A DNA stretch of 64,000 nt, taken from NCBI GenBank assembly GCA_029247405.1, contig JAQWLH010000108.1, forward strand, positions 29,452 through 93,451, written 5' to 3'. Below are positions 1 to 64,000 of this stretch, piece by piece. This stretch comes from Mariniblastus sp. (GTDB taxonomy: Bacteria; Planctomycetota; Planctomycetia; Pirellulales; Pirellulaceae). The position numbers and the translations under genes were made by a program. The notes beneath the pieces are model-generated. The model had not been told where the DNA came from. It ran no database searches and was given only the letters and a program-made list of their open reading frames with translations. The first letter of the stretch is position 1. Each line of letters begins with the position of its first letter.

Positions 1-85
1 AAAGGGAGTCGAGAATAGGTCGTTCAACGATTCCCCATGAAAGACCCTCGCGAGTTAAAAATTTGCCCAAGGGTAAATGAAAAAA

Positions 86-1894
86 CTAATCCAGCCGTGT
101 CAGCATTAACAAACGAAATTCGATCGATTCGTCACCGGGAATATCGAGGGTCTTGAGAACAAGCTTGCCTGGGCCTTGGGTCAGGGTAATGGTTCCCATT
201 TCAAGCGGCTTAAAGTTCTTGACAAACGATTCGCCACGAACCGCACGATCCTGTTTGGCACCAATCAGTTGGGAAACATGGGAAGCGACAATTTTGGTGG
301 AAACTTTATTACCCCCCATCGAAAGCTCGACCACTGCTCCTAAGTCCTTCTTCGCACAACAGTAGTGAAGCTCGACTTTGTATTTCCCCGACTGCTGAAT
401 ATCAACGGGCCAGGAAATAGTATCGTCTGTGTCGACCCAGTTCATCATATACGAGCAATTGGGGAATCTATTGGACCGTTTCAGTTTACCGGAAATGACA
501 GCATCCCGAGCGGGTAACTGGGTTTTCGTCATGCTCGGGTGACCGATTGGAAATAATCGCACTTCCGTGTGATTTAGCTCCGACAAGACGTCATTTCTGA
601 ATTCTTGGACGGCAGACTTTAGTTCAGCTACTACTTCGGGTTTGTCAGTCACTGGTTGCTTTTGGCCATGGTCATCAATCAGATCATAAAGTACTCCTTG
701 GCTGTCCAACCGATAACGTTCACTTCGAACGCTGACTCTATTTTTCCAACAGGAGAAAAACTTTCGGGACGGACGATTGACTTTCGAACCCAAAAGATCC
801 AGATGGATCGACATCCCATCAAACTCTTTATTTGGCTCGTATTTTTTTTCGATTCCGCACAATGCCATCAAAGTTGGAAACAAGTCGATTGCACCTGAAA
901 CGGTATTGACCACCGACCCCGGTTTAATCTTGGCGGGCCAACGCATGAACAGCGGTGAGTGCACGCCCCCTTCATCCGTCGAACCCTTACGCCCTTTGAA
1001 GCCGGCGTTATAGCGTGTGCCGTTGGGGCCATTGTCACAAAAGTAAATCACAATCGTGTTGTCAGCCAAATTTAGCTCATCCAGTTTTGCCAAGACACGC
1101 CCTACGTTTTCATCGATATTCTCACACATGGCCAATGCCGCCCTCGCGTGATCAAGACCTTTGCCTTTTTGCTTGCTCGCTTTTTTGAATTGCGGCGGAA
1201 GCTGCGTCAACGGTTTGTCTTTGAACTTATTCCAATGCTTGTCAGGAACTTGCATGGGTGAGTGAGGCGTGTTGTAAGGTAAATAAACAAAAAATGGATT
1301 GTCACGATTTTGTTCGATAAAACTGATGGCATGATTCGTGAAATCGTCGACGACAAAACCCTTTCCACGAACGAGTTCTCCATTGTGCTCGAGGACCGGA
1401 TCAAAATAATGCCCCCAATGCCCACTGCAGAATCCATAATATTCTTCAAACCCGCGGGAATTGGGATGAAAGGGAGCTTGCATCCCGTTGTGCCATTTAC
1501 CAAATGCTGCTGTTGCGTATCCGGCCTGCTGAAAAGCCTCCGCAATCGTCATTTCATCAAGGTCCAATCGTTCTCCACCGGCAGAAGTCGAATAAACCCC
1601 TCCGCGTGGATGATACCGCCCCGTCAGAAACTCGGCCCGGGTAGGTGAACAAACCGGGCAAACATAAAAGTTTGAGACGAAAGCACCCTCGCGTGCCAAC
1701 CCGTCAATATTAGGTGTCGCCAGATCTTTATTGCCGGTGTAACTGAAATCACCATAGCCTTGATCATCAGACAAAAAAACAATGACATTGGGAAGCGCTT
1801 CAACTGATGCATCAACAACGGCTAAAGATTTTCGAAGTAAGATTAGCGACACCAACATCGCGACTGTGACAAAAGGGATCCATCGTCGGTTCAT
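86..1894 (-). CDS. Secreted sulfatase with C-terminal extension
   Basis: Formylglycine-dependent sulfatase (alkaline-phosphatase superfamily) that hydrolyses sulfate esters, probably on algal polysaccharides, in the periplasm or outside. An N-terminal hydrophobic signal segment (about residues 6-20) is followed by the metal-binding LSDDQGYGD motif and the CSPTR modification site, with Cys82 as the future formylglycine. After about residue 440 there is a beta-rich extension unlike the catalytic core that may bind carbohydrate. The track starts at a TTG (1903). I prefer the ATG three codons downstream at 1894, which begins directly before the signal sequence. It lies 12 bp after the upstream gene and is last in a three-gene run with the EF-hand protein and the alpha/beta hydrolase. 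Substrate is not predictable. Confidence 0.9.
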   Translation of the reverse strand: MNRRWIPFVTVAMLVSLILLRKSLAVVDASVEALPNVIVFLSDDQGYGDFSYTGNKDLATPNIDGLAREGAFVSNFYVCPVCSPTRAEFLTGRYHPRGGVYSTSAGGERLDLDEMTIAEAFQQAGYATAAFGKWHNGMQAPFHPNSRGFEEYYGFCSGHWGHYFDPVLEHNGELVRGKGFVVDDFTNHAISFIEQNRDNPFFVYLPYNTPHSPMQVPDKHWNKFKDKPLTQLPPQFKKASKQKGKGLDHARAALAMCENIDENVGRVLAKLDELNLADNTIVIYFCDNGPNGTRYNAGFKGRKGSTDEGGVHSPLFMRWPAKIKPGSVVNTVSGAIDLFPTLMALCGIEKKYEPNKEFDGMSIHLDLLGSKVNRPSRKFFSCWKNRVSVRSERYRLDSQGVLYDLIDDHGQKQPVTDKPEVVAELKSAVQEFRNDVLSELNHTEVRLFPIGHPSMTKTQLPARDAVISGKLKRSNRFPNCSYMMNWVDTDDTISWPVDIQQSGKYKVELHYCCAKKDLGAVVELSMGGNKVSTKIVASHVSQLIGAKQDRAVRGESFVKNFKPLEMGTITLTQGPGKLVLKTLDIPGDESIEFRLLMLTRLD

Positions 1895-1906
1895 CTGATT
1901 CAATTT

Positions 1907-3442
1907 TCACTTGAGTAATGGTTGTGATTCCAAGGGCTGGAGCGCCGGGTCGCCAAGCACGACATAAAGAAGACGCATTTGGGGCAAACGTTTACTGCTT
2001 TTTTGCTTGTTCGAAATCACGAATCCTCCCGACGTGATTCCACTCTGATCAATTAAGCCGTTGATCAACTGCTGATAAGCCTGTCCGACCGTTTGACCAC
2101 GCAACCAACTCTCAAGTACCGGGTAGAGATGGGGAAATCCACTACTTAACCGCTGATGTCCAAAAGCGACAATCGCCCCGTTATCTACAGCGCGAACGAT
2201 AAAGGCGTCGCGGGGTTGAACGTCATATCCACCCGGCGCACGCCCCATGGCCGGAAGGTCAGATTTCATGGGAGACGCAGAAAAGCAGGAACCTGACAGC
2301 AGAACTTTTCCACTCATATCGTCAGCTAAACCATCAACATCGAGACTGCATGACATCCCGGGAATCCCGTGACCATGCATGACCACAAGGTTAGACTCGT
2401 CGAATGCCTGACCTGCCGCGGGGGGCAGTTCCTTGACGAAATCTCCCCGCGACTGAGTCTTCAGGTTCCATATTTTTTCGCCCTCGAGCCTCGGCGCTTG
2501 ATCAGCAGTTTGACCGTAGATCGCGACGATTGGAGTTTCTAGATTCGCTTTTTTGAAATGCTTTCTCAAGATGCCAGACTTTTGCAGAGACCTCGTCTCA
2601 CGAGTGCTCTGAACCTGATTAATCGCAAATGGCTTTAACGATTTTGGCGTCACCGGCACATGATCTAGCGATTGATCAATCAGTTTCGAAAATGACTTTG
2701 AGTTGGAAGCCAAAAGAATGCCGGGAAAACAATCGAGCTGTGGATCCTCGTCAATGCTGGAAAGCAACTCCCAAATCCCCAGCAACATATTCTCACGAAA
2801 TGATTCCATCCTGGGAGCCACGGCGACAAATTTGACTTTACCATCCCGCAATTGCATGCGAATTTTTTCAAACAGCTCCGCATTCTGATGCAATATCGCA
2901 AGATCTTCCACAGAAATAATCGTTGCGTTGTGATGCTCAGCGAGCTTTTCAATTGAGCTCAGGTAATCTTCATCTTGATGATCCGTCAGAATGAAATACT
3001 TGTCACCAGCGACCGGATGCAAAGTCGTTTTTAAAACAAATTGTGAGTTAGAGGCGACAGCACGATCAAGCTTCGTCCCCTCACCCACTCGTTTGAGGTT
3101 CGCTACATCCGGAATCGAAAACTCTCTTTCCGAAAGCGGTTCCATTGAACGGGGCGATGAATTCCGGCGAGGCGCATTGGAGATTCGAGAGCCGTCAGCC
3201 GCAATACCAAATTTAGCGCGAAACTTGATCACCTCGAGCTTGGAAGCCTCGCCATTCTTGTCAGCATCCCACCGAGGGTGTTGCCGGGCGTACCTCCCGC
3301 TTTTGACCACTTCTTCTTTTGATATTAATCCATCGTGATTGGAGTCCAACGCCTTAAAGATCTCATCGACATGGGGCTGGTCTTGAGCAGGGACCGAACC
3401 ACAGGAAAACAAAACGAACGCGATGAAGGAAATATATTTCAT
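1907..3442 (-). CDS. Secreted EF-hand protein with clan-CD (C25/caspase-like) peptidase signature
   Basis: The start is taken at the ATG at 3442 (the track used TTG at 3451), giving a signal peptide ending near SVPAQ. Two EF-hand-like loops follow (DSNHDGLISKEE and DADKNGEASK, about residues 30-75), so calcium binding is likely. The C-terminal half carries MHGHG (His356 and His358) and, about 30 residues later, SGSCFSA (Cys386). This is the His-Gly plus Cys arrangement of clan CD cysteine peptidases such as gingipain C25. Peptidase activity is inferred from these motifs only; it could be an inactive homologue. It lies between a sulfatase and an esterase on the same strand, 24 and 12 bp apart, so a role in extracellular degradation or processing is plausible. 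Confidence 0.65.
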   Translation of the reverse strand: MKYISFIAFVLFSCGSVPAQDQPHVDEIFKALDSNHDGLISKEEVVKSGRYARQHPRWDADKNGEASKLEVIKFRAKFGIAADGSRISNAPRRNSSPRSMEPLSEREFSIPDVANLKRVGEGTKLDRAVASNSQFVLKTTLHPVAGDKYFILTDHQDEDYLSSIEKLAEHHNATIISVEDLAILHQNAELFEKIRMQLRDGKVKFVAVAPRMESFRENMLLGIWELLSSIDEDPQLDCFPGILLASNSKSFSKLIDQSLDHVPVTPKSLKPFAINQVQSTRETRSLQKSGILRKHFKKANLETPIVAIYGQTADQAPRLEGEKIWNLKTQSRGDFVKELPPAAGQAFDESNLVVMHGHGIPGMSCSLDVDGLADDMSGKVLLSGSCFSASPMKSDLPAMGRAPGGYDVQPRDAFIVRAVDNGAIVAFGHQRLSSGFPHLYPVLESWLRGQTVGQAYQQLINGLIDQSGITSGGFVISNKQKSSKRLPQMRLLYVVLGDPALQPLESQPLLK

Positions 3443-3466
3443 GAAGCACAATTTAAGTTGACGTGT

Positions 3467-4417
3467 CTATTTTTTTAACGAGCCATCCGCGAGGAATCCC
3501 GATGTTCTCAACCAAGACTCGAGTTGATGATGCCACTTCGAAACGGGATGGAGCGAGTCTCGGATTCCATAGCCGTGTCCGCCTTTGCTGTAAACATGAA
3601 GTTCCGCCGGAACTTTGTGTTCTCGCAACTTGGCAAACAACAACGCCGACTGGGCACCACGAAAGCGATCGTCCCAGGTCACCGCCATAAATGTTGGCGG
3701 TGTCTTCGGGGTGACGGTGATCAAAGAACCAAGTTGGGCCACGTTGTCTTGATACCCATCTGCCAGATAGGCCGCGTAAATTGGGCAGATGAAATCAGGG
3801 CGTGCACTTTGCTTGTCTACATCATCCATTGGCTCGTAACACTTAGTGTCGTATTGAACACCTGACATGACCGTTAAGTGACCGCCCGCTGAAAACCCCA
3901 ACGTACCAATGCGGTTTGGATCAATTTGATATTCGTCGGCACGATGCCTCACCCACCGAATGGCACGCTGGACATCTTGCATCGGTTCCCAGTGGATGTT
4001 GTCTGGCAATCTCCGGGGAACCCGATATTTGAGTATAAAGGCGGAAACACCAATTGAGTTAAACCACTCCGCCAGTTCGACTCCTTCGTGTTGCCATGCC
4101 AAAACGTTGTACCCCCCGCCGGGGCAAATAACGACCGCACAGCCATTTGATTTTTCAGCGGGTGCCAGCGATACGGTCAGAGTAGGCGAGTCGACGTAAA
4201 GCACATGCCCACGAGAATGCACTGCTTCCTTCGCCTTGAGTTCTTCAACCCTCTTCGCATCCAACTGCGTAGCTCCAGCAGGCAAACCATTTGGCCAGAT
4301 CTTAATTTCTGTTGTTTTACCCTTCGCAACCTCCTGAGCATGGGCAACATTGACCCAAGTCATCACCAACAGGACGCAAACCAAAGAACCAACTAGACGG
4401 AGCACTCTAGATTTCAT
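3467..4417 (-). CDS. Secreted alpha/beta hydrolase (acetyl-esterase / BD-FAE-like)
   Basis: An ATG start gives a clear signal peptide ending near VAHA. The oxyanion-hole motif is ICPGGGYN, the nucleophile elbow is GFSAGGH, a late Asp lies in TWDDRF and the His in GGHGYG, which completes a Ser-Asp-His triad. This is the pattern of planctomycete acetyl-xylan-esterase-like hydrolases (COG0657 type), which remove ester groups from carbohydrates. It is first in the minus-strand run with the EF-hand protein and the sulfatase, so de-esterification and desulfation may be coupled. Substrate unknown. Confidence 0.88.
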   Translation of the reverse strand: MKSRVLRLVGSLVCVLLVMTWVNVAHAQEVAKGKTTEIKIWPNGLPAGATQLDAKRVEELKAKEAVHSRGHVLYVDSPTLTVSLAPAEKSNGCAVVICPGGGYNVLAWQHEGVELAEWFNSIGVSAFILKYRVPRRLPDNIHWEPMQDVQRAIRWVRHRADEYQIDPNRIGTLGFSAGGHLTVMSGVQYDTKCYEPMDDVDKQSARPDFICPIYAAYLADGYQDNVAQLGSLITVTPKTPPTFMAVTWDDRFRGAQSALLFAKLREHKVPAELHVYSKGGHGYGIRDSLHPVSKWHHQLESWLRTSGFLADGSLKK

Positions 4418-5387
4418 GAAAAGCCAGTCAAATGATAAAGTAAAAGTTCATTACGAAACACGACCAAACGAAGCACTCGCGGTTCCACACGACATCCATT
4501 CTAGCTGCAATTGCGAACCGTCGTCGACACTTAATGCCTCGAAATTGTGGCACACCCGCCTCACAATGGCTTGAAATTTTTTTGTAAAACCCCATTTGCT
4601 CCATCGTCACCTTAGATAGAAACAGCTAACTATTAAATGGATTGGCAAAGGAGAATCGTCCGAGTCCACCTCATCCAACACGCCGACTAATTCGGCCATC
4701 CTTCGGAAAACCTGTTTGGATATCTCTGGCTGCCAACACATGAGTTACCCCCTGCAATGTTACGCCAAGACACTTCCTTACAAACGCTCCCCAACACTTT
4801 AAAACAAAGAAAAATCCACCTCATGGATGACCTTAAACTTGCGGGCAGTTTTTTTCTATGGCTACTCAGCGCTTGGATACTACTTAGGCTGGCGTTTCTT
4901 TTACTTGGCATCGAGATTGATTGGGATGGAAATTAATCCCCAGGCCGAGCAGCGGTGACGAGTGAGGACCACCCTGGTCATGGCGAGTTTGTTACCACTC
5001 TTGGGACAACATTTCGCGAACGATGGCTGACAACTGAGAAAGTGGAGGGTGGAATTTGAACCGTTCAAACGCCGGGAAATTCCAAGGCGACACAACGCCG
5101 TCGACTTCGCAAGCCGAGGTGCTATCTTTCGAGAAGAAAAATCTTCTCTTCAACGGGAAGCTTGCTCTTCGGATTTTGCCCGCGCCGACCTGTTGTCCCG
5201 ACCGCAAATAACCTGGCCTGAGGGGTGTTATCGTAAGCAAGGCTTGCAATAACACTCCATAGAGCCAATTTGCTCGACTTTCTCGAATCCGCTCGCTACG
5301 ATGCGACTGTTCTGTACGTCTGGAGACGGCAGATAAGGAGTTATCACCGACCCGACACAAATACATAGTTATCCACCTTAAGAATCT
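4418..5387. other. Long intergenic stretch, no supported gene
   Basis: About 970 bases without a credible coding region. The minus-strand 168-residue ORF (4992-5498) has no recognisable domain, an unusual Arg/Ser-rich composition, and runs into the better-supported gene at 5388. The stretch holds the upstream region of the alpha/beta hydrolase and one strong hairpin (5225-5255). Near 5340 and 5367 GTTATC words occur that resemble, on the opposite strand, motifs of the cassette-like spacers further right. Confidence 0.5.
5225..5255. repeat. 31-bp imperfect hairpin
   Basis: GTGTTATCGTAAGC and GCTTGCAATAACAC form arms pairing at 12 of 14 positions around a 3-base AAG loop. No T-tract follows, so it is not an obvious terminator. 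The outer arms contain the same GTTAT/ATAAC words seen in the attC-like sites to the right, so it may mark the edge of that array. Confidence 0.6.
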
Positions 5388-5879
5388 ATGACTGAACGCG
5401 CGGCGAAATCGAACTGGAAGACTCTTGATGCGCCGCAGCAATGCGAACCGCTGGAATACGAGTACGTTTTCGACGACGCAGATGCAGACCGCCTGCAACT
5501 TGGATTAATCCCCCGAGAAATGGAGGACAAATGGTTTGTCTATTTTGAAAACGGCTGGGTCTACCTGCACCGTAGCTGGACTGGGTTCCTGATTTATTGG
5601 CTCAGACTAGATGGCTGTCCCGACGGTGTTCGCGTTGTCGAATCGTGGGTTAATCGTAACTCAGATCAATATCTTGAAACCGATACGGCATATGACCGGA
5701 TGATGCTTGATTTCTTGCTTCGACGGATGCTTCTCGGCCACGAAGTAGATTTCCCCGTGCGATCCGCCGATAACCCAACCAATACACCCGGTGTTTATCA
5801 ACATCACGTCGTAGGGCGAGCCTATCCTGAGAAAACTGTCTCTGATGGCAACTCAAACGACGAACCAGACCGTGGATAA
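5388..5879 (+). CDS. Conserved hypothetical protein, Trp-rich
   Basis: A 163-residue soluble protein with no signal peptide or membrane segment. The core MEDKWFVYFENGWVYLHRSW followed by RLDGCPDGVRVVESWVNR gives the impression of a known uncharacterised family found in scattered bacteria, but I cannot name a function. The ATG start is unambiguous in context. Its TAA stop lies inside TGGATAACAAATTGATGA, the motif that recurs at the 3' end of other genes in this region, consistent with being a cassette cargo gene. Confidence 0.7.
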   Translation: MTERAAKSNWKTLDAPQQCEPLEYEYVFDDADADRLQLGLIPREMEDKWFVYFENGWVYLHRSWTGFLIYWLRLDGCPDGVRVVESWVNRNSDQYLETDTAYDRMMLDFLLRRMLLGHEVDFPVRSADNPTNTPGVYQHHVVGRAYPEKTVSDGNSNDEPDRG

Positions 5880-5892
5880 CAAATTGATGAGC
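5875..5892 (+). repeat. attC-like left half-site overlapping the stop codon
   Basis: GGATAACAAATTGATGA contains the TAA stop of the preceding gene. It resembles the left ends at 6154, 6823 and 11315. No matching right half was found before the next ORF, so the site may be truncated. Confidence 0.35.
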
Positions 5893-5903
5893 TTGCGCTG
5901 CTT

Positions 5904-6150
5904 ATGCCGGGCGGATTTGTGTTGGCTCTCCGCACCTACTGCGACGGTCCACGGAACGCGAAACTCAGTGAACACGATCATTACGGACCGTACGTGTACC
6001 TCAAAGTCATGACTTGGTCGGTTGCTGGAATTGATGGCAATTCAATTCACGAGACTCATCAATGGCTAGGGCGAACCGTATCCCAAACTCAAAAAAGCAC
6101 TCAAGGCCTGCAGCGACGGGATGTACCAGATCGCCACTCACGGCCGCTGA
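5904..6150 (+). pseudogene. Frameshifted small hypothetical gene
   Basis: From the ATG at 5904 the frame reads a plausible soluble protein containing KLSEHDHYGPYVYLKVMTW and then IHETHQWLG, after which the frame loses protein character. Removing one G from the GGG run at 6069-6071 joins it to GEPYPKLKKALKACSDGMYQ in the next frame, which ends at a TGA at 6148-6150 just before an attC-like TGATAACAAA. This points to a single +1 frameshift, biological or a sequencing error. Function unknown. Confidence 0.45.
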
Positions 6151-6153
6151 GTT

Positions 6154-6322
6154 GATAACAAAGCGATGAACGCCGAGCCGTCAATACAAATGCACTTGGC
6201 ATTGCTGCCGCTAAACAAACCTAAATTATTTTTGACAGTTCGAACTTGGTTCGTTCTAATCAAGATAGGCGGTTGACAGCAGGCAACATCGCTCGTCGAC
6301 CCAGTGATCACGAACGCAATCC
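6154..6322 (+). repeat. attC-like spacer, site B
   Basis: The left end GATAACAAAGCGATGAACG and the right end TCGACCCAGTGATCACGAACG bracket a spacer ending 7 bp before the next start codon. The left GATGAAC and right GTGATC blocks are roughly complementary with one unpaired G on the left, as in integron attC sites. At 169 bp it is longer than usual. Confidence 0.4.
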
Positions 6323-6329
6323 TGTTAAA

Positions 6330-6827
6330 ATGAACGTCAACCCTGACCAAAATCAAACAAACTTTGTCGGCACAAGAACGCCAGCCGTTCGAGCCGCACT
6401 GGCTGGCATTGCAGTTGCCGGTTTCCTGATACTGGGGTTCCTTTTCCTCCATTCGATGAAAATGCATGACTGGACGATTGCAATTTTATCGGTAGTTGGA
6501 GGGCTGTCGGTCATCCCGTGGGCTTCTCACCGATCATCTGCTCGAGATTGCTGGACAGGCACTGTGTCATTGGCGGCTGGGGCATTGTGTGGAATCGGCG
6601 CTGTTATGATTTATTTAGGAATGTTTCATTTCGAATGGTTTAGTGAAATCTTCAATCACAAAGAAACCGGACCAATAGGAATGTCCCTTTTTGCAGCCTT
6701 AGGATTCGGTGTGGGTGGATATGCCACATTGCTTACACTGATTTGGTGTTCGTTGCCAACCAGTACGAGCGTTCCAACACTTTTCACAAGCTGCTTCAAA
6801 ACAACATCATCACAAAAAGCAAGATAA
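6330..6827 (+). CDS. Small integral membrane protein, unknown function
   Basis: 165 residues from the ATG at 6330. The track started at a TTG at 6246 that lies inside the spacer. There are about four transmembrane segments (for example AALAGIAVAGFLILGFLFL and ISMSLFAALGF-like stretches). No domain recognised. The stop TAA is part of AGATAACAACCCGATG, the left end of the next attC-like site. Confidence 0.6.
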   Translation: MNVNPDQNQTNFVGTRTPAVRAALAGIAVAGFLILGFLFLHSMKMHDWTIAILSVVGGLSVIPWASHRSSARDCWTGTVSLAAGALCGIGAVMIYLGMFHFEWFSEIFNHKETGPIGMSLFAALGFGVGGYATLLTLIWCSLPTSTSVPTLFTSCFKTTSSQKAR

Positions 6828-6909
6828 CAACCCGATGTGTCAATTCGCCCAAAGCGATTGTTTTGAATTTTAGATCACCGTGGCGTCTTGGTGATCGTGG
6901 CCGTTTGAC
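6823..6909 (+). repeat. attC-like spacer, site C
   Basis: 87 bp. The left end GATAACAACCCGATGTGTCAA overlaps the stop of the preceding gene. The right end is GGCGTCTTGGTGATCGTGG followed by CCGTTTGAC. The left CGAT(G)TGTCAA and right TTGGTGATCG pair with one unpaired G. An inner perfect 7-bp inverted repeat, GATCACC (6873-6879) with GGTGATC (6890-6896), adds a second hairpin. Length fits the attC family. Confidence 0.5.
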
Positions 6910-6926
6910 TTCTGCATCTCACAGAA

Positions 6927-7031
6927 ATGAAGGCCGCTCAAACTCCACCGATTCCGCCGCTCAGAAATCATGCCGCGACCTCCGAAGATCGCAAGCGGTT
7001 TGAACCACTCCACCGGAATCCCTCCGTATGA
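6927..7031 (+). CDS. Possible 34-residue ORF coupled to the next gene
   Basis: The ATG at 6927 opens a short Pro- and Arg-rich reading frame (MKAAQTPPIPPLRNHAATSE...), whose TGA overlaps the next ATG as ATGA at 7028-7031. It is too short for the track. No homology recognised; it may be chance, a leader or a remnant. Confidence 0.25.
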   Translation: MKAAQTPPIPPLRNHAATSEDRKRFEPLHRNPSV

Positions 7032-7150
7032 AATACACTCTCACCGTCTTCATGATATTGCTAATACTTGCCTGGCTGTCAGTGTTGCACGCTGAAGAAT
7101 CCACCGAACAAGCTCGCTGGTGCGTTAAAGACCTAGGGTTCAAACCATGA
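7028..7150 (+). CDS. Small 40-residue protein with signal-like segment
   Basis: MKYTLTVFMILLILAWLSVL followed by HAEESTEQARW is a credible signal peptide or membrane anchor with a short mature tail containing one Cys. The stop overlaps the next start as ATGA (7147-7150), implying translational coupling with the membrane protein at 7147. It is below the ORF-track size cut-off. It could be a real small exported protein or the truncated start of a longer gene. Confidence 0.4.
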   Translation: MKYTLTVFMILLILAWLSVLHAEESTEQARWCVKDLGFKP

Positions 7151-7599
7151 AAAGAAAGGCCACGTCCACTAACCAGAGCAGCGGTCACCCAAAAGTGTTA
7201 TCCGACGTCGAGTTACCCAATCCATACTCGACACCAACCGCACCAGCATCAGCCTCGAACGCCCAGTCGCAAGAATCGCAACCAATGTGGGCTGTTCGTG
7301 TCGCAATCGTATTCTGCACGTTGACGACCGTTATCTTTTTGCTTGCTGCGATTGTTCTTATCCCACAAGCCATCCGTCTTGCAAATGATGCGACGCAACT
7401 CCCGACGCAGTTCCAGAGCTCAAATGACGCAGCAATTCAGGGTAGTTGGTTGCTTGGCATTGCCAGTGTGTTTCTTGCTTTTTCCAATTTAGCAGCTGCG
7501 ATTCTCGCCTATCGGAAACAGATCTATGTCGCATGGTCTATACTCGGAGCATCAGTTGCATCCTTTATTGGACTTGCAATCATTTTCAAGCCGACGTAA
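7147..7599 (+). CDS. Small membrane protein with NPYSTP motif
   Basis: 150 residues. A low-complexity N-terminal tail contains NPYSTP, a motif common at the start of small planctomycete membrane proteins. About three transmembrane helices follow (AIVFCTLTTVIFLLAAIVLI, LLGIASVFLAFSNLAAAILA, WSILGASVASFIGLAIIF). Function unknown. It is coupled by ATGA to the 40-residue ORF upstream. Confidence 0.6.
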   Translation: MKRKATSTNQSSGHPKVLSDVELPNPYSTPTAPASASNAQSQESQPMWAVRVAIVFCTLTTVIFLLAAIVLIPQAIRLANDATQLPTQFQSSNDAAIQGSWLLGIASVFLAFSNLAAAILAYRKQIYVAWSILGASVASFIGLAIIFKPT

Positions 7600-7723
7600 T
7601 TGTAACCACGATCGCTTCACAACAATCTAACCCCCTAAAAGCGTCAGCGCCCCGGTGACGGCTTGGTCGCGGGATTGCTTGCGGGGCATAATCTATCACA
7701 CCGCTTCGATTTCAGGCAGACGT

Positions 7724-7750
7724 GGTCGACCAGTGATTCGGCGGTCTTCA
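7724..7750 (+). repeat. attC-like right half-site, site D
   Basis: GGTCGACCAGTGATTCGGCG is closely similar to TCGACCCAGTGATCACG of site B and lies 23 bp before the next start codon. The corresponding left end after 7599 is not clear. Confidence 0.35.
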
Positions 7751-7772
7751 CCCTTATCCGGTTGATTACTCA

Positions 7773-8240
7773 ATGCAACCCAACAACAAAGTTGACGAAG
7801 CTGGCGAACGACGCATTTTGCGAGTGACTGCCTCAATCATTATCATTGGATTTGTGGTGTATGGCATCGTCGTCGCAGCGGGTGAACAATCGGTTTCGGC
7901 GCCGCTCGGGATCGCGGCATTTACCGGTTTTGCGATTTTTACCGGAGTATTAATGTCGACGATATTGGGCAGACTTTATCGCCAACACGAAGTTCGCGAG
8001 TTTAGACTTGATCTTGCGAATCTGATTCTGGTTTCCGTTTTGATCGCCATGCCCTTCGCCGCCGCGAATACTGTCTGGGAAATTTTTCACATGCAGAACA
8101 TCGACGGCGCCACAGAAAACAAGACCGCAGTGCTACTGGTACTGGCTGGCATCGCAGCATTCTTGTTGTTTCCCATTCTCGTCCTTACTGAGGCGTTGCT
8201 CCACTGGCATTCACTGTTTTCTAAAAACAGAAATCACTGA
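7773..8240 (+). CDS. Small integral membrane protein, unknown function
   Basis: 155 residues with a clear ATG start. It has about four transmembrane segments (ASIIIIGFVVYGIVVAAG, GIAAFTGFAIFTGVLMSTIL, LILVSVLIAMPFAAANTVW, VLLVLAGIAAFLLFPILVL) and a charged loop RLYRQHEVREFRLD. No family recognised. It is isolated between two cassette-like spacers, so probably its own transcription or cassette unit. Confidence 0.6.
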   Translation: MQPNNKVDEAGERRILRVTASIIIIGFVVYGIVVAAGEQSVSAPLGIAAFTGFAIFTGVLMSTILGRLYRQHEVREFRLDLANLILVSVLIAMPFAAANTVWEIFHMQNIDGATENKTAVLLVLAGIAAFLLFPILVLTEALLHWHSLFSKNRNH

Positions 8241-8454
8241 CATTTCCACCCAACACCATAAAACAATGCGAGGCATACAAAGCTCGCAAGGTCTGCAAAG
8301 TCGTGCGATGAAATGAACCAAGGGTATGCTTTTGAATGCTGCGATTGCAAGAAACAGAACGCTATAATGGATCTCGACTGATCGCAGTTCGCCGCTCATC
8401 AACAAAATACACCTACGTCGCCGACGGTGCGGGAGTTAAAGCAACGATCACTCC

Positions 8455-8484
8455 GGCGAATCGATGATCAGCGTCGTTACCTGA
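8455..8484 (+). repeat. attC-like right half-site, site E
   Basis: GGCGAATCGATGATCAGCG followed by TCGTTACCTGAC matches the pattern of the other right ends (GGCG..., TGATC, then CGTT) and ends 17 bp before the start of the acyl-carrier-like gene. A candidate left end (ATAAAACAATGCGAGG near 8258) is weak. Confidence 0.35.
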
Positions 8485-8487
8485 CTT

Positions 8488-8491
8488 GGAG
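8488..8491 (+). promoter_or_regulatory. Ribosome binding site fixing the start at 8501
   Basis: GGAG lies 9 bases upstream of the ATG at 8501 and within the first codons of the TTG-started ORF of the track. This supports initiation at 8501, so that the protein begins MGLEAVELVM. Confidence 0.55.
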
Positions 8492-8500
8492 AATCCAATT

Positions 8501-9052
8501 ATGGGGCTCGAAGCCGTTGAACTAGTGATGGATGTCGAAGATCGCTTTGGAACATCCCTGCCGGATGCTGAAATAGAACGTCTCCAGACGATAGGTGACT
8601 TACACGCGTTTTTGATGGCGCGCATTGAATCACAAAATCCTGATATTTGTCCGTCTGCAACAATGTTCTACCCCATTCGAAGAATCCTTGTTGACAAATT
8701 CAACGTCGACCGAGCCGACGTCAAACCGTCTTCACTATTGGAATGTCTGCTCGACACCGAGAATCGCAAACCATTCTGGCGAACGATTAAATCTACCTTA
8801 GCGACGCGATTACCAAATCTAAAACGATCCAGATGGCTGCAATGGTCCGGTGATATTTTTCCGCCTGAATGTTCAACAGTTTCTCAGCTCGCCAAACGAT
8901 GCATCGAATTCAATCGAATCACGAACGAGTTCACTTCAAACGATGGTGAAGCTGTATTTGAGGTCGTGCGTCAACTTGTCGCAGCGGTTGCCGGAGTCGA
9001 CAAATCGAGGCTAACCGCCCAAACAAATTTTGTGAATGACCTTGGGTTTTAA
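8501..9052 (+). CDS. Permuted acyl-carrier-protein-like protein
   Basis: 183 residues from the ATG at 8501. The N-terminus MGLEAVELVMDVEDRFG matches helix II of acyl carrier proteins immediately after the modification motif, and is followed by helix III-like IERLQTIGDLHAFLMARI. The extreme C-terminus, VVRQLVAAVAGVDKSRLTAQ then TNFVNDLGF, matches ACP helix I and ends just before where DSL would come. The carrier fold therefore looks circularly permuted, with an unrelated middle section (FYPIRRILVDKFNVDRADVK). The phosphopantetheine Ser is replaced by Gly2, so thioester carriage is unlikely. I recall similar planctomycete proteins but cannot assign a function. It has its own flanking cassette-like spacers. 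Confidence 0.6.
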   Translation: MGLEAVELVMDVEDRFGTSLPDAEIERLQTIGDLHAFLMARIESQNPDICPSATMFYPIRRILVDKFNVDRADVKPSSLLECLLDTENRKPFWRTIKSTLATRLPNLKRSRWLQWSGDIFPPECSTVSQLAKRCIEFNRITNEFTSNDGEAVFEVVRQLVAAVAGVDKSRLTAQTNFVNDLGF

Positions 9053-9214
9053 ACTGATGCAATAGTCACCAGACGACAAGGTGATGTGCGCGAAGCAAAC
9101 TGGGGTCTTGGCGCAGGTTCTGAACACATGTTTTCAACACCGCAATTTTGACAGCTCAAGCTCTTATCGGTCTAATCATGTCTGACCGTTGGCTTGATGG
9201 TGGTTCACGGGAAC

Positions 9215-9240
9215 CGTCGGCCTGGTGATTTTTTACGTTC
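9215..9240 (+). repeat. attC-like right half-site, site F
   Basis: CGTCGGCCTGGTGATTTTTT followed by ACGTTC resembles the other right ends and lies about 33 bp before the ATG at 9273. Just after the upstream gene, TCACC-9-GGTGA (9066-9084) forms a hairpin like the inner one of site C. Confidence 0.3.
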
Positions 9241-9272
9241 TACAACTCATTCATTCAGGATTGGAAACATCG

Positions 9273-10118
9273 ATGAACCAGAAATTCGGCGAGGTTACGA
9301 TCGCAGTATCTCTACTTGTTCTCCTCCTAATCGCTGTCACGGTTTCGACCGCACAGGATGCAACGACGACGAATGAGCAATCGCAATCTGAATCTGACGG
9401 AACGACTCACGATCACCTTTGGACGAAAACCACAACCATTGGGCAGATTGTTGCTGACCGCCCCCAGACTGCACGAGTATTTGAACTCGTTGAGATCGAC
9501 TATTGCTGTGGAGGGCAGGTCTCACTTGAAGATGCTGCTTTAGAAAAGCGAATTAAGGTTAACAGGTTACTCGCCGCACTATCTGCCGTGGGATCCGCCA
9601 CTCAAGAAACCGGGAGACGCAATTGGCAAAAGGCGAACATTGGCGAATTGATGGACCATATCGTCGCTCGCCATCACACATGGTTGCGACGGGAATTACC
9701 GCCGCTGGTTGAAACAACGAAAACCGTCCACCGCGTCCATGGAAGGAAACACACGGAACTAAAAAAGATTGCTGACATCGTCGCAAAATTGCCTGACGCT
9801 ATCCTGCCTCACTTGGCCTACGAAGAACAAACTGTATTTCCTGCAATAAAAACTCTGGCAACCGGCAATCCGGTGAAAAACATCCCTCGTTTCTTGGAAG
9901 AAATGCGAACGGATCACGACCAAATAGGTGAACAGTTGCACGAGCTTCGAAAGCTCACTGGTGATTTTTTAATTCCAGAAGATGCGTGCGCCAAATACAG
10001 AGAAATGCTCACCGGGCTCGAGGCGCTGGAGCGTGACCTGCATATTCACGTACACTTGGAAAACAACATATTGCTGTCACGGGCGCTCAAGTTGGCCGAA
10101 TCTGCCAATGATCAGTGA
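9273..10118 (+). CDS. Exported ScdA/YtfE-like (RIC) di-iron protein
   Basis: Repair-of-iron-centres family protein; characterised members restore iron-sulfur clusters after nitrosative or oxidative damage. The start is taken at the ATG at 9273, because the track start (GTG 9225) lies within the spacer. Residues about 8-27 (VTIAVSLLVLLLIAVTVSTA) form a signal or anchor. Then comes a ScdA_N domain, TIGQIVADRPQTARVF with the IDYCCGG di-cysteine, and a hemerythrin-like four-helix domain with ligands in ARHHTW, PHLAYEEQ, RTDHDQ and HVHLENN. Family members are usually cytoplasmic, so the export signal is unusual. It overlaps the next ORF by 4 bases (GTGA), suggesting coupling. Confidence 0.85.
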   Translation: MNQKFGEVTIAVSLLVLLLIAVTVSTAQDATTTNEQSQSESDGTTHDHLWTKTTTIGQIVADRPQTARVFELVEIDYCCGGQVSLEDAALEKRIKVNRLLAALSAVGSATQETGRRNWQKANIGELMDHIVARHHTWLRRELPPLVETTKTVHRVHGRKHTELKKIADIVAKLPDAILPHLAYEEQTVFPAIKTLATGNPVKNIPRFLEEMRTDHDQIGEQLHELRKLTGDFLIPEDACAKYREMLTGLEALERDLHIHVHLENNILLSRALKLAESANDQ

Positions 10119-11320
10119 AACTCGGTGCGGACCCTGTCGCAACGGCATGGAGTAAATCGGTGCACTGGAGTTGCGTGCTCGCACGTGTTTTAAAATTGAT
10201 TAACTTATCGTTTCGATTCGGCAATCTATCCCGTCATCTACCGTGGGAGAGCAAAATTAATCCTCCATCATTGCATGTCATTTTGACTCTGATGCTTGGT
10301 TTACCATTGGCCGGCGTCACCAAGGCTCAAACGAATCGCGAACCGCCATCAATAAATGAAACGGTCGTAAAACAAGCTCAAGTAGACCCGGCTCAAAAGA
10401 AACATGGGTTGATCGGCCTCCGCCCAATTCCAGCCGACCAAGCAGGAACAAACCACAACCATGGCGGTTCGTGGGCAGGAATGCCAACCTACGACCAACA
10501 GAAAGGGAATTACCCATTTGTCGCCAAGCACATTGACACGCTATTCGGGTGGGTGCCCGATGGCGACTTTGAGACCAAGCGTATCTTTTTTGAGTACTAC
10601 TGGGGGCTTAGTAAAAAACGAGACAACCTCGACCCAAACAAGAATCAATTGATCCAGACAATTCGTCGATGGGAACAGCGAGGCGGTGAAATTGAACATA
10701 TCCTCATCTGTCGGGAAGCACGATTAGCGGTCAAACGTGGTTGGGCAGATGCTGAACTCGGACCCTTCAAAGAAGATGGGCGAATTCTTTCTGAAAAAGA
10801 TATCGACGACATACGCCAGCTTTTTAAGGACGCTTACGCGCAAGACCTTACGAAACACACTGACTACAAATTACTCATGATGGTCGAGGAGCCAACTTTT
10901 TTTTCGACCAATGCGAAGGCGCAGAAAATAATCAAAATGACCAGTGGCGTGGCATACGAAGCCCATCAGTTCAACCGGCATTGGCCACTGGAAACTGGTT
11001 GGTCCAAACCTAAAGAAGTTGTCGCGGGTGCGAAATGGACCCTGGAGCAAGACCTCGACTACGTTTTTTACTATGGACCTATCCTTTGGAAACAAGACAA
11101 GAGCTACGAGCCTTTGCTCGAACGAAAGTGGCTCGAATCGTTTTGGGCAGCGGGACTTCCTAAACAGCATACAAAGATGCACTATTACCTCAACTTATTT
11201 CCACACCACACTGGCCGGAATCGACCGGTCGGTCCAGAATCCAATCCTCACTCAATCCTCGGATTTACCAAGTGGATGATTGAAGAGGTAAAATTCAATA
11301 CTCAACAGCCAAATGAATAA
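10115..11320 (+). CDS. Secreted hypothetical protein coupled to the RIC gene
   Basis: The 401-residue ORF starts at a GTG overlapping the RIC stop. The true start may be further in, since the only signal-like segment is VILTLMLGLPLAGVTKAQ near residues 53-70. The mature part is soluble and rich in aromatic residues (FFEYYWGLSKKRDNL, YVFYYGPILWKQDK, MHYYLNLFPHH) with no family that I recognise. The TAA stop is embedded in AATAACAAACAACTGAAC, the left end of attC-like site G. It may share a cassette with the RIC gene. Confidence 0.6.
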   Translation: MKLGADPVATAWSKSVHWSCVLARVLKLINLSFRFGNLSRHLPWESKINPPSLHVILTLMLGLPLAGVTKAQTNREPPSINETVVKQAQVDPAQKKHGLIGLRPIPADQAGTNHNHGGSWAGMPTYDQQKGNYPFVAKHIDTLFGWVPDGDFETKRIFFEYYWGLSKKRDNLDPNKNQLIQTIRRWEQRGGEIEHILICREARLAVKRGWADAELGPFKEDGRILSEKDIDDIRQLFKDAYAQDLTKHTDYKLLMMVEEPTFFSTNAKAQKIIKMTSGVAYEAHQFNRHWPLETGWSKPKEVVAGAKWTLEQDLDYVFYYGPILWKQDKSYEPLLERKWLESFWAAGLPKQHTKMHYYLNLFPHHTGRNRPVGPESNPHSILGFTKWMIEEVKFNTQQPNE

Positions 11321-11407
11321 CAAACAACTGAACTTGTTCTTGCCGATGGCGTGTTTTGATTGAAACAAAGACCACTTTGGCGGCTCGCTGATCGTTGCCG
11401 TTATGCC
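11315..11407 (+). repeat. attC-like spacer, site G
   Basis: 93 bp. The left end GAATAACAAACAACTGAAC includes the stop codon of the preceding gene. The right end is GGCGGCTCGCTGATCGTTG then CCGTTATGCC. Outer boxes ATAAC (11317-11321) and GTTAT (11400-11404) are perfectly complementary and CAAC pairs with GTTG just inside, giving the two-box organisation of attC sites. This is the best example in the window. Confidence 0.5.
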
Positions 11408-11486
11408 TTGGGAAATTAATGCAAAGAGGATTCGAAGTCGCTCGTTGATTTTCTCCATTGTCTGGTTTGAGCGTCGTGAAGGTTGA

Positions 11487-11706
11487 ATGAAACGCATCAC
11501 ACAGACGATCATGACAATCCTGCTGCGCCCTTTGTCATCGCATTGGGGCTTCTTGTGTTCGGAGTACTTGGAGTGATTGCCATTCCACTTTCTGTACGCG
11601 GACATTGAAAACACCGATGTGGGCCTAGACAAATACACGGCTCAAAGAGAACGTTAACGCCTACCGAAATAGCGGAACAGGGTGGATCAGGAAGCTTAAT
11701 CGTTGA
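11487..11706 (+). pseudogene. Decayed small membrane protein gene
   Basis: Coding-like peptides lie in three successive frames: an ATG at 11487, then NPAAPFVIALGLLVFGVLGV (a transmembrane segment) in frame 2, YADIENTDVGLDKYTAQRE in frame 0, and NAYRNSGTGWIRKLNR ending at a TGA at 11704 in frame 1. No single frame is open throughout. Best explained as a gene broken by several indels; its start lies 80 bp after attC-like site G. Confidence 0.35.
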
Positions 11707-12205
11707 CCAACTCGACTGGGGTGGCAAATCAAAATATTGTTGGTGAACTCCTGAAGAGGTTGAGGCAATTACTCCACAACCGGTTACCCTCTTGGCTGAC
11801 CGCATCAAATCACGTGAATCCAAACTTAATGCCGATGAACTTTCACTTGATCGATGGATCTACAACACCTATTTGGATCCTTTCAGCGGCATTGCATACC
11901 TCATTACGATAGAACGTGGTGATCTTTTAGCGTCACAACTCCAGGCCGATATGACCAAGTTAAAACTGATTGAAACTTGGTCAGGTCCTGTAAAGAAATT
12001 TGGTTTGCAAAACGCCGAATGACAAGCCAGACATCACAGAAACGAAGCTTGGGCCCTTTCAAATGGCCCCTCACTCGTCGCGGACCTGTTATGGCGAACG
12101 ACGTATCAAAATGCACGACCAGACGCCGAGATCAAGTATCACGACGAAGGGACTCATGCTGGGCTTGGATGGCGCGAGCCGCTGCTGCCGCTCCTTTATC
12201 GTTGA
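11642..12205 (+). pseudogene. Broken hypothetical gene with two in-frame TGA codons
   Basis: Frame 2 reads protein-like sequence in three blocks: LTPTEIAEQGGSGSLIVDQL, then after a TGA at 11744 TPEEVEAITPQPVTLLADRI through LDRWIYNTYLDPFSGIAYLI, then after a TGA at 12020 ALSNGPSLVADLLWRTTYQN through LGWREPLLPLLYR, ending at a TGA at 12203. No start codon or family is clear. Both interruptions are TGA, but nothing suggests selenocysteine insertion, so nonsense decay is most likely. Its 5' end overlaps the other pseudogene in a different frame, so one of the two assignments there is wrong. Confidence 0.35.
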
Positions 12206-12885
12206 AAAATGCCGCTTCAGCTGCCGAGAACGCGCTAATTGCTCAAATCAAAATTACGATTCAGCACGCGACCACGCTTGCGAGATTAATCATGATCAGT
12301 CAGCAAGTTAGAAAGCTATCTTTGTCCTATGTCCTGCGGAAGTCGGGAGAAGGCCACTGGTTTCAACGGTTGATTAGCTTGGACGCCCCAAAAAAGGGAA
12401 TAGAAATCTGGCGGTCTTAACGCTAATTTTTGTCAATCGGCGGTGTTCACTCGCTCTGCTCATGTTTGTATTTTGGATGCCCAGGGATACGTTGCACCAA
12501 TTAGCACCGCTGAGCGAAACCAAATCGACGACGACCGCTGCGGATTTTCTCCGTTCGCGGGTTGGTTTCCTCTGCTACTGCTCCGATGCGATAGCTGGCG
12601 TGGCACCCCAATATAGCGCGAGACCTTTGTATTTCTTGCGATATTGGACGGTTCTTGTATGGAATCCAAATTCAAGTTTTGCACCTCGATAATTGACCGC
12701 CATTTTATTAGACTTACGTCTCGCCAACGTGGGGTAGATCTCTCACCATGGCGGTTTGTTCGCGAGTCGACATCGACGTTTTGATTTAGTGGCGATAGTG
12801 GAGGGGGGAACTCACCTCGACAACCGCATGAACAGAACGCACCAGACAACCAGATAGGCTTATATTTTTAGTCAATATCTGTTTT
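12206..12885. other. Intergenic stretch before tRNA-Arg
   Basis: About 680 bases with only short overlapping ORFs on both strands and no convincing protein signal. It is the right-hand end of the low-coding-density region. Confidence 0.4.
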
Positions 12886-12961
<76 letters not shown>

Positions 12962-13236
12962 CTTTTTCATTTGCGAAACCGGAGCGACCCGCGAGTTGGC
13001 CGTCAAGGCAATTTCGCGGTGCGGTAAATCTCGCCGCTTATCCGCAGTGTTCACAACACCTTGTGATGCCCCTCATCACAATAACGCGCTCAAATTCCTG
13101 TTGGCGGGGCGAGGGTTGCTTTCGACTTTCGACCGTACAGCTACTTGAATGGACCGTCGAGCAACGGACCGGTTCTTGGTCAGAACATAACAATCATCTG
13201 CTCAACTATCACAAACACCACCCATGTGTTCTTTAT

Positions 13237-14148
13237 TCAATTGGCAAAGATCTCGTTCACATTTCTGCGCATCATATCGGCAAGCTTCTGGGTTGGCAGG
13301 TCATTGGCGTCCCGTCCAAACGGCATCTCGATTTCTTCGGCGATGATTTCCAAAGAAACCAAGACGTAGAAGACAAAAACCGAAATCGGAATCGCCCAGT
13401 ATTCGAAATAGGCAACAAATCCGATTGGCAAGGTCACAATGTAGAAGAAAATAAATTTCTTCAGGAAGATGCTGTACGAAAAAGGAATGGGCGTGTTCTT
13501 GATTCTCTCGCAAGCTCCCATAATATCAAAGAAGGATTTCAATTCCTTGTCGACCACAATCAATTCATCACCGCTGAGGTGACCCGAATCGACCAAAGAT
13601 TTTGTTTTGCGATACAAAGATTGAATCATTAAGTTGGGGACATGCTGTTGATCGGCACGAAAAATACTTGGCTTGAATTCTTCGACTTCCTCGATTTCAT
13701 TTAGCTTGATGCCTTCTCGAAGATGTTCTTTGAGGGCAGTCGGGAAATTGCCAATCATTGCTCTGAAAAACTCTTTTTCCGCCTGGCAGCTTTCCGGGAG
13801 AAAAGCATTAATCTTCACCGACAGATTTCGTGTATTGTTGACTAACGCACCCCACATTTTTCGTCCTTCCCACCAACGATCGTAAGCCGTGTTGGTTCGA
13901 AAGACGACCAACAGGGAAAGCACGAAGCCGAGAATCGAGTGCATGATGGTCGTATTTTTCAGCACCTTCTCAACGGCTTCACCCGACTCACTCATTCGCA
14001 AGTCACGAAGAAAATGAATTTCAACAGCCGCGACAATGGCTGTGTAGGCGGCAACAATCAACATCTCTCTTAGCAGGATACGGAAGGTATCCGTTTTGTG
14101 AAAGTTGAGAATATGTCGAAACCAGACTTTGTTGTTGTATTCAATCAT
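13237..14148 (-). CDS. Bestrophin-family (RFP-TM) membrane channel
   Basis: 303 residues. It carries the family hallmarks FRTNTAYDRWWEGRKMWGAL followed by VNNTRNL, and a C-terminal EMPFGRDANDLPTQKLADMM. About four transmembrane helices are visible (for example MLIVAAYTAIVAAVEIHF, SILGFVLSLLVVF, FIFFYIVTLPIGFVAYF). Bacterial bestrophin homologues form pentameric ion channels (cation-selective in the characterised Klebsiella protein). It is a single gene, divergent from the sulfatase pair, with a 340-bp shared upstream region. Confidence 0.9.
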   Translation of the reverse strand: MIEYNNKVWFRHILNFHKTDTFRILLREMLIVAAYTAIVAAVEIHFLRDLRMSESGEAVEKVLKNTTIMHSILGFVLSLLVVFRTNTAYDRWWEGRKMWGALVNNTRNLSVKINAFLPESCQAEKEFFRAMIGNFPTALKEHLREGIKLNEIEEVEEFKPSIFRADQQHVPNLMIQSLYRKTKSLVDSGHLSGDELIVVDKELKSFFDIMGACERIKNTPIPFSYSIFLKKFIFFYIVTLPIGFVAYFEYWAIPISVFVFYVLVSLEIIAEEIEMPFGRDANDLPTQKLADMMRRNVNEIFAN

Positions 14149-14490
14149 CGCGTATACGAATGCGGAACTATGATTTTTAGGGGAAATTTCGATCGAACTT
14201 TAAACAACAATTTCCTCATTGTCTAGGCAGTCCGAGAGCAAAGTATGCCGCTGCGCCTCGATCGGGTTCCGCCCAGTCTCAAACGTTTCCAGAGATACAA
14301 CTGCCAGTAGTTCTTTTGCAACTCCGGCTGGATCATGAATCTCTGCGAGAGTGTAAGATAGTGTTTGCTCGATTATCACACTGAAGGCCTAAACGTGCTT
14401 GAATGCAAACTAAAATCGATTTTCCGTCGTGGACTTTTCTCAGAAGTATCGAATGCTTCATCTCCCTTAACAGGGAACCGTTTGACAAGC
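14149..14490. promoter_or_regulatory. Divergent intergenic region
   Basis: About 340 bases between the bestrophin gene (minus) and the sulfatase pair (plus). It must contain promoters for both. I see no confident operator, and the ORF-track extension of the sulfatase into it uses a TTG start. Confidence 0.4.
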
Positions 14491-15822
14491 ATGGCTGTGC
14501 CCACCATGTCTCCCGCATCGGTGGTCCTCGTTTGGTTTAAAACAACTCTTTGCTTGCTGGCTTGTCTCGTCGGTGGGGCGACGCCGAATCTATCGCTCGC
14601 CGATCGTCCACCCAACATTGTCGTCATTCTTGCTGACGACTTGGGCTGTTGCGACATGGACCTGTACGGCGGCTGGGTTAAAACCCCGCGCATCAAAGAA
14701 ATGGCTCAACAGGGGATGCTCTTTACTGACTTCCACACCAACTCTTCGGTTTGCAGCCCGACCCGTGCCGCATTCCTTACTGGCCGATATCAGCAGCGTG
14801 TCGGCATCGTGGATGTGATCGTGGGTAGTCGAGAACCGGAAAGTGGAATCAAGCCCTCGGTCCCAACTCTCCCGCGTGTGTTGAAGGACAATGGCTACGC
14901 GACGGGCCTATTTGGCAAATGGCACTGCGGGTATCAAGACGCATACAACCCAACCCACCACGGCTTCGATGAATTCGTCGGTTTTCTCAATGGGGCGACG
15001 GATTATCACCAACATGGTGCGTGGCGAGTCGGCCTCGAAAAGAAGAACGTGCCTGGTTATTCGACCCACATCATCACCGATCGAAGCGTCGACTTCATCA
15101 AACGCAACCAAGATAAACCGTTCTTCCTTTATGTGTCGCACGCGGCGGTACACAATCCCTACCAAAGCATCGAGGACACTCCCGACAAACGCAACAAAGG
15201 CGAAAACCCCAACCGGATCAACGACAAGAACCGAGCCAAGTACAAGTGGATGCTTGAGGATATGGATCAGGGCGTCGGAAAAATCCTCGACACACTCGCA
15301 GAACTCAACCTCGCAGAAAACACCTTGGTCATGTTCTTCTCGGACAATGGTGCCGTAGGAATGTGCCCGAAGGAATTCCGTAAATATCGCGGGGGCAAGT
15401 TTAGCCACTACGAAGGAGGGCATCGAGTCCCAGCGATTGCCTGGTGGCCGGGCAAGGTCGCGCCAGGTACTCGGTCCGACAAACTGGTCGTCGGCTTCGA
15501 CCTGTTCCCGACGTTCACTGAAATCGCTGGCCTCACAAAACACACGCCCGCTAATCTTGATGGTAAAAGTTTCAAGTCGCATTTATTAGAGCAACAAGAC
15601 TTCCCGGATCGAACTATCTTTTTTGGTTACGAACCCAAACTCGGGACAGCAATGCGGCGCGGTGATTGGAAAATGATAATCAAACAAAACAACGTCCAAC
15701 TCTTTAACCTTCAGAACGATCCTCGGGAAACGACCAATGTGGCTTCCCAAAATTCTGAAATCACCCAATCCATGAGACAAGCGATTGAGCGGTTCAAAGC
15801 AGAGGTTACGCCTGGATCATAG
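14491..15822 (+). CDS. Secreted sulfatase
   Basis: 443 residues from the ATG at 14491, preferred over the track TTG at 14365 because it gives a proper signal peptide (VVLVWFKTTLCLLACLVGGA). The metal site is ILADDLGCCDMDLYG. The formylglycine motif is CSPTR (Cys88) followed by AAFLTGRYQQR. Further sulfatase motifs are GKWHCGYQ and FFSDNGAVG. It resembles planctomycete arylsulfatase A-like enzymes. It is followed 58 bp later by a second sulfatase on the same strand, probably one transcript. Confidence 0.9.
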   Translation: MAVPTMSPASVVLVWFKTTLCLLACLVGGATPNLSLADRPPNIVVILADDLGCCDMDLYGGWVKTPRIKEMAQQGMLFTDFHTNSSVCSPTRAAFLTGRYQQRVGIVDVIVGSREPESGIKPSVPTLPRVLKDNGYATGLFGKWHCGYQDAYNPTHHGFDEFVGFLNGATDYHQHGAWRVGLEKKNVPGYSTHIITDRSVDFIKRNQDKPFFLYVSHAAVHNPYQSIEDTPDKRNKGENPNRINDKNRAKYKWMLEDMDQGVGKILDTLAELNLAENTLVMFFSDNGAVGMCPKEFRKYRGGKFSHYEGGHRVPAIAWWPGKVAPGTRSDKLVVGFDLFPTFTEIAGLTKHTPANLDGKSFKSHLLEQQDFPDRTIFFGYEPKLGTAMRRGDWKMIIKQNNVQLFNLQNDPRETTNVASQNSEITQSMRQAIERFKAEVTPGS

Positions 15823-15880
15823 ATAAATGCCTGCCCCACTTAGGATGCTGGATCAATTGTAAAAAAGAGGACGATCAAGA

Positions 15881-17287
15881 ATGGGAAAGAACTCATGTAT
15901 TTTATTTGGCGTACTATTGGTCTTCCTGACGGCCTTGACTCAGCAAGTCAGTGCGCAGGCCGAGAAAACCACCAAGTTACGTCAACCGCATATGGTGCTG
16001 TTCCTCGCCGACGACTTAGGTTGGGGCGATGTCGGTTACCACGGTAGCCAGATTAAGACGCCGCATATTGATGCCCTCGCTGAAGCTGGCACGCGATTGA
16101 ATCGTTTTTATGTGATGCCGGTTTGTTCGCCGACTCGTGGGGCACTCATGACAGGACGGTACCCTGTACATTTGGGCCTTCAATGCGGTGTTGTTCGACC
16201 TTGGGCCGAGCACGGTTTGCCGACCGACGAACGCACCCTCCCGCAAGCGCTTCAGGAGGTGGGTTATAAAACAGCAATCGTTGGCAAATGGCATTTGGGC
16301 CATAACGACCCTTCGTTCCTTCCTACCAATCGTGGATTTGACCATCAATACGGCCACTACAATGGCGCATTGGATTACTTCACGCATATCCGTGACGGCG
16401 GCCATGACTGGCATCGCAACGATCGACGGAACGATGACCCGGGCTATACGACCGAACTCATTGCTCGGGAGGCGACACGAGTCATTGAGCAGCATGACCC
16501 CTCGAAGCCCTTGTTCCTGTATGTGCCGTTCAACGCCCCGCACAGTCCCATTCAGGCACCCGAAAAGTACATTCAACGATACTCCGAAATTAAAAATCCA
16601 AAACGCCGAGTTTTCGCGGCGATGGTCGACTGCATGGATGACGCAATCGGTCAGATCATGGAACAACTCAAAGCCAGTGGGTTTGCGCCTGAAAACACCC
16701 TCGTCATTTTCGCGAGCGACAACGGCGGCATCGTCCAATTTGGATCCGTTGGACCATGGCGAGGACAAAAAGGAAAGCTGTACGAGGGCGGTGTCCGTTC
16801 CCCGACCATTGTTGTTTGGAAGGGACAACTCAAACCAGGAAGTCAAGTCAATGAACCAATGCACATCGTCGATTTGTACCCCACCTTGCTGCGACTCGCC
16901 GGCGCTGACCTGAAACAAGCCAAGCCGCTCGATGGCCATGATGCATGGCCTACGATTTCAACTGGCAAGCCTTCGCCACACACTTCGATCTTGCTCAACA
17001 GCACACCTTTTACTGGCGCCGTCCTCGAGGGGAACTGGAAACTCATTTGGAACGGGCAAGTCCGAGCCAACCAAACCGAGCTACCTAAAAATGAACTCTG
17101 GGAATTATACGATCTTGCCAACGACCCGACCGAGAGCAACAACCTCTACGCCAAACAACCTGAGATCGCCTCTCGCTTGAAAAAGGTAGTTCAAGACTAT
17201 CGCAACAAAGCAGCAAAGCCAAACATTCCACCCAACCGCACCCCCAAAGATTTCAACACGCCCGCCGTGTGGGGTGAATTCAGATAA
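15881..17287 (+). CDS. Secreted sulfatase (arylsulfatase B-like)
   Basis: 468 residues with an ATG preceded by AGAGGA at a 9-base spacing. The signal peptide ends near QVSAQA. Motifs: FLADDLGWGDVGYHG, formylglycine site CSPTR (Cys82), GKWHLGHN, FASDNGG and GPWRGQKGKLYEGGVRSP. The last stretch is typical of arylsulfatase B / GalNAc-4-sulfatase-like enzymes, although substrate cannot be fixed. It is a paralogue of the gene immediately upstream but in a different sequence subgroup, so the pair may remove different sulfates from one polymer. Confidence 0.92.
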   Translation: MGKNSCILFGVLLVFLTALTQQVSAQAEKTTKLRQPHMVLFLADDLGWGDVGYHGSQIKTPHIDALAEAGTRLNRFYVMPVCSPTRGALMTGRYPVHLGLQCGVVRPWAEHGLPTDERTLPQALQEVGYKTAIVGKWHLGHNDPSFLPTNRGFDHQYGHYNGALDYFTHIRDGGHDWHRNDRRNDDPGYTTELIAREATRVIEQHDPSKPLFLYVPFNAPHSPIQAPEKYIQRYSEIKNPKRRVFAAMVDCMDDAIGQIMEQLKASGFAPENTLVIFASDNGGIVQFGSVGPWRGQKGKLYEGGVRSPTIVVWKGQLKPGSQVNEPMHIVDLYPTLLRLAGADLKQAKPLDGHDAWPTISTGKPSPHTSILLNSTPFTGAVLEGNWKLIWNGQVRANQTELPKNELWELYDLANDPTESNNLYAKQPEIASRLKKVVQDYRNKAAKPNIPPNRTPKDFNTPAVWGEFR

Positions 17288-17293
17288 GACGAC

Positions 17294-17314
17294 ATTCCAA
17301 ATCATTCTTGGAAT
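17294..17314. terminator. Possible bidirectional hairpin between convergent genes
   Basis: ATTCCAA and TTGGAAT form a perfect 7-bp stem around a 7-base loop, just after the sulfatase stop. The AT-rich flank lacks a clean T-tract, so termination is only a guess. Confidence 0.3.
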
Positions 17315-17514
17315 CTTACTTACTTGGTAAAAACCCATAGCTTATTTACCAGCGGTGAATACTTATCCTCCGCTCAACGCTGCCTTCGGCCAAATCAATT
17401 ATTTGCCTCACTTGCCACCCCATTCAATCCGTTTGCGAACGTTAGCAAGTCAAATGGGATGGTTGAAATCAGAATCGAAACACTCGCCTGAACGTCGACT
17501 CCGATTTGAAATTC

Positions 17515-20076
17515 TTAGTTCCCAAAGTACTCGTGCCCAGAATCACCACCACTGATGACAAAAGCGATCAAATCGAGAATTTCCTCCTTGGTCATCCGGT
17601 CAAACAAGCCCTCTGGCATGGCTGAGGTTTTTGAGACCTTGAGGTCTTCGATGGAATCGCGATTGATCGATACACGTTGATTAGGGTCCGTAAGATCCGT
17701 ATTGAGAACCAAAGAGCCTCCATTCTTTTTGATACCTAGATTCACAATTACGCCATTGTGAACGACCCCATCCTCAGTAAGCACCATCACTGCAGAAAAT
17801 TGATCGTTGATGACTTTGCTGGGATTGATTACCTGATCAAGCAAGTCGTGTGGAGAATAGCGACGGCCAGCAGTCGTTAAATCGGGCCCCGTCATGCCAC
17901 CTTGATTGTCAAAGCGGTGACACGCGAAACACCCAGATGCCGCAAACATTTTACGTCCGTTGGCGAAGTCTCGTTGTTTCAGACCAGTCTGGGCGGCTTG
18001 CGACAATTCATCAAGCGTCCATTTTGTTTCCGCTCGTCCGTCAAAAATGGCCCCAAGGTTTTCGAGGGCAGATTTTTTAACCGGTTTTTGAGCGAGAATC
18101 TTTTTTAGCGACGATTTTTGAGATTTGCTCAATGAAGCAACAGCGTCCGCTCGAATGAACTCGATGAATTTCGCGAAACTAGCTCCGCCGCGATAATTGG
18201 CAGCCTTCAGAAACCATTCAAAGTAAGCTGTGCTCAGCTCGTCGGTCCAACCCGATTTCAGCATGCGAATTGAACGTGCGTACTGCATTTGCTCTTCTTG
18301 AGTAGGAGCGGCTTCAATCATCGCCATTGCTTTTGCCGCAATCGTTGGCGACTGAAGTCCTGCGAGCGTTTCACATAATAGCCAGTTCAACTCCGTCGAC
18401 TCCGATGGCAACAGCGGGTCGATGGCAGCAATTAGCTTTTGGACGGTTGCATCTTCGGGCTGGCCAAATCGATTAAGAATGATCTGCAGTGTGCGCTGCA
18501 ATGTTAATTGACTGGTCGCATCGAGTTTTGACAGATCAGTCGCGAGGAACGCACCCAGCAGCCTATCTCGCATCTTAGTATCAAGCGGCGGAGCCGAATC
18601 TGACGTGTGTTGCGGGCAGATACCAGCCACTCGGGCGAGAGCCAGCAGTGCCTCAACCTGAATCTTGGGATTGGTTTCAGTTAATGCCTTTTCAGACCAA
18701 GTCTCAACTGGCTGATGTTCGATTGCTGTTCGTGCCGCGAATCGAATGAAGCGATCGGAATGAGCAAGGTGCGGCCACGCAACGGCAATCGCACCGGGAT
18801 CCTGGCGGCCGTGGAAGGCTTCCAATGAACGACGCAGCGCTACCGAATCGTTAATCGTCGGAGCCATTTCCACCAGCTCGGTTGATTCGTCACCTACGTA
18901 AGTGACACGATAAAGTCCTGACTGAACTTTTCGACCACCTATCGTAAAGTACATCGCACCATCGTCCGGATGAATGATGGCGTCGGTGATTGGCAAAGGG
19001 GCGCCAGTTAAAAACTCTTCTTTCGTCGCGGTGTAAGATGACCCTTCGGGCTTCAAGTGGACCGCGTAGAGTTTGCCCCAACTCCAATCAAGTGCATAGA
19101 ACGCGTTCTGATACTTGGCGGGAAATTTTGCTCCATAACCAAATGTCGTGCCCGTCGGTGAACCAGGGCCAATATCGAAAGCGGCTGGAAGATTATCAGC
19201 GTAAAACGAAGGTCGCTTTCCAGCTCCATTTCGCCAGCCGAACTCGGCCCCACTGACCACATGGCAAATCCGAGTTGGACGATACCAGGGCGTATTAAAG
19301 TCGTACTCCATATCCGCGTCGTACGTAAACAGTTCCCCTTCACGATTGATGGCGCCATCAAAGATATTGCGAAAACCCGAGGCGTAAGCTTCAAACGATT
19401 TACCCTCCGGATCAACTTTGTAAATGATACCGCCAGGTGCCAGCCTTCCGCGATTATGACCTCGTCCATCAGGCATGCTTGGCAGAAGGTGGTCTTCCCC
19501 CCAGACTTGTCGGACCGGAGATGATTCTGCCAATGCCGTTGGATTGGTGGTGTTGCCGGTGATCAGGAAAAGTGATTTTCCATCCTTGGTCGGCACAACG
19601 GCGTGGACGCCGTGATCTCCCCTGGCTTCCATCCCCCTCAACAGCTCTACCTTGTCCAGTTGATCATCTCCATCACTGTCCGTGATCCGGTACAAACCGG
19701 ACGAGATTTTTCTTTCGTAGTCATTGACGCCGACATACAACGCATCGAATGCCCAAACCATTCCATTGACCGCCCGAATATCAGCGGGCACGGGTTGGAC
19801 ATCGGTATCGCGAATCGTTTCCCCACTGGCTGGTGGTGTAATTCGATAAAGCCCACCAAACTGATCGCTTACCAGTAACCTGCCTTTGTTATCAGTGCAG
19901 AGGTTGACCCACGAGCCCTGTGTATCACCGGGAACTGAGTACAGCAGCTCAACCTTAAATCCCTTAGCCGCTTTAATACGTTCAACAGGTGTTGCTTTGT
20001 TGCCAACTTTTTCATTCTGAGCATAGGCCACGTTCGAAACTAATGCGATCATGGCGAGTATTGCGAGTCGTTTCAT
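17515..20076 (-). CDS. PVC-type heme-domain protein with sugar-dehydrogenase-like propeller
   Basis: 853 residues with a signal peptide MKRLAILAMIALVSNVAYAQ. Residues about 30-410 resemble the soluble glucose/sorbosone dehydrogenase propeller (KGFKVELLYSVPGDTQGSWV, YASGFRNIFDG). Residues about 430-660 look like helical HEAT-type repeats. The C-terminus holds a cytochrome-c motif GCFACH with the planctomycete-specific heme-domain context TGPDLTTAGRRYSPHDLLDQ and VINPSKVI (TIGR02603 type). It is probably a periplasmic redox enzyme for sugars or sugar-derived alcohols. It is monocistronic and convergent with the sulfatase pair. Confidence 0.88.
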   Translation of the reverse strand: MKRLAILAMIALVSNVAYAQNEKVGNKATPVERIKAAKGFKVELLYSVPGDTQGSWVNLCTDNKGRLLVSDQFGGLYRITPPASGETIRDTDVQPVPADIRAVNGMVWAFDALYVGVNDYERKISSGLYRITDSDGDDQLDKVELLRGMEARGDHGVHAVVPTKDGKSLFLITGNTTNPTALAESSPVRQVWGEDHLLPSMPDGRGHNRGRLAPGGIIYKVDPEGKSFEAYASGFRNIFDGAINREGELFTYDADMEYDFNTPWYRPTRICHVVSGAEFGWRNGAGKRPSFYADNLPAAFDIGPGSPTGTTFGYGAKFPAKYQNAFYALDWSWGKLYAVHLKPEGSSYTATKEEFLTGAPLPITDAIIHPDDGAMYFTIGGRKVQSGLYRVTYVGDESTELVEMAPTINDSVALRRSLEAFHGRQDPGAIAVAWPHLAHSDRFIRFAARTAIEHQPVETWSEKALTETNPKIQVEALLALARVAGICPQHTSDSAPPLDTKMRDRLLGAFLATDLSKLDATSQLTLQRTLQIILNRFGQPEDATVQKLIAAIDPLLPSESTELNWLLCETLAGLQSPTIAAKAMAMIEAAPTQEEQMQYARSIRMLKSGWTDELSTAYFEWFLKAANYRGGASFAKFIEFIRADAVASLSKSQKSSLKKILAQKPVKKSALENLGAIFDGRAETKWTLDELSQAAQTGLKQRDFANGRKMFAASGCFACHRFDNQGGMTGPDLTTAGRRYSPHDLLDQVINPSKVINDQFSAVMVLTEDGVVHNGVIVNLGIKKNGGSLVLNTDLTDPNQRVSINRDSIEDLKVSKTSAMPEGLFDRMTKEEILDLIAFVISGGDSGHEYFGN

Positions 20077-21053
20077 TCTTCTGATTGGCCTACTTTTTTA
20101 TGGGGTGGATTTCTTTTAACGTGGTCATCGTGGCGGATGTTTTCAATCACCCAAGTACCAGCCAGAACGGCAGTACTAGGAACCATCATTGATATCGGGT
20201 CACTCAACATCACACAACGTTTTATCATAGCACTTTTATCGTATTCGATGATGAGCAGTTTTAAGTGTTAGCCATCTTCCAAGATTCATAAATAACAATC
20301 AACGATCGTCGATTTTGACTTTCAAGCGCTTTGGATGAGGTCTTTTTTAATAATTCATGATCCTTGCTCTTGTTGTATGTTTTTATGGTATTGAAAAAGA
20401 CGGTCCAAAGCTCTCCTTCCCAATTTCGCTCAACCTATCCTTCGATTCGTCGAGCTTGAAAGGGTTACTTTCACGTGTCATTGGTTAACTGCGCGCAAAT
20501 AGCGGATCTAAAACCTGCCTCATCTCGATTAATCTGCGACAGCGGGGGTCAAATATTGATGAAGTCAAATCTATGATTTGCTTCCAACTAGGGTGACGCG
20601 AGTTACGACGTGGCACGCTCAAAATTGCGACGTTTCCACCAACGAAGTGATGAAATCTCGCCCTAAAAAAACATCTGTCTGGAATTTCTCCCAGAAGCGG
20701 AGCGAGTGCCGAGAAGAAATTGACTGGGGTTGCGCTGCTACGACCGAACGATCTCGAACACCGCGCCGGCAGGTTATTTGCATTAATTTGTTATAAAAAC
20801 AAGCAGGGCCTGGCTGTCAACCCGACTACAGCCGCGTCTCATCGTTTATGTGAACGCCCCGAGCTGCGTATTATTGAAAATGTTTATTTCCCGCAAAACA
20901 TTGTATATCAATATATATATGAAATACACTAAAGGCCTTAATCAAGTTGGATACCTCTCTTTTAGTTTTAAAACTTTGCCGGTAGCCACTTGTCGACCAC
21001 CAATTCCGACGGCGTCTAACGCTCGGCTTGAAACCTGGCAACGAAAGCAAACA
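20077..21053. other. Long intergenic region upstream of the MoxR operon
   Basis: Nearly 1 kb with no credible gene; the short plus-strand ORFs have no domain and poor composition. It contains the promoter region of the PVC gene on the left and of the MoxR operon on the right. An AT-rich patch around 20895-20935 (TATCAATATATATATGAAAT) is a plausible promoter area. Confidence 0.45.
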
Positions 21054-22079
21054 ATGACAGAGCATGGGGATGACATTCAGGCTGTTGAGAGACTCGGCGA
21101 GGCGCGAGATGCGATCGTCAACGAATTGCGTAAAACGATCGTTGGAATGGATGACGTCATCGACGAGATGATGATCGCCATTTTTGCTCGTGGACACTGC
21201 CTCCTGGTTGGCGTACCGGGTTTGGCCAAAACATTACTGGTCAGCTCGTTGGCACAAACCATGTCATTATCATTCAAGCGCATTCAGTTTACACCTGATC
21301 TGATGCCTTCAGACATCACCGGGACCGAGCTCCTACAGGAGGACGCCGAGACTCACCAGCGGCGATTCAAATTCCAAAAGGGTCCCGTGTTCACCAATCT
21401 CTTGCTGGCTGATGAGATCAACCGAACGCCGCCCAAGACTCAGGCTGCGTTACTTGAGGCGATGCAGGAAAAGCGAGTCTCTTCCGGTGGCGTGGACTAC
21501 AAGCTCGACCAACCATTCTTCGTACTGGCCACTCAAAACCCGATCGAACAGGAGGGCACCTACCCGCTTCCCGAAGCCCAACTCGATCGTTTCCTGTTCA
21601 ACATCATGGTCAAGTACCCCAGCCGCACCGAGGAGCTCGACATCATGCGGAGTGTGACCAATGACGAAGAACCGGTGCTGAACGAGGTGGTCGACGGCCC
21701 CACGATTCAGGAATTCCAGCACGTGGTTCGGCGTATCCCGGTAGCCGATCACGTATTTGAATATGCGGCAGAATTGGTCCGGGCCACACGTCCTGACGAG
21801 CCGAATGCTCCAGAGTTTGTCAAAAAATTAATGGCTTGGGGAGCTGGTCCACGGGCGTCGCTCAACTTGATTCTCGCCGGTAAAGCTCGAGCCGCCCTGC
21901 GTGGTAGGACACATGTTTCTGTCGAAGACATCAAGGCGTTATGCCTGCCGATCCTCCGCCATCGCATCATTCCCAGTTTTGCGGCGCGCTCCGAAGGCAT
22001 GACGGCGGACATGCTAATTGAAAAACTGATTGCAGAAACTCCGACCGACGAAAACCTACTCTCACGGAAGACAGGTTAA
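21054..22079 (+). CDS. MoxR-family AAA+ ATPase
   Basis: 341 residues from the ATG at 21054 (MTEHGDDIQAVERL); the 68-residue upstream extension in the track is not conserved-looking. Walker A is GVPGLAKT, Walker B LLADEINR, followed by the MoxR signature TPPKTQAALLEAMQEKRVS and sensor 1 VLATQNPIEQEGTYPLPEAQ. MoxR ATPases act as chaperones for VWA-domain partners, which are encoded directly downstream. First gene of the long plus-strand operon. Confidence 0.93.
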   Translation: MTEHGDDIQAVERLGEARDAIVNELRKTIVGMDDVIDEMMIAIFARGHCLLVGVPGLAKTLLVSSLAQTMSLSFKRIQFTPDLMPSDITGTELLQEDAETHQRRFKFQKGPVFTNLLLADEINRTPPKTQAALLEAMQEKRVSSGGVDYKLDQPFFVLATQNPIEQEGTYPLPEAQLDRFLFNIMVKYPSRTEELDIMRSVTNDEEPVLNEVVDGPTIQEFQHVVRRIPVADHVFEYAAELVRATRPDEPNAPEFVKKLMAWGAGPRASLNLILAGKARAALRGRTHVSVEDIKALCLPILRHRIIPSFAARSEGMTADMLIEKLIAETPTDENLLSRKTG

Positions 22080-22083
22080 CCGG

Positions 22084-23001
22084 GTGTCCGAACATCTACC
22101 ACAAACCAATTATCTGCTGCCTGAGGTGCTGCAAAAGTTGGGCGACTTGCAGCTAGTCGCGCGCGAGGTCGTGGAAGGCTTGCGAGCGGGTACGCATCGC
22201 AGTCCCCTCCGTGGCTTCAGCACTGAATTCGCGCATCACCGGCAGTACGCACCCGGAGATGCAATTCGAAACATTGACTGGCGAGTGTTCGGTCGCACCG
22301 ACCGTTACTACACCAAGCTCTACGAAGCGGAAACAAATTTCGATTGTCACATTTTGATTGATGCCAGTTCTTCCATGAACTATGCCTCAGGCAAAGTCAG
22401 CAAATTGGAGTATGCTAAATTTCTGGCAGCCTCACTAGCTTATCTTGTACTCAAACAACGCGATTCGGTGGGGCTGTCTATTTTTGACTCGGAGGTACGC
22501 GCCTACCTACCCCCGCGTTCTTCAATGGGAATTATCTTGCAGATTGATCAGCTCCTCCGCGAGATCAAACCAACCCCCCGTACCAACATCGCCCGGCAGT
22601 TGCAGGATATCGCGCTGATGATGAAGCGACGTTCTATTGTCGTGCTTATCTCCGATTTGCTTTCTGACGTGGATGAAGTTCAGGCTGGGCTCGACCGCCT
22701 TCGATTTGCCGGTCACAACGTTGTTGTCTTGCATACGTTGGATCCCTATGAATTGGAATTCCCGTTTCAGGGCGCGTGGTGTTTTGAAGGACTTGAGGGA
22801 GAAGAGCCCTTAACCACACAAGCCGAACGAATACGAGAGGATTATCTGACCAGCTTCAATGAATATATGAAGACACTTCGCGAGGGATGCGTCGCGACTC
22901 ATGTTGATTACGCTACCATCAATACTTCCCTCCCACTGGATGGCGTCTTAAGCGAGTTTTTTTTCAAGCGTCAGGCAATGCTTGATGGGGCTCGGTCATG
23001 A
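22084..23001 (+). CDS. DUF58 / VWA-like protein
   Basis: 305 residues. The track start (TTG 22030) lies within moxR. A GTG at 22084, four bases after the moxR stop, fits better. The DUF58 signature is SPLRGFSTEFAHHRQYAPGD followed by NIDWRVFGRTDRYYTK, then a MIDAS-like DASSSMNY and a Rossmann-type VWA core (RSIVVLISDLLSDVDEVQAG). In MoxR systems such proteins are the soluble partner. Its stop overlaps the next start as ATGA. Confidence 0.88.
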   Translation: MSEHLPQTNYLLPEVLQKLGDLQLVAREVVEGLRAGTHRSPLRGFSTEFAHHRQYAPGDAIRNIDWRVFGRTDRYYTKLYEAETNFDCHILIDASSSMNYASGKVSKLEYAKFLAASLAYLVLKQRDSVGLSIFDSEVRAYLPPRSSMGIILQIDQLLREIKPTPRTNIARQLQDIALMMKRRSIVVLISDLLSDVDEVQAGLDRLRFAGHNVVVLHTLDPYELEFPFQGAWCFEGLEGEEPLTTQAERIREDYLTSFNEYMKTLREGCVATHVDYATINTSLPLDGVLSEFFFKRQAMLDGARS

Positions 23002-25199
23002 CCTTCCTCAACCCCTACGTTCTACTTGCTGGGCTGGCAGTCGCCTTGCCGATCGTGGCTCATCTTCTGAACCGGTATCAAGTCCAGCATACTCCCTGGG
23101 CCGCAATGCAGTTCCTCAACCGCAGCGTGCGCGTTCGATCCCGGCAGTTGCGGCTTCGCGACCTACTTCTGCTCATTCTTCGCTGTTTTGCAGTACTCCT
23201 CTTAGCACTTGCCTTGGCCCGGCCGGCCACGCAAAACCCAGATGGCTCCTGGCTGCCGGGCGAGCGGCGAGCCGGCGTCGTGATCGCCCTGGATGCTTCT
23301 TTCAGCATGCAGCATCACGACGGTAACTCAACACGTTTTGAACGCGCGGTGAAACAGGCGGGTGTTATCAGCGAGCGAATCCATACCGGCGATCCGGTTA
23401 CCCTCGTTTTACTCGGTAATGAACATCGAGTTGTCGCCCGAAATATGGCGTTTGAACCAGTACAGTTCCGCGCGATCCTTCAGCAACAAACAGCATCTGC
23501 GGAGTCACTGGATTTGGACAGCGTGCCGAAGTGCCTCCAAGAACTGGCCGAGGATATGAATACCCACCAGAGGGAAGTCTATCTTGTCAGCGATGTTCAG
23601 GCACAAGTTTGGGATCACCGTTCCGATCAACTACGGAATGCCATGCAAGATTTGAGTGAGATTGCCAGTGTTTTTGTGGTGCCAGTTTTGGGTAACTCCG
23701 ACAATCTGGCGGTCACGAATCTGGAGTTTGTTTCCGGATTGCTTCGCAAGGGCACTGTCGCTCGCTATCAGGCTACCGTACGAAACTGCGGCTTGAGCCC
23801 GGTCTCTGATGTTGAGGTTCAGTGCCGAGTCGATGGTGTCGAGATCGACAGCAAACTTATTCGCTCGATTCGACCTGATTCCTCCGAAACCGTTTCATTG
23901 TTCGTCCCGTTTCATAATGTCGGAGCCACCCGGATTACGGCAGAGATCAATGGAGACTCGCTGGAGACCGACAACGTTCGTCGGGCCGTGGCCATGGTGC
24001 GGGACCGTGTTTCGGTCCTTTGCGTGGATGGCTCTTCGGGGGACACCGGCCGGATTATTGTCTCGGCGCTGTTAGCCCGAGATGATGGGACGGAAGACGA
24101 AGACTACGTGGTACGCAGCGTGCCATGGCTCTCCCTGCCCGCACAAGATCTTGAGAATGTCGATGTTATCGTCCTAGCCGATGTCCCCGACATCACTTCG
24201 GATCAGGCCCGGCAACTTTCGCAACATGTCCGCCAAGGGGGAGGTCTAGTCTGGTTTGCAGGCGATCAGGTAAAGATCGCCGAGTGGAACGAGCGATCTG
24301 CAGGGCAGAACATGGAAACGGGCAAGGCTGAGACTCCATTGCTTCCGGCCGTGATTGGCCAAGTGGTTGATAGCCGCGATGCCCTGGGAGCCGGAAAACC
24401 ACTCGATCCCAGCATGCCCGATCACGTTTTGTGTCGTCCGTTGCGATCCCTGCCCGAGGACCTGCTCAGTGAAACACGTTTTCTCAAGCGACTCAAAGTG
24501 GAACCTTCGGCGACCAGTGTTCCTGTCCTGAATCTGGCTGGTAGCGACTCGCCAATCCTTCTCGAGCACACCCTTGGTCGCGGGCACGTCGTTATGTTCA
24601 CCACTTCGGCTGAAGCGACTTGGAATAATATGGCACTGACGCCCGTCTTTCCGATGCTGATGCAACAGATCGTGACTTATTTGGCAGGTCGCGAATTTGA
24701 ACAGCCACGGCTTGTCGGTGATTCACTTTCTTTGGCGTATACCAACGAGCCCGATGCCAACAACGCGGTTTTTGATACCCCAGCAGAACAAACGATTACA
24801 GTGCCCGTGCGTGAGTATCGTGACCAGTACGTAGCGCTCCTCGAGAATGCGACTGAAGCTGGATTTTACATGGCTCGCGTCAGCGTGCAGGCCCCAGGAA
24901 TGCCGATTGCGGTCAACGTTGATTGCCGCGAATCTGATGTCGCCTGCCTGACCGAATCTGAATTGAGTTCCAGTCTTGAAGGGACCGGCATCATGGTCGT
25001 CGCGACGGAAACTGATCTGTTGTCCTCCATCGAAGCGACCCGCACGGGCCGCTCGTCTTGGCGATTCTTCATGCTCGCGGGCCTTGCCGTGCTGCTAATC
25101 GAATCCCTTTTTGCGGATCACCTACTCAAAAGGCAATGGGCCCGACAACCGAAACCCGACCAGTCGCCGACAAAAGATGGGGTGACCGTAAATGCTTGA
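22998..25199 (+). CDS. BatA-like membrane protein with VWA domain
   Basis: 733 residues. The N-terminal double-transmembrane module is FLNPYVLLAGLAVALPIVAH and LRDLLLLILRCFAVLLLALA (TIGR02226 type). A VWA domain with MIDAS DASFS (about residue 97) follows, then Ig-like and ThuA/GATase-like segments around residues 330-560. A C-terminal helix FFMLAGLAVLLIESLF precedes a short charged tail. It is coupled by ATGA to the DUF58 gene and overlaps the next gene by 8 bp. Presumably an inner-membrane partner remodelled by the MoxR ATPase. Confidence 0.85.
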   Translation: MTFLNPYVLLAGLAVALPIVAHLLNRYQVQHTPWAAMQFLNRSVRVRSRQLRLRDLLLLILRCFAVLLLALALARPATQNPDGSWLPGERRAGVVIALDASFSMQHHDGNSTRFERAVKQAGVISERIHTGDPVTLVLLGNEHRVVARNMAFEPVQFRAILQQQTASAESLDLDSVPKCLQELAEDMNTHQREVYLVSDVQAQVWDHRSDQLRNAMQDLSEIASVFVVPVLGNSDNLAVTNLEFVSGLLRKGTVARYQATVRNCGLSPVSDVEVQCRVDGVEIDSKLIRSIRPDSSETVSLFVPFHNVGATRITAEINGDSLETDNVRRAVAMVRDRVSVLCVDGSSGDTGRIIVSALLARDDGTEDEDYVVRSVPWLSLPAQDLENVDVIVLADVPDITSDQARQLSQHVRQGGGLVWFAGDQVKIAEWNERSAGQNMETGKAETPLLPAVIGQVVDSRDALGAGKPLDPSMPDHVLCRPLRSLPEDLLSETRFLKRLKVEPSATSVPVLNLAGSDSPILLEHTLGRGHVVMFTTSAEATWNNMALTPVFPMLMQQIVTYLAGREFEQPRLVGDSLSLAYTNEPDANNAVFDTPAEQTITVPVREYRDQYVALLENATEAGFYMARVSVQAPGMPIAVNVDCRESDVACLTESELSSSLEGTGIMVVATETDLLSSIEATRTGRSSWRFFMLAGLAVLLIESLFADHLLKRQWARQPKPDQSPTKDGVTVNA

Positions 25200-27576
25200 G
25201 TTAATTTTCAGCAGTGGCCAGATCGAACGTCTTTTTTGGGCACGTCCATTACACACCGCTACCATGCTGACGATTTTTATCGGAGTGATCCTGCTGTGTG
25301 TTTACCTCTATCGCCGCCCCTGGGGCCTGCAACCTTGGTTGCGCGTTGGATTGGGTAGCCTCAGGCTGATCGTACTGGTCCTGATCCTAGCCACCTTGTT
25401 CGAACCAACGGCGGTCATTCGCGAAACCCACACGCAGCAACGGGGCCTTCCAGTCCTGATCGATGTCTCCGAAAGCATGACGATGAAGGACCAGCGCAAG
25501 CGTCCCGAAGATCTCGTCGAAGCCGCAGTTGCTCTGGACCTACTCGCGTCCTCTTCAGAAGCCGAACCGGATCAAGCGACCCTGAATCTCGATGCCAAAC
25601 AGCGTCAAATGATTGCCGATGCTTCGCGTTTGACTCTGGCTACGAGCCTGTTATCCCAATCGGCTCGACCAACGCTCGAATCGATTGGCGAGCATGTCGA
25701 CATCAGCTATCACGCTTTTGGCAAAACAACTCGCATGCTAAGTGACGATCATTTGCTGGCACCCAAAATCATATCTGAACTCAAAGCGGCCGAACCGGAA
25801 ACGTCGATTGCCGAGTCGCTCGAAACAGTCGCCAACTCTGGCAATGCCCCACCGACGGGAATTGTGCTGTTGTCGGACGGGATCGATAATGCCACCTCAC
25901 GGCGATCTGAATCTATCCTTCGAGACCTCGGCACTCGCGGCATTCCGGTCTACACCGTACCTATTGGCTTAGCCGATCCGGACGATGTCTCCATCCGCAA
26001 CATCGTCATGCAGGAGGTTGCCTATTCGGGGGACCGAGTTCCCGTCCGGGTTCAACTCCAATCCAAGGGATACGAAAAACGGATGGCTCGGCTGACCGTG
26101 CGGCTCAACGGTCGACGTGTATCTCAACGAACCGTTCGTTTTGACAATGGCTTGCAGTTCGAGGACATCGACTTTCGTGTCGATGTCTATGAGAAAGGTG
26201 CGGCTCAGATCACCGTTTCCATCGAGCCCTTCGATGAAGAGGTTTCGGTCAACAACAATCGAATCGAACGAAGCATCCGCATCGTCAATGAAAAGGTCAA
26301 CGTGCTCTACATCGAGGGCAATGCGCGATGGGAATACCGGTACCTCCGGGCAATCCTTAAACGCGATCCCAGAATTAATGCCACCTTCATCGCTTCCAAT
26401 GTCGGGCCCGAAGTCGCCCGAAATTCCCCCGAACACATCGAGCGATTCCCCACCGACCGGAACGAGGCCTTTCAATACGACCTGATCATCCTCGGTGATG
26501 TGAACGCCTCATTTTTCAAGGACGACGAATTGGAGCTACTTGAGGAACTTGTTCGTGATCGTGGCGCATCGCTACTAATGCTGTGTGGCCCCATGCACTC
26601 ACCTGGTTCGTATGCTGGCACCTCCGTAGAGACGATGCTCCCCGTTCGATTCAATCCTGATGAGCCATGGGAAGAGGTCGCCGAATCAATTTATCCGGTG
26701 CTTACTCCCGAAGGCAGCAGCAGCTTGGTCATGACTTTGGAAAACGAGATGGAGGCCAATGATCGCATCTGGAGCCGAGTGGCTCCGCTTGACCACTTGC
26801 CTCCGCTATTGGCGCCCAAGCCTGGAGCGACGGTGTTGGCGGTGCTTTCCGATAGCGGTTCTCGAGCCCAGCGTTACCCGCTCGTGGCATGGCAACGCTT
26901 CGGCACAGGCAAATGCATGTCCGTCGCCTCAGACAGACTTTGGCGACTTCGCTTTAAGACCGGTGACAAGTATCACTGGCGTCTCTGGTCACAGTGCATC
27001 CAGTTCATGACTCTGTCCCGATTGATGGGTGAGCATAAACGCGTACGTCTGGAAACGGACCGGGCTATCTATCCCGTTGGTGACCAGTGCCGACTTTATG
27101 CGCATGTGCTCGACACTGACTTTGAACCTGTCGTGCAACCAAGTTTCGATATCATCGTAAGTGGTCTCGACGGGGTGAGTGCGAGGGAAACCGTCAGCCT
27201 CCGTCCCGATCGATCTCATCCTGGTCTTTATGACGGCTACTTTACACCGCCAGCGGCGGGCCGTTATCGAGTCGAATCCAATACTGATGATCAGAGTGTT
27301 TCCAACACAACAGAATTCCAAGTGGCCGTCGTCAAACGGGAACTGACCGACCCAAACGTGCGTCTTGAAAACATGAAACGCATTGCAGATCTGACGGGCG
27401 GCGCATGTTTGAGCATACAGGATTTTTCGCAACTAGCATCACTTGTAAATGACGAACCAGTGACGACCACCATCCGCACACAACGACCGCTGTGGGACAA
27501 TGCCTGGGTGGCTTTTTTGCTCTGCATCCTGGTAGGGCTAGAGTGGATCATACGGAGGAGGAATGATCTCCCATGA
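25192..27576 (+). CDS. VWA-domain membrane protein
   Basis: 794 residues with two N-terminal transmembrane helices (MLTIFIGVILLCVYLY, SLRLIVLVLILATLFEP). The VWA domain has MIDAS residues in IDVSESM and IVLLSDGIDNAT. A glutamine-amidotransferase-like region follows (NVLYIEGNARWEYRYLRAIL, residues about 370-480), then a beta-rich segment and a C-terminal helix AFLLCILVGLEWIIRRR. It is coupled by ATGA to the next gene behind a strong GGAGGAGG ribosome binding site. Role inferred from the MoxR context. Confidence 0.83.
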   Translation: MLELIFSSGQIERLFWARPLHTATMLTIFIGVILLCVYLYRRPWGLQPWLRVGLGSLRLIVLVLILATLFEPTAVIRETHTQQRGLPVLIDVSESMTMKDQRKRPEDLVEAAVALDLLASSSEAEPDQATLNLDAKQRQMIADASRLTLATSLLSQSARPTLESIGEHVDISYHAFGKTTRMLSDDHLLAPKIISELKAAEPETSIAESLETVANSGNAPPTGIVLLSDGIDNATSRRSESILRDLGTRGIPVYTVPIGLADPDDVSIRNIVMQEVAYSGDRVPVRVQLQSKGYEKRMARLTVRLNGRRVSQRTVRFDNGLQFEDIDFRVDVYEKGAAQITVSIEPFDEEVSVNNNRIERSIRIVNEKVNVLYIEGNARWEYRYLRAILKRDPRINATFIASNVGPEVARNSPEHIERFPTDRNEAFQYDLIILGDVNASFFKDDELELLEELVRDRGASLLMLCGPMHSPGSYAGTSVETMLPVRFNPDEPWEEVAESIYPVLTPEGSSSLVMTLENEMEANDRIWSRVAPLDHLPPLLAPKPGATVLAVLSDSGSRAQRYPLVAWQRFGTGKCMSVASDRLWRLRFKTGDKYHWRLWSQCIQFMTLSRLMGEHKRVRLETDRAIYPVGDQCRLYAHVLDTDFEPVVQPSFDIIVSGLDGVSARETVSLRPDRSHPGLYDGYFTPPAAGRYRVESNTDDQSVSNTTEFQVAVVKRELTDPNVRLENMKRIADLTGGACLSIQDFSQLASLVNDEPVTTTIRTQRPLWDNAWVAFLLCILVGLEWIIRRRNDLP

Positions 27577-30500
27577 GCGCGACTGCCAAGCCACTCCCAT
27601 TAAAACAACTCGATGCACGAATGAAATCCGTGTGGCGCCGCAGTCAAATGCTGCAGCTCACTTCAGGGGCTCTGGCTTTTTGTCGTTGGGCAGTTCTGAT
27701 GTTCATTGCCGGAGTGGCAGTGGATTGGATGCTGGAAATCCCCACACCGGGCCGCGTCGTCATTTTGACCCTGCTATTGACCATCTCGCTGTACAAAGCT
27801 TGGCAGTGTGGATGGCGAAATCTTCATGCGTTCAATGCAACGCACACCGCATTGCAACTGGAAACCCACCACGGTGGCCTCGAAAGCCTGTTGGTATCAG
27901 CAGTCCAACTGCGCGACCCCAAAGTCGTGGCCGGAATGTCCGAATCATTGCGTGCCAGAACATGTTCGCTGGCCGAGGACGCTGCCGCTGACTTGTCTCC
28001 GGAAAAGGCTGTTCCATTTTGGCTGCTGCGCCGCCCGGCAATTCTGATACTGACGCTCGCCGGACTGTTGGGCAGTTTTGCGGTCGTCAACGGGCCGTTT
28101 CTGATGTCAGGATTGAGTCGCATTTTTACCCCTTGGTTAGCCGTCGAGTACCCCACATACACACAGCTCGATCTGGCGGTCGGTGACCTCGTTATCAAAC
28201 AAGGGGCCAGTGCCCAAATTGAAGCTTGTGTATCGGGCATTGTCCCCAACCAAGCGAAACTTTTGCTGCAGACCGGTGCGGGGCGCCCACGCGAAATCCC
28301 TCTGGATATCACCGATGGGCAATGTGAATACACCCTTGCCTCGGCTTCTCGTGACTTCACCTACCAGATCAAAGCCGGCGACGCCCGCAGTGCTTGGCAT
28401 CAAGTTCGGGTTGTTCCCGCCCCGCGGTTCAAGCAAGTGAAGGTGGGGCTTGAGTTTCCCACCTACCTCGAACGTCCCACGAAAATCGTTGAGGCGCTGA
28501 CACTGACCGTGCCAGAAGGGACGGGAGTGGATTGGGAGCTGACCCTCGACCAACCGATTAGCGAAGCCGTTTTTATTCGGGACGGCGAAGAGCAAGTCGA
28601 GTTACAGGTAAGTCAGGATGGTCGTCGGGTAAATTTTAATGCGGTTGCTGCTGATTCTCGCGGCTACTGTTTCTCGTGGGTGGAAAAAGAGCACGGATTC
28701 AGATTCACCAGTCCGCGTTATTTTTTGCAAGTCGTGTCTGACCGGCCGCCCCAAGTGGAACTTACATCTCCCCCCACCAACCTTTTCGCGATGCCCGGCC
28801 GACCGCTTGAACTCGTCGTGCGTGCTCGGGACGACCACGCCATTGCCAACGCCAACATTGCTTATCGCGTCAATCGCCGATCGGAAAAATCCGTTGCCCT
28901 TTCGTCACCAATCCTCAATGGAAAAGGGGACCATCCGATTGATTGGAATTACCAGAATGCTCTGCCCGATTTGGGCGTTGGCGATACCGTTTCATTTGCC
29001 GTGGAGGTGAGTGACCGATATCCAGGACCCAAAGGCCCCCACCAGGCTCGGTCCGAGACGCGGCGGATCACTTTTCTATCCAAAGAGGAGTATCTTATGC
29101 AGATGGGACGAAAGAGGGATCGCTTGTTGTCACGCGTGCGGACGATTTACCGACAAGAACGAGCGGCTCACGAACTCATTCGGCTGCTTGATCCCAGTGG
29201 ATCACCCTCGGTTGAGCAACAAAACGGTCTTTCCGCGAACCAGAAACGAAACCCTAAACTGCTGGCGAAATACCAACAGACGTGCCAGTTGGAAGCTATT
29301 CGTCAGGAGATGATTCGCAACCAGCTCAACGAGACGGCAAAGGAAGTACAGGTATTGCTCGACGATCTCGCTGCCAACCATGTCTCCGACGCCCCCGAGG
29401 GCGACTCGCTCGTTCATGTGCGATCAACACTCCAAGCCATCGCTGAAGAACATATTGCTGTGGCCGCATCCTTACTCCGCGGCCAAGTGGGTGCCACCGA
29501 AGGCGGCGGTTCAACGACGCTTGACCCCACGCCCGCAACTCGATTGATCAACACCGCTGCCCGCGAACTCGGTAGTCTGGTGATGTTGCGAGATATTGAC
29601 TCCGCTCAGGAGGTCTTTGCGCGGGAAACGCATATGTTTGCGCTGCTTCAGGTTTCGTTGCGGCGGGATGCACTCGAGGCCCGAGCCGCGCTCAGCCAAA
29701 CTGATGAAAGTCCAGACCAAAAGCCTCTCAACTCCAACGCCAGGCAAACACGTGAGCGACTTGCAAAACAACAGGAGGATCTCGCTCAGTGGACCGACCG
29801 CCTGCTTCCCGAACTACAAAGCGGAATGCGTTACACCAAGCGGCCCTTGGCGGTCCTGAGACTAACTCGCAGCATCAAGGAATTACGCGACTCCAAGGCT
29901 GTGTTTGCCATGCGAGAAGCTGCCAAATTGATTCGCCAAGGTAAAATCGACCAAGCCGAGAAGATCCAAGCAAAACTAGTCCAGTCCATGCTCAAATCCG
30001 AGTTTAGCGTGCGCCCCAGCGGGGAATACGCAACCTTGATGCGGGCTCGAAACCTCCTGGTTTCGCTCGTGCATGCCCAGCAAGAGCTTCGAATGGATTA
30101 TGCGGGCGTTAATACAGAGCAATTCGACAACCGTCGGGCCGAGCTGACGGAAGTGCAAACAAACTTTCGCAAAGAACTCCTGCTGATGCTGTTGCCGTCA
30201 ATTCCTGCAGCGAGACCACTGTTGTTTGATGATACGATTCCGGAATCACCCCCGACAACGGACTTACTGGCGGACGCGGATCAAGCATTAGCCAACGCCC
30301 TCAACCAAATTGCAGCCGGGCAAAAAGAAGCGACTGCAGATCAACAGCTTGCAGCTGAAAAGGCGATGGCCACACTCGCCGAGATCGTCGACCAGTGGTC
30401 AATCGAACTTGGGCTTAAAACACAAGGTCTCAGCACTTTAGTGACGGCAGCCAGCGAGCGTCTTTTGCGTATCGAGGAATACGAGGCGTGGCAGATTGAA

Positions 30501-32123
30501 CTTCTTGAAAAATTAGACATTGCCGCAGCCGAAGGAAAAAAAGTTGAGAGCTTGGCCGAGCCTCAACAGATTCTGACCGAGGAGGTCGCCGGATTCCGAA
30601 AGGAACTCTTCGAGCAAAACCAATTGTTACCAGAAAAAGATGTGCTGCCGATTATCAGCCGACTCAACCAGGTTGAACAAGCGATGGGCCAAGCTGTCGA
30701 TGCACTCAAAAACAACCTGCTCGACGATGCTTTCGAGCATCAGGAACAGGGGGCTGATGCATTGGCCCAAGCCCGCTCGCTAGTCGCTGCTCAAAGTGAG
30801 CGTCTCGATTTATTGCAGGACCTTTACATGTTCCAGCGAGCGGTCGGATTTGCCAAAGGCTATGTGACCGACATCGTCGCCGAACAACGCGATCTTATTG
30901 TGGCAACCGAGGCGGTCAAAGCGGAGCAGACAGCGGGTCTTTTACCCGTGTTTAGCAACCTGCAAAAGTGTTTGGTTGATGTGGCCCCTCTTTTGGATCT
31001 GGTTGCGGCAAGGCTGGACGTCGGCACACCACTAGTTTTCGCCGGGACAGATCTCGAAGATGCGATGGCTTCGCTCGAAGACGGAGACCTGCTTGATGCC
31101 GTCGACGCTCAGGAGGTGGCCGCCGAATCACTAGCCGAAGTACAGATTCTGGTTCAGGCCGTACAAACGCAGACCGGATATGTCGCGGAGATAGTGGAAT
31201 TCCTGCACCGTTCACTGTCGGATTCTGCCATGATGCAATTTCAGATTGAGGAGCTCTCACAAAAAGTCAAAACGGCGAGCTCTCAAACAATGCCAGCCCT
31301 AGTGGCAGAACAGCGTGCCATAGCAGCCAAGGCAAAAACATATGGTCAGCAATTGGAAAAAGTTACGGGACTCGGGGATTACTCGATTGCCGAGCAACAA
31401 ATTAACGCCGCACTGAAACCAATGGAGGCCAACGAAACATTGGCAGCGGTCAAGCAGTTGGAACTCGCTCATTTGACACTCGTGGCCAATGCAGAGGTCT
31501 TGTTGCCCACAATCCGCATGCTCCATGGGCTTCCAAGTATTGAAATCACAGCTCAATCACCCAAGGAACTTATACGTTTGATTGATGTGTTATCAGTGGC
31601 TAGTGTTCATCAAGGACTGCTCCGACAAACATCGACCACCCCTGCAGACGACATTGCGAGCTTGATTAAAAAACAACGCGAGCTGGAGATGCGCTGCAAG
31701 CAGTTGGTCGAAGAGGAGCAGCCGCATCCCAAGCTGGGTTCTGCTCTTCAGTATTTGTCATCCGCGGTCTCCGCCTTGCAAGCATCGGATTGGAACGAGG
31801 TCAAACTCAATCAAAAAGCTGCCGACACTCAGCTTCGGCAATTCATTGTGGAACAGGCGTTGATCTTAGAAACCGCGGCAGCGATATCGGCCGGCACGGA
31901 GGGTGCTCCAACCGATGATGGCCCCGGTAGTGACAGCGAGTCAGCCTTTGCCGCGGGCTTTATTTCTGACTTTGTGAGCGGTGAAGCCCCTAAAGACAAG
32001 CGTACTGAGTGGAAAGTTTTGGGTGATCGCAATCGGGCAGCGTTGAACCAAAACTTTGCCCGTGAGTTGCCACTGGAATATCGCGGCTTGCTAAAAAACT
32101 ACTACGAGAGAGTTGCCAAATGA
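27573..32123 (+). CDS. Giant coiled-coil membrane protein of the MoxR operon
   Basis: 1516 residues. Three hydrophobic segments lie near residues 30-170 (AVLMFIAGVAVDWMLEI, VVILTLLLTISLYKAW, PAILILTLAGLLGSFAVVNG), followed by an Ig-like periplasmic region up to about residue 500. The remaining thousand residues are predominantly helical and coiled coil, rich in Gln, Ala and Glu. The conserved-looking C-terminus LPLEYRGLLKNYYERVAK is typical of the planctomycete family found in these operons. Enzymatic function not evident; a mechanical or scaffolding role across the periplasm is possible. ATGA overlaps on both sides. Confidence 0.75.
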   Translation: MSATAKPLPLKQLDARMKSVWRRSQMLQLTSGALAFCRWAVLMFIAGVAVDWMLEIPTPGRVVILTLLLTISLYKAWQCGWRNLHAFNATHTALQLETHHGGLESLLVSAVQLRDPKVVAGMSESLRARTCSLAEDAAADLSPEKAVPFWLLRRPAILILTLAGLLGSFAVVNGPFLMSGLSRIFTPWLAVEYPTYTQLDLAVGDLVIKQGASAQIEACVSGIVPNQAKLLLQTGAGRPREIPLDITDGQCEYTLASASRDFTYQIKAGDARSAWHQVRVVPAPRFKQVKVGLEFPTYLERPTKIVEALTLTVPEGTGVDWELTLDQPISEAVFIRDGEEQVELQVSQDGRRVNFNAVAADSRGYCFSWVEKEHGFRFTSPRYFLQVVSDRPPQVELTSPPTNLFAMPGRPLELVVRARDDHAIANANIAYRVNRRSEKSVALSSPILNGKGDHPIDWNYQNALPDLGVGDTVSFAVEVSDRYPGPKGPHQARSETRRITFLSKEEYLMQMGRKRDRLLSRVRTIYRQERAAHELIRLLDPSGSPSVEQQNGLSANQKRNPKLLAKYQQTCQLEAIRQEMIRNQLNETAKEVQVLLDDLAANHVSDAPEGDSLVHVRSTLQAIAEEHIAVAASLLRGQVGATEGGGSTTLDPTPATRLINTAARELGSLVMLRDIDSAQEVFARETHMFALLQVSLRRDALEARAALSQTDESPDQKPLNSNARQTRERLAKQQEDLAQWTDRLLPELQSGMRYTKRPLAVLRLTRSIKELRDSKAVFAMREAAKLIRQGKIDQAEKIQAKLVQSMLKSEFSVRPSGEYATLMRARNLLVSLVHAQQELRMDYAGVNTEQFDNRRAELTEVQTNFRKELLLMLLPSIPAARPLLFDDTIPESPPTTDLLADADQALANALNQIAAGQKEATADQQLAAEKAMATLAEIVDQWSIELGLKTQGLSTLVTAASERLLRIEEYEAWQIELLEKLDIAAAEGKKVESLAEPQQILTEEVAGFRKELFEQNQLLPEKDVLPIISRLNQVEQAMGQAVDALKNNLLDDAFEHQEQGADALAQARSLVAAQSERLDLLQDLYMFQRAVGFAKGYVTDIVAEQRDLIVATEAVKAEQTAGLLPVFSNLQKCLVDVAPLLDLVAARLDVGTPLVFAGTDLEDAMASLEDGDLLDAVDAQEVAAESLAEVQILVQAVQTQTGYVAEIVEFLHRSLSDSAMMQFQIEELSQKVKTASSQTMPALVAEQRAIAAKAKTYGQQLEKVTGLGDYSIAEQQINAALKPMEANETLAAVKQLELAHLTLVANAEVLLPTIRMLHGLPSIEITAQSPKELIRLIDVLSVASVHQGLLRQTSTTPADDIASLIKKQRELEMRCKQLVEEEQPHPKLGSALQYLSSAVSALQASDWNEVKLNQKAADTQLRQFIVEQALILETAAAISAGTEGAPTDDGPGSDSESAFAAGFISDFVSGEAPKDKRTEWKVLGDRNRAALNQNFARELPLEYRGLLKNYYERVAK

Positions 32124-33169
32124 ATACGATCCACCACCGACTATTGCAAAATATTTTGTTTTTGATCGTAACATGCATCTTCGTGTTGCCGCTTTCGGCT
32201 CAAGACTCACCAGCGGCTGCTGAAACTGAAGCACCTGAACTGACCAAGGAGGCGGAGCAGGCGATCGATCGCGGCTTGCAATCGCTGCTCGCCAGTCAGA
32301 ACGCCGATGGCTCGTGGTCTTCCGCCAATGGTGACTACGCGATCGCAGGAACCAGTCTGGGGCTGATGGCATTCATGGTGAAGGGTGAATTCCCGGGGTT
32401 TGGTCGCAACCGCAAAGCACTGGACCGTGCAAAAGATTTCCTGTTAAAAAAATCAAAAGACTCACCCAGCGGTGCCATGGGTGTGAAGATGTATGAAATC
32501 GGACTCTTCACGATCGCCATGTCAGAATTATGGGGCATGACCCAAGATCCTGAAGACAACCAAGCCATCCAGAAGGCACTCGAACGATCCGTCCAAATCA
32601 TCCTCAGGTCGCAAAGCCCGTTAGGTGGTTGGCGATACGCGCCGCGACCGGATGCCGGGCAAGACACCTCCGTCACGGCAATGGTGTTTGTCTCACTGGC
32701 GTCAGCGAGAGAAGCGGGGGTCTTAGTTCCTACTGAAACGATTGACCGAGTCACAGGATATTTGCGTGATCAAGCATGGGATGAAAAAACTGGCGGATTC
32801 GGCTATCAGGGAAAAGGCTACACCATGGCCTGCACAGCCGGTGGTGTTTACGCCGCCCAACTCGCTGGTAATCGAGACACCGAGTGGGTCACCGCCGCGC
32901 TCAACTCACTTGAAAATAACCCCAAGATGTTTTCCAGAAAAGATAATGGCCACTTCTATTACTCGCACTATTACGCAATGCAAGCGATGGTTCAGGCGGG
33001 CGACGAAAGGTATGCCAAATGGTATCCCAAAATCCGTGACTCCTTGATCAAGTTGCAACAGCCCGATGGTTCGTGGCAGGAAAAGGAAGGGGATTATCCG
33101 CATAAAACTCCAATGTCGATCATCATTCTCGGAACGCCTCATCGGTACATCCCGGTTTATCAAAGGTAA
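32120..33169 (+). CDS. Secreted prenyltransferase/squalene-cyclase-fold repeat protein
   Basis: 349 residues with a signal peptide ending near LSAQ. It has alpha/alpha toroid repeats with the QxxDGSW pattern: LLASQNADGSWSS, RSQSPLGGWRYAP and KLQQPDGSWQEKEGDY. Catalytic DxDD or zinc motifs of true cyclases or prenyltransferases are not visible, so it is probably a binding or structural member. Coupled by ATGA to the coiled-coil gene. Confidence 0.82.
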   Translation: MNTIHHRLLQNILFLIVTCIFVLPLSAQDSPAAAETEAPELTKEAEQAIDRGLQSLLASQNADGSWSSANGDYAIAGTSLGLMAFMVKGEFPGFGRNRKALDRAKDFLLKKSKDSPSGAMGVKMYEIGLFTIAMSELWGMTQDPEDNQAIQKALERSVQIILRSQSPLGGWRYAPRPDAGQDTSVTAMVFVSLASAREAGVLVPTETIDRVTGYLRDQAWDEKTGGFGYQGKGYTMACTAGGVYAAQLAGNRDTEWVTAALNSLENNPKMFSRKDNGHFYYSHYYAMQAMVQAGDERYAKWYPKIRDSLIKLQQPDGSWQEKEGDYPHKTPMSIIILGTPHRYIPVYQR

Positions 33170-33174
33170 AACAG

Positions 33175-34026
33175 ATGGACAAATTCAATCACCCGAATCA
33201 CGTCAGGCAAAACGGATTTCAGTCTCTAAATCAGACCCGGATCAGTGCGACAACCATCCTTGGGCGCCTCCTCATAGGTGTGGCAGCAACCGTCTTGATC
33301 TTGGCAAACAATGCAGGTGCCGAGGAATCTGAAAATCACTTGTTTATCCTTTCAGGTCAGTCAAATATGACGGGCGGTCTTGAGGCCAGTTTTGCACAAG
33401 CCGTCGAGGGTGTGTTTGGCGATCAGAACGTTACTGTTGTCCGCAGTTCCAAGTCCGGTCGGGGCATCCGTTTTTGGGACGAGCACTACCAGTTTCCAAG
33501 CAACTACAAATTTCCTGGCAAAGGGGCTCCTGAGAAAAAGCATTTTCAGCAGCACGGCCAGCTTTATGGGCCGTTAATTCAAGCAATCCAGAGTGCGACC
33601 CAAGATCAATCCTATGACACAATCACATTCATCTGGATGCAGGGTGAATCGGATGCTGGACGAGGGTTGGAAGAAGTGTATGAACAAAGTTTTTTGAGGC
33701 TTTTAGGTAGGCTGAAGACCGACCTGAAACGAGACGACTTAAACTTCGTGATTGGTCGTCTCAGTGACGCTCAAATGGACAACGCCCACTGGAGGAACGT
33801 TCGCAAAGTGCAGGTCAAACTCGGAGAAGACCACGAGATGGGTGCTTGGATCAACACGGACGATCTTAATGGTGGTGAAGCGGATAAACCGGGTGGAGAC
33901 GTCCACTACCCACAAGCGAAAATTAAAATCTTGGGCGAGCGATTTGCGGCGAAAGCCGTGGAATTGATTCGTAAAGAATCCGCAAACGCTGGAAAAGTCA
34001 TTGAAACACAAGGCAAACTAAAATGA
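33175..34026 (+). CDS. SASA-family carbohydrate esterase
   Basis: 283 residues with an N-terminal signal or anchor (LLIGVAATVLILANNAGAEE). SGNH-like SASA domain: nucleophile in LSGQSNMTGG, oxyanion or aspartate block WMQGESDAGRG, and a late Asp-x-x-His in GGDVHYPQ. Family members (CE6 / sialate O-acetylesterase) remove acetyl groups from sugars. It lies 5 bp after the previous gene and overlaps the next by ATGA. Confidence 0.85.
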   Translation: MDKFNHPNHVRQNGFQSLNQTRISATTILGRLLIGVAATVLILANNAGAEESENHLFILSGQSNMTGGLEASFAQAVEGVFGDQNVTVVRSSKSGRGIRFWDEHYQFPSNYKFPGKGAPEKKHFQQHGQLYGPLIQAIQSATQDQSYDTITFIWMQGESDAGRGLEEVYEQSFLRLLGRLKTDLKRDDLNFVIGRLSDAQMDNAHWRNVRKVQVKLGEDHEMGAWINTDDLNGGEADKPGGDVHYPQAKIKILGERFAAKAVELIRKESANAGKVIETQGKLK

Positions 34027-35924
34027 AAATACCATTCCATTCAACCAGCCTGCGTTTGTGCCTGACGACTCTCCTATTGAGCTTGTCAATGGCTGCCTCA
34101 TTGTCGGCTCAGGAACCGGCAGTGACACTTACCGAACAGGGTAAGAAGCTCGAGCAACACTATTCCGCGTTGCTCGATTCGCTGCGGGCTGAGGTGGTGA
34201 AATCTCTGCCTGGGATCGAGGCTCAAAAGAAGGCGGCGTTTTTGGATGCCCGCTCGGCATTGGCCCGCCTCAAACCACCGGGTGAGGATGCTGACGTACA
34301 GGTCAGGAAAGCGTATGACGCCAGCCAATCTCTCGCAGAGGCCAAAACCCTTGATGCCGCGCGAGTCATTCTCAATGACGTGGACGGGACTCTTGAAAAT
34401 AACACGCTGGATTCAAAATTGATGACCTCTGCAATCATCAGACATGGCACGCCGCGCGGGCTAGCCGAGTTTGCCCAGCAAGGCGAGGAGGAGAAACGTC
34501 TGCTCGACCAACTTTTTGCCGATCAAGTATTGATGAAACAGATACTCGTTGCAGGGGGAGCAAACGGCGGTGAATATGGCGAGGCAATGCAGGTCTACCA
34601 TGAATTACTCGAGTCCAGCCAACGCGCTCGTCAGTTAGGAAGCATCTATCAACGACTGGCCCTGGGTACGGCTCTCCAACAACCTTGGTTAGAGGGCAAA
34701 GACAAAGGTGGCGTCCATGGGATTGTTTACTCTGATTACGAAACGCCGGACGGCCAGGTTTCACGCTATTTGCATTATGAAAAAGCCCACGTGGCGGGTG
34801 AATTGGACCCCTCCTTCAAGGACATGAACACTTGGGAGTGCCGCTTCATCAGCAATGACCCGTACACCAATGAAGATCTTGGCTGGACGCGAGAGATGCT
34901 TCGTAATTACCGACCGGACCACATTGCTAATCCTGACTACAAATGGCGCTACGCACGTTTTGTAAAAAGCGATGTCCCTTATCAGAGCCCAACCTGGGAT
35001 CCCAAATTGGGGACAAAATCCCAGCAGATCGTCGCGGGTGGGGGTAAGTGTGGGCCACGAGCATTTTTTGGGCGCACCGTCTCTCGCGCGTTTGGAATCC
35101 CATCGAGACGATCGACACAGACGGGACATGCGGCAATGAACCATTGGACACCTGACGGTTGGGTGGTCTGCTTTGGTGGCTGGTGGTCGATGAACTGGTG
35201 CGGTCCATGGACCGGATTGGATTTTCTCCTTGATTCGCAGGCGCGGGAACATCCGCAAGAGTACCTGAAGGTTCTCAGAGCACAATGGATCGGGGATGCC
35301 ATGGGAGAGGAGAATGTGAGCATCCGAAACTACGGCAAAGGCGGCGGGTTTTGGGACGGCTTGGCTTTTTACAAAAAGCGAGCGGTTGTTGCCGATGCCG
35401 AGGTCGAGGCGCTTGAGTTGGTTGGCGGAATGAAACTTGGTGAGTCAGACGAGCTGCTCGGTGACGAAAAAGCAGAGTCCATCCAGATTTCCGAAGAAGA
35501 TAGAAAGATCGTCGTTGACAAAAATGGAATGTTCACCATTCCGGCGGCTGCTTGCTCCCGCCCGACCAACAGCACCGACAAGATTGCTTTCATCGAGAGC
35601 TGGGGAGGAGGCGTGCAAGTGCATTACTCCCGACTTGGAGTTCGTCCCGAGTTGCTCCGTTACACCATTGAGCTACCGGCAGCTGGAAAATACGAGCTAG
35701 TCGCACGCGTCGCTACCGTATCCACAAAACAGCAAGTCATCTTTCGGCTCAATCGGCGAACCCTCGTTGACGTACCGCTTCCCTACACCAAAGGCGCGTG
35801 GGAGCAAACAAAACCACAAACCGTCGAGCTTCGGGAAGGCAGGAACAGCATCATGTTGACCTGCCGAGCTCCTAATCGCGGCGTGAGCATCAAAGAATTT
35901 TCGCTCAAGCCAGTTGCGAAATAA
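34023..35924 (+). CDS. Secreted transglutaminase-like protein
   Basis: 633 residues with a signal peptide ending near SLSAQ. After a helical N-terminal third, residues 340-380 show GGGKCGPRAFFGR (Cys343), TGHAAMNHW (His369) and TPDGWVV (Asp378), the Cys-His-Asp arrangement of the transglutaminase-like/papain fold. This is followed by a Trp-rich stretch FGGWWSMNWCGPW. The last ~120 residues look like a carbohydrate-binding-type beta domain (AGKYELVARVAT, EGRNSIMLTCR). Substrate (protein crosslink or peptide bond) unknown. Embedded in the long MoxR operon. Confidence 0.65.
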   Translation: MKIPFHSTSLRLCLTTLLLSLSMAASLSAQEPAVTLTEQGKKLEQHYSALLDSLRAEVVKSLPGIEAQKKAAFLDARSALARLKPPGEDADVQVRKAYDASQSLAEAKTLDAARVILNDVDGTLENNTLDSKLMTSAIIRHGTPRGLAEFAQQGEEEKRLLDQLFADQVLMKQILVAGGANGGEYGEAMQVYHELLESSQRARQLGSIYQRLALGTALQQPWLEGKDKGGVHGIVYSDYETPDGQVSRYLHYEKAHVAGELDPSFKDMNTWECRFISNDPYTNEDLGWTREMLRNYRPDHIANPDYKWRYARFVKSDVPYQSPTWDPKLGTKSQQIVAGGGKCGPRAFFGRTVSRAFGIPSRRSTQTGHAAMNHWTPDGWVVCFGGWWSMNWCGPWTGLDFLLDSQAREHPQEYLKVLRAQWIGDAMGEENVSIRNYGKGGGFWDGLAFYKKRAVVADAEVEALELVGGMKLGESDELLGDEKAESIQISEEDRKIVVDKNGMFTIPAAACSRPTNSTDKIAFIESWGGGVQVHYSRLGVRPELLRYTIELPAAGKYELVARVATVSTKQQVIFRLNRRTLVDVPLPYTKGAWEQTKPQTVELREGRNSIMLTCRAPNRGVSIKEFSLKPVAK

Positions 35925-35953
35925 AACCAACGCCAACAAAGGAAATCTGTGCG

Positions 35954-38596
35954 ATGAATCAACGACGTTGGATGACCCAAATCGTGACAATTTTCATGCT
36001 GGTCTGGACCGGTGCGTTCTGGGTAGAAGCACAGGATCAATCTCCGGCTATTCCAGACGCCAAGATCACTGACATGGTGTCAAAGCTAGACAATCAAGTG
36101 AAGGGGGTCTCGGCGGCAAGAAGAAAGCTCGCTGTCCGGCGAGTCATCCGTGAGGGGAACTCGCTGCTCAAGACTTACCCGAAAGCGCCCAATCGTTTTG
36201 AGGTCCTCGGAATTCTCTTTCGGAGCCAGAGAGAGTTAATGAGCCTCGACGGCTCAGCAAGCAATCGCAGAGAACTGATCGAAGCAAGTCGGCAGCTGGC
36301 CGAAGCTCCGGATGAATATGCGGCGGTGAGACTGGATGCTGACCTGCTGTTGTCGCAGGCCGAGTTGGCTCGGCAAGGGGCAAATGTGCAGGCGCGGGCA
36401 GATGCACTCCGACCGTTAGTCAAGCGTTACCAGGACACCGAAGTAGAGCCCAAAGTAATCCGCATCGCGATGCTGATGGCACTTGAATTTGGAGATACCA
36501 AACTCGTCAATCACCTGCGCCAAGTCATCGCAGAGCGATTTGCGGGGGACCTCGAAATGATTAATTTTCAGCGGGACAAATTAGCAGGCCAGGTCTTTGG
36601 AGCGCCATTCATCGGTCAGTTTGAGCAGTCCGACGGTAAGATAGTTCGGTTCCCAATGGACTATCTGGGTACGACGACCGGGATCTATTTTTGGTCGAAG
36701 GATAACGGTGGCGAGGAAGATCTAAAAGAACTGGCAGTGGCCTGGAAAGCGATGGCGGCCGAAGTAACCGGCAGGTACCGGTTCGTCAGCTTGAATCTTG
36801 ACAATCTTCCCGACGCGGGAGAAGGAATGCTCCGCGAACTGGGGCTCGACTGGCCGGCGCTGCGATTGCCCAACGGGCGGGACAATCCAATCTATCAAGC
36901 GTATGCGCGGAGAGACCCGGCAATTATCACGGTCAGCCCCACTGGTTATTCGGCGCTCTTCCTGTCCGGCGGTCGCCGTAGCAGAGGCTATGAACGAAAC
37001 TTACAATCTGCACTTGCCCGGTTATGGACCAAACCGCGGTACACCACCCAACTCCAGTCAATGTTCTCCGGGGAGTTTCTAATCCTCGATGTCGAGGGAG
37101 ACTTCAACCCGGCCGCACCGCCCGAATGGAAGGCAAGTCGTTTTGGAACATCCAGCAAAGACCAACTCGTGCGGACTGAGAATTCGGTGCCTGAGGACAA
37201 ACTCGCCGCAATCCAAGCTTGCTTTATCAAGCCGCCCTTTCGTTACCGGACACCGTTCGAGCAAGCCAAAGCCAGTTATGAGAAAGCCGACGCGCTCTGT
37301 CGAGAGGCAATGGCCACACACCCCGAGGCGGCTGACCTTTGGATTGTCTATAACCGACGCATCATCGCTTTGTTGGGACTTTGGAAGCTCAACGCCGATC
37401 GAAAATATTTTGACGAGGCGGTCAGCTTAGCCAAGGACGCGTTAGCCAAAGGCTACCCCTCTGGCACCGATCTCATCGCCCAGTACTGCATTGCCATGCA
37501 AAAACTTCGCACCGACAATGCCGACCCAGCAGTCGTCATTAGCGAGCTTATCCAGGAGTTCGAACAAGATCAGGGGACAGGGCAGGGGACTGGTCCGGCG
37601 GTTGCTGCAGCAGCCATTCTCGCGTTAGGTGCCGGTGATCGAAGGCTTCACGAGCAGTACCGCCAAGACATTTTGCAAGAGCATTCCAATAACCCACAAC
37701 TGTGGACCGCGACATCGTTTATGCTCGACCGCTATCACCGCTACTGGTTGTATCACCCTCCGTTTGTGGCGGGCTGGACTTATGGCCGACGCCAGTCGTA
37801 TTTCCTCGGATGGGGTCAGCCAGAAGATGCGAACCGCACCTTGCATGCTGAACTCAAAACAAGCGAGGGTGAGACATTTTCGATTCCTGAGAAAACCGCT
37901 GGCAAGTGGACCGTGATTTGCTTTGCCTCCAACGCTGATGGGAGTGGCTTTCCAAGAAGCACCGTCGAATTCGCTGAGGCCCGCCCCTTCAATGACGTCC
38001 GTCTTATTGCCGCTGTTCTGGATGATGCTCCCGACACGGATGCGGCTTTGAAAAAGAAAACCAAACCAGACATAATTCAGACGTTACTCGTACCCGGCGG
38101 GATGCAAAACCGACTCGTTCACCAACTGGGCATCCTTGGCGAAGACGAAAAATCTAACATTGTCATTCTTCGACCCGATGGCACTATCGCGGCAGCGTTG
38201 TCAGGCCTCACGATGGGGATTGGTCATCGAGGTAATGTGATCCAGAATGTCATCGAATGGCACGACGAACAGGCTGTTGATGAAGCGCTTGAACGTGGCG
38301 ATCTTGAGGAGGCCAAGCGTCTTACTTTTGCACTCGCGCCCGTTGAAGAGCTAACAACACCTGATCAAAAAAAGAAACCTGCAAAGCCCATTTCGATTCC
38401 GCACCAACGCAGCAGAGTCAAGCTCTACATGGCGTTAGAGAACTGGGAGGCGGCCCTCGCGGACGCACAAAATGTTTTTTTAGAGGTCAACCGCAGGGAC
38501 GGGTGGCTGAGCTTGCGGACCGCCGAATTGGATGCGATTGAAAAACTGAAGGACACCATCCTCAGTGCCCAAGAACCACAAGAATCAAAACAATAA
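35954..38596 (+). CDS. Secreted thioredoxin-fold and helical-repeat protein
   Basis: 880 residues with a signal peptide ending near VEAQ. The helical N-terminus (about residues 30-200) is followed by a TlpA/thioredoxin-like segment (MDYLGTTTGIYFWSKDNGGE ... RYRFVSLNLDN), TPR-like helices, and a second peroxiredoxin-like segment (KTAGKWTVICFASNADGSGF). Neither segment carries a CxxC pair, so redox activity is doubtful. Last plus-strand gene of this block, 29 bp behind the transglutaminase-like gene. Confidence 0.6.
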   Translation: MNQRRWMTQIVTIFMLVWTGAFWVEAQDQSPAIPDAKITDMVSKLDNQVKGVSAARRKLAVRRVIREGNSLLKTYPKAPNRFEVLGILFRSQRELMSLDGSASNRRELIEASRQLAEAPDEYAAVRLDADLLLSQAELARQGANVQARADALRPLVKRYQDTEVEPKVIRIAMLMALEFGDTKLVNHLRQVIAERFAGDLEMINFQRDKLAGQVFGAPFIGQFEQSDGKIVRFPMDYLGTTTGIYFWSKDNGGEEDLKELAVAWKAMAAEVTGRYRFVSLNLDNLPDAGEGMLRELGLDWPALRLPNGRDNPIYQAYARRDPAIITVSPTGYSALFLSGGRRSRGYERNLQSALARLWTKPRYTTQLQSMFSGEFLILDVEGDFNPAAPPEWKASRFGTSSKDQLVRTENSVPEDKLAAIQACFIKPPFRYRTPFEQAKASYEKADALCREAMATHPEAADLWIVYNRRIIALLGLWKLNADRKYFDEAVSLAKDALAKGYPSGTDLIAQYCIAMQKLRTDNADPAVVISELIQEFEQDQGTGQGTGPAVAAAAILALGAGDRRLHEQYRQDILQEHSNNPQLWTATSFMLDRYHRYWLYHPPFVAGWTYGRRQSYFLGWGQPEDANRTLHAELKTSEGETFSIPEKTAGKWTVICFASNADGSGFPRSTVEFAEARPFNDVRLIAAVLDDAPDTDAALKKKTKPDIIQTLLVPGGMQNRLVHQLGILGEDEKSNIVILRPDGTIAAALSGLTMGIGHRGNVIQNVIEWHDEQAVDEALERGDLEEAKRLTFALAPVEELTTPDQKKKPAKPISIPHQRSRVKLYMALENWEAALADAQNVFLEVNRRDGWLSLRTAELDAIEKLKDTILSAQEPQESKQ

Positions 38597-38647
38597 ATAA
38601 ACGTTACCTTGTATCTGCCTCGAGGTGAGTCTACGACGCGGAAGGAT

Positions 38648-40030
38648 TTACATCTCGATTTCAAATCGTTTGCGTTTCTCCCGGGCCACCAAAGATTGGG
38701 CGAGCGGGTCGCCAATGATTTGCTCTTTTCTGGCGTCCCATTGAATCTTGTGCCCGACACGAGCAGCGATTCCAGCCAAGTGGCAAGTGGTTAATGCGCG
38801 ATGGTGACTGAACACGTCGGAGATGGGCTGTTTCCGACTGGCAACCGCGTCAAAGAAATTTGCGACATGGCCAGTCAGCTCGCGACTTTTGTAGACTTTT
38901 TCCAGCGCGCCCTCAGGCAAAGGGTTACTTTCTAGATCTTCAACTGGCTTACCTTTTAACTTTCCACGATTAACAAAAATTCGTCCTTGGGTTCCCTCGA
39001 ACAGAATCCCATTGTCAGTATCGTGACGAATGACAAGCTCCACGTCGTCGTCATACAACACCTTAATATTAAATTTAGTTGCCGTATTGTACCTGTTGCG
39101 ACTTAATGGATAGCCGTCTTTGAATTCAACGGGGTGCTCGACAAACACCGGATCAACGGAAACCGGTCCGGTCTCTGTTTTACCCATGCCCCACGTTGCA
39201 ATATCGATGTGATGGGCCCCCCAGTCAGTCAGTTTTCCACCAGAATATTCGTACCACCAACGAAATTCATAATGCCCACGCGACCAGGACTTAATGATAT
39301 TTGGAGCACCTCCCTTAAAGTGATAATCCACTTGGGGCGCTGGCCCGAGCCACTGATCCCAGTCAAAGTAATTCGGCGGTGTCGTTGAGGGGAGTTCCGG
39401 GCTCGTTGGTGCTCCGCCGATCGCACATTGGACACGTTGCAACTTGCCAAGACGACCTTCGCGGATCAAGGCAATCGCTTTGATAAATTGAGGGGTACTT
39501 CGTTGTTGAGTTCCAACCTGAAACACCGCGCCCGTCTTCTGACAGACTTCGCAGATCAACTGTCCCTCTTCGATCGTCAGGGTCATTGGCTTTTCGCAAT
39601 AGACATCCTTTCCTGCCAACATTGCCTCGATGGCGACCTTGGCGTGCCAATGATCGGGAGTACTTATATGGACGACATCGATTTTGGGGTCGTCGATAAT
39701 TTTTCGATAATCACCGGTATTGGTTGGCAACTTACCATGCCACTCTTTCACGATTCCAGTTGCCCGATCAAGCCGTTTCGCATCGACGTCACAAACGGCA
39801 ACAATGTCGCCAAATTTAGGAAATTCTTTGCCGACTCCATAGCGGCCATCGGCCTCATGGACTCGCTTATCCCAGCGAACACCGCACCCCACCACGCCAA
39901 TGCGTGGGCGAGCGTTGGCACTTTTGAACCCAAGTGCCCGAGGGATAGTACCAGGACAAAGCGTTGTAGCGGCCAACCCGAGTGAGGCTTGAATTGCCTT
40001 GCGACGACTGACTTGAAAAGTTTTGGTCAT
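38648..40030 (-). CDS. Tat-exported Gfo/Idh/MocA-family oxidoreductase
   Basis: 460 residues. The twin-arginine signal is VSRRKAIQASLGLAATTLC. The Rossmann nucleotide site is RIGVVGCGVRWDKR, the catalytic-region motif YCEKPMTLT, and the C-terminal fold includes LTDWGAHHIDIATWGMG. These NAD(P)-dependent enzymes act on sugars or inositols, or, with Tat signals and tightly bound cofactor, as periplasmic glycoside-modifying enzymes. It is 38 bp downstream of a paralogue on the same strand. Confidence 0.9.
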   Translation of the reverse strand: MTKTFQVSRRKAIQASLGLAATTLCPGTIPRALGFKSANARPRIGVVGCGVRWDKRVHEADGRYGVGKEFPKFGDIVAVCDVDAKRLDRATGIVKEWHGKLPTNTGDYRKIIDDPKIDVVHISTPDHWHAKVAIEAMLAGKDVYCEKPMTLTIEEGQLICEVCQKTGAVFQVGTQQRSTPQFIKAIALIREGRLGKLQRVQCAIGGAPTSPELPSTTPPNYFDWDQWLGPAPQVDYHFKGGAPNIIKSWSRGHYEFRWWYEYSGGKLTDWGAHHIDIATWGMGKTETGPVSVDPVFVEHPVEFKDGYPLSRNRYNTATKFNIKVLYDDDVELVIRHDTDNGILFEGTQGRIFVNRGKLKGKPVEDLESNPLPEGALEKVYKSRELTGHVANFFDAVASRKQPISDVFSHHRALTTCHLAGIAARVGHKIQWDARKEQIIGDPLAQSLVAREKRKRFEIEM

Positions 40031-40068
40031 AGTAATTTATTCTTTATCAACGGTGCTTCCACTATTTC

Positions 40069-41466
40069 TCAAAATTCGATTTCATATCCCTTGCGACTGT
40101 CTCTTGCCAGCATTGCATTTGCTTTCGCATCGCCCTTGATGGTTTGATTGACGGCATCCCATTCAATTCGCCGCCCCAAGCGAATCGCGATGTTACTTAA
40201 GTGGCAAGTGTTGATTGAGGCAACGTGAGTCCAAACATCGGATGCCGGCTTTTTTCGGCTGGCGATACAGTCGAAGAAATTGTTGACATGCTCCACGACC
40301 GGTCCCCCATAAATGTCTTCCAGCCACCCACCTGGAAGCGGATTGTTGTCGAGATCTTCGACTGGCTTGCCGGCAATGGTACCACGGTTGACGAAAATCC
40401 GGCCTTTGCTGCCCTCCACAAGAATCCCATTTCGTCCCTCACTCGTGATCTCCATCAGGACGTCCTTGGGAAACTGAACACGGACGGTGAACCGATGGGG
40501 GGCGTTATACCGGTCATCAAGGGTTGGGTTTCCATTTTCATCAAATGGGACTTTCGTTTGGACCATCACCGGCTCGATGGTCGTCGGTCCCTGCCCGGGG
40601 CCGCATTGGTCGATAATCCATTGGGCAATATCGACATGGTGAGCACCCCAGTCTGTCATTTTACCTCCACTGTATTGAAGCCACCAACGGAACTCCTTAT
40701 GGCAATTCGAGGCATCAATGCTTCCATCGCCCAAATTTCGCACGAGTTCCTGTCCGTCTTTTCCGTTTTTTAGAAAACGGTAGGGCACGTCTTCGGTAGG
40801 TCCTTTCCAGCGATCCCAGTTGAGTGTCTTGGGGGGTCCGACCACGGGAATCGGTTTGCTGAATGGATTGTGGTTGAGACCAACGGTGACCTTTTTGATT
40901 TTCCCAAGCCGCCCCGAATGCGCAATCATGACGGCTTTCAAAAACCGTTCGTCGGAACGCTGCTGTGTCCCGACTTGAAGTAACTGGCCCGTCTCGGTGA
41001 CAACTTTCGAAATAATTCGACCTTCGTCGACCGTCAGAGTTAGCGGTTTTTCGCAGTAAACGTCCTTGCCTGAACGTAATGCTTCAACCGCAATTTTTAC
41101 GTGCCAATGGTCAACCGTACCACAAATGACCGCATCAATATCATCGCGATCAATGATCTTACGATAGTCGTCGCAAGTCTCAATGTTTGCTTTTTTTCCT
41201 TGTCTGCCGAGTCGCTTGGTGAAAATATCTTTAACATAAGCCGAGTGCGCAGAATCCACATCACAGGCAGCCACCATATCACCAAATGCGAGAGCTCGGC
41301 GAGCATCACCGGTCCCCTGGCCACCACAACCAATCAAGGCAAACCGTGGTCTCTCGTTGGGTGATGCCGAACGTGCTAACGACGAGCTGGAAAAGACACC
41401 CAACGCGGCCGCTGACGCAAGAGTAGAGGTTGACTGAAGAAAACGACGCCGATTAACTTTTGACAT
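40069..41466 (-). CDS. Tat-exported Gfo/Idh/MocA-family oxidoreductase
   Basis: 465 residues when started at the ATG at 41466. This ATG, not the track start at 41541, sits immediately before the twin-arginine signal NRRRFLQSTSTLASAAALGV. The Rossmann site is FALIGCGGQGTG, the family EKP motif is YCEKPLTLT, and the substrate-side motif is MTDWGAHHVDIAQWIIDQCG. Close paralogue of the downstream gene; together with the sulfatase and SASA protein upstream they form a presumptive sugar-degradation operon. A 17-bp tandem repeat lies just upstream of the start. Confidence 0.9.
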   Translation of the reverse strand: MSKVNRRRFLQSTSTLASAAALGVFSSSSLARSASPNERPRFALIGCGGQGTGDARRALAFGDMVAACDVDSAHSAYVKDIFTKRLGRQGKKANIETCDDYRKIIDRDDIDAVICGTVDHWHVKIAVEALRSGKDVYCEKPLTLTVDEGRIISKVVTETGQLLQVGTQQRSDERFLKAVMIAHSGRLGKIKKVTVGLNHNPFSKPIPVVGPPKTLNWDRWKGPTEDVPYRFLKNGKDGQELVRNLGDGSIDASNCHKEFRWWLQYSGGKMTDWGAHHVDIAQWIIDQCGPGQGPTTIEPVMVQTKVPFDENGNPTLDDRYNAPHRFTVRVQFPKDVLMEITSEGRNGILVEGSKGRIFVNRGTIAGKPVEDLDNNPLPGGWLEDIYGGPVVEHVNNFFDCIASRKKPASDVWTHVASINTCHLSNIAIRLGRRIEWDAVNQTIKGDAKANAMLARDSRKGYEIEF

Positions 41467-41473
41467 GGTACCA

Positions 41474-41507
41474 CGTGAGAGTTTTATTAACGTGAGAGTT
41501 TTATTAA
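41474..41507. repeat. 17-bp tandem duplication upstream of an oxidoreductase start
   Basis: CGTGAGAGTTTTATTAA occurs twice back to back (41474-41490 and 41491-41507), 8 bases before the preferred start codon. It places a duplicated AT-rich element in the leader; effect unknown. Confidence 0.85.
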
Positions 41508-41566
41508 CGGGATTATTTCGGATCGAGCCCTCGATAGACAACCCATTTGGCAGTGCATGAAGTTAA

Positions 41567-42910
41567 TTACTTCATCTGGTTTGCACCACCAAGTGGTATC
41601 GTATCGCTCTTGATGTTTTCGATTAATTTTTCAGCGAGCCGCTTCATTGACTCAACCTTGCCAGGGTATTCTTGTGCCCGATTCGAGGTTTCGTCTAAAT
41701 CGTCGGGCAGGTGGATCAGCACCGGACCTTGCCCTGAGTCCGCAATCCCTTTCACCTCGGCGAAGTAAAGCTTCCAATCACCCACTCGGATTGCCTCGGG
41801 AATACCCCAGCCATTCCAATACAGCAGGCTCTCCCGTGCGTGGATCACGTTTGGCTCATTGATCAACGTCTTCCAGACACTAACACCATCGATCTTCGGA
41901 ATCGCCTCTGCGATTGGTTTTAGTTCGATGTTGCAGGCGCGAGTCAGGGTAGGCAGCAGATCAATCGCAGCGATCAATTCATCAGAGTCTCGATTTTCAG
42001 GAATGACCCCAGGCCACCGAAAAATACAAGGGACGCGGGTGCCGCCTTCAAGCGACGTCCATTTAAGACCGCGAAACGGCTGGGCAGAGGCCCATTTTCG
42101 CTGTCCCGGCTCGGGACCATTATCGGAGAGGAAAACCACGATTGTTTTGTGATTCAGTTTTTCTTCCTGCAGCGTTTTTAATATCTCGCCAACGCGACTA
42201 TCAAGCTCCTCGACGACATCACCGTAAGCATCGTTGGACGACTTGCCTTGCCAATCAGGATGTGCCTGTGCTGGGAAATGGGGTGCGGTAAACGGGAGGT
42301 AAAGGAAAAACGGATTGCTTTGGTTTTCGCGAATGAACTTGATTGCTTCGTGGGTGAATTGCTCAGTCAGGCGGCGATTATCGAATGGATCGGCGACCAG
42401 CTCGTCACCCCGCCATAATTTTGTCGTCTGGTTATTGCTTCGTTTAATGTAAAAAGCCGAATCGAAACCTTGGTTCATGGGCTGCATTTCAGCGGCATCA
42501 CCCAGATGCCACTTGCCGCAAATCCCTGTCACATAGCCAGCTCCCTTGAATATCTCGGCCATTGTCACAGCTTTTGCCGCGAGTCCGTTAGAGCCTTTGA
42601 TCTTGTAGCCAATCACGCCGCCACGCCAGCCGACACGGGGTGGATAGGCGCCCGTCAATAGCGCCATCCGTGATGGAGTGCACACCGTGGCCCCAGCATA
42701 AAAGCTGGTCAACCGAACCCCTTCTCTGGCCAGGGCGTCGAGTGCTGGAGTCCGGATCGTTTTACTCCCGTAACAAGACAAGTCTCGGTAACCAAGATCA
42801 TCCGCCATCATGACCACAACATTGGGACGATCAGCAGCAGTCACCAACGGTGACAACGTCGAGATTGCAAAGAAAGTCCACGCCAACAAAAATTGAGTGA
42901 TTGGAGACAT
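41567..42910 (-). CDS. Secreted sulfatase
   Basis: 447 residues with a signal peptide ending near LVTAA. Metal motif MADDLGYRDLSCYG, formylglycine site CTPSR (Cys77) followed by MALLTGAYPPR, then GKWHLGD and FLSDNGPEPGQ. It begins 2 bp after the SASA gene and precedes the two Gfo/Idh/MocA oxidoreductases by about 100 bp, so desulfation is probably one step of a sugar pathway together with deacetylation and oxidation. Confidence 0.92.
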   Translation of the reverse strand: MSPITQFLLAWTFFAISTLSPLVTAADRPNVVVMMADDLGYRDLSCYGSKTIRTPALDALAREGVRLTSFYAGATVCTPSRMALLTGAYPPRVGWRGGVIGYKIKGSNGLAAKAVTMAEIFKGAGYVTGICGKWHLGDAAEMQPMNQGFDSAFYIKRSNNQTTKLWRGDELVADPFDNRRLTEQFTHEAIKFIRENQSNPFFLYLPFTAPHFPAQAHPDWQGKSSNDAYGDVVEELDSRVGEILKTLQEEKLNHKTIVVFLSDNGPEPGQRKWASAQPFRGLKWTSLEGGTRVPCIFRWPGVIPENRDSDELIAAIDLLPTLTRACNIELKPIAEAIPKIDGVSVWKTLINEPNVIHARESLLYWNGWGIPEAIRVGDWKLYFAEVKGIADSGQGPVLIHLPDDLDETSNRAQEYPGKVESMKRLAEKLIENIKSDTIPLGGANQMK

Positions 42911-42912
42911 TC

Positions 42913-45195
42913 TTATTTTTCTTCTCCCGACACAACAAACGGCGGTAACTTTTGCTCCTCGATTTGAAGCGAGAAATGTCCGCGTGGTGGCTGAACACCA
43001 TGACGGGGATGGTTGTAGCGGAGAAAACTTTTCGCCGCGATCGTTACCTTACCATCTTCCAATTGAGGGCGAAGGTCTTCATAAATGTAACCGCCACGAG
43101 GTTGTCCACCTTGCCGATTAGGTACGCCCGTTTTTGACTCGGCACATAATTTCCCGTCAACGTAGATCGCATATCCCTCACCTGAATTAACGTGCGCGGC
43201 ACCGCCAACAACAATCCGGTAGCGGTGCCCCGGTTTCAAAGGAGGTAATTCAAATGTACCTCGGACCAACAAAACTTCATGCTCCCAAAGCGTTTTTGGC
43301 TGCTCACCACATCGGCAAAATGACGCAGAACAAGATTCTTGAATCGGTGCAAGCTTGCCAGCGAGTTGCCCAAATGGTTGCAAGCCATTTTTCCAGCCGG
43401 CTTGGGTTGAATCGAAGTCAGGAGAGTGCCAGTTTTCCATTCCTTGCGGGTACGTCACCTTTCGATAACGGTTGCCTTTTTCGGTTGACATCGTTTCTGG
43501 AGGATCAAAACTGAAGTATTCCCATTTCATTTTGTCGCAGTTTGGACCGAAGGGCTGCCAATCGTATTCATTGATTCCGGCCGCATGATAACTATTAATG
43601 AGGCCATACATCGATCCGCGGAGAAACTGGTTAAATCGTTGGGGTCGCTCGCCGTTGGCTTCCTGGAGCAAAGACGCTTGGTACCGAGGATTAGCGACAT
43701 AGGACGCCGCAATACCATCGAGGATGATCGGTCTAAGTGCATTTTCAGCTGCCGCTTTTTCTTCGTCCGAGGAGACTGTCTTCTGCTCCGATGCGATTCG
43801 CTCGGGTCGAGAAGCAAGCGGAAGTGGTTCCGTTTTGCCACCTAATAATTCAACCATCTCACGACCGAGGGCATCTCCAATGAGCACGTAGGTCTCGGCA
43901 TTGCGGTTGTAATGATAGTCTTCACTCTTTGGTGATTCTTCGACCTCTCGCCAGAATCGGCGTGTATCAACCGACGCCACCGTACCTGCAAACTCGGGGT
44001 GTTTCTGAGGATCACCCACCGCCATCTGAGCCTCTAAAATCTTCAAAAACTTGTCCTGCATATTGTAGCCACCAAACCCATTCGATCCGATGACAGCCGG
44101 CAGATTCGGAACCTTGAACTCTTGGCGAACGTCGTTGATCAGATTGATCAGGTTCTTTTCGTATTCCGCGATCAGTACTTCGCTGAAGCTATCTTTGTGA
44201 CCTTGGAACCAGACAAAACCGGCAATCTCATAGCCTTGCCCATTGTATCCAGGAACGACCTTATCAATATTGTTAAGTGTTTTGCGTACACCCTCAATCA
44301 TGAGCTTGTATTCGAGTGACTCGAACTTATTATCCAGATCGGTCCGTCCACTCGATGGCGGACGGAAGTCGAAGCCAAGCGCGCGATTGCCCTGAGCGGT
44401 TTTAATCAGCAACACCTGTTCGTCATGAAACGTACCAAGAACATGGCCAAAGCCGAGTTCCGGCCCAATCGACTTTCCGTTATTCGATGTGGCAGACAGA
44501 GGCGAGCCTTTACCATCTTTGGCGAGCCGCGCCTCTTGAAAGTAGACATCGTTTCGCACCGACCAATTACCTTGGGCGTCAACCAGCCAAGGAAATTTCC
44601 CTTCTCGCTTGGCAACTGCTTCCAAATCGCCATTACCTAGCAGGTCCATTTTTTGCAGCCAGAATCGGGGGGCCGCCCCTTGGAAATCCGAGATCTTAAA
44701 TGGGTAACGCTTGCCCGACTCAAGCGTCACACTCTTTTTGATCGGCTCAGCACCCGCATTCCGCCGATAGACTTCTTGGCCATTGAGTTGCATCGCGTTG
44801 TACGAGCTTTTACCGAATCCGCAATGCAGCTGATAGACTCCCTGTTGCGGCACCTCAAGTTGACCTTCGGCGACGGGTTTTATTGTCGGTGTGCCGTCGG
44901 GCAGGAAAACCCGAATCATCGAGGTTCTGTAGTTCCCGACTTTATAAATTGGAAGCGGCTTGTTAGGCACCGCAGGATCTGAACTGAAGTAAACCCCGTT
45001 GTAAACATTTTTTGCCCCACTGAGATTCCCCATCCCAACCATATTGGACTGGCCTGCGAGAATATAGACCTTAACCGGTTTGGTCGAGTCACCCGGTTTG
45101 CCATCGGGGTCGGGTAATCGAGACGGAACGTCAGCAAAAACAGGAAGGGTGAACAAGAGCAATGAAAGTGTGATCAAGTGCTGAATGGATTTCAT
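42913..45195 (-). CDS. Multidomain SASA-family secreted protein
   Basis: 760 residues from the ATG at 45195 (MKSIQHLITLSLLLFTLPVF signal); the track extends 15 codons upstream without a signal. A SASA esterase domain carries YILAGQSNMVGMGN and, after an inserted PA14- or CBM-like region, GFVWFQGHKDSFSE. The C-terminal 250 residues include a second beta-rich domain (GHRYRIVVGGAAHVNSGEGY). Likely a carbohydrate O-acetylesterase. First gene of the minus-strand catabolic run. Confidence 0.8.
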   Translation of the reverse strand: MKSIQHLITLSLLLFTLPVFADVPSRLPDPDGKPGDSTKPVKVYILAGQSNMVGMGNLSGAKNVYNGVYFSSDPAVPNKPLPIYKVGNYRTSMIRVFLPDGTPTIKPVAEGQLEVPQQGVYQLHCGFGKSSYNAMQLNGQEVYRRNAGAEPIKKSVTLESGKRYPFKISDFQGAAPRFWLQKMDLLGNGDLEAVAKREGKFPWLVDAQGNWSVRNDVYFQEARLAKDGKGSPLSATSNNGKSIGPELGFGHVLGTFHDEQVLLIKTAQGNRALGFDFRPPSSGRTDLDNKFESLEYKLMIEGVRKTLNNIDKVVPGYNGQGYEIAGFVWFQGHKDSFSEVLIAEYEKNLINLINDVRQEFKVPNLPAVIGSNGFGGYNMQDKFLKILEAQMAVGDPQKHPEFAGTVASVDTRRFWREVEESPKSEDYHYNRNAETYVLIGDALGREMVELLGGKTEPLPLASRPERIASEQKTVSSDEEKAAAENALRPIILDGIAASYVANPRYQASLLQEANGERPQRFNQFLRGSMYGLINSYHAAGINEYDWQPFGPNCDKMKWEYFSFDPPETMSTEKGNRYRKVTYPQGMENWHSPDFDSTQAGWKNGLQPFGQLAGKLAPIQESCSASFCRCGEQPKTLWEHEVLLVRGTFELPPLKPGHRYRIVVGGAAHVNSGEGYAIYVDGKLCAESKTGVPNRQGGQPRGGYIYEDLRPQLEDGKVTIAAKSFLRYNHPRHGVQPPRGHFSLQIEEQKLPPFVVSGEEK

Positions 45196-45530
45196 ATCTT
45201 CAGTCCGTTTGGGTGTTGAATGTGCTCTGACTCGAACCATCCCTCAATAAGTTGCCAACGGTCATTCGAGTCGATGAATCGGCAATGAGTTATTCCGCTC
45301 CGCAATAAAACAAACAGCAGTAGCAGACCTTCTGATCTTCCTCACTGAGTCAGAATCCTGATTGATTGTATTCTTTAAAATGGTGCGAAGGTCATTGAGA
45401 AAGCAAAATAGTTGGGATCGGGAGACTTCATTCCCTCATCGCTCGCAGCCTCATTCTGGATCCTTTATGGGTGCCAGGCATCATGCCTTGAGCAAAGCAT
45501 TTGGGCAATTTTAAGTTTTGTCCGCGTTGA
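45196..45530. promoter_or_regulatory. Intergenic region upstream of the SASA-sulfatase operon
   Basis: About 335 bases between the RlmA-like gene's stop and the SASA start, both minus strand. It should hold the operon promoter. No operator recognised. Confidence 0.35.
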
Positions 45531-46355
45531 TTAATCTTGTCTTCGCCGAAACTTAATTAAATCCCCTGCCAACGTTACTTTCGCGACATCAATCGAAGCA
45601 ACAAGACTCTTCTCAGATCGTCGACCAGCACGATAGGTCATTGCCAAAGCGTCGGCAATTTCGTCCGAGCCAATTTCGATTTGAGTACGCCATTGCTTTT
45701 GGTCGCTGCATGACAGTCCGTGGCCCTCCATCTCTTCAACAATTGCTTCGACTCGGCTGCGACGTCTACCTTCTTTTTGTACCCGCTCTCGAAGCTCAAT
45801 CAAATCGTCTTCACCTGGCACTGCAACGACGCAGCAACCCTTGGGACTCAATACGCGACTGATTTCAGAAACTGGCCGACGCCCAAACAACGACAGTACA
45901 CAGTTCACGCTCGCGTCCATGACTGGTAAACCTCGATCGGCGTTTGCCAAAACCCAGGTCGCCTCAGGCCAATGTTTCGCCGCGAGCTTGATGGCTGGCT
46001 TGGAAAGATCGATACCGCAGAAATTTGCCGCCTGATCTGAAAAAAGCGAGCGACCGAATGAGCCGTCTCCACAGCCTAGATCCAGAATTCGTGTTTTTGG
46101 ACCATCATCAGGAAGCCACGATTTCAGAGCCGCGATCAGACCGACCCCATGTCCACGCTCGAGCCAACGGTGCCTTGCGATGACAGCCTCTCGATTGTCA
46201 CCCGGATTTGACGATTTCTTGTCCTGTGGCTGCGTGAGATTCCAATAGCCTGCTTTCGCTTGGTCAAAATGATGCCCAGCAGCACAACTGAGTCCATCTT
46301 TGGATTGAATTAGCGGATGGCTACAGTTCCGGACGGTACAACAAAGGTCAAACAT
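45531..46355 (-). CDS. RlmA-like 23S rRNA guanine-N1 methyltransferase
   Basis: 274 residues from the ATG at 46355 (the track uses TTG at 46418). An N-terminal zinc-ribbon-like set of Cys/His residues (LCCTVRNCSHPL, LSCAAGHHFD) is followed by AKAGYWNLTQPQDKKS, a stretch typical of RlmA/RrmA, and the SAM motif RILDLGCGDGSF. Known members methylate G745/G748 of 23S rRNA. Adjacent to a pseudouridine synthase gene on the same strand. Confidence 0.85.
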   Translation of the reverse strand: MFDLCCTVRNCSHPLIQSKDGLSCAAGHHFDQAKAGYWNLTQPQDKKSSNPGDNREAVIARHRWLERGHGVGLIAALKSWLPDDGPKTRILDLGCGDGSFGRSLFSDQAANFCGIDLSKPAIKLAAKHWPEATWVLANADRGLPVMDASVNCVLSLFGRRPVSEISRVLSPKGCCVVAVPGEDDLIELRERVQKEGRRRSRVEAIVEEMEGHGLSCSDQKQWRTQIEIGSDEIADALAMTYRAGRRSEKSLVASIDVAKVTLAGDLIKFRRRQD

Positions 46356-46476
46356 ACCAAAATTGTAATACCGACTGAGAAGATAGAAAGGGATCCAACC
46401 TCTGAACAAGCCTTCCAATCTGCTTGAGCCAAGTGAAATGATACTACCGCGGGTTGGAGCTTATTCTCCAGCCAGA

Positions 46477-47472
46477 CTATTTCGACAACAATTCCAGCCG
46501 ATCCAAGTATCGCTGCATGTCGTTTGGCCAACTTGTCTGAAACCGCATCAACTTTCCGGTCGTTGGATGCTTGAAACAGAGATCGGCAGCATGGAGTGCC
46601 ATGCGACGGATCTTACTGTCGTCGGCCACTTGTGGCTTTCCAAACGGCCCCCGGTATTTTATATCGCCACAGATTGGATGTCCGAGCTCTGCCAAATGGA
46701 TCCGAATTTGATTCGTTCGCCCCGTCTCCAATCGGCATTCCAATTCGCTGTAAGCTCCAATTTTTCGCAGGGTCCGAAAATGCGTGACTGCACGTTCGCC
46801 GATCGTTGTATCCGCGGTACTACCTCTCAACCCGTCACCCCGGTCGCGGATAAACTGAGATTCCACCGTTTGATCCTCAATGGAACCGGGGATTAGCGTA
46901 AAATACTTTCGCACCGCGTTGTGTTGGGCAAATTGGTGAATGATTTTAGTTTGAGATTCTTTATTGCGAGCGAAAACAAGTAGCCCGCTTGAGTCACGAT
47001 CAATCCGATGTACCGGCAACAATCGGGGAATTTTGCGGAGTGTATGTTTTGATTCGTTTTTCTCAGCCGCATGCTTACCAATGAGCCGAGGGACACACTC
47101 ATCGAGCGTCGGTTGCAAGTTTTTTCGGGCCCAAGACCAAGTCAAATCCGGTTTTCGCCGCAAGGTTACCATGCCGGTGGGCTTTTCAACGACCACCAAT
47201 TCAGCATCAACGTGACGGATTTTGACGTCCTTGTCCGTTGGAGGTGGAGGCAACGGATGGTCAAAAACCGTAAGCACTTCGCCCTTGGATAACTGCCGAC
47301 CTTCGTCCACGCACAGCACTCCTCCAATTGTCACTCGACGAGCACGCAGTACTTTTTTAACCGCCGACCAAGAAGGATCATCGGGTAAATATTGGCGCAA
47401 CGCAGCCAACACCATTTGTTTGTCTTCCGTAATTGTAAAAGAGTGGATGGGCTGCATGGACTGACCAATCAT
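46477..47472 (-). CDS. RluA-family pseudouridine synthase
   Basis: 331 residues. An N-terminal S4-like RNA-binding segment (AVKKVLRARRVTIGG) precedes the catalytic motif VHRIDRDSSGLLVFAR, whose second Asp is the family nucleophile, and the C-terminal RTNQIRIHLAELGHPICGD. It isomerises uridine to pseudouridine in rRNA or tRNA; the exact target cannot be read from sequence. Confidence 0.92.
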   Translation of the reverse strand: MIGQSMQPIHSFTITEDKQMVLAALRQYLPDDPSWSAVKKVLRARRVTIGGVLCVDEGRQLSKGEVLTVFDHPLPPPPTDKDVKIRHVDAELVVVEKPTGMVTLRRKPDLTWSWARKNLQPTLDECVPRLIGKHAAEKNESKHTLRKIPRLLPVHRIDRDSSGLLVFARNKESQTKIIHQFAQHNAVRKYFTLIPGSIEDQTVESQFIRDRGDGLRGSTADTTIGERAVTHFRTLRKIGAYSELECRLETGRTNQIRIHLAELGHPICGDIKYRGPFGKPQVADDSKIRRMALHAADLCFKHPTTGKLMRFQTSWPNDMQRYLDRLELLSK

Positions 47473-47673
47473 GAACGTGGTCTAACATTGTATCCTCAAT
47501 GGACGGGGCCGTTGAGTGACATCAGAAGCCGCCATTCGACAGACATCCCATGCCCCAAGTCAACCCACTCACTTTGATTGAGCGAATTGATTTCGCCTTG
47601 GTCACGTGATTTCAGTTAAAGGGTGACTGGACTAGGCTGAGAAAGCCGCCTTGGGATTTGTTTCAAGCTCCAT

Positions 47674-49335
47674 CTACTTGAGCTCTGAAACGCTCTCTGG
47701 ATGAAGAGGTTTCGCTCCCAACTCGCTCTCAATCGAAGTCGAACCGAGAATAGATTCGAATGAATCCGACCGAATCGACGAAAGCCGACTGGGCTTAAAT
47801 GGCGATTCGAGAGGCATGCCCGAACTCTCGACAATTTCGCTGGCAAGCGTCTCAAGTTGTTTGACATTCAATGCGAATCGTTCGAAAAACTTGTTTCCTG
47901 AAAGATCTTCTTTTAACCGTGAATTCATTTCCATGATGATCGGCATCTGAGTCGTATTGACGTACCCTGTTGCAGTCTGGCCATCGGTCTCCGCATGCCA
48001 TTGGCGAAAGAAATTCTGCATGAAATGATTAATCTTGGAAAGCTCTTTAAGACGCCCCAGATTCCGCATGTACATGGTTTGGTGGCACATACGCTCGTGA
48101 AAGTAAATAAATCCGGTAATGGACCAGTAGACAAGATAATCCCAAAGAATTTTCGTCGGCATGACAATCGGGTTACCAAACATTTCATATTGTTCTTGAT
48201 AAGCCGAAAGAGTGCCGTAATAAAACCGCTTGTAAATTTTATCGTATGAATAGGCTCGCACCCGATATCCACGCCACGTCAAATCTCGCCAAATCAGATC
48301 CGTCAAAAAAGTGTTGGCAAACGCGATGAAATCACTGCCCGGTGAGTAAAACGGGTCATGAAAAAAACCAGCCTCGCCTGTAATGCCCCAACGATTCGCA
48401 GAAAAAACCTGTTCGCATTCAGTCGAGTAATGTTTGATCGCGCGAAAGTCTTGAAGGTCATCAACATGTTCCCGAACGGCTGCAGCACACTGCGGTTCAT
48501 GTTTCTCAAGCCATGCCAGCGCTTTGTCAAAAGAGTTAAATTCTGAAAGCGAATGAAACTCTTCGGCAGCCACAATTCCCATGCTGGTTGAGCCGGAAGC
48601 CAGCGGAATCAACCAAACCCAATATCCCTTGCCCATCAGGTGGTTGGTACTGTACCAGCGGGCGGTTTTCTCCTGATGTCCCTCACTCCAAGCCGGCTGG
48701 TCACACCAGTCGTCAACTTTGATGTGCTGGCCAAATCGAAACCAAGCTGCATTAGCCGTATGAGGCGAAGGTTTCTGCAAGCCGAGTTTCCGTTTCAAGA
48801 AGGCCCGACGTCCGCTGGCATCAACGACCCAGCGACTTTGAATCTGACCAGGCTGCCGTTGAATCTCAAAATCAACACAATGACCTCCCCGTTTATTGAT
48901 CGTTACATCTTTGATTTTTGCTTCGTCGATAAATTCTATTCCGCGTTCGCGGCAAAGGTCACCCAGATGGTTTTCAAAACGCCCGCGATCCAACTGATAA
49001 CTGGGGCATGAAGCGTATCGCTTTCCGCCTAACTCAAGACGCTCTTCAATTCGCGAGTTGTCGCCATTTGGAAAGAAAAACCGCAGCCCTAATTTTGGCA
49101 ATTGTTCGTCTTTGATGTGTTGTTTAAGCCCGAGAATTTCCCCGAAATAATGTGCCGCCACTTCAACGGTTGACTCACCCACCTTATGAGCCGCCTCAGG
49201 AACCGGATGCTTACGCTTTTCCAAAATGACAAGCTTGCTCTTGGGCAACTTTTGATTCAGTTGCAGCGCGAGCGAAAGCCCCGCCAGACCGCCCCCGAGA
49301 ATGGTTACATCCGATTTTGAAGGGACATCATGCAT
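47674..49335 (-). CDS. Flavin-dependent halogenase-like oxidoreductase 1
   Basis: 553 residues. FAD site [22 protein letters not shown] with Lys51, at the position of the halogenase active-site lysine; WVWLIP (239-244), matching the WxWxIP halogenase motif; and FHDPFYSPG (325-333), matching the FxxPxxSxG signature described for flavin-dependent halogenases. It is paralogous to the gene upstream. Expected reaction: FADH2-dependent chlorination or bromination, perhaps of a carrier-bound aryl substrate made by the PKS. A hydroxylase or dehydrogenase role cannot be excluded. Last gene of the PKS operon, 115 bp after its paralogue. Confidence 0.75.
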
Positions 49336-49450
49336 TCGTTCAATTGCCGTTTAGTTGAAAGGTGTGAAATTGGTTTTGTGTTGATGCGGCGTTCGAAGTC
49401 ACGCTTTGGCGAAAGTCTCAACCGACGCAGTTCTCAAGTCTCAGTCTCTG

Positions 49451-51091
49451 TTAGACATTGAGCATTTCAAATACGGGAGCAAGTCGCTGCTCTCGAGGTG
49501 GTTGTTCACCAATGGAAGTTTCTATTTCGGGCAATGATTCCCGTACCCGACTGGTGATCTCAAACATCAAGTCTCGAATTAAATCCACATTATCTGCGAA
49601 TCTTTGACGCAGGTCGGCGTCGCTTAACGACTCCGTCAACTCTCGATTCAAACGAGTCATGATTTCGATATTGCTTTGATCCACGAACGCCGGTGCTGCG
49701 TTCACCTCCGGATCGGCTTCGAACCAATTCCGAAAAAACTCTTGCATCTTCAGATTCATATCGCGAATGTCTTCCACACCGCGCGATAACGATTGAATGA
49801 ACCCCGCGTCGGTCAGTTTGTCATTAAAATACAGCAGCGCCGGGAATCCCCAGTAGACCGCATAATCCCAAACAAACTTGATCGACATGATCCGTGGATT
49901 CCCAAACAACGGATACTGATCTCGATAGGTCAGTAAGTTATTTTGAAACAAGGTCAAAAAGACGCTTTGCAAAGTTGGTGCGAGATGCGTGAGTGATTTA
50001 CCTGCCAGATCATCCTCGATCAACTTTCCAATCATCGTGTTACCGATCGCAATAAAGTCACTTCCTGGCGAGTAAAACGGATCAAGAAAGGCAGCAGCTT
50101 CACCGACCAGTCCCCAACGGTCCGCTGAGAAAACTTGACGGGATCCTCGCGACATTTTTTTGATAGCCAGAAAGTCTTGCATTTTGTCTAAATGGGGAGC
50201 GATGGCTTGAGCACACTCCGGCTCATGTGTATCAAGCCAATCGATGCACTTCTCAAAACTATTAAAAGTGTTCAGGGCATGCACACGTGGGTCAGCAACA
50301 ATCCCAATGCTGGTCGACCCAGTCGCCAACGGAATGATCCAGACCCAGTACCCTTCACCCATCAAGTGATTTGTACTGAGCCATCGCCGCGGCACTTTGC
50401 CCGTCAGTTGCTGCCACTCAGAGTCTTCACACCACGCATCAATCTGAATCTGGGCGTCGACACGAAACCAAGCGGCATTGATGTCATGTCCTAGATCTTC
50501 CTCGAGCTGCAATTTGCGTTTGATGAATGCCGCCCGCCCACTGGCGTCAACAACCCACCTGGAACTGATCGTTTGCTTCTCACCGTTAAGCAGAAATGTA
50601 ATTTGGTGGTTTGTGTCTTTCGTTCCATTCTCCGATGTGTCGAGAATCACTTCACGGACTCGGGCGCCATCGAAGATCGTTGCTCCCAACTCAGCACCAG
50701 ATTCCGCCAGAAAATTTTCGAGGCGACCGCGGTCAACCTGATAGCTAGGAGCCGCAAAAAAAGAACTTCCACCGACTTCGGTGCCTTCGGCCAAGGTTTG
50801 AAAGGCGTCTTTGAAAAAAAACCGCAAACCAAATTTGGGGAGTTGATCATCCGTTAAATGTTTTTTGAGACCAAGCTGCTCACTAAGATAGTGGGCCCCG
50901 ATCTCGACAGTAGACTCACCAACTTTGTGAGTGGTTTCCGAAACTGGATACTGGCGTTTCTCGATGACGGCAATCATCAATTCTGGCTGCTGCGATAGCA
51001 ATTGGCGTGCAAGTGTTAGCCCAGCAAGGCCGCCACCGAGGATCACAACATCAAAGAAATCGGGGGTTTGTTTTTTATTTTCAGCAATCAT
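49451..51091 (-). CDS. Flavin-dependent halogenase-like oxidoreductase 2
   Basis: 546 residues. FAD site [28 protein letters not shown] with Lys56, WVWIIPLATGSTSIG matching WxWxIP, and [11 protein letters not shown] matching FxxPxxSxG. Its start codon overlaps the PKS stop (ATGA), so it is translationally coupled to the PKS. Two tandem copies suggest either halogenation at two positions or two substrates; one copy may have been recruited for oxidation. A flavin reductase partner is not present in the window. Confidence 0.75.
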   Translation of the reverse strand: MIAENKKQTPDFFDVVILGGGLAGLTLARQLLSQQPELMIAVIEKRQYPVSETTHKVGESTVEIGAHYLSEQLGLKKHLTDDQLPKFGLRFFFKDAFQTLAEGTEVGGSSFFAAPSYQVDRGRLENFLAESGAELGATIFDGARVREVILDTSENGTKDTNHQITFLLNGEKQTISSRWVVDASGRAAFIKRKLQLEEDLGHDINAAWFRVDAQIQIDAWCEDSEWQQLTGKVPRRWLSTNHLMGEGYWVWIIPLATGSTSIGIVADPRVHALNTFNSFEKCIDWLDTHEPECAQAIAPHLDKMQDFLAIKKMSRGSRQVFSADRWGLVGEAAAFLDPFYSPGSDFIAIGNTMIGKLIEDDLAGKSLTHLAPTLQSVFLTLFQNNLLTYRDQYPLFGNPRIMSIKFVWDYAVYWGFPALLYFNDKLTDAGFIQSLSRGVEDIRDMNLKMQEFFRNWFEADPEVNAAPAFVDQSNIEIMTRLNRELTESLSDADLRQRFADNVDLIRDLMFEITSRVRESLPEIETSIGEQPPREQRLAPVFEMLNV

Positions 51092-54000
51092 GAGAGGATT
51101 GTTTTCGACTCCGGTGTTTCTTCAGGTTTCATAAATTGTGATATTTCAGTGATCCAATAACGCTTCTTCTGAAACGGATAGGTTGGCAAGCTCAAGGGCC
51201 GCGGGCTCGATTTCCCAAAGATCGCAGCAAAATCCAGATTGCAGCCCCGTTGATAAAGGCCTCCAAGTGCTGACATGACAGACACCTTGCTGGAATCGGC
51301 TGAGCATGAAACCGAATGCATCAATTCAAGCGTGGTTGTTTCGAACATCGACGGCAGCGGACTGTTCGGGGCAATCCGCCCCATAGTCAAACCAATCCCA
51401 CACCCAAGCGAGGAAAGTGCTTGTACGCTTTGTTCCAGCTGGATCTCGGAATTTGCATGCTCTCGCCAATAACTACCTCCCAACGAGCGGTGAACAGGCA
51501 CCACTTCGCCCGATACGCTGCAAACCAGAGGCAAATTCGGCGGGTAGAAATTAAATTGGTCGGCCAATCCTTCGAAGGCATTCCAATCAGGATCACTTCC
51601 GAGATTACCGAGCAAACATTCCCGTTGATACACCAAAACCAACGCATCGAGAAAACACAAACACCCCGCAACACATGCCGCTGCGTATTGCCCGACTCCC
51701 AAACCAAGTGCGGCGTCCGGCTGGAGTTCCCAAGCCTGCCAAAGCTTGGCCAAACTAGCGTGAAGAACGTATTGGAGTGTTTGATTTGATTCGGTCTCTG
51801 ACTCTGAATTAGCGATCGCTTCGATCAATGAGAAAGGCTCTTCTGAGCCCGATGTATGCTCTTGGAGTCGCTGTTCACCTGCTTTGATAAAATCGGCGAC
51901 CTCCGAATGGCTTGCCATGAGTTCTTGCAAAACTGATCGAATGTCGAACTCGTCCTCATGAAAAATCCAAGCAACTTTGGGCGAAGAGGAAATCTGAGTT
52001 GATGAACCAGGTTGGGCTGAACCATTGCGTTCGGCACCATTCCCGTGGTGATGGTCTGTAGACACCTGATCGCTGGCACCCCCACTCATCTGTTGAAGCT
52101 TTTCAATGGCATTCGACCGCGTATTAAATCGCAATGCAATTCGATGTTCAAAGTGCCTTCGCCCTGCATTGATGGTGAAACAGAAATCATCAAGGTTCGT
52201 CTGCGGATGGGTTTGAAGGTAATTCCAATAGCGTCCGCACAATTCTTGCAGGGCATCCTCACACCGCGCACTCACAAGTAGCAACCGTTCTTGTTGTGCT
52301 GTTGAATCAACCACTCGACCAGCCGCCTGCTCTCCGTTGGCTGCCGAACTCAGAACCAAGTGAGCGTTCGTCCCGACGAGCCCCAGCGCCGTGATTCCAG
52401 CTGTTCTTCGATCACATTCAGGCCACTCCGTTTTTTCATCAACCATTTTGACGGGCATCCGTTTCCACGGGATGTGTGGTGACGGTTCTTCGAAATGAAT
52501 TTGAGGAGGGATGACTCCGTGATGGATCGCAAGCACCGTTTTAATCAACCCAGATGAACCACCTGCCGCCTCGAGATGACTGATATTAGCTTTCACTGAA
52601 CCAACGAGCAGCGGATTTTCTTTGGAACGACCTTTGCCGTAGATCTTGATGGCGGCGCCAAGCTCCATCGGATCACCATATTCGGTTCCCGTTCCGTGGG
52701 CCTCAAGGTACTGGACGTGTGAGGGCGCGAGTCCAGCATCTTTGACTGCTGCCGCAATCAACCGTGTTTGTGCTTTACCACTGGGTGAAGTGATTCCACT
52801 GCTGAAACCGTTATGAACAACGGCTCCACCACGAATGACTGCCATGACCCGGTCCCCATCCCGTTCAGCATCACTCAATCTTTTAAGAACGACGACCCCG
52901 CAGCCTTCACCTCGGCCGAAACCATCAGCAGATTTTGAGAAAGACTTACAGCGACCGTCCGGGGAAAGCAAACCGGCCTTGGACATCAGTAGCGAATTGA
53001 CCGGCGCAAGAATTGCATTGACACCCCCGGCTAAAGCCAAGTTACAATTCCCCTCCTGTAAACTCCGCATCGCCTGGTAAACGGCAACCAACGAACTGCT
53101 GCTGGCTGTATCGACGGCAACACTCGGACCTTCAAATCCAAACAGGAAACTGATTCTTCCAACGCCCGCGCTGTGCGAAAGCCCGGCACCCTGGAAACCT
53201 TTTACAATGTCCTCATCATCAAGTGTTGGCAAAAAGGCGTAATCAGACCCCATGATGCCCATGAACACACCAACATTCGAATCGGCCAACGGCGAAGCCG
53301 GAATCCCGGCGTCTTCGAGGGCTCGATAACTGTTCTCCAACAACATTCGATGTTGCGGATCAATCCAGCACGCTTCTTGATCTGAGATATTAAAGAACGA
53401 TGCATCGAAATCCGCGATATCTTCCAAAAAACCACCGCGACGAGTGTACATCTTTCCCGGTTCGCGATCAGAACTGTAAAACCGTTCAATGTCCCAACGA
53501 TCATTGGGGATATCGCGAACGGAGTCGACACCCTGCAACAGGTTTTGCCAAAACTCATCGACATTCCGGGCGCCAGGAAACCGGCAACTCAAGCCTACGA
53601 TGGCAATGTCCTCGCGCGCGACTTGCAAGCTTGGTTCATTTTCCGAGTTGGCTGCGGCAGCGTTCGGATTCTTTTCCGTGGAATCACCACTGTCGTCTGA
53701 TGTAACCAACTCCAAAACGAAATCGCTGATTGCGTCGATCGTTGGATGATCGAACAGCATTGTTGGTCCAATGTTGAATTGATCACCCAGCATCTGCTGT
53801 AATTCGGTTCCAAACTCGACGGCCATTAGCGAGTCGAGCCCCATTTCGATCAACGGACGATCTGTTTCCGGAGCCTCCGGAGTTGAAAGGATACCTTGTA
53901 AGGAACCTTGAATGGTTTTTACCAACAATTCTCGTTGGGCATTTCCGCGAAGTTGTTTGAGTTTGCTGACCAGTGCGGAATCGACCGCGCGAGATTTTTT

Positions 54001-57000
54001 TCGTCCACCGACCAGTTCCTGCAGCATCGTCGGAACTTCACCGGTCGGTCCAATCCGCATCCTTCTCCAGTCCACATCCATCACAGTCGCTTGAACCGTC
54101 CCACTGGCCAACATTTTCTCCAAGGCGGCATGAGCTTCATCGACACCCAGCGGGGTGATCCCTTGCAAGGCCAGACGTTTCAATATTCGAGAATCGTCCG
54201 CCATTCCTTCGGTCCAGGGTCCCCAATTAATGGATAGTGCAGGTAAATCCATTTGTTGCCGTCGACTGGCTAATCCATCCAGATAGGCGTTACCCGTTGC
54301 ATAGTTACTTTGACCAGGTGAACCCAAAACGGACGCAGCCGATGAGTAAAGAACGAATAGTTCGAGATCCAATTCACGAGTCAGTTCGTCGAGCAGGTTT
54401 GCGGCTACCACTTTCGGCTTGAGAACTTTTTCAAAACGTTCGGGAGTCAGCGACTCAATTAGCCCGTCGTCCAGCACACCGGCGGCATGCACCACTCCGG
54501 CCAAACGATTCAAGTCTTTGCCAAACCGAGCGAACAGTTTCTCAACATCATCCCGCAAACTAAGATCGGCTGAGTGCACGACGACCTGACAACCGGCTTG
54601 TTCGATGGCTTTGATAAAGGCACAGGCCTCCTCATCTGGCTTACGCCGAGAAACCAAAACAACCTGGCCGGCTCCTCGCTCGGCCAACCACTTGGCAACT
54701 TGCCGCCCTAGTTTGCCAAGTCCACCGGTAACTAGATAACAGCCATCATCACTCGCTGAAAATGGAGTTGAGCTGGGAAGATTCGCTTGCTTCATCCTCG
54801 GCACCAACAACTGCCCAGCGCGAATAGCATGTTGGTTATCCGTCGTTTCTGTCAGTGCGATCTCTGCGGCGAGGTCCATCACCTTTCCGTCTGCCATTTC
54901 TTGAGCGCATAAATCTAATAAACGACATCGCAATTCAGGCTGCTCAGCTCCAATCACTCTCCCCAGCCCCCAATACTGGGTTTGCCGTGGATCAACGGGC
55001 TGTGAATCTTTTCCAACGTCAATCGCATCGTGAGTGATTAATTGCAAACCACATGGCAATCGCCGCCATTGGCGATTCAGCAAGGACTGAACAAACGTCA
55101 AAATTGCTTCAACGCCATAATCAAATGCAACCGATGGTTCTGAATGTTCATCTCCGAGTAGCCAGGCAACTCCGTCAATTTGGGATTCACCGTTATCATG
55201 GCTCAACGCATCGAGAAGCTGATTCCAACTGTCACTTGATCGACCGCAAAACTGGAACTCAGATTCAGATTCACTCTGGAAGTTAGCGTCCCTCTCCAAT
55301 TGAACTGTGGAGACACTGTGGTTTAAGTTTTTCAGTTTTTCGACCAATCCAGTCGTCAACTCCGCTTGAGCTGCATTCACCTGATCAGGCGAAATCACTA
55401 ACCAGTTCTTGGACTCCAGTTTGGACGAGGCTAAACGTGCCGGCTTCCACTGTAATTCGTAAACCAAACTCTCGGCCCCGGCACCACTAAGTTGGCGCAA
55501 CGCCGTGAGACTGACTTGCCGAACCGTCAAGTCATCAATTTTGAGCAGCACCTCACCCCGATCAGAAAATAAAACCAAATCCGCTACGCGCGTGGGACCT
55601 TCGTTCTTTTTCCAATGAGCGGAACACCAAGCCTCTGCTTCGATTGGAGCGAAACACTCGACGCGGCCAATGCCAACAGGCAAAAACAGATTGTCATCAT
55701 CATTTGTTTTGAGTAAACCAATCGCCAACGAATGCAAGGCTGCATCAAGCAAGGTTGGCGGAATCGTGTAACCCCGCACGTCGCCGGTCGACTGCAAACG
55801 CGTCAGCACCTGTTCATCGGAGAACTGCAACTCCTGAATGCAACGAAAATCAGGGCCATAATTCAAACCCATCGATTTCATCTTTTGATAAAAATTGTCG
55901 GGCGAGTCTGTTTCGGCCAAGTTGGCCTGAATCGCACTTCGATCAATCAAGTCCGGACGCTGGCCGTCACTTTTAACGAGTTCGCAAGTGAAATGTCGAT
56001 TCCAGTTTTTACTTCCCGCCGAGGCAGCAAAGGTCTCCAAGTTGAATTTTGGCGATTCAGCCTCACCCGTTTTTCTGATGACTGTCTGTAAAGCAGTTCG
56101 GCCAGTAGGACGAATGGGCTGCTCGAATACGACATTTTTGATTGCCTGGGATCCAGCCGCTTCGATCGCCATTTCAATCAGCGCAGCTCCGGGAAGCACT
56201 GTCGTATTCATGACTTCATGATCAGGCATCCAGGCAGGGCTGTCGGTATCAATGTATCCTTCGTAACGCGTTTCGTTTTGTGTGCCCGCCAGTGAGATCT
56301 TGCTCCCCAAAAGCGGATGTGCCGTATGGTACTCGGCGTGAGCAGCACGAGGTTTATCCGGCCCCCAAAATCGGCGGCGCTGGAAAGGATAAGTTGGCAA
56401 ACTGATGCATCGGCTCGCCTTTTCGGCGTGCATCGCTCGAAAATTGGGAGTGACGCCTTGTACGTATAGTTGAGCAATGGCCGAAGCCAGTGAATGGTTG
56501 TCATCACCCCCTTTTTGCAGACAGCTAACGAGTGTACCCGACGGCTGTTGCCAATCTGCAGCGGCCATCCGAGTCAGAATCGCCTGCGGCCCAAGCTCGA
56601 CCATCACCTCACATCTTAGGTCCGCCAATGCCTCAACACTTGGAGCAAAACTGACCGCCTGACGAATGTGATCTGCCCAGTAATGACCATCCAATTTTTT
56701 ATCAGCCGGCAGGGCTTGTCCTGTGACGTTGCAGATCAGGGGCATCTTGGCGGGCTGAAAATTTATCTGCCCGGCAAAATTGGCAAATGGCTGCAAAATT
56801 GAGTCCATCAAATGTGAATGGAACGCGTGAGACGTGATCAACTTTTTCGTCCGTACGCCGCGATCAACGAACATTTGATCGAGCCGATCCATTGCTGATT
56901 CATCACCACTGATGACGACGTGCGTTCCATTTAATGCGGCCAATGATACTTGGGGTTCGTCCGCAATCGCCTGTTGGACGAGATCGGCAGGCGAAAACAC

Positions 57001-59094
57001 CGCCAGCATCTGACCACCCGTGGGCAACTCGCCAATCATCCGTCCACGCTCAGCGATCAATCGCAGCCCATCTTCCCAACTCATAATGCCTGCCACACAG
57101 GCAGCCGCATACTGACCAACGCTGTGGCCAAGGACAATGTCCGGATATAAATCCCAGCTGTTGAGCAATTTCGCCAACCCCATTTGCAGGGCAAATGTTG
57201 TGGGCTGAGTCCAATGTGTATCATGAATGGCTGATTTTTCACCATCGCCTTGAAACAAAACTTCAAGTAGTGAGCCTTCACGAACTGATTTCAGCTGCTT
57301 CTCACAGAGGTCAATTGCCGAACGGAAAACAGGCTGCGAGTGATAAAGCTGACGCCCCATACCGACATACTGTGCGCCTTGACCGGTGAACTGCCAAGCC
57401 ACTCGCGGTGCCCGGCGGCGGTTCGCCATAAAGACAGGTGAGGCAATGCTTCCCCGACTAAGTGATTGCAGCGAGGCAATCGCTTCCTGCCGGGAGCCTG
57501 CCGTGACCGCCGCTCGGTGTTCAAAGTGACTTCGAGCAACGTTGGTTGCGAGTGCAAAGCTAGTAACGTTTGTCCCACTATCTTGCAAAAGTGATTGGCC
57601 ATAGGCATCGGCGATCTCAAAAATTGCTTCATCATTTTTGCCAGAAAGCGTGATCACTACGGGGGGCTCTTCGCCAGCCGTCTGCGGGTCTGCGGGGGTT
57701 GTTTGAACTTGATCTTCTTGGGCAGGAGCTTCGATCACCACATGAGCATTTGTGCCACTCATTCCAAAGGCACTTACACCCGCGATGCGACGGCTCTCGT
57801 TTGGCCAAGCAGTGGGAGTCGTTAACACCTTGACCGGAATATCTTTCCAGGGAATGTGCGGATTGGGATTTTCAAAATTCATCTGGCCCGGAATTGATCC
57901 GTTTTCCATCGCCAATAGAACTTTGATCAAACCCGCCATCCCGGCAGCGGCTTCGAGGTGCCCAATGTTGGTCTTAACCGAACCGATAAGCAGCGGGTTC
58001 TCTGCCGTTCGATTTGCACAATAGGCAGCCGAAGCAGCAGTGACTTCGATCGGATCGCCCAGCTCGGTACCCGTTCCATGAGCTTCGAGATAATCTACCT
58101 GCTCTGCGGTGATGCCTGCTCGAGCAAGTGCTTGACGAATCACCTTTTCCTGAGCCCGCGGGTTGGGTGCCGTCAAGCCACTACTGAAACCGTTATGGCC
58201 AACGGCCGACCCCCGAATGATACCCAAGATCGAGTCACCATCTTTTTCAGCGTCACTTAATCGGCGGATTGTCACCACACCACATCCTTCGCCACGAAGG
58301 TAACCATCAGCATCGGCGTCAAACGCGCGCGAATGACCTTGGGGTGATAACGCTTTTAATTTGCAAGTTAAAATATTGGTTGTCGGTGAGCAGATCGCAT
58401 TGACACCACCGACCAACGCTCGATCGCAATCGCGTCGTTGTAAACTTTGAATTGCCAGATGCAAAGCAACCAAGGATGAAGAGCAAGCGGTATCAACGGC
58501 GACACTTGGGCCTTGCAAACCAAGGTAGTAAGCCAACCGACCACAAAGAAAGCTACCGGCGGCCCCAGTCGCAATGTACGGATTCAGGTTAAGAAACGAA
58601 TCACTGGCTTCGTTTTGGTAATCATTGTGCATCCAACCAACAAATACACCCGTATGGTCTCCAATTTCCTCGGGTATCCAACCGGCACGCTCAATCGCTT
58701 CATAGCCAACTTCCATGAGAAGACGTTGCTGCGGATCAACCCAAGTCGCCTCGCGCGGCGAGATGCCAAAGAATTCAGGATCCATCAAATCGATGTTTTC
58801 CAGAAAGACTCCTTGGCGAGCGTACATTTTACCAGGTGCGTCTGGGTCATCGTCATGAAACGCATCGAGATCCCAGCGGTCATCCGGAACTTCGCCCACC
58901 AAATCCTGCTGTTCGACCAGTGACTTCCAAAACTTTTCGGGGGTGTCAGAAGTCTGCGGAAAACGGCAGGCCATTGAGACAATCGCAATCGGTTCGTCCC
59001 TATTTCCCTCAGCTGTCGCCAATTGCCGCTTCAGTTCACGGATCTTCAGCAGGGCTTGTTTGTTGGGTGAGAGTGGTTCAACGTTGTCGGTCAT
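51088..59094 (-). CDS. Type I PKS, KS-AT-DH-KR-ACP-KS*-AT* with inactive second KS-AT
   Basis: 2668 residues. An N-terminal helical docking-like segment (LLKIRELKRQLA) is followed by KS1 (about 34-460; DTACSSS, Cys204, with EAHGTGT and NIGHLEAAAG). AT1 (about 560-860) has GHSVG with Ser658 and HAFH at 756-759, the malonyl-CoA signature. DH (about 930-1230) has H959EVMNTTVLP and D1117AALH. KR (about 1448-1660) has TGGLGKLG, LDD (B-type) and Tyr1598. ACP has GLDSL with Ser1755. KS2 (about 1835-2270) reads DTASSSS with Ser1998 instead of Cys, the two His motifs being kept. AT2 (about 2385-2640) has GLGVG (2464-2468) instead of GHSxG and lacks the whole HAFH subdomain. There is no ER, thioesterase or terminal ACP. 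ATGA coupling to the downstream flavoenzyme; 6 bp after the acyl-AMP ligase gene. Likely iterative use of module 1 is inferred. Confidence 0.92.
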   Translation of the reverse strand: MTDNVEPLSPNKQALLKIRELKRQLATAEGNRDEPIAIVSMACRFPQTSDTPEKFWKSLVEQQDLVGEVPDDRWDLDAFHDDDPDAPGKMYARQGVFLENIDLMDPEFFGISPREATWVDPQQRLLMEVGYEAIERAGWIPEEIGDHTGVFVGWMHNDYQNEASDSFLNLNPYIATGAAGSFLCGRLAYYLGLQGPSVAVDTACSSSLVALHLAIQSLQRRDCDRALVGGVNAICSPTTNILTCKLKALSPQGHSRAFDADADGYLRGEGCGVVTIRRLSDAEKDGDSILGIIRGSAVGHNGFSSGLTAPNPRAQEKVIRQALARAGITAEQVDYLEAHGTGTELGDPIEVTAASAAYCANRTAENPLLIGSVKTNIGHLEAAAGMAGLIKVLLAMENGSIPGQMNFENPNPHIPWKDIPVKVLTTPTAWPNESRRIAGVSAFGMSGTNAHVVIEAPAQEDQVQTTPADPQTAGEEPPVVITLSGKNDEAIFEIADAYGQSLLQDSGTNVTSFALATNVARSHFEHRAAVTAGSRQEAIASLQSLSRGSIASPVFMANRRRAPRVAWQFTGQGAQYVGMGRQLYHSQPVFRSAIDLCEKQLKSVREGSLLEVLFQGDGEKSAIHDTHWTQPTTFALQMGLAKLLNSWDLYPDIVLGHSVGQYAAACVAGIMSWEDGLRLIAERGRMIGELPTGGQMLAVFSPADLVQQAIADEPQVSLAALNGTHVVISGDESAMDRLDQMFVDRGVRTKKLITSHAFHSHLMDSILQPFANFAGQINFQPAKMPLICNVTGQALPADKKLDGHYWADHIRQAVSFAPSVEALADLRCEVMVELGPQAILTRMAAADWQQPSGTLVSCLQKGGDDNHSLASAIAQLYVQGVTPNFRAMHAEKASRCISLPTYPFQRRRFWGPDKPRAAHAEYHTAHPLLGSKISLAGTQNETRYEGYIDTDSPAWMPDHEVMNTTVLPGAALIEMAIEAAGSQAIKNVVFEQPIRPTGRTALQTVIRKTGEAESPKFNLETFAASAGSKNWNRHFTCELVKSDGQRPDLIDRSAIQANLAETDSPDNFYQKMKSMGLNYGPDFRCIQELQFSDEQVLTRLQSTGDVRGYTIPPTLLDAALHSLAIGLLKTNDDDNLFLPVGIGRVECFAPIEAEAWCSAHWKKNEGPTRVADLVLFSDRGEVLLKIDDLTVRQVSLTALRQLSGAGAESLVYELQWKPARLASSKLESKNWLVISPDQVNAAQAELTTGLVEKLKNLNHSVSTVQLERDANFQSESESEFQFCGRSSDSWNQLLDALSHDNGESQIDGVAWLLGDEHSEPSVAFDYGVEAILTFVQSLLNRQWRRLPCGLQLITHDAIDVGKDSQPVDPRQTQYWGLGRVIGAEQPELRCRLLDLCAQEMADGKVMDLAAEIALTETTDNQHAIRAGQLLVPRMKQANLPSSTPFSASDDGCYLVTGGLGKLGRQVAKWLAERGAGQVVLVSRRKPDEEACAFIKAIEQAGCQVVVHSADLSLRDDVEKLFARFGKDLNRLAGVVHAAGVLDDGLIESLTPERFEKVLKPKVVAANLLDELTRELDLELFVLYSSAASVLGSPGQSNYATGNAYLDGLASRRQQMDLPALSINWGPWTEGMADDSRILKRLALQGITPLGVDEAHAALEKMLASGTVQATVMDVDWRRMRIGPTGEVPTMLQELVGGRKKSRAVDSALVSKLKQLRGNAQRELLVKTIQGSLQGILSTPEAPETDRPLIEMGLDSLMAVEFGTELQQMLGDQFNIGPTMLFDHPTIDAISDFVLELVTSDDSGDSTEKNPNAAAANSENEPSLQVAREDIAIVGLSCRFPGARNVDEFWQNLLQGVDSVRDIPNDRWDIERFYSSDREPGKMYTRRGGFLEDIADFDASFFNISDQEACWIDPQHRMLLENSYRALEDAGIPASPLADSNVGVFMGIMGSDYAFLPTLDDEDIVKGFQGAGLSHSAGVGRISFLFGFEGPSVAVDTASSSSLVAVYQAMRSLQEGNCNLALAGGVNAILAPVNSLLMSKAGLLSPDGRCKSFSKSADGFGRGEGCGVVVLKRLSDAERDGDRVMAVIRGGAVVHNGFSSGITSPSGKAQTRLIAAAVKDAGLAPSHVQYLEAHGTGTEYGDPMELGAAIKIYGKGRSKENPLLVGSVKANISHLEAAGGSSGLIKTVLAIHHGVIPPQIHFEEPSPHIPWKRMPVKMVDEKTEWPECDRRTAGITALGLVGTNAHLVLSSAANGEQAAGRVVDSTAQQERLLLVSARCEDALQELCGRYWNYLQTHPQTNLDDFCFTINAGRRHFEHRIALRFNTRSNAIEKLQQMSGGASDQVSTDHHHGNGAERNGSAQPGSSTQISSSPKVAWIFHEDEFDIRSVLQELMASHSEVADFIKAGEQRLQEHTSGSEEPFSLIEAIANSESETESNQTLQYVLHASLAKLWQAWELQPDAALGLGVGQYAAACVAGCLCFLDALVLVYQRECLLGNLGSDPDWNAFEGLADQFNFYPPNLPLVCSVSGEVVPVHRSLGGSYWREHANSEIQLEQSVQALSSLGCGIGLTMGRIAPNSPLPSMFETTTLELMHSVSCSADSSKVSVMSALGGLYQRGCNLDFAAIFGKSSPRPLSLPTYPFQKKRYWITEISQFMKPEETPESKTILS

Positions 59095-59100
59095 GCAGTG

Positions 59101-61107
59101 CTACCCAAGTTCTTTCATCAATTCTGCCAGCGCTTCCGCTTCGCTCATCTGTTCGACTTCAGAGCGTAGTTTGGTCTTGTTGTTCAACTCGTCGGCTGTC
59201 TTCAGATTCGTTTCGACCGGTGGCTTGGAATCCAATTTTGATTCGGGCTCGATCGCCTCCACCAAAAAATTACCCAAGTCTGAAATCCGTGGATAATCGA
59301 ACAAAAGCGTGGGCGGCAAGGTCTCTTGCGGACCGACCTCGACTTGCAGTTGTGCGCTGAGCCCAACGATCGCCAATGAATCCAATCCAGCTTCGATAAA
59401 CGTAGCCTCAGGATTCGGCGAGCTGTCTAATTCACACAATTCCCGTACCTGTTGCTGTAGAAACTCAATCGCAACCCGATTTTTCTCTGATTCATAAGTT
59501 GTTGCGAGTTTGTCACGAAGCGACGCCGCGCGCAAATTCGCTGCAATCGGCGGCACTTTGGAATCCAGCCCCACTCCTGCCATGACGTCGGGATGTTCAG
59601 CTGCCAATTCTCGTAAACGTGTTTTCAAAACTTTGCCCGAGGGATTGCGTGGCAATTCTTCAATCACCATCAGCCGACGTGGAACTTTATAGTTACCAAG
59701 ATTCGCTTTAGCATATCGTTCGATTGCTTGTATTTTGCTTTCTTGATCGGCATTTGTATCAAGCACCAAGAAGGCAACCACTTGCTCACCGAACACTGGA
59801 TCTGGCACGCCGATGACAGCCGCCTGCGAAACCGTGGCTTGATTTAGCAACACCCTTTCCACTTCGGCCGGAAAAACCTTAAGTCCCCCGACGGTGATCA
59901 TATCTTTGACGCGATCAACGATAAACAGATAGCCATCCTCGTTGAGGCGGCCAATATCACCCGAGTAAAACCAGCCCTCTCGAATGGCTTCCGCTGTTTC
60001 TTCAGGTCGATTCCAATAACCAAGCATTACATTTGGGCCACGAATTGCGATCTCCCCAAGTTGGCCTGGCAAACAGGTCGCACCCGATTCGGTATCAACA
60101 ATTTTGATCTCCACTGAGTCGATCGGCATGCCGATCGAACCGGGGATAAATTTGAGCCGATGGTTGTAACTAGCGAATGGCGAAGTCTCAGTCAGGCCGT
60201 AGCCTTCATGAATCGGCATTCCGAATTTTTCCTGCCACGCTTGGCTGGTCTGAATTGGCAAAGTCGCCGCAGCCGAAAAACAATAATTAACGCTGCACAA
60301 ATCAACCGGTGAACAGCTTTCCAACATCAAGCCAAACATCATCGGGACACCATAAAGCTGGGTCACACCAAACTGGGAAATTAGATGCTTCGATTCGTTG
60401 AGGTCAAATCGTTGTTGAAGCACAATTGTGCCGCCGACGTTGAGTACTGAATTAAGTAATGCATTCTGGCCAAAACAATGAAATAGAGGGACAGCCAATA
60501 AGACGCAATCTTCCATCCGCATATCGCAAAGGTGATTAAACGCGTGCACATTCGAACGGACATTGGCATGCGAGAGCGTCGCGCCTTTAGGGAATCCGGT
60601 TGTGCCAGAAGTGTACAGAATCAAAGCGGGATCATCTGGCTCGGCTTGATGCCAATGGTTGGCAGGGTCTTGGCTGACGAGCGGGGAGACACGATGATTC
60701 GACTTCGTCGGATTGCCCGACGAATCGTCCGTGAAAAAAGTGGTCAGGGTGTAGTTGTCGAGTAAAGACGCAACGGTATCAAAAACAGCTTCGCTGCCGA
60801 CAAATGCTTTTGCCCCACAATCTGAAACAACAAATTCGACTTCCGTCGGCGCTAATCGTGTACTCACCGAAACCGCGACCGCGCCCATTCGTAACGCCGC
60901 GTAGTACCAGATTGGAAATGCAGGCGCGTTGGGCAGCATCAATGCAACGCGATCGCCCGGTTCAACGCCGCACTCGACCAATTGCTCAGCCGCTGCGATC
61001 GAGAGTGAGTTTAATTGACTGTAACTCATTTGCCGATCATCGAAAATGATCGCAATCTGATCGGGCAAAAGGTTGGCAGTGACAGACAGGCTTTCGCAAA
61101 TGTTCAT
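59101..61107 (-). CDS. Acyl/aryl-AMP ligase fused to a carrier protein
   Basis: 668 residues of the ANL superfamily. A3 motif YTSGTTGFPKGA (165-176), EGYGLTETSP, the hinge VDRVKDMITVGG and the late lysine in NPSGKVLKTRL are intact. A C-terminal ACP follows with GLDSLAIVGL (Ser577) and an acidic tail helix SEAEALAELMKELG that looks like a PKS docking element. It should activate a carboxylic acid as acyl-AMP and load it on its own ACP for transfer to KS1. Being between an ammonia-lyase and a PKS, cinnamate is the obvious candidate starter. Coupled by ATGA to the lyase gene. Confidence 0.88.
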   Translation of the reverse strand: MNICESLSVTANLLPDQIAIIFDDRQMSYSQLNSLSIAAAEQLVECGVEPGDRVALMLPNAPAFPIWYYAALRMGAVAVSVSTRLAPTEVEFVVSDCGAKAFVGSEAVFDTVASLLDNYTLTTFFTDDSSGNPTKSNHRVSPLVSQDPANHWHQAEPDDPALILYTSGTTGFPKGATLSHANVRSNVHAFNHLCDMRMEDCVLLAVPLFHCFGQNALLNSVLNVGGTIVLQQRFDLNESKHLISQFGVTQLYGVPMMFGLMLESCSPVDLCSVNYCFSAAATLPIQTSQAWQEKFGMPIHEGYGLTETSPFASYNHRLKFIPGSIGMPIDSVEIKIVDTESGATCLPGQLGEIAIRGPNVMLGYWNRPEETAEAIREGWFYSGDIGRLNEDGYLFIVDRVKDMITVGGLKVFPAEVERVLLNQATVSQAAVIGVPDPVFGEQVVAFLVLDTNADQESKIQAIERYAKANLGNYKVPRRLMVIEELPRNPSGKVLKTRLRELAAEHPDVMAGVGLDSKVPPIAANLRAASLRDKLATTYESEKNRVAIEFLQQQVRELCELDSSPNPEATFIEAGLDSLAIVGLSAQLQVEVGPQETLPPTLLFDYPRISDLGNFLVEAIEPESKLDSKPPVETNLKTADELNNKTKLRSEVEQMSEAEALAELMKELG

Positions 61108-62774
61108 GATGGCGTCTCATCACAGAACTGATTAAACGACTCGATAATAGGACGTACCGATTGGACCATCTGCCCCTGCCCGGCAATGTCTTGCGTGAGT
61201 TGCTCGATATCTTGTTCAAGCCAGCGGTCAGTGTCGTTAAACAGCAGGGGGCGATCAGGGCCCGGCTGAACAGACAATCGCTCGCAAAGGTTCACATAAA
61301 ATTGTCGGTTAATCGACCCCAACAACTGACTGCCATCGTAATGACCCAGTGATGATTTTGCCCGCAAGTCGATTGCCTGAACGGCAAAGATAGATGCCAC
61401 GGCAAGGTAATGCTGAAACATACCGACCGACTTCCAAGCCATATTGGCAGCACCCCAACTCAATCCATTGATGTTCTGGTTAAATTGCTCGGCATGCGTT
61501 GGGAAGTGCTCGACGATCGGATTTCCGAGGTACGTCAACATAGGCATGATCGAATTGCCGCAAATTTGCAGTCCCTTGAGACCCATGTTGAACGAGCGAT
61601 CATCGTTACCACGCAACGAGGGGCTCAATCCGTGGTTGAATTCAGGTGCAACCAAACTCGCAATTTGCACGTCGAGGTGCTTGGCCAAAAGCCCGATGAA
61701 TCGACGCAGATCATCCATGGCGATTCCGAGATACTGTCCGAGAAAGTTTCCACTTTGGTAGAACTTTCCAGAATCCGGATCAATTAACGGGTTATCGGAG
61801 ACCGAGTTCATTTCTGTTTCAACAACGCCCTGAATTCGAGAAATGCCTTCGACAATGGAACCAGCGTATTGCGGAAAACACCGCAACGAATATCGGTCTT
61901 GCACTTTTTCTGTTGGACAACTTGGCTGGGCAAGTCCGTCACTCAGTAAATCGCGAATGATTTTAGCACTCCAAACTTGGCCGCGATGGGGCTTGCTCTG
62001 GTGAACGAAAGCCTGAAATGGATCAAGATCCACTTGCAAGGCTCGCATCAAGATGGATTGCACCACAAAACTGATTGCCAAAGATTGCTTTGCTGCGATC
62101 GTCGAATTTGCTGCAATGGCAGATGAAAACGACGTGCCATTGACGAGCGCCAAACCTTCTTTGGCCCGTAATTCGATCGGCTTGAGGTCCAACCGCTCTA
62201 GAGCGGTTGGTGCATCACACACCTCTCCATTCACATTGACATTGACTTTGCCGCAGCTGCCCGAAATTGCTCGAGCAATGGTTCCCAGAGGAATGAGATC
62301 TCCGCTCGCTCCAATAGATCCGTATTCTCGGACAATCGGTATGGCACCGGCCTTTAAAAAATCAACTAATCGTTCGATGACTTCCAGCCGAATTCCGGAT
62401 TTTCCCTGGAGCAGAACATTGGCTCGCAAAAGCATCGCACCACGCGTATGGCATGCAGCCAACTCCGGCCCCGCTCCAGATGCAAGAAAGGAAAGTAAAT
62501 TGGCTTGAAGAGCCGCCGCGTCATGGCACTCAATTTGGTTGTTAGACATGCCACCGAAGCAAGTCGTCACACCATAAATGACCTGTTGATCACTTATCGC
62601 GTTACTCACCGCATCAACCGACGCCGCCATTCTGTCGACCATCGAACTGTGCAGGTCCAGCGAAAGGCTGTGATTTCGATTTACCCACCCATTAAACTTA
62701 CTTAAATTTATCTGGCTGCCGCAAAGGCCGTAGTCGGTTGTTAGTTCGTGGTCGCTGATATTACTTCGAAGCAT
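61104..62774 (-). CDS. MIO-type aromatic amino acid ammonia-lyase, PAL-like
   Basis: 556 residues from the ATG at 62774 (the track used TTG at 62798). GSIGASGDLIPLG contains the Ala156-Ser157-Gly158 triad that cyclises to MIO. Catalytic Tyr67 is in YGVTTCFGG, and RYSLRCFPQYAG is the conserved MIO-family block. The substrate-selectivity pair aligns as Phe96-Leu97 (NLLSFLASG), the phenylalanine-type pair, where tyrosine lyases have His-Leu and histidine lyases Ser-His. Expected reaction: L-Phe to trans-cinnamate plus ammonia; an aminomutase is an alternative. First gene of the PKS operon, so it probably supplies the starter acid. Confidence 0.85.
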   Translation of the reverse strand: MLRSNISDHELTTDYGLCGSQINLSKFNGWVNRNHSLSLDLHSSMVDRMAASVDAVSNAISDQQVIYGVTTCFGGMSNNQIECHDAAALQANLLSFLASGAGPELAACHTRGAMLLRANVLLQGKSGIRLEVIERLVDFLKAGAIPIVREYGSIGASGDLIPLGTIARAISGSCGKVNVNVNGEVCDAPTALERLDLKPIELRAKEGLALVNGTSFSSAIAANSTIAAKQSLAISFVVQSILMRALQVDLDPFQAFVHQSKPHRGQVWSAKIIRDLLSDGLAQPSCPTEKVQDRYSLRCFPQYAGSIVEGISRIQGVVETEMNSVSDNPLIDPDSGKFYQSGNFLGQYLGIAMDDLRRFIGLLAKHLDVQIASLVAPEFNHGLSPSLRGNDDRSFNMGLKGLQICGNSIMPMLTYLGNPIVEHFPTHAEQFNQNINGLSWGAANMAWKSVGMFQHYLAVASIFAVQAIDLRAKSSLGHYDGSQLLGSINRQFYVNLCERLSVQPGPDRPLLFNDTDRWLEQDIEQLTQDIAGQGQMVQSVRPIIESFNQFCDETPS

Positions 62775-62865
62775 CTGATATCTTTGTAGTCTCTTCAAGA
62801 TCGAAATTCACCACTATATTAACGTAACAAACAGTTGTGGTTGCTTCCGGAAAGGGCAAACTCGC
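62775..62865. promoter_or_regulatory. Divergent promoter region of the PKS operon and efflux genes
   Basis: 91 bases separate the lyase start from the efflux adaptor start on opposite strands. Both transcription units must start here or within their neighbours. An AT-rich CACTATATTAACG stretch near 62812 is a candidate promoter element. No operator could be identified. Confidence 0.45.
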
Positions 62866-63906
62866 GTGAGTTTTCGAACAACGTTCAATTCGTTCAGAGC
62901 GAATCGTGCTCTCATCGCGTTCGCTTTATTAGTTATAAACTCGACAGGCTGCCAAGAGCAATCTGAGCCTGAACTGGCAGCGAAACAGCTAACATCCGTT
63001 AATGTTATCAAGTTAACCAAAGTAGATGAAACGGTACAAACGGCTACCTATTTTGGTTCGGTCGAGCAGAATCGCAGTCAGACCATGGGTTTCACGGTCC
63101 CCGGCAAAATCAACTTCATGGTCAAGCAGGGGCAAACGATTGCTGCCAACGAAGTACTGGCAGACTTGGATGTGACCGATTTTCAAGAACAGAAAAAAAC
63201 TCTGGAGTCACAGCTGTCGCAAAGCCAGAATCAACAAGAGTTTCAACAGCTTAAGCAGAAAATAGGTGACCTCGATCAACAGATTCAGATTCGGCGCATC
63301 ACCTCACCCTTTGAATGCGTCGTTGACGAGGTCTTTGTTTTTGAAAACAGCTTGGTGAGGGCTCAGTCACCTGCCTTGCGAATCATTGACCTAAAAAATC
63401 CACGAATCAAAATCAACCTGCCACGAAAAGTCGCCAGTGTCATTATCAGAGATATGGAGGTGTATTTCCTATTGAACGGCAAAACCGTGATTGGGACACT
63501 CGCCGAAAAATCTCAGACCGAAAGAGCCGGCAGTATCATGTGCTGGTTTGACATCAAAACTGAGCTATCAAACGACGAATTTAAATTTGGACAAACGGTA
63601 GAATCCAGATTCGATCTTCAAATTTATAATTCGGGATTCTGGTTGCCACTCAGTGCGCTGGACCGGAGTGGCGAAGGGATCTGGTCGGTACTCTTGGTCA
63701 AAACCAATAACGGCAAGAGCTTCGTTTCTCGCAAGCTTGTCACGATTGTCCAAGTCACCGATGACCGAGTCTTGGTCGATGGAGACCTTTCAAAAGACGC
63801 GATCGCAATCGCAGATGGGATTCACCGTGTTGTTCCTGGTCAGGAAGTAAAAACTCGGCTGATCCAAAAAGAGGAGACACCTGACAGCGGAGAAGTTCTC
63901 CAGTGA
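62866..63906 (+). CDS. RND efflux periplasmic adaptor lipoprotein
   Basis: 346 residues with a GTG start. An N-terminal hydrophobic segment ends at NSTGCQ, a lipobox-like site, suggesting lipid anchoring. The membrane-fusion-protein pattern follows: lipoyl half GSVEQNRSQTMGFTVPGKIN, hairpin EQKKTLESQLSQSQNQQEFQ, then ITSPFECVVDEVFVFENSLV, and a beta-barrel section. It links an inner-membrane RND pump to an outer-membrane channel. The pump gene starts within its stop codon. Divergent from the PKS operon, so it may export the polyketide. Confidence 0.85.
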   Translation: MSFRTTFNSFRANRALIAFALLVINSTGCQEQSEPELAAKQLTSVNVIKLTKVDETVQTATYFGSVEQNRSQTMGFTVPGKINFMVKQGQTIAANEVLADLDVTDFQEQKKTLESQLSQSQNQQEFQQLKQKIGDLDQQIQIRRITSPFECVVDEVFVFENSLVRAQSPALRIIDLKNPRIKINLPRKVASVIIRDMEVYFLLNGKTVIGTLAEKSQTERAGSIMCWFDIKTELSNDEFKFGQTVESRFDLQIYNSGFWLPLSALDRSGEGIWSVLLVKTNNGKSFVSRKLVTIVQVTDDRVLVDGDLSKDAIAIADGIHRVVPGQEVKTRLIQKEETPDSGEVLQ

Positions 63907-64000
63907 TGACGCGATATCTTTATCGAAATCCGCGAATCGTCTGGCTAATAGTTGCCACCATTCTTGTCGCAGGCATATCCAGCATTGCTGTGATGCCGCG
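63906..64000 (+). CDS. RND efflux pump permease, 5' fragment
   Basis: The ATG at 63906 shares its A with the adaptor stop (TGATG). The visible N-terminus MTRYLYRNPRIVWLIVATIL is a cytoplasmic stretch entering the first transmembrane helix, as in AcrB-type RND permeases. The gene runs past the window end; the family assignment rests mainly on the adaptor upstream. Confidence 0.7.
   Translation, partial: MTRYLYRNPRIVWLIVATILVAGISSIAVMP

What the first reader, a model, noticed from the sequence alone, without database searches (positions are those of the whole stretch)
47674..62774. Operon for a phenylalanine-derived, possibly halogenated aryl polyketide
PAL-like lyase, acyl-AMP ligase-ACP, type I PKS and two halogenase-like flavoenzymes are encoded consecutively on one strand, with ATGA overlaps or a 6-bp gap at four of five genes. 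Established knowledge: MIO lyases with a Phe-Leu selectivity pair make cinnamate, ANL ligases load such acids, and HAFH ATs use malonyl-CoA. Flexirubins and xanthomonadins are aryl polyenes that start from aromatic acids and are often halogenated, but they are made by type II-like systems. Inference: this is a type I iterative counterpart, making phenyl-polyene or similar chains. I do not recognise it as a described cluster.
Basis: partly seen in the sequence, partly recalled or inferred. Interest (0 to 1): 0.9.

Follow-up and report, generated by a model that had tools for sequence, protein, structure and literature searches.

The report
Phenylalanine-fed polyketide cluster in planctomycetes
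A real, uncharacterised set of genes shared by scattered planctomycetes and verrucomicrobia probably turns phenylalanine into an exported phenyl-polyene molecule, using a polyketide machine that carries a second, cysteine-less condensing domain which evolution has kept almost unchanged.

Summary
Five genes on the minus strand (47674-62774) encode a phenylalanine ammonia-lyase, an acyl-AMP ligase fused to a carrier protein, a 2668-residue type I PKS and two halogenase-like flavoenzymes. The same genes, mostly in the same order, lie in about 23 other planctomycete and verrucomicrobial loci, and PAL and flavoenzyme genes co-occur across genomes. First, a tripartite RND exporter belongs to the cluster: its adaptor starts at 62866 and its permease is cut by the contig end. 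Second, the PKS is KS-AT-DH-KR-ACP plus a C-terminal KS-AT that cannot work normally. KS2 has serine for the catalytic cysteine in 20 of 20 orthologues and AT2 has lost its active site. Yet KS2 is as constrained as KS1 (dN/dS 0.03-0.05) and is its ancient duplicate. With one active module, the best reading is iterative extension of cinnamate to a phenyl-polyene. Product, chain length and halogenation are inferred. Related flavoenzymes sit in type II aryl-polyene-like clusters, which supports the class. A type I iterative aryl-polyene synthase is already known (celluxanthenes, 2025), so this is a new variant, not a new kind. The fixed serine-KS is the novel part.

The parts
61104..62774 (-). 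Phenylalanine ammonia-lyase (MIO lyase)
   Evidence: Pfam PF00221 1.2e-126; F104-L105 selectivity pair and A164-S165-G166 MIO triad invariant in all orthologues (numbering from the TTG at 62798); 57% identical to PbPAL PDB 9EQ5, which nests in the clade
59101..61107 (-). Acyl-AMP ligase fused to an ACP (loader)
   Evidence: AMP-binding 6.3e-87, AMP-binding_C, PP-binding; ACP serine S577 and A10 lysine conserved
59104..59160 (-). Conserved acidic C-terminal tail of the ligase, putative docking element for the PKS N-terminal helix
   Evidence: MSEEEALAELMKEL-like tail in every orthologue; PKS N-terminus LSPNKQALLKIRELKQQL equally conserved; docking is inferred
51088..59094 (-). Type I PKS, KS1-AT1-DH-KR-ACP-KS2-AT2
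57730..58995 (-). KS1, active ketosynthase (C204, H339, H379)
   Evidence: Cys-His-His in every orthologue that covers the sites
56440..57414 (-). AT1, active malonyl-type acyltransferase (GHSVG, HAFH)
55495..56337 (-). DH domain (H959, D1117 conserved)
54175..54759 (-). KR domain (TGGxGxLG, S/Y/N; LDD motif)
53710..53937 (-). ACP (GLDSL, S1755)
52345..53628 (-). KS2, non-canonical ketosynthase: active-site Cys replaced by Ser (S1998), His/Lys/His kept
   Evidence: Ser in 20 of 20 sequences, 16 of 16 full-length; 71.5% mean identity; dN/dS 0.026-0.054; duplicate of KS1
51175..51978 (-). AT2, degenerate acyltransferase (GHSxG lost, HAFH small subdomain deleted)
   Evidence: dN/dS 0.18-0.25
49451..51091 (-). 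Flavin-dependent halogenase-like enzyme 1
   Evidence: GGGLAG, K86, W249-x-W-x-I-P254, DPFYSPG conserved in 25 sequences; nearest solved structures PltA, CmlS, CtcP, ChlB4 and 3NIX
47674..49335 (-). Flavin-dependent halogenase-like enzyme 2
   Evidence: same motifs; nearest 3NIX, PltA, CndH, CmlS
62866..63906 (+). RND efflux periplasmic adaptor, divergent to the operon
   Evidence: TIGR01730 2.4e-25; family conserved at the cluster
63903..64000 (+). Start of the RND permease, cut by the end of contig and window
   Evidence: MTRYLYRNPRIVWLIVATILVAGISSIAVMP matches the N-terminus of the ACR_tran permease of L039; contig ends here

Best explanation
This is a specialised-metabolite cluster for a phenylalanine-derived phenyl-polyene (type I aryl polyene). 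The lyase turns L-Phe into trans-cinnamate. The ligase adenylates it and loads it on its own fused ACP. An acidic tail then docks the loaded ACP on the PKS N-terminal helix and hands cinnamoyl to KS1. The single active module KS1-AT1-DH-KR-ACP adds malonyl units and reduces and dehydrates each one. With no enoylreductase this gives conjugated double bonds, and because it is the only PKS module it must act iteratively to make a polyene. KS2, an ancient duplicate of KS1 with Ser for Cys, does not extend the chain. I think it most likely receives or measures the finished chain at the end of the line, either as an offloading acyl-transfer domain through Ser-His-His or as a built-in chain-length gate; no thioesterase is encoded. 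The two flavoenzymes modify the carrier-bound or free chain (halogenation most likely, oxygenation possible). The RND system exports the product. Shown: gene content, conserved or lost active sites, conservation, co-occurrence, constraint on KS2. Inferred: every chemical step, iteration, KS2 role, halogenation, export.
For: Domain and family calls. Catalytic residues invariant in orthologues. Cassette conserved in order in about 23 other loci of Planctomycetota and Verrucomicrobiota. RND permease and/or adaptor genes at 19 of 23 loci, counting the window, confirmed as ACR_tran/HlyD. PAL and flavoenzyme co-occur among 60 relatives: all 6 with the flavoenzyme have the PAL, and only 9 have it at all; where the PAL left the PKS contig it stays in the genome (G009). 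PbPAL, shown to deaminate Phe, nests in the PAL clade (PMC5651878). No other type I PKS in the genome. Distant flavoenzyme relatives lie next to FabF-like KS, Ketoacyl-synt_2 and Lip_A_acyltrans genes, the aryl-polyene layout. KS2 under strong constraint, sister to KS1.
Against: Iteration cannot be read from sequence. Unsubstituted phenyl rings are poor substrates for flavin-dependent halogenases, so the flavoenzyme role is uncertain. No PPTase was found in this MAG, although 22 of 25 relatives have one and the MAG is 84% complete. No Lip_A-type acyltransferase or thioesterase is present to explain release. In some loci parts are missing or split (L045: no PAL or ligase beside the PKS; L053: flavoenzymes not seen on a short contig).
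Confidence: 0.6

Rival explanations
1. Non-iterative use: one malonyl extension of cinnamoyl gives 5-phenylpenta-2,4-dienoyl-ACP, which is halogenated or oxidised and released as a short styryl acid, ester or amide.
For: One complete module only; sequence alone does not show iteration.
Against: A dedicated tripartite exporter and the aryl-polyene context of the flavoenzyme family fit a longer, lipophilic polyene better; single-module bacterial type I PKSs are commonly iterative (PMC10308959).
Confidence: 0.2
2. KS2 is catalytically active as part of a second working module: Ser-KS condenses or decarboxylates, and AT1 or a trans-acting AT supplies malonyl, so the PKS is really bimodular or primes with acetyl like a KSQ.
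For: Ser with intact His, Lys, His is fixed; KS2 is as constrained as KS1.
Against: No ACP follows KS2; AT2 has no Ser or His and evolves fast; KSQ domains carry Gln and sit at the loading end, not the C-terminus (established knowledge).
Confidence: 0.12
3. The flavoenzymes are not halogenases but oxygenases or desaturases of the geranylgeranyl-reductase/LodB superfamily acting on the ring or chain. (This concerns one step only and can be true together with the best explanation.)
For: TIGR02032, LodB and QhpG models match almost as well as CmlS; 3NIX, of unknown function, is the best structural match; plain phenyl is not activated.
Against: Both carry GxGxxG, the catalytic Lys and the complete WxWxIP motif, proposed to block hydroxylation (PMC10696468); most other top structural matches are bona fide halogenases.
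Confidence: 0.35

Closest known systems
Celluxanthene (cex) cluster, Clostridium thermocellum (PMC12144888)
   Same: Iterative type I PKS extends an aryl acid (phenylacetate) into an aryl polyene; an AMP-dependent synthetase is encoded in the cluster.
   Different: cex has two KASIII, a discrete ACP, a PPTase and an alpha/beta hydrolase and no PAL, halogenase or RND genes in the description read; here cinnamate from a PAL, ligase fused to ACP, fused Ser-KS-AT, flavoenzymes, RND exporter. CexF itself could not be compared.
Type II aryl polyenes, flexirubins, xanthomonadins
   Same: Aromatic acid starter, KR-DH cycles without ER, dedicated exporter, often a halogenase-like flavoenzyme; flavoenzyme relatives occur in such loci in other planctomycetes.
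   Different: They use discrete KS, chain-length factor, KR, DH and ACP and usually a Lip_A-type acyltransferase; here one type I megasynthase and no such acyltransferase.
PbPAL of Planctomyces brasiliensis (PDB 9EQ5)
   Same: 57% identical and nested within the PAL clade of this cluster; F-L pair.
   Different: Characterised as a biocatalyst; its genome was not found among those held, so its gene context is untested.
KS/chain-length-factor pairs of type II PKS
   Same: Duplicated KS, one copy without the catalytic Cys.
   Different: Here the copy is covalently fused in a type I PKS, has Ser not Gln, and keeps His/Lys/His.
Uncharacterised monomodular 'PTM-like' KS clade of Verrucomicrobia/Planctomycetes (PMC10308959)
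   Same: Monomodular KS-AT-DH-KR-ACP PKSs in the same phyla, no characterised member.
   Different: PTM systems add C-A-PCP-TE; here KS2-AT2 and no NRPS part. Whether KS1 falls in that clade was not testable.

Membership tests
MIO phenylalanine ammonia-lyase | ASG triad and catalytic Tyr loop | tested here: met
   GSIGASGD and YG(V/I/L)TT invariant in orthologues
MIO phenylalanine ammonia-lyase | F-L selectivity pair (Phe, not Tyr or His) | tested here: met
   F-L in every orthologue; PbPAL with FL shown active on Phe
Iterative type I PKS | single complete active KS-AT-DH-KR-ACP module | tested here: met
   no other type I PKS in the genome
Iterative type I PKS | repeated use of the module | not testable with these tools
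   needs product analysis
Flavin-dependent halogenase | GxGxxG, catalytic Lys, WxWxIP | tested here: met
   invariant over 25 sequences of both enzymes; fold matches PltA, CmlS, CtcP
Flavin-dependent halogenase | halide incorporation | not testable with these tools
   no assay
Type II aryl polyene cluster | discrete KS/CLF/KR/DH/ACP genes | tested here: not met
   one type I megasynthase
Type II aryl polyene cluster | Lip_A-type acyltransferase | tested here: not met
   none among the flanking genes scanned and no further conserved neighbour family besides the RND genes
Celluxanthene cluster | iterative type I PKS with KASIII pair, discrete ACP and hydrolase | tested here: not met
   only the PKS and ligase parts have counterparts
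Chain-length factor (KS-beta) | KS copy lacking the active-site Cys, paired with an active KS | tested here: met
   Ser in all KS2, Cys in all KS1, sister clades
Chain-length factor (KS-beta) | forms a heterodimer with the active KS and sets chain length | not tested
   no complex prediction on hand
KSQ loading decarboxylase | Cys to Gln, N-terminal loading position | tested here: not met
   Ser, C-terminal position
PTM (polycyclic tetramate macrolactam) synthase | C-A-PCP-TE after the ACP | tested here: not met
   KS2-AT2 follows
RND tripartite exporter | ACR_tran permease plus HlyD-type adaptor | tested here: met
   permease truncated in the window itself

The most novel reading that the evidence does not exclude
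KS2 is a functional serine-ketosynthase fused to the end of an iterative type I PKS. It arose by duplication of KS1, lost condensation, and now terminates the polyene by taking it from the ACP as a serine ester and transferring it to an acceptor (or acts as a built-in chain-length factor). That would be a chain-ending or chain-measuring domain of which I found no description for iterative type I PKSs, in a whole undescribed family of planctomycete and verrucomicrobial pigments or antibiotics.
Probability: 0.35. Interest if true: 0.8.

Novelty: new variant of a known kind. Interest (0 to 1): 0.6.

Why it matters
Planctomycetes and verrucomicrobia have few characterised products. This is a compact, conserved five-to-seven-gene cluster, present in single-contig genomes (G107, G128), so it can be expressed. 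Its PAL clade holds an enzyme already used as a biocatalyst (PbPAL), which suggests a natural role for that enzyme. The fixed Cys-to-Ser KS fused behind a single module makes a general question testable: how an iterative type I PKS without a thioesterase decides when to stop and how it lets go.

Tried and rejected
Plain modular reading with two extension modules: rejected, KS2 has no Cys, AT2 no Ser/His, no second ACP. Degenerating pseudo-module: rejected for KS2 (dN/dS 0.03-0.05), kept for AT2 (0.18-0.25). Tyrosine lyase or aminomutase: rejected on the F-L pair and on scores far below the mutase cut-offs. KSQ: rejected (Ser, C-terminal). Looking for the PbPAL gene itself in the family of G107 gave nothing, so its genome is probably not held. 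Plasmid-borne PKSs closest to KS1 (53-56% identical; three read) have ordinary Cys KS and no PAL: not relatives of the cluster. Some distant flavoenzyme loci (L126, L134, L135) showed no KS or PKS neighbours. The KS2-AT2 model has low confidence (pLDDT 70) and is used only to confirm the KS-AT fold. Literature searches found no description of this cluster.

Full report
OBSERVATION. The window is a stretch of a planctomycete draft genome (G000, contig C112:29452-93451, 84% complete). Five minus-strand ORFs occupy 47674-62774. Pfam and NCBIfam name them an aromatic amino acid lyase, an AMP ligase with a carrier domain, a type I PKS, and two proteins of the tryptophan-halogenase/FAD family. Junctions are a 4-bp overlap, a 6-bp gap, a 4-bp overlap and a 115-bp gap.

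CONSERVATION. A scan of 84,980 species genomes with the PKS gave about 25 orthologous loci in Planctomycetota and Verrucomicrobiota, then a sharp drop to ordinary modular PKSs at 25-45% identity. Nearly all have PAL, ligase and PKS in this order, followed by the two flavoenzymes in the planctomycetes where the contig is long enough; in three verrucomicrobial-type loci (L044, L048, L059) flavoenzyme genes lie upstream instead. Three genomes of another family (G107, G128, G285; the first two single-contig) carry the flavoenzymes next to the PKS, G107 and G285 with the whole cluster read. In the window's own genus it is patchy. Among 60 relatives, 9 have the PAL at E<1e-100 and 6 the flavoenzyme at high score; all 6 are among the 9 (hypergeometric chance about 2e-6 by my arithmetic). 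In G009 the PKS and PAL lie on different contigs, with the PAL kept.

THE CLUSTER IS LARGER THAN THE FINDING. An RND adaptor and an AcrB-type permease are conserved next to these genes, counting the window at 19 of 23 loci, in three different arrangements (divergent, upstream, downstream). In the window the adaptor is at 62866-63906, and the permease starts at 63903-63906 and is cut by the end of the contig.

STARTER SUPPLY. The lyase has the MIO triad and an F-L selectivity pair in every orthologue. The biochemically characterised PbPAL (PDB 9EQ5; identity of the entry from PMC12535398) nests within the clade of these cluster PALs (98/97 support for PbPAL with G107/L093). PbPAL was shown to deaminate Phe (PMC5651878). 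Cinnamate is therefore the expected product (inference). The ligase resembles acyl-, malonyl- and 4-coumarate-CoA ligases but carries its own ACP, so loading in cis is likely. Its C-terminus is a conserved acidic helix-like tail, and the PKS N-terminus a conserved basic helix-like stretch. I read these as a docking pair (inference).

PKS. KS1 (C204, both His), AT1 (GHSVG, HAFH), DH (H959, D1117), KR (S/Y/N; LDD in most) and ACP (S1755) are intact in all orthologues that cover them. There is no ER and no TE. KS2 reads DTASSSS instead of DTACSSS in 20 of 20 sequences (two of them D-S-A-S); its two His and Lys are kept. AT2 lacks GHSxG in all and the window's copy has lost the region with HAFH. 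In a tree of 92 KS domains, KS1 and KS2 are each one clade with full support and are each other's nearest group (100/99), so the duplication predates the spread of the cluster (rooting at midpoint is a caveat). Mean pairwise identity is KS1 76.5%, KS2 71.5%, AT1 53.7%, AT2 32.7%. Pairwise dN/dS, where synonymous sites are not saturated, is KS1 0.038-0.055, KS2 0.026-0.054, AT2 0.18-0.25. So KS2 is not decaying; a job without Cys is being kept. It folds as a KS-AT didomain (low-confidence model). Candidate jobs are chain offloading through Ser-His-His (fits its place after the ACP and the lack of a TE), a chain-length gate like the KS-beta of type II systems, or a structural scaffold.

FLAVOENZYMES. 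GGGLAG, the Lys at 86, W249-x-W-x-I-P254 and a DPxYSPG motif are conserved over 25 sequences of both enzymes. Sequence and fold neighbours are PltA, ChlB4, CtcP, CmlS, CndH, Bmp2 and the unassigned 3NIX. WxWxIP is proposed to favour halogenation over hydroxylation (PMC10696468). Plain phenyl is not an activated substrate, so the site, if halogenated, may be on the chain; oxygenation remains possible. More distant relatives (37-49% identical) in other planctomycetes sit by FabF-like KS, Ketoacyl-synt_2 and Lip_A_acyltrans genes (L125, L136, L137; partly L132/L133), the layout of type II aryl-polyene clusters. This independently supports the polyene class.

MODEL. Phe to cinnamate to cinnamoyl-ACP to KS1; repeated malonyl addition with keto-reduction and dehydration to a phenyl-polyenoyl-ACP; tailoring; release or gating at KS2; export by RND. 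Only the parts list, the residue states, the constraint and the co-occurrence are shown.

KNOWN SYSTEMS. The idea of a type I iterative counterpart of aryl polyenes is not new: celluxanthenes are made by CexF from phenylacetate (PMC12144888). An uncharacterised monomodular KS clade in the same phyla has been noted (PMC10308959). I found no description of this PAL-ligase/ACP-PKS-flavoenzyme-RND cluster, within an open-access library only. Verdict: real, conserved, uncharacterised, a new variant of a known kind. Its most interesting feature, the fixed Cys-to-Ser KS2, was not in the original finding.

Noticed in passing
L125 (G156:C207), L132/L133 (G232:C23), L136 (G144:C48), L137 (G322:C353): Distant relatives of the two flavoenzymes sit next to FabF-like KS, Ketoacyl-synt_2 and/or Lip_A_acyltrans genes, an aryl-polyene-like type II layout, without PAL or type I PKS.
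   Followed up: partly
L045 (contig CALDYR010000013) and G009:C13/C78: Split cluster: in L045 the PKS and flavoenzymes stand without PAL and ligase next to them; in G009, which may be the same genome, the PKS and PAL are on different contigs.
   Followed up: partly
G027:C123:21440-23125: PAL 80% identical to the window's has one in-frame TAG; may be a pseudogene or an assembly error.
   Followed up: no
whole genome G000: No ACPS/Sfp-type PPTase match although 22 of 25 relatives have one; most likely a gap in an 84% complete MAG.
   Followed up: partly
window 20850-38596 (+): MoxR-DUF58-BatA-VWA gene series followed by a 1516-aa and an 880-aa protein without any Pfam match.
   Followed up: no
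window 45531-46418 (-) and L045 8745-9563: An RlmA-like 23S rRNA methyltransferase gene near the cluster in the window and next to the PKS in L045.
   Followed up: no
L095_o1 (Acidobacteria) and L091_o1 (Methylobacter) KS domains: Two unrelated KS domains scored as Ser at the active-site position in an automatic motif count; L091_o1 is doubtful (NTGCSSS), L095_o1 (QTSSSTS) looks real.
   Followed up: no
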